The notes below the pieces were generated by a model. The model had not been told where the DNA came from, did not search any database, and saw only the letters and a program-made list of their open reading frames with translations. Below, piece by piece: positions 1 through 64,000 of a DNA stretch of 64,000 nt. A program made the translations under genes and the position numbers. Where the stretch lies: assembly GCF_016545825.1 (NCBI RefSeq), contig NC_052616.1, forward strand, positions 34,462,192 through 34,526,191. The letters are read 5' to 3'. The stretch's first letter is position 1; each line of letters begins with the position of its first letter. This DNA is from Eucalyptus grandis (taxonomy: Eukaryota; Streptophyta; Magnoliopsida; Myrtales; Myrtaceae).

Positions 1-3000
1 AAAGTGGGTAATGCAAAACTAGCATGTTAACCAATCCGTCAAAAATTGATAATCACTTTAATTGGGATTGATAACTTCTAATATGAATAAGTGCACCAAA
101 AGTCCTAGAGTTTGTCAAGAATATGTAATAGAGCCTTGAAAATTTTGGATAGTGTAATAAAGTCCTAAAACTTATTAAATTTACAAAATCAATGATCTCT
201 ATTAATTCTTAAGATCATAAAATGTTGGTGCAGCCTGTTTTTCTAAATTGAATGAGTCAGCAATAACTCATCCACAACTGATTGTTTTTGTAAAAAAAAA
301 AAAAAATGTTAGATGCTTTCAAAGCAACGTGTCATCAACCCCCAAACTGATCTTTCAATATCACATGAACTTTGACTTTCCTCTGAAGGAAAATATAATG
401 ATGAAGTAGACAAGTTGAATAAATTTTATGTGATGTTTGGGAGCACCTAACAATCCTGCAGTGTGCACATTTATTTCCCTATTGCAATTATTCCATTGCT
501 TCAATATGGCTTAGGAGTTTGGATCAATTTTATAGTCTCATTCTTAGTGCCACTTGACTATATTTAACTAACAAGAAATATTAAATCTTTGACAAAATAC
601 TTGATAAGTTGAATTAAAGAAAAAGTCAAATAAAAATTATTAAACAATAAAATAGGTCTTTTTAAATTAAGATATAACAAGTACGCAATTAAAAAACAAT
701 TTAATTAAAAGTATATAACAAGTAGGTAATTAACAAAATAAATGAATGTCTGAAACTAACTCAAAGAAAATTGAGTAATGCAAACTAGCACAGTTAACCA
801 ATCGGTCAAAAATTGAGAATCACTTTAATTGGATTGATAACTTCTAAATATGAATAAGTGTACCAAAAGTCCTAAAAGTTTGTCAAGAATATTTAATAGA
901 GTCTTGAAAATTTTGGATAGTGTAATCAAGTCTTAAAACCTTATTCAAATTGACAAAATTTTTGATCTCCATCCATTCCAAGATCATAAAAATGTTGGTG
1001 TAGCTTTTTTTTTTCAAAGAAAATGAATGAGGCAACAATAGCTCATGCACAACTAATTGCTTTTGTAAAAAAAAAAAATGTTAGATGCTTTCAAAGCAAT
1101 GATGTCATCAACCCCCAAACTAGTCTTTCAATATTACATGAACTTTGACTTTCCTCTAAAGAAAAAAATAATGATGAAATAGACAAGTTGAATAAATTTT
1201 TATGTGATGTTTGGGAGCACCTAACAATTTCACTGTTTGCACATTTATTTCCCTATTGCAATTATTACATTGCTTCAATATGGCTCAGGAGTTGATCAAT
1301 TTTTAACTCTTGTTCTTAGTGCAACTTGACTATTTTTAAAGAGATGTATTTAACTAACAAGAAATATTAAATCTTTGACAAAATCTTGAAAAGCTTGAGC
1401 CTTTAAAGAAAAAGTCAAATAAAAATTATTAAACAGTAAAATAGGTCTTTTTTATTTTTATTGGAGATATAAGAAGTAGGTAATTAATAAAACAAATGAA
1501 CTTCGAAAAGTAAAACAAGTAGGTAATTAACAAAACAAACGATACTAATACAAAGAAAATGGGTAATCAAAACTAGCCTGTTAACCAATTGGTTAAAAAT
1601 TGATAATCACTCTAGTTAAGATTGATAATTTCTAAAAGGAATAAGTGCACCAAAAGTTTAAGAACTACTTAAGAAAATACAATGGAGTCCTGAAATATTT
1701 AAATAATGCAATCAAGCTCAAAATTTGTCAAATTGATGCAATCAATTCCCTCTATTAATTCTGTCCATTTGACTAACAAAAAACAAAAAAATATTGATAT
1801 GGCTTTTTTATTAAATAAATGAGGTAGCAATAGCTCATCCACGACTATTTGTTTTTACTAGAAAATGTTAGATGCCTTCAAAGCATAATGTCATCAACCA
1901 CCAAACTAATCTTTCAATATCACATGAACTTTGACTTTCCTCTAAAGAAAAATATTATGATGAAGTAGACAGGTTGAATAAATTATTATGTGATGTTTAG
2001 GGAGCACCTAACAATCCGACTACTTGTACATGTATTTCCCTATTGCAATTATTCCACTGCTTCAATATGGCTTAGGAGTTTGATCAATTTTAAGCTATCG
2101 TTCTTAGTGCCACTTGACTATATGTAACTAACAAGAAATATTGAATCTTTAACAAGATAGTTGATAAGTTTGAGCTGTTAACGAAAAAGTCAAATAAAAA
2201 TTAGTAAACAATAAAGTAGGTCTTTTTTATTACCATTATTGGAGATATAACAAGTGGGCAATTAACAAAACAAATGAACTTCGGAAACTATATAACAAGT
2301 AGGTAATTATCAAAATAGATGGATTTCGGAAACTAACTCAAATAAAAGTGGGTAATGCAAAACTAGCCCGTTAACCAATCGGTGAAAAATTGATAATCAC
2401 TTTAATTGGGATTGATAACTTCTAAAATGAATAAGTGCACCAAAAGTCCTAGACTTTGTCAAGAAAATGTAATGGAGTCCTGAAAATTTTGGATAGTGTA
2501 ATAAAGTCCTAAAACTTATTAAATTGATAAAATAAAGGATCTCTATTAATTCTGAAGAACAGAAAATGTTGGTGTAGCCTTTTTTGTTTTAATTGAATGA
2601 GGGGACAATAGCTCATCCACATTTGATTGTTTTTGTCAAAAAATGTTAGATGCTTTCACAGCACCGTGTCATCAACCACCAAACTAATCTTTCAATATCA
2701 CATGAACTTTGACTTTCCCCTAAAGAAAATATTATGATGAAGTAGACAAGTTGAATAAATTTTTTATTTGATGTTTAGGAGCACCTAACAATCTGACAGT
2801 GGTACATTTATTTCCCTGTTGCAATTATTCCATTGCTTCAATATGGCTTAGGAGTTTGATCAATCTTAAGCTCTCGTTCTTAGTGCCACTTGACTATATG
2901 TAACTAACATGAAATATTAAATCATTGACAAGATAGTTGATTAGCTTGAGCTGTTAAAGAAAAAGTCAAATAAAAATTAGTAAACAATAAAATAGGTCTT

Positions 3001-6000
3001 TTTCTTTTTTAATTATGGGAGATATAACAAGGAGGCAATTAACAAAACAAATGGACTTCGGAAACTCTATAACAAGTAGGTAATTAACAAAACAGATGGA
3101 TTTCGGAAACTAACTCAAATAAAAGTGGGTAATGCAAAACTAGCCTGTTATCTAATCGGTGAAAAATTGATAATCACTTTAATTGGGATTGATAACTTAT
3201 AAAATGAATAAGTGCACCAAAAGTCCTAGAGTTTGTAAAGAAAATGTAATGGAGTCCTGAAAATTTTGGATAGTGTAATTAAGTCCTAAAACTTATTAAA
3301 TTGATAAAATCAATGATTTCTATTAATTCTGAAGAATATAAAATGTTGGTGTAGCCTTTTATTTTTTTTTTTTTTTTTAAATGAATGAGGCAGCAATAGC
3401 TCATTCACATCTGATTGTTTTTGTAAAAAAAATGTTAGATGTTTTCAAAGCACCGTGTCATCAACCCCCAAACTAATCTTTCAATATCACATGAACTTTG
3501 ACTTTCCTCTAAATGAAAATATAATGATGAAGTAGACAAGTGGAATAAATTTTTATGTGATGTTTAGGGAGCACCTAACAATCCGACCGGTCGTACATTT
3601 ATTTCCCTGTTGCAATTATTCCAGTTCTTCAATATGGCCTAGGAGTTCGATCAATTTTAAACTCTCGTTCTTAGTGCCACTTGACCATATGGAACTAACA
3701 AGAAATATTAAATCATTGAAAAGATAGTTGATAAGCTTGAGCCTTTAAAGAAAAAGTCAAATAAAAATTAGTAAACAGTAAAATAGGTCTTTTTTATGAT
3801 TATTGGAGATATAACAAGTAGGCAATTAACTAAACAAATGAACTTCGGAAACAATATAACAAGTAGGTAATTAACAAAACAAATGGATTTCGGAAACTAA
3901 CTCAAATAAAAGTGGGTAATGCAAAACTAGCCTGTTAACCAATCGGTGAAAAATTGATAATCACTTTAATTGGAATTGATAACATCTAAAATGAATAAGT
4001 GCACCAAAATTCCTAGAGTTTGTCAAGAAAATGTAATGGTGTCCTGAAAATTTTGGATACTATAATTAAGTCATAAAACTTATTAAATTGATAAAATCAA
4101 TGATCTCTATTAATTCTGAAGAATAGAAAATGTTGGTGTAGCCTTTTTAAAAAAAAAAATTGAATGAGGCAGCAATAGCTCATCCACAATTGATTGTTTT
4201 TGTGAAAAAAAAAATGTTAGATGCTTTCAAAGCACCGTGTCATCAACCCCCAAACTAATCTTTCAATATCACATGAACTTTGACTTTCCTCTAAAGAAAA
4301 ATATAATGATGAAGTAGACAAGTTGAATAAATTTTATGTGATGTTTAGGAGCACCTAACAATCCGACTACTTGTACATTTATTTCCCTATTGCAATTATT
4401 CCATTGCTTCAATATGGCTAGGAGTTCGATCAATTTTAAACTCTCGTTCTTAGTGCCACTTGACTATATGAAACTAACAAGAAATATTAAATCATTGACA
4501 AGATAGTTGATAAGCTTGAGCCGTTAAAGAAAAAGTCAAATAAAAATTAGTAAACAATAAAATAGGTCTTTTTTTTATTATTATTGGAGATATAACAAGT
4601 GGGCAATTAACAAAACAAATGAACTTCGGAAACTATATAACAAGTAGGTAATTAAGAAAACAAATGGATTTCGGAAACTAACTCAAATAAAAGTGTGTAA
4701 TGCAAAACTAGCCTTATAACAAATCTGTGAAAAATTGATAATCACTTTAATTGGGATTGATAACTTCTAAAATGAATAAGTTCACCAAAAGTCCTAGAGT
4801 TTGTCAAGAAAATGTAATGGAGTCCTGATTTTTTTTTTTTTTTTTTTTTGTAATTTTGGATAGTGTAATTAAGTCCTAAAACTTATTAAATTGATAAAAT
4901 CAATGATCTCTATTATTTTGAAGAATATAAAATGTTGGTGTGGCCTTTTAAAAAAAAAAATGAATGAGGCAGCAACAACTCATCCACAACTGATTGTTTT
5001 TGTAAAAAAATGTTAGATGCTTTTAGAGCACCGTGTCATCAACTCCCAAACTAATCTTTCAATATCACATGAACTTTGACTTTCCTCTAAACAAAAATAT
5101 AATGATGAAGTAGACAAGTTGAATAAAATTTTATGTGATGTTTAGGGAGCACATAACAATCCCACTGGTCGTACATTTATTTCCCTATTGCAATTATTCT
5201 AGTGCTTCAATATGGCCTAGGAGTTCGATTAATTTTAAACACTCGTTCTTAGTGTCACATGACTATATGAAACTAACAAGAAATATTAAATCATTGACAA
5301 GATAGTTGATAAGCTTGAGCCATTAAAGAAAAAGTCAAATAAAAATTAGCAAACCATAAAATAGGTCTTTTTTATTCTTATTGAAGATATAACAAGTAGG
5401 CAATTAACAAAACAAATGAACTTCGGAAACTATATAAAAGTAGATAATTAACAAAATAAATGGATTTCGGAAACTAACTCAAATAAAAGTGGGTAATGCA
5501 AAACTAGCCTTATAAAAATCGGTGAAAATTTGATAATCACTTTAATTGGGATTGATAACTTCTAAAATGAATAAGTTCACCAAAATTCCTAGAGTTTGTC
5601 AAGAAAATGTAATGGTGTCCTGAAAAATTTGGATAATATAATTATGTCCTAAAACTTATTAAATTGATAAAATCAATGATCTCTATTAATTTTGAAGAAC
5701 AGAAAATGTTGGTGGTATCCTTTTTTTTTTTTTTTAAATTGAATGAGGCAGCAATAGCTCATCCACAACTGATTGTTTTTGTAAAAAAATGTTAGATGCT
5801 TTCAAAGCACCATATCATCAACCCTCAAACTAATCTTTCAATATCACATGAACATTAAATTTCCTCTAAAGAAAAATATTATAATGAAGTAGACAGGTCG
5901 AATAAATTTTTATGTGAGGTTTGGGGAGCACCTAACAATCCGACTGCTTGTACATGTATTTCCCAATCGCAACTATTCCAGTGTTTCAATATGGCCTCGG

Positions 6001-9000
6001 AGTTTGATCAATTTTAAACTCTCGTTCTTAGTGCCACTTGACTATATGTAACTAACAAGAAATATTAAATCATTGACAAGATAGTTGATAAGCTTGAGCC
6101 TTGATAGAAAAGGTCAAATAAAAATCAGTATTCAATAAAATAGGTCTTTTTCATTATTATTGGAGATATAACAAGTACGCAATTAACACAAAAATAAATA
6201 AACTTCGGAAACTATATAACAAGTAGGTAATTAACAAAACAAACGGATTTCGGAAACTAACTCAAATAAAAATTGGTAATGCAAAATTAGCCTGTTATCG
6301 AATCGGTGAAAAATTGATAATCACTTTAATTGGGAAAGTCCTAAAACTTATTAAATTGATAAAAAATGATCTCAATTAATTGAAGAATGAAGCCCTTTTT
6401 AGGATTTTTTTTTTTAAAAAAAAATTGAATGAGGCAGCAACAGCTCATCCACAACTATTGTTTTGTAAAAAAATGTTAGATGCTTTCAAAGCAGGACCGT
6501 GTCATCAACCACCAAACTAATCCTTCAATATCACATGAACTTTGACTTTCCTCTAAAGAAAATATAATGATGAAGTAGACAGTTGAACAAATTTTTATGT
6601 GATGTTTAGGGAGCACCTAACAATCCGACTGCTTGTACATGTATTTCCCTATTGCAATTATTCCAGTGCTTCAATATGGCCTCGGAGTTTGATCAATTTT
6701 AAACTCTCGTTCTTAGTGCCACTTGACTATATGTAACTAACAAGAAATATTAAATCATTGACAAGATAGTTGATAAGCTTGAGCCGTTAAAGAAAAAGTC
6801 AAAAAAAATTAGTAAACTATAAAATAGGTCTTTTTTATTATTATTGGAGATATAACAAGTAGGAAATTAACAAAACAAATGAACTTCGAAACAATATAAA
6901 CTAACAAAACATATAATAAAGAACAGAAAATGTAACCGATCGTTGAAAAATTGATAATCACTTTAATTAGGATTGACAACTTCTAACATGAATAAGTTCA
7001 CCAAAAGTCCTAGAGTTTGTTTGCAATGGTGTCCTGAAATGATAGTGCAGCTAAAAATCAAATTGCTCATCTCACAACTGATTGTTTTTGTAAAAACATG
7101 TTAGATGCTTTCACAGCACCGTGTCATCAACCACCAAACTAATCTTTCAATATCACATGAACTTTGACTTTCCTCTAAAGAAAAATATTATGATGAAGTA
7201 GACAAGTTGAATAAATTATTATGTGATGTTTAGGGAGCACCTAACAATCCAACTGTTTCATACATTTATTTCCCTGTTGCAATTATTCCAGTGCTTCAAT
7301 ATGGCCTAGGAGTTCGATCAATTTTAAACTCTCGTTCTTAGTGCCACTTGACTATATGGAACTAACAAGAAATATTAAATCATTGACAAGATGGTTGATA
7401 AGCTTGAGCCTTTAAAGAAAAAGTCAATAAAAATTAGTAAACATAAAATAGGTCTTTTTTTTTTATTATTGGAGATATAACAAGTAGGAAATTAACAAAA
7501 CAAATGAACTTCGGAAACTATATAACAAGTAGGTAATTAACTAAACAGGTGGATTTCGGAAACTAACTCAAATAAAAGTGGGTAATGCAAAACTAGCCTG
7601 TTAACCAATCGGTGAAAAATTGATAATCTCTTTAATTGGGATTAATAACTTCTAAAATGAATAAGTGCACCAAAAGTTCTAGAGTTTGTCATGAAAATGT
7701 AATGGTGTCCTGAAAATTTTGGATAGTATAATTAAGTCCTAAAACTTATTAAATTGATAAAATCAATGATCTCTATTAATTCTAAAGAACAGAAAATGTT
7801 GGTGTAGCCTTTTTTTTTTTTAATTGAATGTGGCAGCAATAGCTCATCCACAACTTATTGTTTTTGTGAAAAAATGTTAGATTCATTCAAAGCACCGTGT
7901 CATCAACCCCCAAACTAATCTTTCAATATCACATGAACTTTGACTTTCCTCTAAAGAAAAATATTATGATGAAGTAGACAGGTTGAATAAATTTTTATCT
8001 GATGTTTAGGGAGCACCTAACAATCCGACTGCTTGTACATGTATTTCCCTATTGTAATTATTCCAGTGCTTCAATATGGCCTAGGAGTTTGATGAATTTT
8101 AAATTCTCGTTCTTAGTGCCACTTGACTATATGTAACTAACAAGAAATATTAAATCATTGACAAGATAGTTGATAAGCTTGAGCCGTTAAAGAAAAAGTC
8201 AAATAAAAATTAGTAACCAATAAAATAGGTCTTTTTTATTATTATTGGAGATATAACAAGAAGGAAATTAACAAAAAAAAATGAACTTCGGAAACTATAT
8301 AACAAGTAGGTAATTAACAAAACAAATGGATTTGGAAACTAACTCAAATAAAAGTGGGTAATGCAAAAACTAGCCTGTTAACCAATCGTTGAAAAATTGA
8401 TCATCACTTTACTTGGATTGATAACTTCTAAAATGAATAAGTGCACCAAAAGTCCTAGAGTTTGTCAAGAAAATGTAATGGTGTCCTGAAAATTTTGGAT
8501 ATTGTAATTAAGTCCTAAAATTATTAAATTGATAAAATCAATGAACTCTATTAATTTTGAAGAACATAAAATGTTGGTGTAGGCTTTTTTTTTTTATATA
8601 AATTGAATGAGGCAGCAATAGCTCATCCACAAATGATTGTTTTTGTAAAAAAAATGTTAGATGATTTCAAAGCACCGTTTCATCAACCCCTAAACTAATC
8701 TTTCAATATCAAATGAACTTTTGACTTTCCTCTAAAGGCAAATATAATGATGAAGTAGACAAGTTGAATAAAATGTTGGTGTAGCCTCTTTTTTTTTTTT
8801 TTTAAATTGAATGAGGCAGCAACAGCTCATCCACAACTAATTGTTTTTGTAAAAAAATGTTAGATGCTTTCAAAGCACCATGTCATCAACCATCAAACTA
8901 ATTTTTCAATAGCACATGAACTTTTGACTTTCCCCTAAATTAAAAACATATGATGAAGTAAAATTAGCAGCCTGTGATGTTTAGAGAGCACCTAACATTC

Positions 9001-9290
9001 TCACTATTTGCGCATGCATTTCCCTACAACAATTAATTATTCTGTTGCTTCAATATGGCTTAGGAGTTTTGTCAATTTTAAGCTCTTGTTGATAGTGCCA
9101 TTTGACTATTTTTTAGAGATATATGCAACTAACAAGAAATGTTGAATCATCGACACAATAATTAGTAAATTTGAGCCGTTGGTTAAAAAAAAAAAATAAA
9201 ATTTAGCAAATGGTAAAATAAGTTTTTTTTGTATTAGAAATACAACAAGTAGGTAATTAACAAAACAAATAACGTCGGAAATTAACTCAA
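1..9290. repeat. Tandem array of ~780-bp units
   Basis: The same ~780-bp unit recurs head to tail. Using the motif gtgggtaatgcaaaactagc (or its variants) as anchor, units start near 4, 773, 1561, 2348, 3125, 3912, 4693, 5489, 6272, ~6930, 7578 and 8354, so spacing is mostly 769-796 bp. The unit starting at 6272 is shortened by ~130 bp and so is the following one, and the unit from 8354 jumps back to an earlier unit position at ~8767. Each unit holds a poly-A/T tract of variable length, then a block containing gttagatgctttcaaagca and gcttcaatatggc. No long ORF is conserved between units. The array starts at or before base 1, so its full length is unknown. Function is not evident. Confidence 0.95.
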
Positions 9291-11360
9291 ATAAAAGTTA
9301 ATAATGGAAAATTGGCCCACTATAATCTCTTTAATTGAGATTGATAACTTCTAAAAGGGGTACATGCACCAAAAGTCCTAAACCTTATCAGGAAAATGCA
9401 CTGGATTCTTGAAAATTTTAGATACTGCAATAAAGTCGACTTGTTAAGTTGATGCAATTAGTTCTCTCTATTAACTCCATGCATCTAACTAACGAAAAAT
9501 GTTGGTGTAGGGCTTTTTATTAAATAACCGAGGTAGCAACAGCTCATCCACAACTATTTGTTTTTGTGAGAAAATGTTGGATGCTCTCAAAGCTTCATGT
9601 CATCGACCACCCAACTAATTTGGCAATATCACATGGACTTTTTGACTTTCCTCTGAAAAAAAAATATTATGATGAAGCAGACCGGTTCAATGGACCATCA
9701 TGTGATGTTTTGGGAGCACCCAACAATCTCTCTCTTTGCGCATGCATTTCCCTAGCGCAATTATTATGTCGCTTTAATATGGCTAAGAATAGGGCCATCA
9801 AATGGGTGGGTCAACTTCGTGTTTGGGTCAATTTGAGAATGATCCGATCCATATTAACCCATTTAACCTATTTTGACCATTTTCATGCAATGTAAATTTG
9901 ATGACCCATATGCATACCCGACTCAACACATATTATCGAAGCACATTAGTATTTAATTCAATTTAGGTTAATTCACTCCCATCCATTTAATTCACTTTAA
10001 GCTCTTCACATATATGTTACTTGAATAAAAACTTCACATCAAATTTTAAAAATAAATTAAACAATAAAAAATTAGCAAAATTTTTTTTTAAAAAAGAAGT
10101 GAAAACCCTTGAACTAAACTTAAGAAAACTTACTTTTTATGGTATTTAAAAAAAATGATATTGCTAAAACACTTTAATGAAATAGGGGGAAGGGAAGGCA
10201 AAGACTAGTGTAGCGTCTTTGGGAAAGATCGGACCAATGATCACACTTTCTTCTAATTGGAAGACTTTTGAAGTCCAAGATGAGAAAATCTTCCCCTAAA
10301 CCAAGACAACGCCAAATTTAATGGACAATTTTTATAATTTTTTTTTTTTTTTAAATTATTTTTTAGAAAATCGAAATTTTAATTATTTTCTAGAAATCTA
10401 ATTTTTTTATTTTTATTTTCATTTTTTTAAATATAATTTTTATTTTTTTTTTCTTTTTTAATTTTATTTTTTTTTCTTTCCCTTCTTCTTCGTTCGGTAG
10501 TTACTAGCCACAACAATGGCTGATAATTAGCCACAAGCCAACTCAAGCTCGCTTGACACCGGTGAGATCGAGCTCGCTTGACACTAGCATGCTCTAGTCT
10601 TGCCCAATCGATGTGGCTCGAGCCTTGCCAATCCCTGCCTCGGCCTCAACCTCGCCAAATCGACAAGATTGAGCTCATTCAACGTCGGCAAGCTCGAGTC
10701 TCGCTAGATGTCGGTGAGGCTGAGGCTTTCCTAGATTAGCGAGCTTGAGCTTGCTCGATATAGACGAGCTCGAGTCTCGCTAGAAGGAAGTTGGCAACCT
10801 CAAGCTTGTTTGAGGTCGGCGAGCTCAAGCTTTGCCTAGCTGGTTGTTGGCCGTGGCCATGTTGGCCACTAGCTAAAAAAGGAGGAAGAAGAAATGAAAA
10901 AAAAAAAAAAAAAAGGAAAAAAAAGAAAAAGAAAAATCATATTTGACCAATTTATGATTTAAATGGATCATATATGGGTTTAAGACCCATTTTGACATCT
11001 CTACTAAGGAGTTTGGTTAATTTTAAGCTCTCATTAACGGTGCAACTTGACTTATATTTCATATATATATACACGCCACCAACAAATTGTGTTGGATCAT
11101 CGACGCTATAGTTAGTTAATTTGGTTAGAGAAAAGCTGTGGGCGTTTTCCGAGGTTCTTTCCACGACCAAAAGTCCAAAGTTGCAGATATTTTAGTCTGT
11201 TAGGTAAAAAAATTAATAAAGGAAAATATACGTAGTAATGTAAATCTGATTTGTAAAAGTTGAAGAGATTCGATGGAGATTACCAGTTTTTACGGTTCAA
11301 ATTCAATTTAGCTATGCACCAAGTTCACTCAATAATTGTTCTAGATAGATAATATACTAC
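9291..11360. repeat. Diverged terminal array unit, split by a transposon
   Basis: Sequence from ~9291 to 9789 continues the 780-bp unit in a more diverged form (for example atgttggatgctctcaaagc and catgcatttcccta). The unit then stops in the middle of the gcttcaatatggcttaggagtttg block and resumes at 11004 with ctaaggagtttggttaatttt. It runs on to ~11360 through a flank not present in the array units. That flank (gaaaatatacgtagtaa, then gttcactcaata) is shared with the dispersed copy at 41.9-42.4 kb, so this unit looks closer to the ancestral longer repeat. The interruption is a hAT-like element. Confidence 0.85.
9790..11003. mobile_element. Non-autonomous hAT-like element A (~1.2 kb)
   Basis: The left end tagggccatcaaatgggt and the right end gacccattttgacatctcta form imperfect terminal inverted repeats of the hAT TARNG type. 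The flanks gctaagaa (9782-9789) and ctaaggag (11004-11011) look like a decayed ~8-bp target duplication, and removing the insert restores the tandem-repeat sequence. No transposase ORF is present. Inside are A/T tracts and a core rich in gagctcg motifs (~10.49-10.86 kb) flanked by polypyrimidine and polypurine runs. The left ~200 bp repeats ACCCA-type motifs. It shares internal blocks (taatggacaatttttataa, aaaatcgaaattt) with element B at 30.1 kb, so they belong to one family. Confidence 0.8.
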
Positions 11361-11929
11361 CACTTTGTACGATGCATTTATTTCAAGAAAAATGAATGAT
11401 TTGGAATTAAAATGATCACTTATATTGTTTGATATGATTAATCAAGGAAATTTGTTTTTATTTTACAGACAACAATATATGTCTAAGCAGTTTCGTAGGT
11501 GATGAAAGTATATTTTATTCATTCTTTTTGTAAATGATATAAATGATTATTTTTAAGAAAATATTTTTTAAATTATTAATTTTTTGCGAAACAAACAAAG
11601 CCTGAATACATAAAATGAGTTGCTTTGAGGAGCCCGGAGCAATTTGTTATGTGGAGTAAAGCTCGTGTCACTACTAGTCATTCTCTCTTTTAGTTCGAAT
11701 AGTGGCTTGGAGGGCTTCTTCAAGAGTTTATATCCACGCGAATGAAACCAATCGGAATTTGATAACTATATAAAAATATTCTGAATAATGAATCCTTTGA
11801 GATTTCATCCAATTTATTAGAAATATCTATATCTTGTTTGGGCATATACTTAAACATATACCTTTTTCTAGAGAATTATTTATATTCCTAGATAATGAGT
11901 TAATATCATCTTTTTATAACGAATATTTA
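11361..11929. other. Intergenic, AT-rich
   Basis: No coding sequence, RNA gene or clear repeat boundary recognised. The stretch around 11.38-11.61 kb (aaacaaacaaagcc at its right side) resembles the end of a small MITE, but I could not define both ends. Confidence 0.4.
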
Positions 11930-12420
11930 AATGACTTGCCTTAAAGCATTTCTCGATTGAAATTGAATCCGGACAAAATAGAGTTGATTTTTTGGTTGGA
12001 TATCAGGATGGGTATAGTGCTCAGTTTCTTCAGTTGAGTGGTTTTAAATGTTGAATGTTGTTTGTCAAGGGTTAGGGTCTTCCTTTTATCCTTGGTAGAC
12101 TAAGTGGCAGGGGATGCAGACCTTATCAGGAAGTTTACAACTGGAATGACTACATGGACTGAAAAACACCTCGGTCATGCAGGTAGAACACAAATGATCA
12201 AGTCTGTTATTTACAGCTTTACAAACTATTGGTGTTAGATTTTTCCATTTTTAAAGAAATGGAAATGAAATGGTCAGCATTTTGTGGAAAGGAAGGTCAG
12301 AGAGAATGCTCTTGGGGCCTAGGTAGCTTGGAAGAGATTTGTTTGCCTTAAGGCACTGGTGAATGGGAGTCTTGTCTCTTGGAATACAACATGCACACTC
12401 AAGGAGATGTGGTGTTAGCG
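11930..12420 (+). pseudogene. LINE (L1-type) reverse transcriptase relic
   Basis: Translating the plus strand with frame changes gives the C-terminal part of a plant L1-type ORF2. An early segment reads LKLNPDKIELIF. Next comes a 45-residue open stretch containing TGMTTWTEKHLGHAGRTQMI and SVIYSFTNYW, and then pieces reading VAWKRFVCL and SWNTTCTLKEMW. This order (palm/thumb region followed by the W-R-LP and WN.A...K motifs) is typical of the family. Stops and frameshifts make it nonfunctional. No poly-A tail or target duplication is visible, so it is a fragment. It lies directly next to a TAD2 fragment on the opposite strand. Confidence 0.8.
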
Positions 12421-12615
12421 AGGTACAGCACAGCCAGCACGGTTGGGCCAGTGCCTACGCATAGGCCGATTTCAAACAGGATCGTGCCTAGGCGCGAACT
12501 GTTAGGTAGCATATATATACAAGTGTGATAATTCAAGGGTATCAATTTGGAACATTAACAAAGTGCTGTTGGCCAAAATCTATATAACGAGCTGGAGAAG
12601 TAATGATAAACATAC

Positions 12616-14333
12616 ATTCCATGTCTCATTAGTCCGGTTTCTTCCTGCCGCAATAACGTTCCCATCCTCAACAATCACACAGCTGTTCAATCAAAGAGTC
12701 CAATCTGAAATCATTCACTAATTAAGACTGAAATACTAATCATCTTAATTAGAAAATAAAGTAACATATATGCAATGCACCTGGTTTCTGAAAACCAGTA
12801 TCTTACCCAACTGGAACTTTGAGGCTATCCAATGCAAGCTTTGCCTTATATAAGAAAAGAAATAGGTCTTGTTACTTGTTTGGAGAAAAAACATGAGATA
12901 AGAGTCAAAGTTCTTTCATGCATGGATGCATAAAGGCAAATTCAAGAGGAAATAGCATATCACATTGCCAGCAATAAAAATGCTTCAGTATCATTATGCA
13001 GCTACCAATGGAACAAATGCATGTCTCATAGTTATATGATCAAGATCTTGCAGGTCCTGTGTAATGTACTGGTTACTAACTTCCAAGCAATGATTATCAC
13101 CACATACTCATCCTGTAATACAGATGCAAATCCCACTAACAGTTAAACTGATATGGCTCTAATAACAGCACAGCAAAAACAAGAACTAATTTGAGAAGCT
13201 ACATGTTGCTCATTCCAGTGTGTCCTATCATGGGTACCTCAGAGGCTGTTCTTTTGTTAATGAGGTTTCTCTCAAACATTCAAGAAAACTCTTGGAGCTT
13301 TAGCTTCTGGGTCATTTTCCTTTACAAATGCTATGGCATATAATGCTAGAGAGAGATCCCTAAAACTGCTGTGAGGCCCTCGTAAATCAGAACTGACAAT
13401 CAGCATCTTGTGATTTTGTCTCTATTCCACTGGATAACTTATATAAACTCTGTGTTTCGAGTTCCACAGGGCCAAAGAAAATAACCACCCAACCAATTAT
13501 CCATGGGTACAGCCAATGTCCACATTATCCTCGCACTCCAAGTAAATTTGGTTTTAAATTCTCCCTAGGTGCTAAAGTCAAAAGGTCGTAAAAGGATTCA
13601 ACTGTCAAGCAAACACCTTTCCTGGTGGCTTGCCATCTCATTGCATCTTCTTCATTCCTCTCTGGTTTCGCCTCTTCAAAAGCCTTATGAAACCTAACAC
13701 AGAGTCCTACCCCAGTGATCAAAGCTTCTGACAATTTAATTGTCCCGGCAAACCTATTGCCCGCTGCACATCTTTATAATAGGCACATATTACACATCCA
13801 CATTTCCTAGACACCTCAAAAGCACCCAAATCCATCCCTCCCTCCCTTCCAACCTACAGCACCTGGATTGGCTCTGTTTTGTGCCTGAAAAGGGGGCTGA
13901 ACCACCCCATGTACACCCAACTTCCTTTTGTGCACTCTGCCTTGCTTGTTTTTCCTTTAAACCTAGACTTCACCTACTTATTTCAATAAATTACCACCTC
14001 TGAAAACAGAGAGGAAACCTATACCTTCTAGGGATTGTTGCTGATTTGGCAGCATGTAATGTCGTTTACCAATGGATGCACTACCAAGCATCCACAGACA
14101 ACACTTACAAAGAAACACTTATTTAACATCTCTTGTCCAAATTCAACTATACATTCTTCAAGTTCCCATGCAATTATAGCACCAAAGGGATCAGACTCAA
14201 GCTTCAGCTCAAGTATTAAATCAACTTAATACAATTTGGCCGTGCCAGGTGTTACCTGATCTATAGCAAGCTGCATAAAACCCAAAACCTCAGGAGAGAA
14301 TCGTTCACCCAAAGCTATGTTATCAGTTTCCAT
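12616..14333 (-). pseudogene. TAD2-like tRNA adenosine deaminase, 5' fragment (copy 1)
   Basis: Three minus-strand exons with consensus splice sites can be joined in frame: exon 1 14333-14256 (26 codons, starting METDNIALGERFSPEVLGF), exon 2 12844-12807 (AKLALDSLKVPVG, split codon at its end) and exon 3 12682-12616 (CVIVEDGNVIAAGRN, then RTNETWN). Donors read GTAACA, GTAAGA and GTATGT. This is the N-terminal strand of the cytidine-deaminase fold of the plant TAD2 subunit, which with TAD3 makes inosine at the wobble position of tRNAs. The sequence leaves homology in intron 3, before the exons that carry the catalytic H-A-E and the zinc-binding P-C-x-x-C. The fragment therefore cannot be an active deaminase. 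A functional TAD2 must lie elsewhere. It is a segmental duplicate of the copy at 50.96-52.6 kb, with ~2 kb of shared sequence including introns and the 5' flank. Confidence 0.8.
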
Positions 14334-14639
14334 GGCTTCGGTCGGCAGTGGTAGTCTGTTGCCTCTACTCACCGGTCTCCGTCACCTTCAGTTCGCTAGG
14401 CTGTTTACGAAGAACTTCTTCTGTTCGTACGATCCATTGGTAGGTGGCAATCTTCCACTCGTCGAGGCTCGCTGGTGTCAGATGAAAGATGAAATAGAGA
14501 TATCGAAAGTGACGTTGATGTAGTTCAAAGTTTGCCTACGGTGAAGATAAGGAAGGAGATTAGAAGTTATCGAAGAAAGAAGGTGGAGAGAAAGAATTAA
14601 AACAGAAAAAGAATGATAGAAGAAAGAATTACAGAAATT

Positions 14640-15474
14640 TATTTTAGGATATATATATAGTTAACCTGGTTTAAGGGGAATTAATGAAAAGGAAAAAAAA
14701 AAGGTTAAAGGGGATGCATGCGTGCATAATTAGGTGGTTATGCTTAGATGCAAATGAGTATTTATTTACAAAGTATTTGGTCCTTAAAGACCATTTATAT
14801 TTCTACTATGATCAAAGGTAGTTTGGAAAGATGAAACTCAATTTTGACTTAGACTCTATTTGTTTGAAGGAAAATATTTTGCCAGAAAATTTCTATTTCC
14901 ATTTTTTAGTGTTTGGTGAGGGAAAATAAGCTGGTCAAAGAAAAATGACTTCAGTTGACCAGAAAAAACCAAGTTTAAAAATAAGGAAAATGACTTCCTA
15001 ATTTTAAAGGTGGAAGTCATTTTCCAAAAAAGTATGGACCACTATCCATACCCAAGTGTTTTAACAGATGACCAGGTGATTTTTTTGGTGCATGCATGTT
15101 CACTAGGAGACCACAGAATTCTCCAGACAAAACTAGCATAAACTGCCCATATGGGAAAATCGTGTTTCAATGGAGTCTAATTGATGCACCAACCAAGCAG
15201 TGCCTCACCACACACCAGTACAAAATTCCATCATGGACTCAGAGGTCCAGAGCCTAACAAGCCCTCTCCCCAGTTGAGTTCAAACCAGGAATAAAGCAGG
15301 ACAAGTGCAGGTACAGAATCTGTACTTCTGTGCTCATTTAAGGTCCTCTCTATATCATCTCTAATATACCGTTGTCATCTCTAGTATACATTCGCAAAAG
15401 ATGCTCATTCGGTGAGATGTTCAACACAATTTTTCCTGGGCAATTTTAACGAACACCTGGCAAGCTAATCATGG
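14640..15474. other. Intergenic, with a MITE-like stretch
   Basis: No gene recognised. Around 14,850-15,050 the sequence ctatttgtttgaaggaaaat at one side and gaagtcattttcc at the other resembles a common dicot MITE that copies the tttggaaaatgactt type of end. Exact ends and a target duplication were not established. Confidence 0.35.
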
Positions 15475-16250
15475 CAATGATAAACATACATTTCATGTCT
15501 CACTAGACCGATTTCTTCCTGCAGGAATGATGTTCGCATCCTCAACAATCACACAGCTGTTCAATCAAACTATAACATAAACAAATTTGAGATGCCCGCC
15601 GCACATCTGCATGAATCCTACATATCCACATTTCCTAGACACCTCAAAAGCACCCATCCCCCAAACCCCACTGTGGCCAGTTGTCCGCTGCAATGCCTAG
15701 TCTCGCATAAGGGAGTCCCAACCTATAGCACCCGGATTGGCTCAGTTTTCGCCCAAAAATCAGACTGAACCGAACCACGTACAAGCTACTTCCCATTGTT
15801 TCACTCACCGGCGCTCGTGTTTTCCAATGCACCTAGACTTCACCTACTTCTTTGAATAGATTGCCACTTATCAAAAGAAAGAATGAAAGGAAAGCAATAC
15901 CTTCTACTAGGGATTGTTGCTGAATTTGCAGCGCGCAACATGGATCGCCAGTGAATTCACTCCCAACCATCCACAGACCAAACTTACGAAGAAACACCTT
16001 ATTCAGCGTCTCTCGAACAAACGCACGGGACACATCCTTCAAGTTCCCGCGCAATTGCGGCACCGCACGAATCGAATTCAAAATCGAGCATGAAAGCCCA
16101 GAACCTCAGGAGAGAATCGTTCCCACCAAGCTGCTTCATCAGTTTCCACGGCTTCGGTGGGCGGCGGCGGTCCGTCAACTCGGCTCGCCGGTCTCTGCCG
16201 CCGTCAATTCGCTGTTCATCACCTCCGTCGGCAGGTGGCGGTCTTAAATT
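15475..16250 (-). pseudogene. TAD2-like 5' fragment (copy 3), decayed
   Basis: A shorter relative of the other two TAD2 fragments. An exon-3-like stretch at 15556-15490 keeps its length (67 bp) and the GTATGT donor, but its translation CVIVEDANIIPAGRNRSSET is followed by a TGA stop. An exon-1-like stretch at 16149-16091 reads VETDEAAWWERFSPEVLGF, with the start codon changed to GTG. Exon 2 and much of intron 1 are missing, because the sequence joins blocks matching ~12.7 kb directly to blocks matching ~13.77 kb of copy 1. It sits immediately downstream of the last TNL exon. Clearly nonfunctional. Confidence 0.75.
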
Positions 16251-16443
16251 GGCCAGAGTTCCGTGGCATCGGACGGAAGGGGATGGTCGGTCGCGATGCT
16301 AAAAGTGGCGTCTGTCAAGGCACCTAATATTTTCTCGGCGTCGGTGGAGTTCGAGAAGTTCGCCTATCGCGGAGAAAATGAGGATTTAGCAGAACATCGA
16401 GAAGAAAGCAGAAAAAAATAAATAAATAAGGGAGCTCACTTAC

Positions 16444-17145
16444 ATATGAATTGCTTCCTAAGCAAGTTTCTGGATCATCCTTTTCTTCGTTGGTCAAATT
16501 GGAAGTCAACTTAGTCTTGATTCGCTTGCTTTGAGTGGGATTATGCCCATGCTTTCTCTTTGCCACTTCCTCTTTCTCAATTCTAATTTGATAATCTTGC
16601 AAGTCATTTTGTAGATGTGTTTCGGTCGAAGTATCTTTGTGCATAGATAAACTCTCAACTCCTGAATATGTTGATTCATGACCAATCTCATAAAGTAAAG
16701 TTGGATCGATTGATGGATTATCTTGAAGCACAAGTTTTACATCATCCTCCAATTGCTTGCATATTATTCGAAATCCCCACTTTTTCATGTATTTACCAGA
16801 TACCGTAAGGCTAAATTGAACATGACTCCCATCAATTCGACCAAAATCGACTACTCCCCACAATTTTGGTGGTGTGAAAAATTGGAGCTGGATATGATCC
16901 ACTTTCAAAGGTTCGAGGAGGAACGGACAAATTTCCCGCATTTTTCCATTAACATGGGGAACAAAACGATATGACTCTGTACTTTTCTCCTCATAATTAT
17001 CCTTATAGAGAGCGACGCAGAGAGCAAATCCAAGAAATTTGTCATACAAGTCTTTTGAAGCCATGAAAGAAATGGAATCCTTTTCAACAGGGAGAACCCA
17101 CTCTGGCATCTCTCCTCGAGGGAGAACAATAGAGTATTCCAAAAA
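16444..17145 (-). CDS. TNL last conserved exon: C-JID (post-LRR) domain
   Basis: Follows an acceptor TTTGTTTCAG and opens FLEYSIVLPRGEMPEWVLPV. It continues with SISFMASKDLYDKFLGFALC, FFTPPKLWGVVDFGRIDGSH and VQFSLTVSGKYMKKWGFRII. This is the C-terminal jelly-roll/Ig-like domain (C-JID) that in TNLs such as ROQ1 and RPP1 helps to bind the effector. After it comes a polar tail with a basic cluster (KRKHGHNPTQSKRIKTK), a possible nuclear localisation signal. A strong GTAAGTGAG donor follows at 16443, so either a short last exon lies beyond or the frame reads through into GC-rich sequence and stops at 16324. No frameshift inside the exon. Confidence 0.85.
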
Positions 17146-17689
17146 CTGAAACAAAGATAGATCATTAGAAAGTACCCACGTTTGTTAGTTACTACAAAAA
17201 TAGAAAAATTCAATTTGAATTTAGTAAGTAATCCTTAAGAATTCCACTTGGAATTAGAGCTCTATAAATTAGTAGAGATCCATTGATCCTTGCTTGCATT
17301 AACATACAAGTCTTGTATGATAGAAATCTTTCCCATAAAAGTACGGTAGCCAACTCCATTACATGCGTACAATGCAAAATCACTTTATATTTGCTTGATT
17401 TTCTTAAGCCTCCAATTTTGCATTTTCTGCTATTGCAATATCCAACCATGCACTAGATCTAGCATAGAGTCCACATCGATATGCATGCGTGTGTGCATGT
17501 GTGTGCCCGAAGATGTTGTCATTGCGGAGTTAGAGAGAGAATCTAACCTATACGAGTTACCGATCTGGTGGTTATGTGCGGTTAAGGTGTGGGTCACTCC
17601 AAATGTGTCGCGTTTTTTTTTGCATAGGAAGAATAGGTGTTCGTTGTTTCGGACACTTGAGGCAGTGGGCACGGGGATCGATTAGGTGA
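17146..17689. other. Region between LRR tail and C-JID exon, probably intron
   Basis: No conserved domain. A T-rich tract precedes the acceptor TTTGTTTCAG of the C-JID exon, as expected of an intron end. A gtgtgtgcatgtgtgtg stretch near 17,490 is a short dinucleotide-like repeat. Confidence 0.5.
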
Positions 17690-18135
17690 GCTAATATCAA
17701 CAATGGTCAACCCTCTATGGACAAAATCATGAACTGAAGTTAAATCTCCATAATTTTGTAGAGATTTGCAATTATGGTCTCGTCCTGGTTTTGCTTGCCA
17801 TAAGATCCATTCGAAGACCTCTCAAAAATGGCGGCAGCTTGGGAATCACCTGTAATTGATGGCAATTTATAGCTCGAATCATAGGACAAACGATGGACGT
17901 TTAAAAAACACTCCGACTTGTTGAGATGGATGTAGGAAGGCTTGTAATTTTGTTCCCGACAAATTTAATTCTGTCAAGAATGGAGAACATGAAAGATTCT
18001 CAAGAAAGTCTACTAGGCCTTTTCATATCCGGACAAATAACATCCCCAAAGGTCTAATTGCTGTAAACTTGAAAGTTTGGTCTTCATGCATGGATTTTGA
18101 CATAAATCCTCATACTTTGGAAAGTTTTGTTGACA
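17690..18135 (-). pseudogene. Duplicated 3' end of the TNL LRR exon
   Basis: This repeats 19,252-19,580 nearly base for base: the segment encoding MKTKLSSLQQLDLWGCYLS through NCKSLQNYGDLTSVH. It carries small indels, for example an extra aggccttttcatat around 18,016 and a changed stretch near 17,900. Unlike the first copy it goes on past DLTSVH into DFVHRGLTIVDISS, which resembles the normal TNL sequence between the LRR and the C-terminal domain. It is therefore the true 3' end of the exon, separated from its 5' part by the LINE rearrangement. Confidence 0.8.
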
Positions 18136-18204
18136 TATAGTGAGTAGTAGAAGTCCATTATGTGGTGTTTTAGCATGTGGTGGTCTCGGCACCATGTGTC
18201 ATCA

Positions 18205-19147
18205 TTGATAAATGATAGAAATTCTATTTCTTTGTCTTCTCTGAAGTGTAGTAGCGTGGAAGTATTTTGAGTTCCTATCTCCCCACCTCATCCAGTTGAT
18301 GCGTGATCTCATACCCCAATACATTTCCTCCCTACGCCAAAGCCTCTCTATTTTCTCTTTTATCTCTCGACATGCCATTTGGCTTGAACTTTCGGAGTCC
18401 CCATTTGTAAGAGCAATAAGTTGTGTTTTGAGATCTCTAATTTGGACAGCTGCATTAGAGAACTTTGAGTTGCTCCATCTTGTCAATTCCATGGTCACCT
18501 TCTGTAATTTCTGAGACAAATTGGTCTGCTGGTGCCTATCATCTCCCCAGCAGCTTTTTATAATTTCCCCACACTCTTCCTCCTCCATCCAGTAGGCTTC
18601 AAACTTGAATTCTTTTCTCCTTCTTTCTCTAGCAGGATGTAGGGATAATACTAATGGGCTATGATCTGAACCAACTGCTGGGAGGGCCACCACTTCAGCA
18701 TTAGGGAAAGAAGCTATCCATTCCATTGTACATAGGACTCTATCCAACCTCTTTTTCACTAAATTTTCCCCGATTCGGTTGTTTGCCCAAGTATATGCAC
18801 AGCCTTTTGTATCAATATCCATTAAGGAACAATCATTTATCATTTCCCGGAAAGCAGCAATCCGGTGTTGGTCAGCTTCCCTCTTCCCTACCTTCTCCCA
18901 GGTGTATAGGACTTCATTAAAGTCCCCCATACAAAGCCACGGAATTTGATTAATAGGGTGTAATTCCCGAATCTGTTGCCATAAATTTAGCCTCTCCGTG
19001 AAGGTGGTAGATGCATGTACGAATGTGATTCTCATCCTATGGCCACTAGAGGGATCCCTGCATTCTACATCCATATACTCCTTTGAACTAGAGTTTATTG
19101 TAACATCCGCCTCATCATTCCACATCAGCACCAGTCCTCCTAACCTG
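18205..19147 (-). pseudogene. LINE ORF2 endonuclease fragment inserted in LRR sequence
   Basis: An open minus-strand stretch of ~315 codons encodes the N-terminal apurinic-endonuclease-like domain of a plant L1-type LINE: LGGLVLMWNDEADV, FVHASTTFTERLNLW, PWLCMGDFNEVLYTWEKVG, CAYTWANNRIGENLVKKRLD, GSDHSPLVLSL, then the linker WGDRNSKYFHATTLQRRQRN. The GDFN, the tWaNn and the SDHsPl motifs hold the catalytic Asp/Asn/His residues. The reverse transcriptase and ORF1 are absent. The upstream junction (~19,147) falls exactly in LRR sequence (AINYR from ATCAATTACAGGT) and shares a few bases with it, suggesting a template switch or a repair event rather than normal target-primed insertion. The apparent start methionine and first residues are LRR-derived. 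Confidence 0.85.
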
Positions 19148-19249
19148 TAATTGATGGCAAGAATGGAGAACAAACGATGACGTTTACTAATGGATGTAGG
19201 AAGGCTTGTAATTTTGTAGAGATTTGCATTCTACATCCATATACTCCTA

Positions 19250-20052
19250 TGAACTGAAGTTAAATCTCCATAATTTTGTAGAGATTTGCAATTATCCATT
19301 CGAAGACCTCTCAAAAATGGCGGCAGCTTGGGAATCACCTGTAATTGATGGCAATTTATAGCTCGAATATAGGACAAACGATGACGTTTACTGATGGATG
19401 TAGGAAGGCTTGTAATTTTGTTCCCTGACAAATTTAATTCTGTCAAGAATGGAGAACATGAAAGATTCTCAAGAAAGTCTACTTCGGACAAATAACATCC
19501 CCAAAGGTCTAATTGCTGTAAACTTGAAAGTTTGGTCTTCATGCATGGATCGACTAAATCCTCATACTTTGGAAACTCGACTAAATTTGTGCAAGAACTA
19601 ATATGCAAGTTTTCAAGGTTTTGTAACTTATAAATGCTAGATGGCAGATGTTCCAGATCCTTGCAATCATGTATATGCATTTCCTCCAAAGAGACAAGAT
19701 TTTCTATTGATGTAGGAAGTTCTTTAATAGCGGTCCCTCCTAACCTAAGCTGTTTTAGGCCTTTGAGTTCATGTGAAATATTAGGGAAGCTTTCAAATCT
19801 TGTGCAATCTTCAAGATTGAGATATTGGAGATTTTTTGACTTGAGCTCATTTGGAAAAACACTAAGTTCAGAGCACCCCCGAAAATCCAACACTTGTAGC
19901 TTTTCATGATATGCAATAGACTCGTGAGCTTCCACCAAGTTTTTGCAATTCTGGAGATACAATTCCTCAAGATTTGGAGTACACGAGAGATCAAGCATGC
20001 AAACCAGCCACTGACATTGACTGAAATTAATGTACTTCAAATTTTGGAAGTC
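19250..20052 (-). pseudogene. TNL exon 4: leucine-rich repeats, 3' truncated
   Basis: The acceptor TTTTTGCAG precedes 20052 and the exon begins DFQNLKYINFS. About nine LRRs follow, including LSCTPNLEELYLQNCKNL, LKGLKQLRLGGTAIKELP, LVSLEEMHIHDCKDL and LTELNLSGNKITSLPTSI, ending IPKLPPFLRGLRMDNCKSLQ and then NYGDLTSVHR. Just after this (near 19,250) the sequence switches to a short LINE-derived piece that repeats part of the endonuclease fragment at 19.06 kb and brings in a stop codon. The missing continuation of the exon is found ~1.5 kb further on, in the duplicated copy at 17.69-18.14 kb. Confidence 0.88.
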
Positions 20053-20100
20053 CTGCAAAAATAGCAAAATCGAGTTTGTTAAACATTTTGAAAGCAACAC

Positions 20101-22534
20101 AAAAGGGTTGCTTGTATGATGACGTCGCTTCCTTACATTTAAACCATGGAATTCCTATTATGATAATAGTTTGCTAATAAAGCATGTCTCGTATGTATCT
20201 TTCAAGATTATATTTTAGGTCACCAATTGTAAATATTGAGTAATTTGTATATTTCATGTAGAGGAGATCTGCCATGGAATCCACAAATAGGCCCTATGCT
20301 AGTTGTTGTACATAGATAGGGGAGTCAAACTCGTGAAATGATGGTAATTTAATATCAGATGGCATTCACATTGTCCATGGCTTTATAATTTATGATAATA
20401 TCATACTTTATTTGCAGGGGTTTAGTTAATTTGAGGTTATAAAATTGGCTACACAACACATCGGGGAGATTGGGTTTGTTAGGTGACTATGTCATTATTA
20501 CATATGCTAAGACCACAACACTCTTCACGTGGATGGAAGCAAGGAGTTTAGGTAGACTAGGCAAATTGGAACTTACTATCCAGGTTTCCGAGTGAAATTC
20601 TTAGCCTATTAATTAACTTTTCATTTTCTTGTTGTAATTACATATTGTATTGAGAAATGAGTCACCACTTTCAAACTACTAGAAATATATTTGGCAAAGC
20701 TTGCCCGAAGTGGTGTCAAATGGCACACGCACGACCAAGCTTTACATAGCAATTTAGTTTCCATCATCACTTTAGCAAAATAGAGATAACTCTTATCGTT
20801 TTACATTTTATATGTTATTTGAAAGAATTGAATGATATATAGGTACACGATATGAAAAAAAATTCACAAATAAAATTGTGTAATTATTTAAAAAATTAGA
20901 ATTATTACCATTGAAAATCCCAAGTCAATATGTAGATTTACTCCAAATTACTTTTCATTTACAAAAATCCTAAACTAGTACCAATATGACATAGTTACCA
21001 TAAACTAATTTTCCTCTATTAAAAAATCCTCAAACTAGTATTCTTGACCCAAATCTACCCTGCATTAGTAGAAGAAACTTAGTTTGGAATCAAATTATGG
21101 CGTGTGTCATGTGTCGTGTGTCATGCATGTGGTAATCACAAAACTCAAGTACATTGTAATGTAGTGAACGTGCCCAATGTAACACACATGACAAAACTAT
21201 GCCATGTGTCATGCCATGTGACAATTATAGAAGCATGATGAAGTACCACATGTCAAGTGTGGATGCAGGCCCCATGACAAAACAATTAATGTGTCATGCC
21301 ATGTGGTAATCACATAAACAAAGTGAAGTGCTAGGGGATGAGCATAAGAATGAAGACTATTTGTTTTGACTTTAACTATATATATTATAAATGAATGTAG
21401 GATGTAAATATTATCACAATGTAATTACGTAAAAATTAGCGAATTTTGGAATTCTTTGAAATCATGCAAAGGCAATGAAGCCAACTTTGAAAAACATTCA
21501 GAAGAAGATAAATATTTCTTATACTCAATCCAAGATCCGACTCTGACTTTCTATTAAGAAATTAGTGGTAACCCCTACTAGATTGCCTAAATTGATTTAG
21601 GTGTGCACACATTATGGGAAACTTCCCTAATAAATACTCTATTGTGTCTACTTAGAAGTTCTGCTCCTTAAGAAATGACTAAAGCAACTAACAATGCCTT
21701 GTTTTATAGATTGATCTAATTTTATTGATGCTGGACAAATCCCCATAATTTAGGTACGCGTATTAGGTAAGGCTCCATCACTTGATGACAATGTGGCCTA
21801 CCACTCAGCCAACTACTCCTTGGGTGTTTTTAATTCTATATACACGTCGAAAAGTAGGTTGGTCATACTTTTGTTTCCCATTTATTCGACCGCTATACAC
21901 TTTTTCTGTAAAATAAAAAAGTTTATATGTAAAAAAATTGACAACAAATTTCATTTTGAATTTCTTCACTAGGTAGATTTGACTTGATTTTGAAATTTGT
22001 TTATGTCAATAGTTAGAGATATTAGGTTTAGAAAGTATGTAAACTTTATCTATACTATTATACAAGGCAAGATGATCTCCTACTTTAAATGATTTCAATC
22101 TTTTTTTCTTTTATATTCCTTCCATCGATTATCCTCAATAAATTATTTTATAGTTATAATACCATGGACAAATACGTGAAATTGATTATTTTATTTTTTA
22201 TGTCTCACATATTCATATGAGAAGTCAAACTTCTAACTATGCAAAGACCTTCATAAAAAATATATATTTAGGAAATCTTTTTGTTGTGTATTTTATTAAC
22301 AAAAATGTTTCCATTGAGTATTTTTAATAAAGTTGTTCGCTTAATTTTTGAAATGCCAATTTTGCTGCACTTAAAAACAGTTCTAACGTATGTAGTTAGT
22401 ATCATCTTGAAAGAAAATAGAGAAATGTTTTCTAATACAGGGGAATAATACTTGCTTTGGTGTACTAGTATCTATAATACACATATACGTACACAAATGA
22501 GGTAGATAAAAGGTCAATGTAGGTAAATGCTCAC
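20101..22534. other. TNL intron 3 (~2.5 kb), AT-rich
   Basis: Lies between the donor at 22534 and the acceptor at 20053. No ORF or transposon recognised. Around 21.1-21.3 kb there are several close repeats of the type tgtgtcatgccatgtg(g/a), a loose, degenerate simple repeat. Confidence 0.5.
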
Positions 22535-22813
22535 CTTAAATTGATTTGGCAGTACATATATACTGCAATTGCTCATATCAAGTCCCACTAATTTCTTTCG
22601 ACCGGAGGCAAATTTTGGAATCCAATGAGCACATTCAGCCCATCGAAACCATCTTAGCTCATTAGGAAGACAAATAGTACCTTGGAAAATATTGTGCACA
22701 TTGCACAAAATGAGCAATCTCATCCTTCTCATTTTTGTCAAAGCATTTGGACCAATACATATCTCTGCCGGCTCAGGTGACTGCAACACTATGGCTTTTA
22801 CAACACAATTTCC
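22535..22813 (-). CDS. TNL exon 3: linker / start of LRR
   Basis: A 279-bp exon between an acceptor TATATAG and a donor GTGAGC, open throughout. It reads GNCVVKAIVLQSPEPAEICI and continues with NALTKMRRMRLLIL, LPNELRWFRW and LVGLDMSNCSIYVLPNQFK. This is the short exon that in TNLs joins the NB-ARC domain to the LRR: the F-x-KM-x-x-LRLL and LP-x-x-LRWL-x-W repeats. Phase agrees with exons 2 and 4. No damage seen. Confidence 0.85.
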
Positions 22814-22906
22814 CTATATAGACAAGACTATTTAGGTTATGCATGTTTAGTAATTAGAGTGAAAAAAAAAAGAGAGATGAGTTTGAGGGTATTTTGCAAG
22901 TCTTAC

Positions 22907-24004
22907 CATGTTGCTTGACAAAACATCGACAACGTCATCATACAGCCATAGTCTACTGCGTCTCCCAAGATCATCGCTTTCTTGGATCACAATATCCATA
23001 CCCATCAATTGAATCAAGTCATGCATTTGTATGTTGCCGGACTCAATTCTTATCAAAGACCTCTCCATGAGAATCAGAATCCTATTACCGCTTTAAGATC
23101 GCAACTGTCAAGAACTTTCTTTACATACTCACTATCCCACCCCTTAAAGAAGCAAGCAATGTGGAGAAAGATCTCTTTAACTTTTGGCTCTAGTCCATCG
23201 TAACTTATTTTAAGCACATCATTGATGCCTTTCTTGGGAGCTGTAGAAATATCATCCAGTGCACTTTCCCATTCATATTCTCTTCTACCACGTAAGAAAG
23301 AACCTAGCACCTCGAGTGCTAAAGGAAGGCCTTTAGCATGATTTAGAACACTATCCACTAGATTTGTCCTGATTTTAAAGTTGTGGTGCGTCGAAAAGCA
23401 TGCTTACTAAATAGCTCACGAGCATCACTGTCATCCAACTCACTAACTTCATACACATGATCTTGATCTATCCCGAGATAAGTTAGCAAATGGCTGTCTC
23501 TTGTAGTAATAATGATCCTACTCCCATTGTGAAACCACTTGCCTTCTCCTACTAAAGCATGTAACTGGTGCAAGTCATTTACATCATCAAGGATGAGGAA
23601 AAAAATTTGTGACAAAGTCTTTCTTGTATTAGATTAATACCTCTATCCACATTGGACACTGCTAATCTTTCTCTCAATGCTAATGTCTCAAAAAGTAATT
23701 TTTCTTGCAAAGCAATTAAATCCTTGCAATCTTTTGAAATTTCTCTAACATTCGCCAAAAAACATGAATTCTCGAATTGTCTGAAAATATCATTATAAAC
23801 AGCTTTGGCTAAAGTTGTCTTTCCTATGCCTCCCTGTCCCCACAACCCCACCATAAGAACATCATTAGACTTAAGGTTTAACATCCATTTCAACCTAACC
23901 ACTCGAGATTCTATCCCAACCGGATGCGTAGCAACATGCAAAAGTGTCTGGTTTAGATGAGTGGAGATTTCTGACACAATTCTTTGTAGAAGCTCGACTC
24001 ATCT
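22907..24004 (-). pseudogene. TNL exon 2: NB-ARC domain with four frameshifts
   Basis: The acceptor CTCCAG precedes 24004 and the donor GTAAGA follows 22907. Motifs in order: P-loop GQGGIGKTTLA, RNBS-A FENSCFLANVRE, kinase-2 FLILDDVND, RNBS-B GSRIIITTRD, GLPLALEVLG, RNBS-D FLHIACFF, and MHD within MHDLIQLMG. Every key ATPase motif is therefore present, but not in one frame. Frame changes fall near 23,995 (right after the exon start, GATGAGTCGAGC), 23,599-23,605 (a run of seven A on the plus strand, just before kinase-2), ~23,360 and ~23,080. Each is explained by a single-base indel, at least two of them in short homopolymers. The domain is ~365 codons, the usual size. Confidence 0.9.
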
Positions 24005-26001
24005 CTGGAGCAAAGGAAAAAGTTGTCGCACAGTTTCAGCAATTTGAATAAGCAAATAACAAGTAATTACTAACCAATAATGACAAAAATAGTGCATCAC
24101 ATTTTCACATAACCACAACCAAGATAAAAATGTATTCCCACCAAGTCAAATTAGAACTCAAACGAGCTCCACACCAATTAAAACAAGTTCAAGGTTCAAG
24201 TTTTAATCATTCCAGTGTTTCATGTTCTTTTGATTTATATATGACAATTTTACTTAATTTTCTTGTCAAACTGTTATATATGATTTATTTATATGCTAAG
24301 TTAAAAAAAAAATTATTCAAGACTTCAAACGATGGTTGAGAGTTTGATTCGAAAATTATTAAAAAATGTCGAAGCACGATGTCGTTGCCTTACATGGCAT
24401 GTACACACTAATTATTCTGTATCAATCATTGCAAACTTTCTCATTCCTTCCAATGGGATGAGATAAGTGCGGTAACACATACATAAGGTCTTGTCCATTG
24501 ATTAATCAAGTTTTAGCATTTTATATTGTTCAAATAAGTCGGTAAAACTTTTAGGCGATGAAGTCTTATTGCAAATTTTTTTTTCCGGGAAAAAGCCATG
24601 TGTCTATTCTATGGTTAGCTACATGTGATTTTTCGAACTCAAAATGCTGCCAAAAACGAGTTTATGACTCGGTTGACCAAAATTGGAAATCTGTGGAATT
24701 CTATTTACTAAAATGAAACGTGAAGACCTAATTAGCCTGCAGATAAGATGTCTACCACTTTTATTACACGTTGAGGGGGAGAACAAGGATCCATAGAAAA
24801 GACTTGGAGACCTTACATGGATGAATCATGGCTTAACAAAAGCCAAAGGTAGAATTCTATTATTTGATGCCCTAAAATAGTTTTTTTTTTGTGCTGATAA
24901 ATTTTAATAAATATTGGTAAGTGTCAAAAAAATGTCAAGAAAAAAAGATCAATGATTTTTCCTTTCACATAACTTTTTAGTAACTTACAACAGTTTTATT
25001 AAACCGCCAACTTTTTTATTATAATGCTACTTACCAATTTTCTATTAACTTACCAAATTAGATTTGCATAACTTATGGCATCAAATTTACTAACTTTCAT
25101 ATGGAATCACCAACATAAATTAGAGTAACTTAGCAACATTTGTCGTGTTAAATAATCATCTACTAAGTTTGGGTTACCAACTCTCACTTGAGTGACTTAT
25201 TCTTCTAATTTACTAACTATTGAATTACCAACTATGATTTGAGTTACTTGCCAACTACTTTAAAAAAGGGATAAGTGCATTAGAAGTCCTAAAACTTATC
25301 ATGAAAATGCAATTGAGTCCTAAAACTTTCAAAAGTGAAATTAAGTCATAAAACTTATCACAAAAGTTCAATCAAGTCCTAAAATTTTTAAAATGTTCAA
25401 TAAAGTCCTAAAACTTATCTGGAAAGTGCAACTGAGTCCTAAAACTTTCAAAAAGTGCAATCAATGAAAGGACTTAGATTGAACCATTTTAATAAGTTTT
25501 AGAAATTGATTGCATTTTTTGAAAGTTTTAGGATTGAATTGCACTTTGTGACAAGTTTTAGAACTTAATTGCACTTTTTGAAAGTTTTCAAACTTAATTG
25601 CATTTTCATGACAAATTTTAGAACTTCTAATGCACTTATCCCTTAAAAAAAAACTACTAATCTTTATTAGAGTGATCAATTTTTCTCTGATCAAGTAACC
25701 AACTAATTTTGGGTTATCTATTCCCATTTGAGTTATTGCCAAGCTTAAGTTTCTTGCAATTATCAACTTTTCTTCGTTTTTTCCATTTGTTTTCTCTATT
25801 TTAACTAACTCTTAGATTTACCAACTCTTATATGATATTACTAACTATAACTTAAGCCACTTAAGAATTTTCAGATATCACAAGATGAAGCATCTATAGG
25901 TATATATATATAATCATGTGAGTAGATCATTTATACACAATATCACTCATTAATAGTAAAATTTAGCTTCTTAGACAACATATGGATTCCACTCTACTTA
26001 C
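24005..26001. other. TNL intron 1 (~2 kb) holding a foldback repeat
   Basis: Between the TIR and NB-ARC exons. Contains no coding sequence I can recognise. Its main structure is the inverted repeat listed at 25,265-25,650. Confidence 0.55.
25265..25650. repeat. Foldback (inverted repeat) element in TNL intron 1
   Basis: The left arm starts aagggataagtgcattagaa and the right arm ends ttctaatgcacttatccctt, its reverse complement. Both arms (~190 bp) consist of ~36-bp subrepeats alternating cctaaaacttatca and cctaaaactttcaaaaagtg, meeting near 25,462. A transcript could fold into a long imperfect hairpin. The same subrepeat theme (gtgcaccaaaagtcctagag, then ggagtcctgaaaatttt) occurs in every unit of the array at 1-9.3 kb, so the two share an ancestral repeat. 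Confidence 0.8.
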
Positions 26002-26474
26002 CCATCTTTCAAATGCCAACCGGACAAGTTACTAGCATCAGAAAGAGCTTTCTCCCATCTCTTCAATGCCTTTGAATCCTTCCCTAACTTGGACTCATGC
26101 TCAACCATAGCTTTTTTGTACCTCTCTCTAGGTGTTCTTACTTCTCCAGGATCCACTTTATAGAACAAGGGAAAGACCGTGAGATCTCTTTCTTCCTTGC
26201 AGTCCATGATTTTTGCCACCTCTTCCAAACACCACCGTGAGGAAGCGTAATTCTTGGAGAAAATGATGATTGCAATATGCGATTCCTCGATTGCCTTCAT
26301 AAGTGTTGGCGCTATTTGCTCTCCTTTCCTAAGCTCCTTGCTATCAACATAAGTGTAGAATCCATTGTGGTCAAGAGTTGTGTAGAGATGATTGAGAAAG
26401 CTATTTCGGACGTCCTCACCTCTAAAACTCAAGAACACATGGTAAATTCTTTCAGGTTTCAATGAAGAAGCCAT
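26002..26474 (-). CDS. TNL exon 1: TIR domain
   Basis: An open exon of 158 codons starting at ATG 26474 and ending at a GTAAGT donor (G at 26001). Residues 11-23 read YHVFLSFRGEDVR, the hallmark of the plant TIR domain. YVDSKELRKGEQI follows at ~42-54, and SSRWCLEEVAKIM around 78-90 contains the position of the catalytic glutamate (residue 84 or 85) of TIR NADases. The exon ends at SGWHLKDG with phase-2 splicing, normal for TNLs. No stop or frameshift. Reading on past the donor soon hits a stop, so an unspliced transcript would give a TIR-only protein of ~158 residues. Confidence 0.92.
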
Positions 26475-28059
26475 TAGATGGTGGAGTTCAACAATTGGCT
26501 ATGAGTATTAGCTCAAAATTTGGCAAAGTATTTTCAGGTTGTTCGTTCACCGTTCAATCTTCTTGTTAATTTATACTCATACTAAAGGACAGACATGCCA
26601 TTTTTTTTTGGGTAGAACCAACAAAGAGTAATATTCGAACTTTGGAAAAAAATGGTGCTTAAGAATAGACTAAGATATATAATAGTTGTGACCACATGGA
26701 TTTATTTTCAGTGAATGTCGCATATGATGGCATTATTCGGATCGGCTTATTGACAAAAAGTTCATTCTATTTGATGTTGGAGCTATTGTAAAATTATTGA
26801 TAAACTTAACTAGTCAACAAGCCATATGGCCGGCAAAAGTAGTGAGTATAATAGAAAGCTATGGTCCTAGTGGACTCAATTATAGCACGAAGTGGCAAAC
26901 AATACTTTTACTTTTTTAAATTTCACGGCCAACGAGGGTTGCTGATGACCCTCACGGAACCTAAAGAAAGAAAGCAATATACAAAATAAAAATAAAATTT
27001 CAAAATATTCAAAATATTTAAAAATTGATCACGTTAGTGTCCGCAATGCCACGTCAAACGATTAGTGTCCACATCGGATTTTCCAACGAAGTAAATCAGA
27101 ATTAGCATTCAAGTAATCAATTTTACTTTGATGTGGCACTTAAGTAACTGAAAAAAATTTGGCACTCAAGTAAGTGTTATACGAAAGTTTAGGCATTCCT
27201 ATTATTATACGAAAGTTTAGGCACTCCTATGTTTCTTACCCCTTGAAATGGCATTTCCAATGTGTGAGTAGTTGTTTTTTTTTTTTTCCTTCCTGGTTAA
27301 ATAATATTTGAACACATGATGAATCTAAGATATATAATTACACGCGCAATTAAGTATATCAGAAAAGAATAATATTTTATTAATAATAGTAGAACTTCGG
27401 AAAATCTTAGTGCGATAGGTGTAAATACATGCACTTATTTTCACTTAAGACCACGTACCCTGGCGTTATTTGGATTGCCTTATTGAAACAAGTTTCTTTG
27501 TCTAATGTTGAATTTTTTGTTAGATTGTTCATGCACCTGAGCGGTCAACATAAGATAATCTTTTAATTAATTAGCAGCTTCGAGGGAATGACTTTCATAT
27601 GTTTAGTCTTCTTTTTTTCTTTTTTTGGTCGAAGACTTCATTTTTCTTTTCCTTAAATGGAAAATGAAGTTTTACCTTTCATTAGGTTAGCTTCAGTCAT
27701 AGGCTAACTAGTAAGGCAAATTTTGACAATTTCCTAGAAATGGCGTTCCCGGCCTTTGAGTAATTATTTCCTCTTTGCTAGTTAATAATTTAATGCATAG
27801 TCACAACTCACAAGACATATAATTATATATGCAAAATATAAGTACATCATAGCTGTGATATGATATGCCTTCAATAAGATGTGAAGGTCTATCATCTTAT
27901 TTAGTTTTATGTGCGCAGACTCTTATATGGCGAATTTGTGGGTGAAGGTCAATGTACCTCGATAATCGTGGACCAGACACCAATCAATCACTTGGACTAA
28001 TTATTTGTCATTATGAAACGAAAGGTGCTATGAATCTGTTGTGGTACCATGTGCACCGA
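26475..28059. other. TNL upstream region / intergenic
   Basis: 5' flank of the TNL locus. No gene found. Around 27.03-27.24 kb there is a run of (t/g)ggcact(c/t)aagtaa motifs and a short direct repeat of tatacgaaagtttaggca, resembling one end of the Mutator-like element at 32.5-33.5 kb. Confidence 0.45.
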
Positions 28060-30100
28060 CATCGTCGGTTTAATGGTTAAGGAATTTGGGTGTCCAACCC
28101 AATAATCTTTCTTTAATCAAAAGTTAATTTCTAATTAGCCTATTGAAGTGCGGCTATTTTATCAAAGTGCCCGTCATTCTCTCAAAAGTGTGTCATGAAC
28201 TTGAGATTGTCTTAGATGACCCATTTGCATGGTAAGAGTGTGCACCGAATAGCCTTGGCCTCAACCGTCCATGAAAAAAACTGATTGGCCACCGAAGGAG
28301 AATTTTTTAATAAAGCCTGGTCAAATTAAATTGAAATTGAAAAAATATGAGTCCATTTAAGTAATATTAGTGTGGCTGCCGTTTAAGTAATATTATTGGG
28401 TGCCTAACCCCATAATCTTTCTTTAATCAAAATTCAATTTCTAATTAGCCTATGGAAGTGCGGCCATTTTATCAAAGTGCCCACCATTTTCTTAGTAGTG
28501 TGTCATGAACTTGAGTTTGTCTAAGACAACCCATGTGCATAGTAAGTGTGCACCAAGTAGCCCTGGCCCTGAACATCCGTGAAAAGAAAAAAAAAAAAAA
28601 AAGGAACCAATTGGCCATCAAAGATGAATTTTTTGAATAAAGCTTGGTCAAATTAAATTGAAATTGGAAAAATATGAGGCCATTTAATTAATATTAGGCG
28701 GCTACCATTTAAGTAATATTATTGGGTATCCAACCCAATAATCTTTCTTTAATCAAAATTCAATTTCTAATTAGCCTATTGAAGTGTGGCTATTTTATTA
28801 AAGTGCCCACCATTTTCTCAAAAGCGTGTTATGAACTTGAGATTGTCTTAGATGACCCATGTGCATGGTAAGAGTGTGCACCAAATAGCCCTGGCCTCGA
28901 CCGTCCATGAAAAAAACTAATTGGCCACCGAAGGAGAATTTTTTGAATAAAATTGAAATTGAAAATATATGAGGCCATTTAAGTAATATTAGTGTGGCTG
29001 CCGTTTAAGTAATATTATCGGGTAAATAATATTATCGGGTGTCTAACCCAATCTTTCTTTAGTCAAAATTCAATTTCTAATTAGCCTATTGAAGTGCGGC
29101 TATTTTATCAAAGTGCCCGCCATTTTCTTAATAGTGTGTCATGAACTTGAGTTTGTCTCAAATGACCGATGTGCATAGTAAGTGTGCACCAAGTAGCCCT
29201 GGCCCTAAACATCCGTGAAAAAAAAACAATCGGCCGTCGAAGATGAATTTTTGAATAAATCCTGGTCATATTAAATTGAAATTGGAAAAATATGAGGCCA
29301 TTTAAGTAATATTAGTCTGGCAGCCGTTTAAGTAATATTATTGTGTGTCCAACCCAATAATCTTTCTTTAATCAAAATTCAATTTCTAATTAGCCTATTG
29401 AAGTCCAACTATCTTATCAAAGTGTCATGAACTTGAGATTTTCTCAAATGTGCATGGTGTGTCATGGAGAATTTTTTTAATAAAGCCTGGTCTTGAAATT
29501 GAAAAATATGAGTCCATTTAAGTAATATTAGTGTGGCTGCCATTTAAGTAATATTATTGGGTGCCTAACCTAATAATATTTCTTTAATCCCATTAGCCTA
29601 TTGCATGGCTATTTTATCAAGTGCTTGCCATTTTCTCAGTGTGTCATGGACTTGAGTTTGTCTCAGACGACCCATGTGCCTTGACCAAATGCCCTGGCCA
29701 TGATTGTCCATGAAAAAAATCGGTCCGCTATCGAAGGTGCATTTTTTGAATAAAGCCTGGTCAAATTAAATTGAAATTGAAAAAATGTGAGGCCGTTTAA
29801 GTAATATTATTGGGTGTCCAATCCAATAATATTTCTTTAATCAAAAGTCAATTTCTTATTAGCTTATTGAAGTGCGGCTATTTTATCAAAGTGCCCACTA
29901 TTTTCTCAAAAGTGTGTAATGAACTTGAATTTGTCTCAAAAGACCCATGTGCATGGTAAGTGTGCACCAAATAGCCTTGGTCCCAATTGTCCATTGAATA
30001 AACTGCTTGGCCACCGAAGGTGCATTTTTTTTAGTAAAGTCTGGTTGAATTGGATAAAAATTGAAAAAATATGAGGCCATATAAGTAATATCAGTGATGA
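28060..30100. repeat. Tandem array of seven ~310-bp units
   Basis: Units anchored on aacccaataatctttcttta begin near 28096, 28406, 28731, 29045, 29351, 29567 and 29820, so the first spacings are 306-325 bp and two later ones are shortened to ~216 and ~253 bp. Each full unit carries ttctaattagcctattgaag, then tgtgtcatgaacttgag, then ccgtccatgaaaaaaa, and ends gtttaagtaatattattggg. No conserved ORF. The last unit runs directly into the target site of hAT element B. Confidence 0.93.
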
Positions 30101-30111
30101 TTCACCATATG

Positions 30112-31260
30112 TAGAGCCGTTAAACGGGTGGGTCGGGTCGGGTTTGGGTCGGGTCATTAATGGTCCGACCCAAATTGACCCATTAACCCATTTATGACCC
30201 ATTTATGTTTAATATAAATTTTTCGACCCAAACCCGACCCGACCCATACCCAACCCATACCGACCCGACCCAACTCATATTAATAATCTATTTTCATATT
30301 TAAAAATTTAGAAAAACTTATTCCTTTGTTTTTTTAAAGATTATATTATTAAAATACTTCCAAGCTTTTATATATATATATTATTTTTTTTAAAATTGTA
30401 TTGCTAAAATAGTTTCATACAATATAAATTTAATGGACAATTTTTATAAATTTTAAAATAATTATTTAAAAAATCGAAATTTAATTATTTTTTTAATTAT
30501 TTTTATTTTATTTTTAAAATATAATTTTCTTTTTCCTTTTCTTTTTTTCTTTTTCTCTTTTTCTTCTCCTTCTTCTTCTTCTTTGGCCGGCCGCCGGCCA
30601 CGACGACGGCCGGCGACCGGCCACTGGTGAGCCTCGAGCTCGAGCTCGAGCTCGCCGACGCCGGCGAGCTCGAGTCTCGCCCAGATCCGGGCGAGCCTCG
30701 AGCTCGCCACGTCGCCGAGGCCTCGCTCGCCAAATCCGGCGAGCTCAAGGCTCGCCGGTGTCGGGCGAGCTCAAGGCTCGCCGGATCGGTGAGGCTCGAG
30801 CCTTGTCGACGCCGGCGGGCTTGAGTCTCGCCCGGATCGGCGAGGCTCGAGCCTCGCCGGGCGTTGGCGAGGCCTCCCTCGCCGAGATCCGGCGAGCTCG
30901 AGGCTCGCTGGCCGGTCGCCCGGCCGTCGTCGTGCCGGCGACCGGAAGGAGGAAAGAGAAAGAAAAAAAGAAAGAAAAAAAAAAAAAAAAAAAAGGAAGA
31001 AAAAGAAAAGAGAAAATAAAAATAAAATATTATAATTTCAATTTTTATAAAGTTGAAGAGAGAAGTGAGGAATTATAATTTTTTTGTTAAAGATGAGTTT
31101 TCAACCCAACCCATTTAAACCCACTTAAGACCCACCTATTTAAAACCTTTAATTGTGAAACCCATTTAACTATCTTTTGTTATAAACAAGTGACCCATTT
31201 ATAACCCATTTAAGATTTAAATGGGTCATAAATGGTTTGTGACCCATTTTAACAGCTCTA
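30112..31260. mobile_element. Non-autonomous hAT-like element B (1.15 kb)
   Basis: Terminal inverted repeats tagagccgttaaacgggt and (reversed) tagagctgttaaaatgggt fit the hAT end pattern TARNG. A perfect 8-bp target duplication accatatg flanks it at 30104-30111 and 31261-31268. Subterminal sequence is rich in gacccat and gggtcgg motifs. The centre (~30.58-30.96 kb) is very GC-rich and built from repeats like gagctcgag and ggctcgcc, between a pyrimidine-rich and a purine-rich tract. No transposase. Same family as element A. Confidence 0.9.
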
Positions 31261-31277
31261 ACCATATGTAATCAATT

Positions 31278-31483
31278 AACCACGGGGTTCGCCCCGTGGC
31301 CACCCTTCCAACATGGAAGGGGGAGGTGAGGGGTTCAAATCCCCACCTTCTTAGGAGGGGATGGGGGTAGGGACGCGTACGTTTGAGAGTGGGTTGCGAC
31401 TCCCACGCCCTGCAAGCGGCAGGGCACAAGTCTGCGAGTGAGTGTAAAGTAGGAATAGAGTAGGACTGACAAAAAAAAAAAAA
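31278..31483 (+). mobile_element. SINE (tRNA-derived) with 17-bp target duplication
   Basis: A ~206-bp unit ending in a run of 13-14 A, flanked by perfect direct repeats accatatgtaatcaatt at 31261-31277 and 31484-31500. It contains gggttcaaatcccc (31331-31344), a good RNA polymerase III box B. Upstream GC-rich sequence (cacggggttcgccccgtggc) may hold a weaker box A. The target duplication begins exactly at the end of hAT element B and includes its 8-bp duplication, so the SINE came after that insertion. I cannot name the SINE family. Confidence 0.88.
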
Positions 31484-31500
31484 ACCATATGTAATCAATT

Positions 31501-32460
31501 TAGTCTCAGACTTATGATTCAGCAGAAATGACATTATGACGACGGGGAGCAACACAACATAATATCGTTAACCTCAAACTTCCCAGCAGTATCACAATTC
31601 AAAATAATCACTTCAAGCACTTTTTATAATTTTATTAAATTAATGTTTCGTGTCACCCAAACATAAGATTTCAAGCGGGCATCATGTACGTGTTGATGCA
31701 GCTCCCTTTAATTACCTTACAATTTAAGTTCTTGATGTGGATTTACAAATCGAATTAAACCTTTTGACGTGCTTAATTAAGTCATAATAATAGTTTGTCA
31801 ACTCAAAAACTTCTCTTCAAACAGTCGGGACACGTTAATTAGAATGGATTTTGGAAGAAAAAAAATAAGAAACACGTTAATTACGTTAATGCGATCTTCT
31901 GGAATAGGAAATTGATTTAGTAGAGATCGACTGTAAGAGCCAGACTAATACTGTGATGATTTTGGTCTTTAACTGGCTACTGGGAGTAAGGGCGATACCT
32001 TGATTTAAAAATAAAGGAGGTTTCTTTCTCTCTTTGGAATTTGACTAATTCGACCTGCACTCTTTTCCTTCGTGTTTCTTTTTTATTTAAAAGGTAACGT
32101 TGATAGAAATATAGGACGTGACGCTAGGAGCACAAAGCAAAAAACCACATGGAAAATGAAGCCCAGAAGATTATTCAGGCGCCAAAACCCCTTCATCCGT
32201 GCGTGGGCTTGCCTTGCGCGAGTCGTAGGGTCTTTTTCGATTTCTGGTGGGGTTGCTTGACCCGGTTAGGACCCTTTCCAGACCGGGCATTAAAAACTCA
32301 GCAAATTAATCCTTTGAAAGTGCAACTGAAAGCTCTATTTCGATTTTATTATACATTAATAACTGAAAATCCATATTAAATGCTTTAATTGGAGATGAAG
32401 GCTCTGTTTTATGAGAGAGATAGATCAATAACAAAAAAACTCGTGAATAACTCCATAGCC
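31501..32460. other. Intergenic
   Basis: No gene recognised. A mildly GC-rich stretch around 32.1-32.3 kb shows short open frames on the plus strand that match no family I know. Confidence 0.4.
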
Positions 32461-33506
32461 GGTCAAATGCATTCTTGAATAAATTCATAATAATTTTGAA
32501 ATTACACTCACTTAAGTGCCGAAGGTTAGAAAAGTGACATTTAAATACCAAAATCAAAAAAAAAAAATAAATCACTTAAGTGGCCAAAATGCTAACGTTG
32601 CAATTTTCTGGCGAAATAAATGCAAAACAATGACATTTTGCACACTGACGTGACTAGACAAGTGCAAAAACAATGCCATTTTTGTGGTGACATGGATAAA
32701 TAATTAATATAAAAATTACTTAAATTAACTTTAAAACTAAATTTATTTTTATTAAAAAGAAAAGAGAGAGAGAGAGATGGAGATTGCAGACGACAAAGGT
32801 TGAGCCCTCATCGCGGCCTCCCCACCTTCGCCGGGAAGGGCCGACGATGGTAGGAGGAGGGTTGGCTAGGGTCACTAAGCCCTAGGCAGGGGTCGGTGAC
32901 CCCAATCAGCGGCAACCCTTGGTTAGGCTAGGCAAAGGCCAACAAACCTTGCCAAATTTAGGGGTTGGCAACAGCCTTTGGCCTGGTCGATCGAGGGCCG
33001 GTGACCTCGCTGGATTTAGGGGAGGGTCGCGACCTCGCCCATCTAAACGAGGGCTCGCAGCCTTTGCTACGGGTAGCCAAGGTCATCGGCCTTCCCCACC
33101 ATCACCGGCCCTTCTTGACTATAGTGGGAAGGCAATGGCGAGGAGCCCTCGCCTTTTGCTTCCTCTTCCTCCTCCTTTTTCTTTAAAATAAAAATATATA
33201 AAAATAAAATTATTATTTAAATAAAAATATTTTAATTTAATAAATTAGAAAAAAAAACATAACAAAAAAAAAATGAAACGACGTCATTTTTATTCCTTGT
33301 CACTGACTTAGCTTTCCAGCTACCACATAGGTGTGTTATTTTATTAAAAAATTGCCATGTAGGATTTCCGGCCACCTTTACCAAACTTGGCACTCAAGTA
33401 TCCTATTTTTGGCAAAAAAAAAGTGGCACATAAATGTCACTTTCGTAACTTTTGGTATTTAAGTGTCTCTCATATCAAGTTTTAGCACTCTGGATGTACT
33501 TTTGCC
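32461..33506. mobile_element. Mutator-like non-autonomous element with long inverted repeats
   Basis: The left end (cacttaagtgccgaaggtta, then agaaaagtgacatttaaata) pairs with the reverse complement of the right end (cacttaaataccaaaagtta, then cgaaagtgacatttatgtgc). The similarity extends outward to ggtcaaatgcattcttgaa against ggcaaaagtacatccagag. The arms are thus ~130 bp, long and imperfect as in MULE-type elements. The centre (32.77-33.18 kb) is GC-rich, starts after a gagagagagaga run and has no recognisable protein. No target duplication could be confirmed. Confidence 0.65.
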
Positions 33507-36500
33507 TAGAAAATAGAATCACAAAGCTTACTCATGCATCTAATAGCCTAACGATGGTCTAATTATTAGGACTGGTCCAATTATTAGGACTTCGTACCAT
33601 TAACACTTGATCTTGTCTAACCCTACAAACCCGAAACACCCAAAACTTGATTCAGGTGCCCTAGATGGATTTCATTTTAAATTAAAGCTGTCAAATGACT
33701 GAAATTGCTGTTGGGTAGCATGGTAATGAAGCCGATTTGGACATATGATTAGAAGTCAACTTCCAATTTGAAGCTTGTTTACTCAGTCATAAGGTAATTA
33801 TTCCGAGAATTTATAAAACTTCTAGATCGAGATTCTCACGACCCTGTTTATATCATGACATGAAATTCACAGAGTAGAACTAATATTCATTGTAGAATAT
33901 AACTCCTGAACTAATTTTGAGCATTAATGAGTGAAATTGTCGAATTGCACCACATGATTTTCGGTTGTCTTATTTATACCAAAATCTTCAAGTTAGAAAT
34001 TCTTGATAAATAGATTGTATTAGGGCATGGAATTCATTGAGTAAAAGAATCGTTGCATGGGTAAAAAAAGCATAAATTAATTGATGCATGAAGGGAATGA
34101 AGGGATGAGAAATTCGTTTTTGGGCCAGTGTCTTAAGAATATAGTGTGTGGATAAATGTTTGTTGGATTGAGGAAAATGAAATGTGTTGTTTTTTATTTT
34201 TTTTTCTATTTAAGTGGAAACTTGCTGGAATTGTGGAATTGAAGCCAAGAGGATTGTTTTATGATTGAAAATGAAGTTGGGATACATGTAACTCACCACC
34301 AAGAGCTAAAGGAACAATCCACCAACCAAGGATAAAGAACTTAAGGCTCACTACCACACAAATGGATAAATAACCGAATTTTGCAAGAAATTACTCACTT
34401 CAAGAGGAAATATCATGTATTGCAAATTAGGTCTGCCTTACATACGAAATTAGATCTCTATTTATAGCCATACTAAGACATTGTGCTAAGACATTGTATT
34501 AAGACTCTAATAATAAATGCCAGCATACTCTACTTTCTTGCACTTCAGCCTAGGTATGAAGATTAGCTCGCACTTTATCAAACTTACAATAAAGATTCTT
34601 CGACAATCTAGCCTTGCATTAAAGACTCTTTAATATAAGAAGACAAACTAAGTACACTCTCCATTCTTACACTTTAGTCTAGTAATGAAGACTAGCTTCC
34701 CACTTTTTCAAACTTGCAATAAAAACTCTTTGACATCCTAGCCTTATATTAAAGACTCTTTAACGTAAGAAGACAAACTAAGCACACTAGAGCAATTAAG
34801 ACACAAGAAGACAAACAAAATACACAAACAAAGGGAACACATCCATTGCTTCTTCAACCTTACATGTAGGCTACCAATCATCAGCAAATGGACCATGTTG
34901 AGGATGAATTTGCTATGTGTTTCTATAATTGCCAAGTTAGCTTGATGGATTGATGAAGCTTGAGTTGGAATGACCATGTAATTATTGAAAGATTTAAGTT
35001 TGAATGCTCTCGCATCATTAATTGTCCAAAACAACAACCAAAATGGTCAAATTGCAAAATATCATTTCTAGTTCACATAGCCTTCAATGTTTGAAATTCT
35101 CACAGCATAGACTGAGTTATAATACGAAATTTGCCAAGAAAATTTTCCATAGAATGAGTAACTAAAATCCCATATCAATATCTAACAGAGGCAACTAAAA
35201 GAATCAAATTTCTGAAAAGCCCATAAACCGTGAATTATATGCACTATACATGTAATTTCAATGAGATTATGCATCAAGTGAATTCTTAACCCATATAAAG
35301 CTGCTCTCTCATCGCACATATGAGGAATTCATTGATCTAATTCTTGTATAGAATTTACAATACCTAGCCTTGAATAAAAAAACACATCTGATTTAGCCAA
35401 TAATTGTTTTTGAATCGAGCAACATAAATAAAGCCATACAAATTTAGGACTAAGCTCTCCTCTCTTTCTCCGACCTTAGATGGTTGTGACGGATAAACCA
35501 TAGGCATATGGAATTAAGAGGGAAACGGTGACCATAACCTATTTATGTAGAATATTTTGATAGACCCATTCGATACAAGTTATTATTAAAATATCGATCT
35601 TTACTAATCGGCCAACCATGTTATTATCATAATCGAGATATGCTAAGCCCTATATAATATGATCACATAATCATAATTGCGCTATATAACATTCTCATAT
35701 ATTTTATAAATATTACAACAATATATATATTTGTTTTTTGCAGACCAAATATTATGCAATTAATGTCAGCTCGCATATTCTAATAGATTATAGTCTAAAA
35801 TTACCATTTTCCTGTTCGTGTTAGACTATGAGTTTTTTGGGCAAATCTTTTGATCTTTTCAAATGTTTTAATAGATTCAATACTAACTAGAAAGAACTCA
35901 AAAATTAGACATTTTATAACTAGAAGAAAAAAGGGCTCTCGTGCAGGATTGAACAATACTGAAAGCACACTCAAGGAAGAAGTAATTGACAATTGCCTCT
36001 TGACAAGCAGAACATTGAGTTTTTCATGTACTCTTGGAGCCACCAAGTGTCCAATTAAATCATTGACATTTTCCCACAATTTTATGCTAGGCAAAGTCAA
36101 GAATGATCACCACATTAACTGACTCTACAATATTATATATTCAAGTGGTACCATAAAGAGGCATAAATCCAATCAATGCATTCTTTGTTAGGAAATCTGT
36201 GCGAGTCACATGCAAATTATATACCACTTTATCATCATTAGGGATCACGCATGATATGGTCCGAACTATAGTGCTCAGAAACTAGAATTAACTCAAAGTT
36301 CAAAAAACTTAAAAATAACAAAACAATAAGCATATTACAAAATATGTTGATGAAAAAAATTAGCATCAGAATATGTCCACATAGGGTTATGCCGTAAATT
36401 ATCTTAACAATCTAATAATTATGTTGAAGCACAAAATGAACTTATGAGAATAGGTGGCATCCTTAGTGAACACATGACCATCTGAGCAAAAACTGATCTA

Positions 36501-37489
36501 GAAAAGAATCAAGCCTCTTCTCTCAGGCCCCTTGAGGAAATTCTGTGATTGGAAAAGCGGGAAATGGCCCCTTGAAGCTACTTTATGTAATGTCAGATGT
36601 TTAACTACATCATCTTATCACACAATAAAAATTCTAATCATCGTCAGTAATATCAACACAAGTCTCTATACTAAAAAGGCTATTTGAACATACAATGATC
36701 ATGAAATGTTTTAATATATTGGGACAAAATAATTTACCATTTCTGACACCACACATAAACAAGAGAATATTTTATTATGCTAGAATCAGCACCAATGATG
36801 TTACGTCCAGATCTGTGCTTTACATGTAGAATACAGAGTCACAAAACTATAGTTCAAAAGTAATTTCGTGATGAGTTCACCACAAGAATGGGAACTACCT
36901 TTGAACTGCAAGTTTGACTTAGGTTATAGTCAAATAAAGAGATTAACTAACACAAATACGAAAAATGAACAATATAATCACAATAAACCAAGAATCAAGA
37001 ATGAAGTGCAAGGATGTTGTCTAACTTCATATTGAAGACCTTTATAGTGTCCTCGTTGTGATTGACTACTATCACACAGGGAATTCTATAGCTATAGATA
37101 TGCTCCTTAGCATGAGCTTCATATCCTACTGCCACAGCAAGAAACATTGCCACAATGCCATAATCTGTGACATTCCCTTTTAACAGGCTATACTATAGAA
37201 GGTCATACCATGTGGCCCACTTACTATATGCACCAGTAATTGACAATCATTGAACATGCAATAGAGTTGCATCACAATACCATACATGATGTCCATGATA
37301 TTCAGAAAAGCGCCAATCATAATCCAAACGTCTTACCTTGTTGTGCAAAGCAAATGAGAGGATTTAACAAGAAGAACCAATGCACACAGATTGTTACAAC
37401 CTTACCTTGGATGAACCACCTAAGCATTAGCTCGGGCTCTCCCAAACCCATATTAATTCTCAACTTAAGTTTCAAGTATTTAACATACA
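33507..37489. other. Intergenic, with a ~125-bp direct duplication
   Basis: No gene recognised. At ~34,545-34,795 a ~125-bp segment occurs twice in tandem (marked by aaagactctttaatataaga, then agacaaactaag, and its close copy with aaagactctttaacgtaag). The rest is AT-rich with no clear structure. Confidence 0.5.
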
Positions 37490-40089
37490 AATGATTCTTA
37501 TTTAGGAGTCGTCAATATAGTGGGTCAATTGAATACCCAAGTAAAGTATCGGGAGAAACACTTTACTTCTACAAACTAGAGATTAAATGAGTTTGGGGAC
37601 TTAATCACACTAAATTACTCTAATGCCTTTTTCAGTACCTTTTATCTTTTATTTCAAAAATATTTTGTAAGTAGCTTGAATTGATTTTAAACCTATCTCT
37701 AACAAGTAAGGTGATCATGTGAGTGCACATCCATTATTAAACACTCAATCATCAAAGCAATAAATAAGTCACAAGCATAAGGAGGTAACACTTCCCTCAA
37801 CGCAAACACAAGCATCTGCAACAAATATTAATTAAAAACACCTATTCAAAAAAATTTGCTCAAATCTCTTTTTGGGTTTTCTTTTATGAAAACTAAGCTA
37901 TATGTCATGCAATTTAGTTAAATGGCCTAATTCTAATGATGGACAATTTCTAACTAAATGGACCTAGCAACAATTACTAAATGAAATGCATTTTATGGAC
38001 ATGATATTTTGTAATTTTTTTTTAAATTCATAATTAAAATTAGTAGAAATAAAAATATACCTAAAATGAGATATTGTCTATTTTAAGTTATGAAATAGAC
38101 TAACATAAATCCTATCTTAACTTAGTAAGATATGTCAACAAGCAATTCAATTCAAAGATATTATCTAACATGCATTCTAATTTAATTAGAAAAGTATCTA
38201 AAATATTCTATCATGCAATTCTATCTAGAAAACCAATCCCGAACCACATGACATGAAATGCAATTTTTTTTTTTTTTTTTTTAGTATTTTCAGTATGAAG
38301 AAAGCAACTAAAATATTCAAACCACTCAATTCACGAAGATATCATCCGATTGATTCAAATATAGAAACAATATCTAATCATCCAAATTTTCGTAAATAAA
38401 ATTGATAAATTGATCTTAACCCTTAAAGATCAAATTATCAATGTTATGGATGCCTACGCGATGAATAATTCCATCTAAAGCCTTATAGATAGAATTAAAG
38501 ATTATATGCGGATGGGAATTAGGAAATATATCCTAATGGATACTATTAAATTAGATATCAATCTCATTGATCTAAGCAATATGATATTTAAATCAAATTC
38601 GGATGAGATTTTTTATCTAATTTGCAGATATACTTTTAAATTCGAATTTGTCGATGCATGGCTTGCGAATTGTGGCCGGTGGTGCCACTCATGGCAGCGG
38701 TCACACGGTGGTTCACAGGGATGCTAGCCGACAAGGTCTCATGGTGGTGCTTATGATCAACGAAACTACAAAGAAAAAACTTCACGGGATGGCTCGGTTC
38801 AAGGATGAGCTCGATGGGACAGCAGCTCGTCTCGACGTCAGGCCAAAGGATAGTGTTGGAGCAGCTCACGTAGGGGCTCGGCGGCTCAGCACGGCAGGGC
38901 AACAGCGAGCTCAACGAGCTCGCCGGGGACTCCGCGCTTAAAGAAACGCAGGCGTGAAATTTGATAAAGACTGCCTTGGTTAATTCCTGCTTTTTGTATG
39001 TCCCCCAAAAGAAGACCGTGTGGGATTTTTCCTTCCTCGTTCTTTGCCGAATGCCTCCACTGAAGACTTTGACCAAGCAACCTCTTACCACTTCCGTATC
39101 TCAAAAGAAACGAGAAAGTGGCATCTTCTAACATGTAACGGGTGATGAAACCGTGGAATAATTGCAATAACGTGCCAATAAAACCTGCAGTAAAAATAAA
39201 GATCAGAACTTTGCAAGATCGGCCTCGGCACGTTGCTTTAGCTTGATGTGGCACAACCAAGGTTACTCGTCGTGGGAAACTCGCTGGAAAGACTTGCAGA
39301 AGACACCTAACACACAAAGATGTAATCTGAAATTTTTGAAGGCTCAATGTGATGAGCAGCGGCTGATGCCATGAATGCGACGCAGGGCTGAGATCTCGCT
39401 GGAAGTGTCAACCCTGCTGCGAAATGTGGATGTCACGGCGAGCCGCTGAGGACAATGGATGGGGTGGGCCTGGATCAATGACGCAGAGGCACGAGGCAAG
39501 GAGCAGTTTCAAGCTCTCGCTGCAGGGCGGTGTGGCAACGAGATGTCTTGGCCAAGGCTTGGCTAAGAGCTCCCTTTCTCTCCTCTCTTCTCTCTCATGT
39601 GTGGTCGTGTATATCAATCGTGAAGCCCCCTTTTCTTTTGCAAATCACACTGGTTTTTATAATGCCCCCTCACCGACTTCTTGGGATGTCAGCGTATTTT
39701 CTTTCTTTACTTCATCAACCAAATATTCTTTATTTTGCTGATCGAATCTCGCCTCACCTCAACGCACTTTTTTATTTTTATTTTCTATCTTTATTTTCCA
39801 TATATTGCATGAATATATAAAAGATCCACCGCCATATCATTCTTTCTTTTTGTTGACCAAATTTTTCTTCGATGCTCTTGAACGAATATTAGAAGAATAA
39901 TAACAATCATTTCCAAAATATAACAATCTTCCAACTCCTCACCATGGGCTTAGTCTAACTCGTTAAATTAAAGCTAGAACTATCAATTCAAACACATCCA
40001 TTACTAATCCAATGCTAATGCAATAATAAAAAATATAATAAATGCTCCTAAAACTATATGCTCTACAATCTAATATCAATATTTCTGCT

Positions 40090-40680
40090 TAGGGATTAGA
40101 AATTAATCCATAATTTTTTATGTAATAAATAAATGATTGGGTCGCCAAAAGTTAGATGTCAACAAAGACTTAATAGGAAGCCTAAGTAACTCGTGACATG
40201 TAAGGCTTTGGAGCTAAAATCCAAATATTAGCATTCTCCATTTATCTATAATATTTGAACGAATCATAGACTACAAAATGTCATAAACAGCAAATGAATG
40301 GAAAAGGATGAGAAAGCTGCTCTTGATAGGAAATGCATTTCATGAAAAATTTCAGATCTTTCTTCAAATACCCACAACACTAAGAGTCTAACAGAGGACC
40401 TTATGTAAAACAGAAATTAATCCATAATTTTTATGTAATAAATAAATGATTGCATGGACAATTGACATGTAAGGCTTTCTTTAGCTCTCCATTTATCTAT
40501 AATATTTGGAATCATTCTACAAAATTTCAGCAAATGAATATTGAAGTGCAGTATTCTTTTGAAAGTCTAACAGAGGACCTTATGTGAAATTGACAATTAT
40601 CTTTGCTCCTTATTATTAGGTATTCTAATTTCTAGTATTGAAGTGCAGTATTCTTTGAAAGTTTATGTGAAAGGCCTGGT
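40090..40680. repeat. Shuffled direct duplications
   Basis: Several short blocks occur twice in the same orientation with the spacer shortened: agaaattaatccataatttt (40.10 and 40.41 kb), gacatgtaaggcttt (40.20 and 40.47), ctccatttatctataatatt (40.24 and 40.49), agtctaacagaggaccttat (40.39 and 40.56) and attgaagtgcagtattcttt (40.54 and 40.64). The second series looks like an abridged re-copy of the first. Confidence 0.8.
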
Positions 40681-40733
40681 CGAACGCAAAGGCTGAAGTG
40701 CAGGAATTCAGTCTCTTAACTCACTCCATAACT

Positions 40734-40820
40734 GTAGGCATTTCACCAAACACCTGGTCGGAGGAGCTCGGCCGGCTTGATACGCAACGGCGCACACCAA
40801 GTGTTTGGTGAAATGCCTAC
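40734..40820. repeat. Perfect 20-bp inverted repeat (hairpin)
   Basis: gtaggcatttcaccaaacac at 40734-40753 is the exact reverse complement of 40801-40820, with a 47-nt GC-rich loop. Outside the stem a further ggaattcag / ctgaattc pairing is possible after a 22-nt bulge on the left. No terminator role is implied in a plant; a TE junction or foldback is more likely. Confidence 0.85.
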
Positions 40821-41879
40821 CTGAATTCTGGCGAGGTTGGTGGCGATCGGCGGCTTATCGGTGGCAGCTGGACGTTCCGGGGCTCCTCGGCTTCTTCTCC
40901 GGCCCGTTCCCTCTCCCTTCCTCTCGATTTCTCTCTGTCCTTTCATGCTCTCGGTTTCCTCGGTGCTTGCTGTGTTGTGGGTTCCGATTGGGGTTGGAGG
41001 CGGTTGGCGACTCTGGCAACGATCGACGGCAGCAATCGACGGCCTAGGGAGGTCTCCTTCTCTTTGTGTTTCTCTCTCTGTTTGGTCTCCTCTCCAGTGT
41101 GTTTCTCTCTATGCTTCGTTCTCCTCTTAGTGTTTGTGGTGCCGATTCTCCTCCTCTCCCGCCGGTCTTCGCCCCGTCCTTTTTCTTCCCGTTTCTTTCC
41201 CTTTTTGGCTCTCTTTTTCTTTTTGCAGGACCTCGCACGAAGACCACGACCGTGCCAGAATTGCCGGCCAGGCATTCCCGACCCGCGGATCACGCTGCCA
41301 TCTCGATCTCCCCCCGCTCCTCCATCGCTGCTCCTTCGCTCTCTCGCCGCTGATCTGATTTTCGTTCTTCCTTGCAGGTCCCGCAGCGAAGACCGGGCTG
41401 GAGGGAGGAGAAACGAGCGCAAGCCGGGCCGAAGGAGAAAGGGGCTTGGGCTGGCCCAGCGCGGGGGAGAAAGAGAAAAGAAAAGGGGTGGGTCGAGCCA
41501 AAGCCGGATCCAGCCCGACTCGACCATTTTTCGATCATTTTTTTTTTTTGGTGACTAATTCCTAACATTGTACACAATTAAGTTCTAAAAATTGTAAAAT
41601 TTAGGTGTCAACAATAACAAAATAAAATCTCATTAGGGTCGTCTCTATATGTGGCTTATAAATAGTTTACATTTCCTTTATTACATAACTCAAGTCTTTC
41701 GGTAATTGAAATAACAAATAAGAAAAGTTATTTGGAATCATAGAACATGGTATAATTAAAATGTTAATCGCATATAATGTCCTATGTCGAATTTTGTGGA
41801 TCAACATTGTTGATCCTGTTTATATTTAAATTCTTCATTATCAATCATAAAAAAAAAAAAAAAGTTAATGGGTAAGAAG

Positions 41880-42440
41880 ATGAATCGGACTTACATAAAG
41901 TGACATATATTGATACTCCAAAAGATGGATATGCTTTTTTAACCAATCTATTAAATAAATGAGCCAGCAACAACTCATTCACAATAGTTTGTCTTTGTGA
42001 GAAAATGTTGGATGCTTTCAAAGCATCATGTGATCAACCACCCAAGTAATTATGATAAATTAAGTGCTATGAACCTTTAAATTTCCTTTAAAGAAAAAAA
42101 TTTATGAATGTTTTTGGAGCACTCGATAGTCTCTCTTTTTGCGCATGCACTTCCCTACTGCAATTATTCTGTCGCTTCAATATGGCTTCAAAGTTTGGAC
42201 AATTTTAAGCTCTCTTTAAAAGTGCCATATGGCACTACCACAAGTCAAATGTTGAGGCAACTTTTAGGGCCTAATAAGTAAGATATAATTAAATGAAAAT
42301 ATACGTAGTAAACTAAATATAAATCGTAAAAGTTGAAGACATTCATGTTGAGACTAGTAGTTTGGATGGTTCAAAGTCAATCTTGTTTATGCATTAAGTT
42401 CACTCAATATTTATGTTCAATTGATAATTTTACCACTAAT
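41880..42440. repeat. Dispersed copy of the 780-bp array unit and its right flank
   Basis: Matches the diverged unit at 9.48-11.36 kb with the hAT insertion absent: gagaaaatgttggatgcttt, tttgcgcatgcacttcccta, gtcgcttcaatatggctt, aaaatatacgtagtaa and gttcactcaatattt occur in the same order. It also shows what the empty hAT target looked like. It is a single copy, not an array. Confidence 0.8.
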
Positions 42441-43016
42441 GCATAAGGGTTAGTTTCTAGAATTTAACCATAATAATATCATGTCTAAATTCGATCCATT
42501 AAATCTCAATTGTCAAAAGGATGATTACTGTACTATCTATTGTGTATGATCCAATAGTCTCTGGTAAATCATATTCATAGAATAAAATTTTCAAACGAGG
42601 GGAATGGTCGTAATGGTGCAAGTGGAACAAATTTAAAATTGCATTTCCATTTGTCGATTGTAATATATGATCATCAGTTTTTGGATTTTGAGCTAAGAAT
42701 GAATTCCAATTTGTATTCTTGTTTTAATTTATAGGTGGAGATGAATTTGTTCAGTGATTACCACAAAAATTGTATTTAATCTGTAGAAGATCATAAATTC
42801 TCATTGTAAATTCTCATCCTTGAATTTCTTGGGAAGAAATCCAAGTCAGTAACTCGAGTCGAGTTGAGCTAAGATTGACACATCCAAATTTGATTTCATT
42901 ACTAGAATGTGTGAAGTCCAACTACGCAGGAAATTTTAGAGTTTCTCTCCTTCTAAACGAGAGGATTACCCATGAATAATAATTCATGGTCATAATACGA
43001 AATAATTTTAAATGTA
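42441..43016. other. Intergenic
   Basis: AT-rich. No feature recognised. Confidence 0.4.
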
Positions 43017-43024
43017 ATATTGAA

Positions 43025-43357
43025 TAGGAGTGATCGATTCCCGGTTCGGTCTAGTTCCACCTAGGAACCGTGAATTGATCTTGGGACCGGGAACTAGACC
43101 GGACTAGTCTTAGGTTTGATCCAATGGAACCGATCATTTAGCCAAAAAAAAAAATTAATAAATTATTTAAAAAATACTGGAGCTATTATTATTTTAGGGT
43201 TTATTGCTATTTTTAAAAATATATATTTAAAAAAAAAGTTGGCCCAATCCATTCCCCCTATAATTGGTCCCTGGAATTGGGAACCGAACCAAACTAATCG
43301 GTCCGGTCTGGTCTGCACGCAGTTCTTAGTTTAGGCGGTCCTATATGCCCATCCTTA
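43025..43357. mobile_element. Small hAT-like MITE (333 bp)
   Basis: An 8-bp target duplication atattgaa lies at 43017-43024 and 43358-43365. Ends are taggagtgatcg and (reversed) taaggatgggca, imperfect inverted repeats. Subterminal ccggttcgg/accgaacc motifs occur on both sides (gggaaccgaacc near the right end), with an A/T-rich centre. No coding capacity. Confidence 0.82.
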
Positions 43358-43365
43358 ATATTGAA

Positions 43366-44989
43366 GACAAGCAAAGTAACAAAAAAGATTGACAAAAAAA
43401 AAGCAACCAAAACAAACAAACAAACAAAGTGGCTGTTTGAAGTTTGAACAAAGGGGAGTGACTCAACTCTAAATTTGTGGCAGAGTTAATGCAATAATAA
43501 TTACTGGACAAAATTGATAAATTGTCAAAAAATTTAAAACAAAAGTTGACAAATTGAAAAATTTATAATTGAATTGATTTTCGTATAATAAGTTAGAACT
43601 TTTATTCTAATAAATGAGAAAAACCAAATTAAGTAAAATGATCTCATAATAAAAGAAAATGAAAGAGTTAAAAAGTAAAAAAGAAAACAATGTATGTGAA
43701 ATTATATATAAGTAAATTTAGAAAGAAGAATGTTGAAGAAATCCGAAAATGCCTCAGCAAATTGAAGAGGGGCCAACGTGTTGGCACGGAGGGCATGGGC
43801 GTCGTGAGTTTGATATCTTTCACAAGCAATATAATTTTTTTGAGTACTTATTTATTTAATATTGCAACTCACACAAACAATACTGGCATATATATGTGTG
43901 TGTGATTTTCTGCCGTAATATTTCAAAAATTAAGGATCTTGTTGTTTTTTTCAAAGAAAATATCAAAAAGCTCATATTGTTTCTAAGCATATTGAAACAA
44001 GCTCATTCGGGGCAAAATCGATCACATGATATTAATATGTGCAGAAGCAATTTTTTTCTGAGTAGCATACATATGACCGCAATGTGCATGGCCCCAACAG
44101 CTAAAAAGCAGTAGACAACCCAATTAAAATGTGTTGTTTTATAAGCATGAGGTAAACCCATTTAGATCAATTTATACGGGCGCTTTGTTTTTTAAAACCC
44201 CTAAAACCCTTTTCCAATCCATTTATAATAGGTAAAAATATTTCGCTAACTCTCTTACCAAAGAAACTCATGCGAACCACGTGAGAAGTTCTTTACAATT
44301 ACTAGTTTCTCCCCCACTGAGAAGTTCTCTACAATTACCAGCTTCTCCCCCACTCAGCCATCGTATAAATTCATCTTGAATCTTGATCATCACCAGAAGA
44401 AACGAGAACAAAAAAGAGAGGCAATTTTTTTAGAAATATATAGTACTCGTCAGTTATAGGAAATTTCACATAATCGACGAATCCATAATTAATGCTAGGA
44501 CATAGTATCCTCAAATGGAATTAAGTATAAAATCACTTTTGTAAATCTCTTTTTATTACCGACGATATATGCCGTAATTTATTAAAAGAAAAATACTAAA
44601 AATGCATACCAACACATTGTCCCTCATTTCTATCTTACCTTTAATTCCTCCGACTTCATCTTATCACAACCTCTAAGGTCACAACCTCCGACTTCATCTT
44701 ATCACAACCTCTAGGGTCACAACCTGTAGCATCACCCATTGCTTCACACTTTCATCCAAAAACCTCTACACCTCCTCCATGACACCAGTGATTCTGCAGC
44801 ATCATGCAATTCATGAAAAGCATTATTTCTTGATTTTGCTAGAGAAATGAATCAAACCATTCACCGATCAACCATGAGAACAGTGAGAACATCGATTCCC
44901 CTTCCATCTCGTCTTCATTCATTATGGATCTTCATCAATCCACCATGATAGCAGTCGAGTTGGTGTTTGCCCCATCGAATGGAGGTTTA
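43366..44989. other. Intergenic with two short tandem duplications
   Basis: gagaagttctttacaattac, then tagtttctcccccact, is repeated at once with two or three changes (~44,280-44,355). ccgacttcatcttatcacaa, then cctcta(a/g)ggtcacaa, is doubled at ~44,645-44,720. No gene recognised. Confidence 0.6.
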
Positions 44990-45590
44990 GAGAAATATTG
45001 AACTCTTCAAGTGCATTTATTCTGTTTTCGAGAACAATTTCTAATTTTGTTCCCTAAACAAATTTATGAGCATTTGAACACATTTGGTAACTACACAAAA
45101 TTTTTATTTCCAAAATTAAAAAAAAAATGAATGCGTGTGGAACAATCCTCAAATTTTTTTATGACTTAGAATTTGAGATTTTCTTTCTTTCTTTCTATCT
45201 TCTCTTCTTCTTCCTCCTCTAGCTGGTCATTGAGCCTCAGGAGACCTCGTCAGCCCTTGGGAGGTCAACCATCCACAATCACGACGAGGGCCTGGCAAGG
45301 CTCCAACAAGGTCATCAACCATTGCCAAGCTCGAGGACTAATTAGAGGAGGAAAAAGAAGAAAATAAAATAAAATATCTTGATTCCAAATATTATTCCTA
45401 GGAACAAAAAAGTAACTTTTTCAACTTTTTAATTACATTCCAAATCTATTCCATGACCACTAATTTGTTATCAGAAATAAAAAATTAACTAACATTACCA
45501 AATGATTTTTTTTCTTTTTATTCAAGCAAACAAAAGAATAGAAATAGTTAAGAATTAACCGATTACTAAACAAGGCCTCCATTTTCTTCC
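44990..45590. mobile_element. MITE-like element with a GC-rich core
   Basis: A tttggtaactacacaaaa motif on the left, and taccaaatga and attactaaacaaggcc on the right, resemble the inverted ends of a common dicot MITE (GGCCTTGTTTGGTAA type). The middle (45.17-45.36 kb) is a pyrimidine-rich tract, a GC-rich core and a purine-rich tract, as in the larger elements here. Ends and a target duplication are not precisely defined. Confidence 0.4.
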
Positions 45591-48500
45591 AACTTCAACT
45601 CACCCTCTAATGTGAAATGTAGGAGCATAGGAAGCATGGAATTTGTCCTCCGATCCCTCAGCACTTCTTGGCATCACAATCTTCGCTAAATAAGATCTAA
45701 TCCTTTCCTCCGCATAACTTGTTTCCCTTTTCAACACTTCAACAGCCTATTCGAGAGTCCCGGCTTTAGGTCCTAGTTGTGGACTTCGATACTCTAGGGA
45801 GTTCCTGATGCGATCAATTCGCATGACATCACAACTCAGTTTCATGAATTGATTGAAGATTTCTTGCTCCATTCCCTTCAACACCTTAAATGAGTCCAAA
45901 GTGAAGTAAGAGAGAAGGGTGGAAACATTACGGATCTGTTGTAGAGAGATGGTTAGTATTGCGGGTTTGAAAAGTGGATAGCTATTTCAGTTATGTATTA
46001 GTTACATGTATTCATTTACTTTGCAAGAATGACTAAAAATACAGCTAAAAAAGGTATGAAAATATTATTTACATGAAAATTGAAATTATTCCCAATGAGT
46101 CGTGGGGAAAAATGTCTTATTCAGTAGCAATAAAAAGGCTCTGCACAAACTGTATGGGCCCCATTCACCTGTTACTACCAGAAACTTTGCCACGAGTGCG
46201 GTAGATAACTAAATATATTAGCCTCATTCTTGACTAAGAGGGATTTATCTCTTCATACAGCTATTTGCAGGGGGAGTCAAGTAGTCATGGATTGTAACTA
46301 ATGTAACAAACTAGCATTTAAAATTGTTAATGGTCATTAATACGGTTGTTAAGTTGCATTATAGATGCCTAGAAAATGTCAATAAATCGTGTAAGATTTT
46401 ACTCTATTCTTCCTGACACACGCAGCTCAGACAACGCCCTCGTTAAGGGAAAGATCATCCAAGTTTTAGGTCCCACTCCATTAACGTACTATTGAGACTC
46501 CTGTTCTTTTAAAAATTGAAGTAATTAACTTTTAAGTTCTTTTGACCAAAAAAAAAAAAAAAGTCCTAAGAAAACTAGTTACAAGAATCGTCTCCTAATG
46601 ACAATCTTCTACATGTACTTCAAAAAGCTGCTCACATGCTTCTCTTTCTATTTCTTGCAGAGTAAAGGCCACGAATCAAAATAGCCAAATCACTCTCCAG
46701 TGAAACCTCTTTTATCATTTCCACACTGCAAAAAACACAAGATATGTCTATATGACTATCCTGTGAATCCTTCATTGAAAAAGTAACCTTTGTAATCTAT
46801 GAACCATGTGAGAGGGAATAAAGACATTGCACAGCCATATATGTATGCTATGTTATAAACATCTAATGCAAGCTAGCAAGTGATGAATCTGAAGAAAGCT
46901 TTATTGCAAATCAGATCGCAACGTGACACGACTCTCAAGAATGATGAGTTTAGATCTCTTGGATATCTATCATATTCACATGTAAACAAATGATAGAGCT
47001 CCGTTTTACCCAGCATATGAGAACATACTTTCTAGTAGTCAAAAAATCGCAACATTCCTGACCAGATGTCAACAGAGTCAGTTCTTCAACATTTATACCT
47101 CTAACCTCGAAAGAGAACTAGTTCTTCAAATAAGGCCAGAATGAAGTCATGCTTTCTAAACATAACGGCAAGATAAAAAGTAACTTAAGGGCGAGGAGAG
47201 GCAGCATTTCGTTGACCAAGTAAAGCAGGAGGAGAAAAATCTAACACAGTTTATGTAGACATTTTGGGAGACAACTCTCCAGTCTTGACATAATGTGCAA
47301 GTTTAAGGAGACCAAAGAACATAGAATAGTCCAACAAAAATCCATAATATTTTCTCTTAAAGCACACATAGCTTCAAATGAAATGCCAAGTGTAACTTAC
47401 ATTTCTGAAAAGTGTAAAACTTAGTAAGCACAACCCGAAACCTACAACAAGAAAACTAACTTCAAGTAAGCATTGTCATGAATATAACTTAAAATGCACT
47501 CTAAGATCCAGCTTTCATCATTAGAAAAAAGGAATCCTAAAAGGAAGTGCCACAATGTTACTGTCAGAGATACTGTGAAATTCATCTTCAACATAAATCC
47601 ATTGTGGTCAGTAAGACTCAAGCAATTGGGAGCCCAAGCCAAATATTAGGAAGACGTGAGAAAATAGATGGCACGAGAGTTATGGACTTCAACCCCACAC
47701 AACACAAAAAAATCCACCAGAAAAGCAAAAGAACTCTTAGGGAGACAGACCTCTTAGGATACTGAAAACTGCAAAATGAAGAGTTGACTAATCACTATTA
47801 AAAGAAATAGTTTCCACTTCTTGTGCAATACATAAGCATAAATCAATAACTGATCAATTGTGCTAGAACACTGAGATATTATTGTGTTCTTATGACAACC
47901 AATTTCTATTACTAACATCTGTTCAACTTGGACAACACATACAACATGAGAATACTAATTTTGGCACCACAAATAAAGTAATCTCACTCAATAATGTCGA
48001 TTTGTTGAAGAGATCCAGCAAAATTGTAAGAGAACATTAGGTGAAGTTGAATTTCATCCAAAGATGAAGAAGCTTTTGTTGCATCTCATGGACCTGATGA
48101 AGAGACAGAAAGGCTCTAAGAATGTAATAGAGGACAAGAATTGATGGGACTTTTCAAAAAATGACCAACTTTTAATTCCAAATCACAAAAAAGGAGGCAG
48201 GGAAGGTACCTTTCTTTTGTTTGGGGGGGCTTCTTTTCTTTTACCAAGTGGTACTTACTTCTCTAAGGCAGGTTTCTTTTATTTTACCAAGCAGTACTTC
48301 CTTCTCTCTAAATGCCACAATTTCTACCTCTCTGTGAGAGAGATGGAAAGTAGCTATTTCAAGGCTCGGGTCCTCACTTAATTTAATTCTGCAGAAGGGA
48401 TATCTTACTTGTAAATAGCTTCCTTTTTTATGGTGGGATCAAAGCCATAAGGAAAGTGATAATACTCAATTCTCAACAGAAATCCCTGCATGGAGCCAGT

Positions 48501-48779
48501 GGATGGCAATGCAAGATTTCCTCCCAAGTCTCCAACTTTCCACATGCCCAACTCATACAGCTGAGAAATACTTTAACTCCCTTGGCCTCCTAGACAAAAC
48601 CAAAGCTGATAAAAAAAGCCATGGATTCCACATGAATTCATTGTCTATTACATCATAAAAGCAAGCCCATATTAAATAGTGCTTGTGTTAGCTAATCCAC
48701 TCTCATCAATGCTTAACATAATGAGCAAATTCAGGATCTTTACGGAGTTCATGACAGGAGATATAAACTTATGCCCTCG
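45591..48779. other. Intergenic, downstream of the PPR gene
   Basis: No coding exon, RNA gene or defined transposon recognised. The right part is the 3' flank of the PPR gene and may include its 3' UTR. Confidence 0.45.
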
Positions 48780-50905
48780 CTACCAATAATCCCCACAAGA
48801 GCATATGCCACTCCTGAAGTGATGAAAGCGGCTGGAATCTCTCACAACAATCTCACGATCAACAATCTTTGCAATCAGTTTAATTGCAGAATGACAATCC
48901 CCACAAATGCGAAGATTCTTCATTACAGTTATCGTACTACCCTCGACAGTAGTAATCAATGCAAATGCAATAGCAAGCCTTTCGCTATGGTAAAATAATG
49001 ACTCTTCCTTCTGTTCATCTTCCACGTCATGGAGAGAGAACCTCTTATCTGGAAGATAACCCAATATCTTCAACTTCATATTCAACCAATCCAGCTTCCA
49101 ATATATGTTCTCACTCAAAGAGTGGGATTTATCCCCGGAAAGAAATAAATGCTTTTGCCCCTTTATAGTAACCCAACTTCTACCTGGTTGCTTCACAATC
49201 CCTTTATCCCTCATAGTCACTCTTAATCGCGAGACATCACCCCATCTATTAGCGAAGCATAGAAGTTGGACAAGTAAAACATAAGCAAAGCACTACAATG
49301 TGGTTCTAGGCCAAGAATATAGTTTGCAGCTCTTTCTGCCAAATCTAGGTTAGAATGCATCCTACAAGAACTAAGCAAAGCAAGCCACACTATGGAGTTA
49401 GTTTTAAGGGGCATGTTTCTTACAAAATCCTCTGCTTCCTCTAGCTTCCCACATCGTCCTAGAACATCCACCATACATGAATAATGCTCGTGTTTCAATT
49501 CGATAGAAGTGTTCTCACTAAAATATCTGAACAAGCATCTCCCCTTTTGTAACATCCCAGAATGACTACACGAAGAAAGCAGTCCTGTGAGTGTGATCTC
49601 ATCTGGTTGTACCAGTCCGCGTAGCATTTGGCTAAACAACTCCATAGCCCACATCCCTCGGCCATGTTGTGCATACCTGCAAATAATGGCATTCCAGGTG
49701 ACGATGTTCTTCTCCTTGAGTCTTTTGAACACTACAACAGCATCATCAACAGCCCCACACTTACTATACATGACTACAAGAGAATTGCCAACAAATACAT
49801 CACTTCCCAATTGCAGCTTTACAGCTGAAGCATGGACCTCCTTACCTCGATCTAGAGACTCTAAACTACAACAAGAATTTAGAGCACTCACAAATGAAGA
49901 TTGATTAGGAAGAACACTTATTCTCATCATGTCATTGAACACCTTCAGGCCATCTTCATGCCTACCATTCAAGCCATAACCAGTTAGAAGAGCCGTGCAT
50001 ATGACCACATTCCTATGCACTGCTTCATAGAAGACTTGGGTTGCTTTCTCAATTCGCTTGCAGTTAGCATAGAACGTGATAAGAGAAGCACATACAAATA
50101 CACTAAGGCAGAATCCTGACTTGAGAACATGACCATGAATCTGCATGCCAAGAGGAAAAGACAATGCATTTGCACAGGCACTCAATGCACACGTCAAAGT
50201 ACTCGAATTGGGCACAACACCAGACTTGAACATTCTCTCAAATACATTTAAAGCTTCTTCACTCTTACCGTTTTGGTCAAGCCCGCCAATCATCGAAGTC
50301 CATGAGATCACATTTCGGGAAGGCATTTGCTCAAACAATTTCACAGCATTGTCCACCCTGGCATTCTCACAATACCCATGAATCATTGCATTCCATGCAG
50401 CAAGATCTCTTATGGGCATCTGCTTGAAAAATACCTCTGCCCGCTCAACCTGTCCAAATTGAAAGAACCCATTTATCATCATTGTCCATGAAACAACACT
50501 TGGTTCAGGCATTTCATCAAAAAGCTCTTCCGCCATCGTCAAGTCCACGCAGTCCAAGCAGCCTTTGATCATCGTATTCCAGCAAATTGAATCTCTCACG
50601 GGCATTTCGTAGAACAGTTTCAGGGCGTCATCAAGGCGGCCAGTTTGCAAGCGACCCACGATCATCTTCGTAAATGAACGAACATCTGGGCATTGAAATT
50701 TGTCCAAAACCTCCCGAGTTTCATCTGGGTTTTCATTCCTAAGGTGTCCAGAGACTGTAGGACCATCACAGGTCGCATGACTCCCACGTCTGAAGAAATG
50801 CTTCAAGAGATGGGTGCAGGTTTCGGATGAACTAAGCCATGAAGAAGGGAATGAACGTGTGCAAGAGCATCTGAGATTTGGGAAAACGGCGTGAAATCTC
50901 ATCAT
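48780..50905 (-). CDS. PPR protein, PLS class with E and DYW domains (one frameshift)
   Basis: An intronless gene of ~708 codons. The N-terminus (MMRFHAVFPNLRC, Arg/Ser-rich) looks like an organelle presequence, probably mitochondrial. PPR repeats of the P-L-S type run from about residue 75 to 520, for example PDVRSFTKMIVGRLQTGRLD, DSICWNTMIKGC, PSVVSWTMMINGFF and NVISWTSMIGGLDQNGKSEE. The C-terminus has a complete DYW domain with HSERLAIAF (HxE), CGDCH and the final CGDYW, the zinc-dependent cytidine-deaminase fold used in C-to-U RNA editing. It closely resembles Arabidopsis At5g46460 (PCMP-H49) as I remember it, including YANCKRI and a matching length. One base appears lost near 49,251-49,255: the first frame stops at 49223 after ASLIDGVMSRD, and the next frame continues from ANRWGDVSRLRVTMRDKG. 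Without that the gene would be intact, so either it is a very young pseudogene or the consensus has an indel. Confidence 0.88.
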
Positions 50906-50961
50906 GACGACAGGCTCCTCTACTCCTGTTGTCCCCGTGGGCAGGACACGCAGGACGTTAT

Positions 50962-52602
50962 CTGGTTTCTTCCTGCCGCAATAACGCTCCCATCCTCAAC
51001 AATTACACAGCTGTTCAATTAAAGAGTCCAATCTGAGATCATTCACTAATTAAGACTGAAATACTAATCATCTTAATTTGAAAACAAAGTAACATATATG
51101 CAATGCACCTGGTTACTGAAAACCAGTGTCTTACCCAACTGGAACTTCAAGGCTGTCCAACGCAAGCTTTGCCTTATATAAGAAAGGAAATAGATCTTGT
51201 TACATGTTAGGAGAAAAAAATATGAGAATAAGAGTCAAAATTCTCTCACGCATGCACGCATAAAGGCAAATTCAAGAGGAAATCAGCATCACGTTGCCAG
51301 CAGTAAAAATGTTTCAGGATCATTATGCAGCTACCAATGGAACAAATGCATGTCTCACCACATACTCATCCTGCAATACAGATGCAAATCCCACCTAACA
51401 GTTAAACCAATACGGCTCTAACAACAGCACAGCAAAAATGAGATAATTTGAGAAACTACATGTTGCTCAGTTCAGTGTATCTTATCATGGGTACCTCAGA
51501 GGCTTTTCTTTCGTTAATGAGGTTTCACTCAAACATTCAAGAAGCTTCCTGGCATTTTAGCTTCTGGGTCATTTTCCTTTACAAATGCTATGGCATATAA
51601 GGATGAAGAGAGATCCCTGTTGTGAAGCCCTTGCAAATAAGAATTGACAATCAGCATCTTGGGATTTTGTCTCTATTCCACTGAATAACTAATGTAAACT
51701 CTGTGTTTCTCGTGATTTTTTTCTTTTTCCATATCCACACCACAGTGCCAAAGAAAATAACCACCCAACCAATTATCCATGGGTACAACTGATGTTGACA
51801 TTATTCTCGTGCACCAAGTAAATTTGGTTTTAAATTTTCCCTGGGTGCTAAAGTCAAAAGGTGGTAAAAGGATTGCACCATCAAGCAAACACCCTTCCTG
51901 GTGGCTTGCCATCTCATTGCATATTCTTCATTCCTCTCTGGTTTTGCCTCTTCAAAAGCCTTATGAAACTTAACACAGAGTCCTATCCCAGTGATCGAAG
52001 CTTTTGACAATTAAATTGTCCTGGCAAACCTATCACCGGCTGCTCATCTTTATAATAGGCACATACTACATATCCACATTTCCTAGACAACTCAAAAGCA
52101 CCCAAATCCATCCCTCCCTCCCTCTCAACCTACAGCACCCAGATTGACTCCGTTTTTTGCCTGAAAAGGGGACTAAACCACCCCATGTACACCCAACTCC
52201 CCTTTGTTGCAATCGGCCTTGCTTGTTTTTCCTTTAAACCTAGACTTCACCTACTTATTTCAATAAATTACCACCTATGAAAAGAGAGAAAGAAAACCTA
52301 TACCTTCTAGGGATTGTTGCCAATTTTGCTGCATGTAATGTCGATTACCAACAGATGCACTACCAAGCATCCACAGACAACACTTACAAAGAAACACTTA
52401 TTCAACATCTCTTGTCCAAATTCAACTTCAAGTTCCCACGCAATTATAGCACCAAAGGAATCAGACTCAAACTTCAGCTCAAGTATTTCATTAACTTAAT
52501 ACAATTGGCTGTGCCAAGCGTTACCTGATCTATAGCAAGCTGCATAAAACCCAGAACCTCAGGAGTGAATCGTTCACCCGAAGCTATGTTATCAGTTTCC
52601 AT
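50962..52602 (-). pseudogene. TAD2-like 5' fragment (copy 2), upstream of PPR
   Basis: Exon 1 52602-52525 (METDNIASGERFTPEVLGF, then MQLAIDQ) and exon 2 51172-51135 (AKLALDSLEVPVG) are intact with the same splice sites as copy 1. Exon 3 starts at 51010 and reads CVIVEDGSVIAAGRN, but homology ends near 50,962 inside the exon. Joined in frame, the reading continues QITSCVSCPRGQQE and stops about 10 bp before the PPR start codon. The catalytic exons are absent, so no deaminase activity is expected. Introns and 5' flank match copy 1 (12.6-14.6 kb) along ~2 kb, including a shared intron ORF. The 5' flank up to ~52.9 kb is therefore likely a duplicate TAD2 promoter. Confidence 0.8.
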
Positions 52603-53304
52603 GGCTTCGGTCAGTGGTGGTAGTCTGCTGCCTCCACTCGCCAGTCTCCGCCACCTTCAGTTCACTAGAGCTGTTTTACGAAGAACTTCCTCTGTTTGTC
52701 AGCTCCATTGGCAAGTGGCAATCTTCCACTCGTCAAGGCTCGCTGGTGTCGGATGAAAGATGAGCAATCGAGATATTGAAAATGGCATCAATGGAGTTCA
52801 AAGTTTGCCTACAGTGAAGATAAGGAAGGAGCTTAGGAGCTATCAAAGAAAGAAGGTGGAGAGAAAGAATTAAAACAAAGAAAAAGAATGATAGAAGAAA
52901 GAATAACAGACATATTTCTACCGTTTGAATGCCGATCCCTCTCGTCAGTGGCCATCCTCATCGAATGCAGCAAAGAAACATGCCAATACAAAGGAGAGAC
53001 GGACAGAACGGTACACGTTCAGAATCAATGCACTAAGAAAAGGATGGGTCAACGAAATCGCCATCTATTCAATGTCAGCGACTTAGAGGCATATTATCAA
53101 ACATCTGGTGGTCAACAAAATTGCGAAGTAAAATTACGCCGTCTCGGGCTCGAATTCACGGCCTGATTCAAAGTAAGATCAACCAGCGACATTCGGAACA
53201 AGGCAACAATCCGATCGCGCCCAACGCGTGCTTTAATCTTAAAAGAAAGAACATCGACCTCGATTGAAGTCTATCGGAAAGCAAAGCAAGGATAATAGAT
53301 ATTA
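52603..53304. other. 5' flank of TAD2 copy 2 and unassigned sequence
   Basis: 52.6-52.9 kb matches the 5' flank of copy 1 (to ~14.64 kb). 52.9-53.3 kb has no counterpart there. It has short open frames and no recognisable domain. Confidence 0.5.
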
Positions 53305-53591
53305 ACCTGGCCCGTGACGTTTGCATTGTGACGAACGCTCGAATCGGCAACAGGGCCTTTTACGATTCAACGAACGAACGAAATCACAGCTTCGCGAAGG
53401 ATTCCAAACGACATCTTTTTCCCCTTCGAATCAGCTCGGCCAAGAACAGTGCCAAACCGGGACCAACCCGAGTCCGGCCCATTAGCCAACGCAGCAGCTG
53501 AGATCACGAATGGCGGCGGACATCGGTGACGGAACAGCAGCTTGATCGTCTTCAGCGCCCGCCCGCCCCCGCCCCCGCCCCCGCTCCCCAA
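53305..53591 (-). pseudogene. Candidate first exon of an unidentified gene
   Basis: An ATG at 53591 opens MGSGGGGGGGRALKTIKLLF, followed by RHRCPPPFVISAAALANGPD and FGILREAVISFVR, then a TGA. In the same frame after the stop the reading goes on IVKGPVADSSVRHNANVTGQ to a possible donor CAG/GTTAAT at ~53,305. A basic, hydrophobic N-terminus could be an organelle presequence. The stop lies in a ttcg repeat (ttcgttcgttcgttga), where a single slip would change the frame. I do not recognise the protein and no second exon was found. Confidence 0.3.
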
Positions 53592-54339
53592 GCCAATTCT
53601 CTTAATCTCTTAGTGGAGTGACGTGCTCCTCCCATGCCGTTAAGTTTTGTGGATGTTGCCTAGGTAGCAAGTCCCACGTAAGGGGGACGTTTCTGGTTAA
53701 ATCACTGCTAGAGGAGACAGAATTCCCCTTGAAGCCTGTGAAATCCCCTTTTTATATCTTTTTATGTAGGGATGACCGTATTGAAATGGCCCTGGAGTGG
53801 TGAGCTTGTAAATTTTAAAATGTTCCGAATAAATAAATAAAACATGGGAGATATGTGATATGTGCATGTGTTTTTTCTTACTATCCATTGTTGTTGTCGT
53901 CGATTGGGTGTTGAAAATTGCACGCTTCCGCATATGCTTAATGGAAACATGGGAAATTAATGAGATGGCAATATCTCTTAATTTGTTACACAAATTAATC
54001 CCGACGTGGCAGATGTCGCATTCCCACGATGAGGGTAAGGTCCGGGACATGACACCATGTAAAATAAGATACAATACTACAAAAAAAGACATGATGCAAA
54101 GTAAAAATGAATATTTTATACTTATATCAAAACAAAATAAAATTTTATGTAAAAATTTTTATGAAATTTTTGAAACTTATTAACAAATTGTCAATGTCTA
54201 TCAAATTTCAAGAACCATAGTTATTTCATAAGTAGTATTAAAATAATAAGAAAATTTTGTGTAACAAAGTTCAAGAAGATTTCTACTATTACATACACAA
54301 ATTGTCAATAACTATTAAATTAGCAAGAAAGAATCAATT
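53592..54339. other. Intergenic
   Basis: No gene recognised. AT-rich apart from the first ~200 bp. Confidence 0.4.
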
Positions 54340-56331
54340 ATGAGAGCAATATATGATAATAAATTATATTTAAGTAGGCCAATTCTATGACTCAAAAAGC
54401 ACAACTAGAACCGGTAACGACTAGAACCAGCACATCCTCAACCTCAAAATACAGTCCCTTTTTAACTTAATATTGATTTCATGGTGTCTCCATAACACTA
54501 AAATCACTTTATTCTCTCTAAAAAAATAAAAATAAAACTCCTCCTTAAAGAAGTACACGAAATTATTATTTTTTCCAAAATAGGACCTTTTGGATAAAGG
54601 AGACTTTCCAGTTATGGACCAAAAATGTTGTGCATCTTTTTTGTACCTTCGAAAGGTTGTGTTCAAATGGTCATAGTGATGAAAAGTTGTATTTTTTGTA
54701 TTTGACCTGGTTAAGTATCTTTAGAAAATAAAAATTCAAACTCAATAAATAGCATGATCAAAATTATAATCAAGAAGAGAAAGAAATGAAAACAAATCAC
54801 TTTTCCTTTATGTAAAATATCATGAAATTGATGAAAACCGTCTTATACAAATATGAGAAATTTTGGGGATGAGAGCATATTTCAATTTTAAAAGTTGGAA
54901 CGCTCTCCCTTACTCATGGACTAGGATTTTTCAGAACACTAAATGGTAGAAACACGTAATTCGAAAGAGATTTGAGCACACAATATTGGATTTCCTACTT
55001 TATCACGTGAAATTTTTTATAAAATCATTGTCAATTATAATAGAGGCGCAAGTTATCAAATGAATGGGCATTTTAATATTTTAACTATCATAAGAAAAGG
55101 CTCATATTAGTACGTCTTACCGATAATTTTTGAATAAGTTCTTCATTATAGTAAAATCACTAAAGTTGATGCTTTCCTTTTTCTATTTGCCATGCATGGC
55201 ACGGGTAGCCAAGTCAGTATATATGTAAATTGAAAGCGCAATAAATTCACTTGTATCAAACCCTTCCTGGTCCAACTGGCCACGAAAAATAGTTAGGATC
55301 TCAATTCCAGGATACAACATCAAGAAGCACGACTTCAGTCCTCTACTTGATGGGTTGGATCTCGCCCGAGAAAAAGATTGATCATACAGGCCCCACCCCG
55401 AAACAAGCCCAATACACCACCACCATGCCTCCTCCCTATCTCCCTGAAAGGCCCAACTAATGTCAACAAAGTCCTCCTGCTCCCTCCCAGCGATTAAAAT
55501 GGGCTCTAGCAATCCCTATTTGGTGGAGCCCACAATGGTGCCCTAAGGTTCTTCGGAGCGCTTGACCATTGCATGGCCGGGGCCGTGCCACCGTCAGACC
55601 TCCGCGCTGCACTGCCAGTGAAGATGCCAAGTTGATGGCGTTGGAAACAATAGCCGACATATCCTCGAACATGATCACAACTGTACAAACTTTTCTAACC
55701 CAAATGAAACCCAATGAAACTTGATTTACACGTGAACATCTAAACTGGATCCGGCATGGAGCATCTCTTATTCGAGTAGAGTCTTGAATTTTTAATTTTG
55801 TTAGAATACATCTATGAATATATGTATGCATTGTATGTTTGGCCTCTTTTGTAGACTTCAGCCCCACTTCCATATTATAATCTTGACCCATTAGAATATG
55901 TAAAGACAAAACGACATAAAAAAATTCAAAAATTTAAAATTTACATTTGAATTAGAAAAGGAAAATGATAGAAAGCATATTAAAAACATGAAATTTTTAT
56001 GCGTGGAATGCAGTTGAGTGATAAGCCTTTTTTTTCTTGCCAATTAGTTACAAAATTTTTTGTCTTTCGATGGTGGTCCACAGTTTTACTATTTTTCTTT
56101 TTTTTTGTTTTTGCCTACTAGTATTAGGCTTTTTTTTTTTTTTCCCGGCGAGTGAGATTATGAATATAATGCAATTTTATTAGCTTAGGAAGAGAACTAA
56201 AAAAATTCGTCTTTTCATACCAATAATTCAATTTGCAATAAAAGAATGAATAAATAAAAAATGAGAACTATGTATGATAATAAATGATATGTAAGCAGGT
56301 CACATACCACCTAAAAGCAAATCACACAACA
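54340..56331. repeat. Tandem duplicated segment, copy A
   Basis: ~1.9 kb that recurs, diverged, at 60.4-62.2 kb (copy B). Shared marks in order include atttcatggt(g/a)t(c/t)tc, cactttatt(c/t)tctctaaa, gttatggaccaaa, ggatacaacatc, cccaactaatgtcaaca and atgggctctagcaat. On the minus strand both copies carry matching peptide pieces (MFEDMSAIVSN against MFDDISAIVSA, and LLEPI against KEELLEPM), so a decayed coding sequence of unknown family may lie at 55.3-55.7 kb. Stops break it. The right end (56.26-56.33 kb, tatgataataaatgatatgt) starts to repeat the left end of the unit. Confidence 0.75.
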
Positions 56332-56339
56332 TTTTACCA

Positions 56340-56993
56340 AGGGAAAAATTCAATCAAGGGCCAAAGTTGGATCATTTTCTTAGAAGAGGGCTTAGAGTGG
56401 ATTATGTTTCAAAGAATAATCTGAAGTAGCCAAATCAGTCTCAAATAAGGGTTTAGGCTCACCAGAGGCCATTTTTGGCAGCTTGAACAAGGGGTAATTT
56501 GGTCAAAATAAGCTATTGGTTAAAAAATTGAAAAAAATCCCCAAATGATTTTCTATTTTTCACTTTTTCTTCCTTCGTCTCCCCTGTTGCTCTCGCCTGT
56601 TCCTCAGCCACGCCGCTCCCAGTCTTCGCTGCTGGCCTAGTCCTCAGCCGCGCCACTCGGGTCTTCGCGCCTCGCCTGATCATCGTCACTCCTCGCCCGC
56701 TCCTCACGAACTTCAGTCCGTCGTTCACTGTTCACTGTTGGCTCTTCTTTCCCAGATTCATCGTCCACAATCTTTAAGTCGTCCATGAGCTTCAAGTCTG
56801 TCATCTCCACCGCAAGCTTCACTCACTTTCAATCGAAGTCCATGTCGTTCATATCGATGCAGTCCGTTAAAGGGAAAGCTATCGTAGCTTGTTGAAACAA
56901 TGCGTCGCCTAGGCATGTTTACCAATGGCCCTGAGACCCTACTCCCAAACCCGAATGCCTCTTCAAATTACAGTCACAAAGGCTGCTCCTCTT
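56340..56993. repeat. Left terminal inverted repeat of the Pack-MULE-like element
   Basis: Pairs with 59,513-60,227 over its whole length. Includes the stretch ccaaatgattttctattttt (complement at ~60.02 kb), GC-rich ctcgcctg(a/t)tc motifs, and caatggccctgagaccct against the gcctcagtgccattg of the right arm. Open frames here are on both strands and not conserved between arms, so they are not genes. Confidence 0.82.
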
Positions 56994-57440
56994 GCGCGAG
57001 CAATTATTGTGAAATCCCAAGTTCCGATCCTCTCTTCGATGCTCCTCGGTCTATTCATGCCACTGCAATCCCAAAAGAAAGGAATTTCCATTCCCCCTAA
57101 TGCCCTTCCCCGAAAAATTGATCCAAGCTGGCGAGGAGTGTTCTCCTCCGGGGCAAAGTTGGGATTGCCTTGCACCAGCGTTGCTCTAGCAAAAGCATTT
57201 GTTCAGTCCTCTGACTTCAAACTTCAATGCCTGGCTTTTCTCGTTGTGATCTATGAACTGTTTGTTCATGCGGCAGATGTGCTCATTGGTGAATTTAACA
57301 TTAAGATTAGTGACTACTAATGTTTTGGAGCTGTGAGGACAAAAGCTTGAGTTGCGGGTTTTGGACATTGCAGAAAACGAGGTCAAAATTCTTCTTCTTT
57401 GGCGATTTGTATGGCATCCTTAAGTTAGTAATTGTCCTGT
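56994..57440. other. Unidentified interior segment, possible third captured fragment
   Basis: Lies between the left inverted repeat and the GST fragment. Plus strand is open for ~105 codons to a stop at 57320 (ending IGEFNIKISDY) and minus strand for ~70 codons, but I recognise no family on either. GT/AG-like sites nearby (acceptor ggtaatctacag before 57,501) suggest it may be genic in origin. Confidence 0.35.
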
Positions 57441-57500
57441 GTTATTATCAGTAAGCTAGGTATCAACTTCTCTGATTAATGCTTTCGTGGTAATCTACAG

Positions 57501-58119
57501 GAGGGGATGAATTCTTCACTGGGCTTCCTATATCTTCTGATGGACAAGAGACTACTCTGTTTAATGAGTTTTGCAGAGTCACTGGAAGATTTGCGGCTCA
57601 AGCTGTGGCATGCCATGAAATATTACATCAATATCGACTGCTTTTATAAGTGAAGGCAAAGAGCAGGAAGTTGCTCTTGCAGAGGGAAGTGAGCACCTGC
57701 AGAAGCTGGAGGAAGAGCTTTGAGGGAAGAAATTCTTAACTGAAGGCAAGGAGCTAGAAGTTGCTCTTGCAGAGGGAAGTGAGCACTGAAGGAAGAGCTT
57801 TGACGGAAGAAATTCTTAAGTGAAGGAAAATAGCAGGAAGTTGCTCTTGCAGAGGAAAGTGAGCACCTGCATAAGCTGGAGGAAGAGCTTTGAGGGAAGA
57901 ACTTTTCAGCGGAGACACCATTGAATATCTGGACACCACAATTGGATTGTTGGACAGCTACTTAGAGTCTTTGAGGAGATTTTCAATATCAAAGTGGTTG
58001 AAGGTGAGAGGTTTCCATTTCTATTTGCATGGATGAAGGAGTTCTCAGATGCTCCAGGAATCAAAGATTGTTGGCCACCCCATGACAAGCTCATCCCCGA
58101 CTGCGTTGCTCTTCGTTGA
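57501..58119 (+). pseudogene. Captured tau-class glutathione S-transferase fragment
   Basis: Follows an acceptor-like TAATCTACAG. The recognisable part gives the C-terminal helical half of a plant GSTU: TAFISEGKEQEVALAEGSEH, LQKLEEEL, GDTIEYLDTTIGLLDSYLES and, after a frame change, FNIKVVEGERFPFLFAWMKE with FSDAPGIKDCWPPHDKLIP, ending DCVALR and a stop. Complete GSTUs conjugate glutathione to electrophiles. The N-terminal glutathione-binding thioredoxin fold is missing here. The EGKEQE...EEEL block is present three times in tandem (57.65-57.90 kb), and stops and frameshifts occur. The segment just upstream (GLPISSDGQETTLFNEFC) is unassigned. Nonfunctional as a GST. Confidence 0.75.
57648..57905 (+). 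repeat. Three tandem ~80-90-bp copies within the GST fragment
   Basis: Units begin near 57648, 57738 and 57817 and share aggaagttgctcttgcagag and gaggaagagctttga. The middle unit lacks ~14 bp. Each encodes the same GST helix segment, so the triplication arose after or during capture. Confidence 0.85.
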
Positions 58120-59110
58120 GTGTTTCACACGAAATTGTCATGGACTTGACCTATATATACATATTTTTTTTGTCGAAGGGTGTCAAGACTTATGTGACTG
58201 TCAGTTTTCATCTTCATATTCCAAAATAAATGATATGTTGCGCTTATTACTGATCTTTTGAACCAGTTTTACCTTCAACTACGAAATAGTTTGCTATCAC
58301 AGATGTTATGTTTCCATATGCAAAATAGTTTTCCCTTCGGTGCATGCTAGATACAAAATTGGTTTGAATTGAGTGAACGATGGAATTTTTGCTGGTTTAG
58401 GACAGGAAACAATCGAACAGCTCAAACTAAAATTTACAAAGTTGCTGGCACATGTCTACTGGTTAGTTGTTCATCCTGGGCTATGTCATTAATATACAGC
58501 ATAGTGTATTGACCAATGAGTGTAGATTGGCATCCCATTGAGCTTTCAAAGAAGTGACGACAATTGCTTGAAAATTGAATAATGCCACTAAAGCATATTA
58601 TGGAACTTCATTTAGTAATTAGCAGATCGAATATGATAAACTTGCCACATAATTCTACTTGCTCCGAATAAGCAAGAAAACCAAGAGAAAACAAAAGTTA
58701 ACAACCACGTGAATATTGTAGAGTTAACAGACATCAATGAACATCAATGAAAGATTTTATTTGGGAAATTAGAACATGTACCACTCAACCATTCCATCAC
58801 CTTGCCATTTTGATAAATCAATACAAAGCATGTTGTGAATGCTACACAACCATAACTAAAGAGAGAATTAGGGACAAGAATGACAAGCCTTCATGCAGAA
58901 AGTTAAGTCTGCACACAAATTTTCAAAACAAACATGCTGAAAGAAGATGATTTCTCAATTTGTAAAATTGTGCTTTACAACTTATAAATAGTCCAATCTG
59001 TAAATGGAGGGCTCAGAGAGTTTCATCTAACAAATAGATGCATTAACATTGTTAAATCCAATCAAAGTAGCTGCAATGAGGCCTCCAACAGACAACATGA
59101 ACTGAATCTA
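58120..59110. other. Interior of the Pack-MULE-like element, unassigned
   Basis: AT-rich, no recognisable coding sequence. Parts may be 3' UTR or intron of the captured genes. Confidence 0.4.
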
Positions 59111-59149
59111 GGATGCTGCACTCTTTCCTGAGACCTTAAGATGCAGAAC

Positions 59150-59506
59150 TCACTTCACAAATGGAACCCTCAAAGGACAGTTTGCTCATATTCCTCATCC
59201 TATTGCTCGAAGAATTGTCTTGGCAAAAACTCTTCATAAGGTGACCGTGTTGCAATAAGTGACAAACTTGTGTTGTGAACGCTAACATGAACACGGGATT
59301 GCACAGTATTATTTGAGTCCCAATAGCTTGTGATGATCCTCATGATAAATTTTGATCAAATGTGTGAACGCCCTCCCAGCAGTTCTAATCGCCAACCTCC
59401 TAATGATTCCCCCAAGTACAATCATGGCAAAGCCCAGATTGCTGATCCACCAGCATTCTTCGAAAGCTGGAAAATTACTCCACCGAAGAAAACAACATTG
59501 CAACAA
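59150..59506 (-). pseudogene. Captured isoprenylcysteine carboxyl methyltransferase fragment
   Basis: The minus strand reads FEECWWISNLGFAMIVLGGI, then IRRLAIRTAGRAFTHLIKIY and HEDHHKL, the conserved membrane and catalytic core of plant ICMT (STE14 family), which methylates the C-terminal prenylcysteine of CaaX proteins in the ER. About 20 residues normally following HHKL (the GVYxxxRHPGY region, needed for S-adenosylmethionine binding) are deleted. The reading resumes in another frame with LGTQIILCNPV and then RSPYEEFLPRQFF, ending with degenerate YEQTVL and stops. The N-terminal membrane segments are missing. It abuts the right inverted repeat directly and faces the GST fragment. Nonfunctional as an enzyme. 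Confidence 0.8.
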
Positions 59507-59512
59507 GATAAT

Positions 59513-60227
59513 TCAGAGGAGCAGGTTTTTTTACTGTGATTGGAACAGACATTCGGGTTTGGGAAGAGAGCCTCAGTGCCATTGTTGTGATGTTCCATGA
59601 CATGCCCATACCTAGGTGACGTGTTGTTTCAACAAGCTACGATAGCTTTCCCTTTAACGGACTGCACCGATATGAACGACATTGACCTCGATCGAAAGTG
59701 AGTGAAGCTTGCAGACGAGACAACAGACTTGAAGCTCATGGACGACTTAAAGATTGTGGACGATGAATCTGGGAAAGAAGAGCTGATGGTGAACGGTGAA
59801 TGGCAAATGGTGGACTAAAGCTCGTGATGAGCGGGCGACAAGTGACGAGGATCAGGCGAGCGGCTAAGACCTGAGCGGCGTGGCTGAGGACCAGGCAAGT
59901 GGCGAAGACAGGAAGCGGCACGACCAAGGATCAGGCGAGCAGCGAAGACCGAGAGTGGCGCGGTCAAGGATCAAGCGAGAGCAACAAGGGAGAGGAAGAA
60001 AACGTGAAAAATAGAAAATCATTTGGGGATTTTCTTCAATTTTTTATCCAATGGCAGATTTTGACGAAAATTACCCTATTCATGTCATCGGAAATGGCCC
60101 TCCGGTGAGCCTAGACCCATATTAGAGATTGATTTGACCACTTCAGGTCATTTTTTGAAACATGATCTACTCTAAGCTCTCTTTTGAGAAAATAACCCCA
60201 CTTCATACCCTTAATTAGAAATTTCTC
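59513..60227. repeat. Right terminal inverted repeat of the Pack-MULE-like element
   Basis: Reverse complement of the left arm at roughly 80% by eye, slightly longer through small insertions. The outer end cttaattagaaatttctc borders the target duplication ttttacca. Confidence 0.82.
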
Positions 60228-60235
60228 TTTTACCA

Positions 60236-62200
60236 CAGAGACATATGTAACGCGGGCTTTCATACTTACCCGGAAATTGCATAAAATGTTATTACTATGA
60301 CAAAAGAGTAGCATTCTTTAGTAATCCATCAATTCTCTCTCTACTATTATGTCGACGTGTTAGCCTACCAGACTCACTCTACATTGACAGCAAGTAATGT
60401 CTTGTACCAACGTACCTCAATCCCTCAATTATAGTCCACTTCCATCTTAATGTGAATTTCATGGTATTCTCTCGACACTCAAATCACTTTATTTTCTCTA
60501 AATAAATAAAAAATTCCCTCCTCCTAAAAGAAGTACAGAAATTGTTTTTCCAAAATTGGATCTTACGGATAGAGGTCTAGATATTCCGGTTATGGACCAA
60601 ATACTAACAGATGTGATTTTGGTCACATAGGTCAACCACAATTTTTTTTTTTTTTTGTATACTTGAAAGGTTGTGTTACAAAGGGAAAATGAATGTTGCG
60701 CTTTTGTTAGTACATGAGAAAGGTCGTAATATGGTCATAGTAAAAAAAAAAAATTGTGTTTTTTTTCCCGCACTTGGCCTATTTAAGTATCATTAGAAAA
60801 TAAAAAGGACACAAAAATTATTTTATTGGACATCATTCTGGATTTTAAAAGAAAATTGAGTTAGAAAGCTCTATAAATAGTATGATTAAAATTGCAATTA
60901 AGAACAAAAAGGAATCTCCGCAAAATGGATGAATAACATCTAATATAAATATGATGAAGTTTGTAAATGAAGACATATTTTAATATTTAATGGTTGTAAC
61001 ATTCTTACTCTTAGTCTCTAATTTTATCTAACACTAAAGGACTGGAATATGTAATAGGAAAGAGACCCCAAGAGATTTGAGCATAAAATTTCGAATACCG
61101 TACTTTGGCACCATGGAAAGTTTTGTTAGACTATTGTCAACTATTTTAGAAATGTAAGTTTTTAGATGAATGGACATTTTAATATATAAATATCAAAAAC
61201 AAAGTTCATATTAATACATTTTACTAATAGTGTTAGAATGAGTTCTTCGTTGTACTAAAATAACTAAATTTTCATGTTTCTCCTTTTCTATGTACCATGC
61301 GTGGCATAAAGCCAAGGTAGTATATATGTAATTTGCAAAGTGCAATATCCATTACTCGTATCAAACTTCGCCTTTTAAATCGCATCCAATTGGCCAAGAG
61401 AAATACTTAGAACTTCAATTCTAGGATACAACATCCACAAGCACAGCTGTTAGTTTACTACCTGATGGGTCGGATCTCATCGAAGAAGCCTCAATTGTCC
61501 CAAAAGGAGCCCAAAAAACCACCACCATCCTCCTCCCTAAGTTCCCCGAAATGAACAGACCCAACTAATGTCAACAAGTCTCCCTTGTCCCTCCCAACGC
61601 TTGACATGGGCTCTAGCAATTCCTCTTTGATGGAGCCCATGACGGTACCCCGACGCTCTTCGTAGCATCTGAACCACTGTGCAGTCACAGCTGCACTATC
61701 GACAGACCTTCACACCACCAAGTGACGAGCGGAAACGATTGCTGAGATATCGTCAAACATGACCATAGCTTCGCAAACTTCTGATTTAGCCAAGAGAAAA
61801 CCCAACTAGACTTTATCAACCAATGAACATTTGAACTGGATCGAAGGACAACGCGACCCTCATTTGAGTGGGGTCTAAATTTGTTATATTTCATATTATA
61901 TATCTGTAAATTTTCACATGCAGTATCTATTTATCTCTTTCGTAGACTTTGGCCCCACTAATTTTTTTTTAAATTACAAACTTGACCCCTAAAAAATGAA
62001 AAGACCAAATGATATCAAAGGAAGTACAGATTTATATTTGTATTTTTCAGAAAACAAATAGATAAAAAGCATATTAGAAGTTCGAAATTTTTATGAGTCA
62101 AGTAATAAGCCTTTTTTTGTTGCCAATGGGTTATGAACTTTTCAAATAGTGCAACCGAATTGTAAGTTTTTTTTTCCCTAATAGTACATTCTAGTCAATT
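60236..62200. repeat. Tandem duplicated segment, copy B
   Basis: Homologous to copy A (54.34-56.33 kb) from ~60.42 kb on, in the same orientation. The Pack-MULE-like element sits in the left part of this copy. Minus-strand coding-like traces are better kept here: MGSIKEELLEPMSSVGRDKG and DLLTLVGSVHFGELREEDGG are open at 61688-61491. I cannot name a family. Confidence 0.72.
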
Positions 62201-64000
62201 TGGTTATCACTTCTCAATCGTCTTGTACATTTAAATCTCTAACGCTATCACTTGAGCAATTTATAGTACCAATACCCATTAAACTTCATCACATTTTAAA
62301 AAAAGGAAAATTAGAGCATACATAACCAATGTATAGAAAATTTAACACAATAGAGCTTATCCCCCATAAATTTGAGGATTATAATGGCCGGTTAACTTAA
62401 ATTAATGGTGAGTTTATGTTGCTTGTGTAATTTTTTTCCTTTGCACTGGTTAGTGTCAAATGAATGAATTACTATTAGATTGCGTTTTATACTAAATGTA
62501 TAAAACTTCTAAGAAACATTTTTTGAAGAAACATAACCAATGATTTTGACTTTTTATATCAATATTTAATTTGCAACATGCTATCCCAGCAATATCTTGA
62601 TTTCCTACTGCCATTTTGGTACTGTTAATTTTTTGGGGTTAAAATACTGTGCTTTGTAATTTATGCATTTCGTCACTGAATCCAAACTAATCAACATCGG
62701 ATAAGAATTTTGGATACTTAAAACAGAAACTCATTTAATGCTAGTGCAACCTAAATGTGTGGTGTTTGTTCCTCCTAGTGCAACCTCCATGTGTGATGTT
62801 TGTTCTTCCAATAAGAATATCAATCTTTTGCTGGTAAGATGGCTCCATTTTCCAAAAGATTGCGTGAAATTGAACTGGTTCCAAATTTAGGCTCAGTACG
62901 TGGTCTCATATTCAATTCGTCTTTAGTGCAATCTCCTGATGAAGTTATTTACTATATATGAATTGCCAATTTTTTGGTGGATTAGGAAAATAGAAATTCA
63001 CTCTTTGCTTCATAAAGAGTGCTCCAGAATACTCGTTCATCAGTTAAACGTTAAAATAGCTCCATTCCCTTTTTATTGACAATTGTTTTCATTTTTGTCT
63101 AATAACAACATATCGGGTTGATAGAGATGGTTCAAAAACTTAAACATAAAAAAAAGCCTCAAGAAGCGCACGATAGCGTTAGGATGATGGACTACTCCTT
63201 TTTAATGCGATTACTCATGTATTTTAAATGTCTTTCTTTTTTATACTTTCTCTTGGTAATTGGGTCACTCTGACTGTAAAAGTAGATTCTAAAACAAAAA
63301 AATATTAATAAAGAAATTGTATAGATAATTCTAGAAGGAAGAGAAGAAAATAAAGAGTGATGAATAATATAAAATATACTGCTAGTGTAAATGAAATTTT
63401 ATACAAGGGATTTTATCCGCTCTTGATTTGAGGATAAAAACTATTCGATCTTTTAAATCAATGATAGATTTGCATGGCTTGTGCAAATTCTGTTTACACT
63501 AAAGGTGGATATTATAATTACTCTTATAAAGATTAAGACCTGAAAGTATAAAATGAATGATTTGTGATTAAAATGCATTTCATAGTTAAGGTTTATAATT
63601 TCAGTAAGCTTTTTTTGTGTGTAAAATCTCATCCAATCATATAAAATATTGCTTCGTACAAAAGATAACTATTTTGTTGTTGTACAAAAAAATATATATA
63701 TTATTTGACAATTGATACGTAATTTGTCGCTCTTTAGTTAATGTATTAATATAAAACCATTTCTCATATAATATGATACAATAGGACCATAACAATCTAT
63801 GGCTAAACTTAGTTCTACCCTTGCAATATAGACACCAACTTCTGAAATGTTCGTGCTTTATCTAACCGGATCTTTTCCCCTTTTGCTCAATGTCAATTGG
63901 GCCGGTCCATCAACGTTTCTGTCTTTCGATTGTGGTCCCCCAATTATCACTTCTTCTTTTTCTTTTTCTTATTTTGGCCTTTATTTTTTTTTTTTTTTTT
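62201..64000. other. Intergenic, right edge of window
   Basis: No gene recognised. ~62,742-62,811 has a ~35-bp direct duplication (ctagtgcaacct, then atgtgtg(g/a)tgtttgttc). From ~63,890 to the end, gtctttcgattgtggtcc and a T-rich tract resemble 56.05-56.15 kb in copy A, possibly the start of a further copy of that segment. Confidence 0.45.

What the first reader, a model, noticed from the sequence alone, without database searches (positions are those of the whole stretch)
56340..60227. Pack-MULE-like element that captured two unrelated enzyme genes in opposite orientations
Inverted repeats of ~650-700 bp, an 8-bp target duplication (ttttacca) and an interior holding a tau-GST 3' fragment (plus strand) and an ICMT core fragment (minus strand) are all visible. 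Pack-MULEs are established as gene-fragment carriers, but a two-gene convergent capture with arms this long is worth describing. If transcribed from either arm it could give chimeric or antisense RNA against the parental GSTU and ICMT genes, which is inference.
Basis: partly seen in the sequence, partly recalled or inferred. Interest (0 to 1): 0.8.

Follow-up and report, generated by a model that had tools for sequence, protein, structure and literature searches.

The report
Pack-MULE transposon carrying three gene fragments
A decayed, non-autonomous plant transposon in a myrtle-family (eucalypt-like) genome carries broken pieces of three unrelated host genes, and the start of one of them has become part of both of the transposon's long end repeats; this is a clear but ordinary kind of gene-shuffling element.

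Summary
Inverted arms (56340-56992 and 59515-60227) are 87% identical over aligned columns and are flanked by an exact 8-bp duplication, TTTTACCA. The interior holds a C-terminal tau-GST fragment (+) and an ICMT fragment (-). Pack-MULE is the best reading, with two corrections.

First, there are three captures, not two. Between the left arm and the GST piece lie codons 1-144 of a Myrtaceae pre-16S rRNA nuclease gene (YqgF/RuvX), with two introns retained.

Second, the arms are long partly because they contain captured gene: the nuclease leader and first 12-13 codons lie in both arms. In the right arm they run directly into ICMT.

An E. globulus record named as an ICMT and an E. grandis hypothetical protein have the same nuclease-ICMT junction and the same 17-nt ICMT loss. 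An unnamed contig has the left-arm/nuclease half. The composite is therefore shared, either as several copies or as one old insertion.

All three captures here carry stops and frameshifts, so a working protein is unlikely. Multi-source Pack-MULEs and acquired sequence in extended TIRs are already in print. The window's genome could not be searched, so the TIR family, parental DNA and expression are untested.

The parts
56332..56339 (.). left target-site duplication TTTTACCA
   Evidence: chance about 1e-4 to 1e-3
56340..56992 (+). left arm (long TIR): AT-rich outer part 56340-56575, GC-rich middle 56576-56934, inner end from about 56935 = 5' leader and first 12-13 codons of the captured nuclease gene
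   Evidence: arm alignment; composition; nuclease match
56935..57604 (+). captured pre-16S rRNA nuclease (YqgF/RuvX) gene fragment, codons 1-144, start codon at 56955; 5 frameshifts and 1 stop against P0044 (introns cut by script)
57222..57321 (+). nuclease intron 1 (approximate borders), retained; no GT/AG at the expected borders
   Evidence: with P0059 (reads into the start of the same intron) and P0044 (intron absent)
57382..57500 (+). nuclease intron 2, retained, GT...AG intact; absent from P0060
57605..58149 (+). captured tau-class GST fragment (C-terminal part), left border +-15 b; against P0001, stretch 57813-58146 has stops ending at 57833, 57893, 58119 and 2 frameshifts
57647..57913 (+). 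80/90-bp unit of the GST fragment in three tandem copies
58150..59118 (.). AT-rich middle (GC 34%), no protein identified; may be 3' UTR/flank of GST and ICMT (inference)
   Evidence: no Pfam match in 2 of its 3 frames of 55 aa or more
59119..59514 (-). captured ICMT fragment, joined directly to the nuclease codons of the right arm; lacks 17 nt against parent; 3 frameshifts and 3 stops against P0016
59515..60227 (-). right arm (long TIR), inner end 59515-59570 = nuclease leader and first 12-13 codons
60228..60235 (.). right target-site duplication TTTTACCA

Best explanation
It is a non-autonomous Mutator-like element of the Pack-MULE kind in a Myrtaceae genome. Shown here: ends, TSD, three captured gene fragments (the nuclease one with introns), and nuclease 5' sequence in both arms. 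Inferred: the TIR end picked up genomic DNA of the nuclease gene next to it, probably by gap repair or template switching after a break. The extended arm (TIR plus nuclease leader and start codons) was then copied to the other end, so the TIR grew inward. GST and ICMT pieces were joined in further inside. The composite was moved by a MULE transposase supplied in trans and is shared with Eucalyptus. This copy is now decayed. If promoters remain in the arms (as in other MULEs) they would point inward from both ends; any RNA here is most likely non-coding, and at most a source of small RNAs.
For: Arms and TSD. Nuclease capture: one search gave 20 proteins from 439 candidates; 18 of the 20 carry PF03652, the other two are P0059 and P0060; the five best named ones are Myrtaceae. 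The match falls in three parts with introns between. Nuclease start in the arms: parental proteins align from residue 1 at 56955 in the left arm onward; in the right arm P0041, P0042, P0044 match over 12 residues at 7e-4 to 8e-4 and P0059, with its leader (LSSQTRM), at 9e-7. Shared right-arm/ICMT junction: P0016 aligns over 166 of 166 residues to 59603-59119, P0017 over 98 of 111 to 59609-59321. Counted by hand from the letters, both encode 67 nt where the E. grandis ICMT P0018 has 84, as the window does. Shared left half: P0060 has the same frame change after intron 2 (EEGMN) and the same unspliced intron 1. No transposase domain in the 10 of 30 frames of 55 aa or more given to Pfam. [quoted passage not shown]
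Against: The outer TIR could not be searched genome-wide, so the criterion of several elements with the same TIR and different TSDs is untested. The TSD is 8 bp (9 bp with one mismatch: TTTTACCAA/TTTTACCAC); PMC3310237 gives 9-11 bp for MULEs. Pfam does not recognise the broken nuclease fragment (0 of 3 queries), and GST and ICMT score below Pfam's gathering cut-offs. Right-arm matches of the parental nucleases are short; P0045 reaches only 0.005 and P0043 and P0046 give none. The arm middle (56576-56934) has no identified origin. No record seen here contains both the left and the right half, and the outer arms of the Eucalyptus records were not seen.
Confidence: 0.88

Rival explanations
1. 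An inverted duplication at or from the nuclease locus, with ICMT and GST pieces brought in by ordinary repair, no transposon involved; the 8-bp repeat is chance.
For: Both arms contain nuclease 5' sequence. The outer TIR was not seen elsewhere.
Against: An exact 8-bp repeat sits where the inverted repeat ends. The outer 236 bp is AT-rich (GC 35%). The nuclease-ICMT junction occurs in two Eucalyptus records.
Confidence: 0.06
2. Another TIR superfamily (hAT, 8-bp TSD) or a Foldback-type element.
For: 8-bp TSD. A GC-rich 40-bp tandem repeat in the right arm, 59848-59979, a feature recalled for Foldback elements.
Against: hAT ends are short (recalled). Arms of 653 and 713 bp fit MULEs (PMC3310237 introduction: TIRs typically 100-500 bp, TSD 9-11 bp; PMC4858842 passage, accepts TSDs of 7-11 bp).
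Confidence: 0.06
3. The E. globulus and E. grandis sequences are the orthologous copy of this very insertion, so there is one old insertion and no multi-copy family. (Compatible with the best explanation except for the number of copies.)
For: P0016 and P0017 share junction and deletion with the window.
Against: Not excluded. The window's ICMT core differs from P0016 at 8 and from P0017 at 9 of 64 residues, while those two differ from each other at 4 of 64.
Confidence: 0.3

Closest known systems
Pack-MULE (rice, maize, tomato)
   Same: Long TIRs, TSD, fragments of host genes, no transposase; [quoted passage not shown] That introns are kept in Pack-MULEs is recalled.
   Different: Here three parents in a eucalypt-like dicot, two in one orientation and one in the other; relatives known only through protein records
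MULEs with acquired sequence in extended TIRs
   Same: [quoted passage not shown] Hanada not held)
   Different: Here the gene leader and start codons in the arm can be named, and the arm leads into different captures on the two sides
Pack-TIRs formed by gap filling or FoSTeST (animals)
   Same: Models for capturing foreign sequence inside a TIR element (PMC8277862 passages)
   Different: Animal elements, mostly hAT and Tc-Mariner, and fly FB4; the models are untested for this element

Membership tests
Mutator-like element (MULE) | Long terminal inverted repeats (100 bp or more) | tested here: met
   653 and 713 bp arms, 86.7% identity over 639 aligned columns
Mutator-like element (MULE) | TSD of 7-11 bp, usually 9 | tested here: met
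   8 bp exact, or 9 bp with one mismatch; range as used in PMC4858842; PMC3310237 gives 9-11
Mutator-like element (MULE) | TIR family with several elements and different TSDs, or kinship to a MULE transposase-bearing element | not testable with these tools
   own-genome search unanswered 14 times; no second copy of the outer TIR in the 64-kb window
Pack-MULE | Holds fragments of cellular genes | tested here: met
   nuclease, GST, ICMT
Pack-MULE | No transposase gene | tested here: inconclusive
   none in the 10 of 30 frames (55 aa or more) given to Pfam; the other 20 frames were not given
Pack-MULE | Capture at DNA level (introns kept) | tested here: met
   two nuclease introns retained
hAT element | Short TIRs with 8-bp TSD | tested here: not met
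   TSD length fits but arms are 653 and 713 bp; short-TIR definition recalled

The most novel reading that the evidence does not exclude
By copying a gene's leader and start codons into both arms, the element became a two-sided expression cassette: each arm brings a borrowed promoter/start facing inward, and in Eucalyptus one side yields a kept chimeric protein (nuclease start fused to ICMT core), while the other side gives spliced nuclease-GST RNA that may act on the parental genes.
Probability: 0.1. Interest if true: 0.62.

Novelty: new member of a known kind. Interest (0 to 1): 0.37.

Why it matters
It is a concrete case in which part of the sequence added to a MULE's TIR can be named (leader and start of a nuclease gene), which makes models of TIR growth and multi-template capture testable in eucalypts. 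It also warns that ACJRO7_016208 (E. globulus, a record named as an ICMT) and EUGRSUZ_D01405 (E. grandis, hypothetical) are probably transposon chimeras (inference: their outer arms were not seen).

Tried and rejected
Two-gene reading: rejected after the third fragment matched nuclease proteins. Further copies in the window: none beyond the two arms. A 310-bp tandem array at 28.1-29.4 kb resembles bases 5-45 of the right TIR (score 45; 60 shuffles average 28.8 and reach 47): not claimed. Rfam at gathering scores: 0 matches in the window. Dating by arm divergence: dropped, because P0060 fits the left-arm form and P0016/P0017 the right-arm form, so the arms already differed before these copies parted. 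Pfam on nuclease readings: 0 of 3. Literature. Eucalyptus plus Pack-MULE gives 4 papers with one Pack-MULE occurrence each, of which I saw listing and abstract start only; the 12 papers hold the other four terms and none of them 'Eucalyptus grandis'. PMC8903248 does not mention Eucalyptus in its main text. The label 'lgn' of P0044, P0059 and P0060 is unexplained; that such contigs can be transcripts is inferred from P0044, a 227-aa reading free of both introns on a 1157-base contig.

Full report
What is there. The element runs from 56340 to 60227 (3888 bases). Its arms, 56340-56992 and 59515-60227 reversed, align with 639 columns at 86.7% identity and 88 gap columns; the local score of 701 compares with at most 33 in 200 shuffles. 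Exact TTTTACCA repeats flank both ends. At this spacing an exact 8-mer pair occurs at 8 of 59,992 positions of the window, and at 200 of 200,000 random places if two bases of slack are allowed at each end.

Plant family. The protein relatives of the GST piece are Myrtaceae in 13 of 15 hits; one hit is unnamed and one is Jatropha. The three best ICMT hits of 25 are Eucalyptus. The five best named nuclease hits are Myrtaceae. The species of the window itself was not determined.

GST. The plus-strand piece at about 57605-58149 matches the C-terminal part of tau GSTs (best 72% identity to a Corymbia protein over a hand-joined 103-residue reading; PDB 1.3e-13). That this is exon 2 of a two-exon gene is recalled. 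In the stretch 57813-58146 it has stops ending at 57833, 57893 and 58119 and two frameshifts relative to P0001, and there are three tandem copies of an 80/90-bp unit. It is not a working gene.

A third gene. A reading of that stretch (with arm peptides in front) found 20 proteins, 18 of them with PF03652, among the names putative pre-16S rRNA nuclease and YqgF-like. A frameshift-aware alignment, with the two introns cut by script, covers residues 1-144 of P0044 from its first methionine, with five frameshifts and one stop. Two introns are still present in the window. The first lies between the RPLT and VLEL codons and has decayed borders; P0059 reads into the start of the same intron. The second, 57382-57500, has GT and AG. 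The capture was therefore at DNA level.

The arms hold gene sequence. The nuclease start codon is at 56955, inside the left arm, and its first 12-13 codons recur in the right arm (59552-59514, one base past the aligned arm end). Parental proteins align through the left arm from residue 1. In the right arm three of them (P0041, P0042, P0044) match at E<=1e-3, P0045 at 0.005, and P0043 and P0046 not at all. P0059, which runs upstream of the start codon, matches both arms including the leader (9e-7 right, 1e-4 left). Of all 60 proteins, 7 match the inner arms at E<=1e-3: P0016, P0017, P0041, P0042, P0044, P0059 and P0060; none of the 15 GST proteins does. How far upstream the nuclease leader extends into the GC-rich arm middle (56576-56934) could not be tested.

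Relatives elsewhere. P0016 (E. globulus ACJRO7_016208; its UniRef name, cut in the table, begins 'Protein-S-isoprenylcysteine O-m') and P0017 (E. grandis EUGRSUZ_D01405, 'hypothetical') begin with right-arm sequence and pass into ICMT at the same place as here. Counted by hand, both encode 67 nt where the E. grandis ICMT P0018 has 84, as does the window, so they share one damaged capture. P0060, from a 1092-base contig of an unexplained source, begins with left-arm sequence, passes into the nuclease piece, retains intron 1 and lacks intron 2, and shares the frame change after it. Since P0060 has the left-arm form and P0016/P0017 the right-arm form, the arm differences are older than these copies. 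I cannot say whether these are paralogous copies or, for the Eucalyptus pair, the same insertion by descent. The other 23 ICMT hits gave no arm match at E<=1e-3.

Mechanism. Shown: ends, TSD, three captures, introns, shared junctions and lesions. Inferred: capture next to a TIR by repair or template switching, copying of the extended arm to the other end, joining of GST and ICMT pieces, transposition with a transposase made elsewhere, decay. The arms still share perfect stretches of 61, 43 and 30 bases, so a read-through RNA could form a hairpin; no expression data were available.

Known or new. PMC3310237 (abstract, introduction, discussion and reference list read) says that Pack-MULEs carry gene fragments, that TIR promoters express the interior, and that acquired sequence can become part of extended TIRs. 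PMC4858842 (passages) reports multi-parent MULE-derived genes in rice relatives. [quoted passage not shown] PMC13317346 (passages) reviews capture and siRNA effects. This is therefore a new member of a known kind, with an unusually legible history. The three-gene content and the named gene start inside the arms are its best points. I found no eucalypt Pack-MULE description in the listings, but one search listed no paper with 'Eucalyptus grandis' at all and the 4 papers were not read.

Noticed in passing
18202-20154 (-): A LINE-type endonuclease frame (Exo_endo_phos, 5e-4, below the Pfam cut-off) abuts an LRR frame of a resistance-type gene; the peptide ITSLPTSISKRHRL occurs in both, as if a LINE had inserted in the gene with a long duplication.
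   Followed up: partly
25998-26498 (-): TIR domain of a TIR-type resistance gene (2.6e-44).
   Followed up: no
48780-50995 (-): PPR-DYW gene lying in two overlapping frames, so either a frameshift or an assembly slip.
   Followed up: no
2245-8341: A pair of 45-bp units occurs seven times, mostly about 780 bases apart, suggesting a long tandem array.
   Followed up: no
28126-29392: 310-bp tandem array whose unit weakly resembles bases 5-45 of the right TIR; not above shuffles.
   Followed up: partly
E. globulus ACJRO7_016208 and E. grandis EUGRSUZ_D01405 (protein records P0016, P0017): Records that start with transposon-arm/nuclease sequence and run into a damaged ICMT; probably chimeras inside Pack-MULE copies.
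   Followed up: partly
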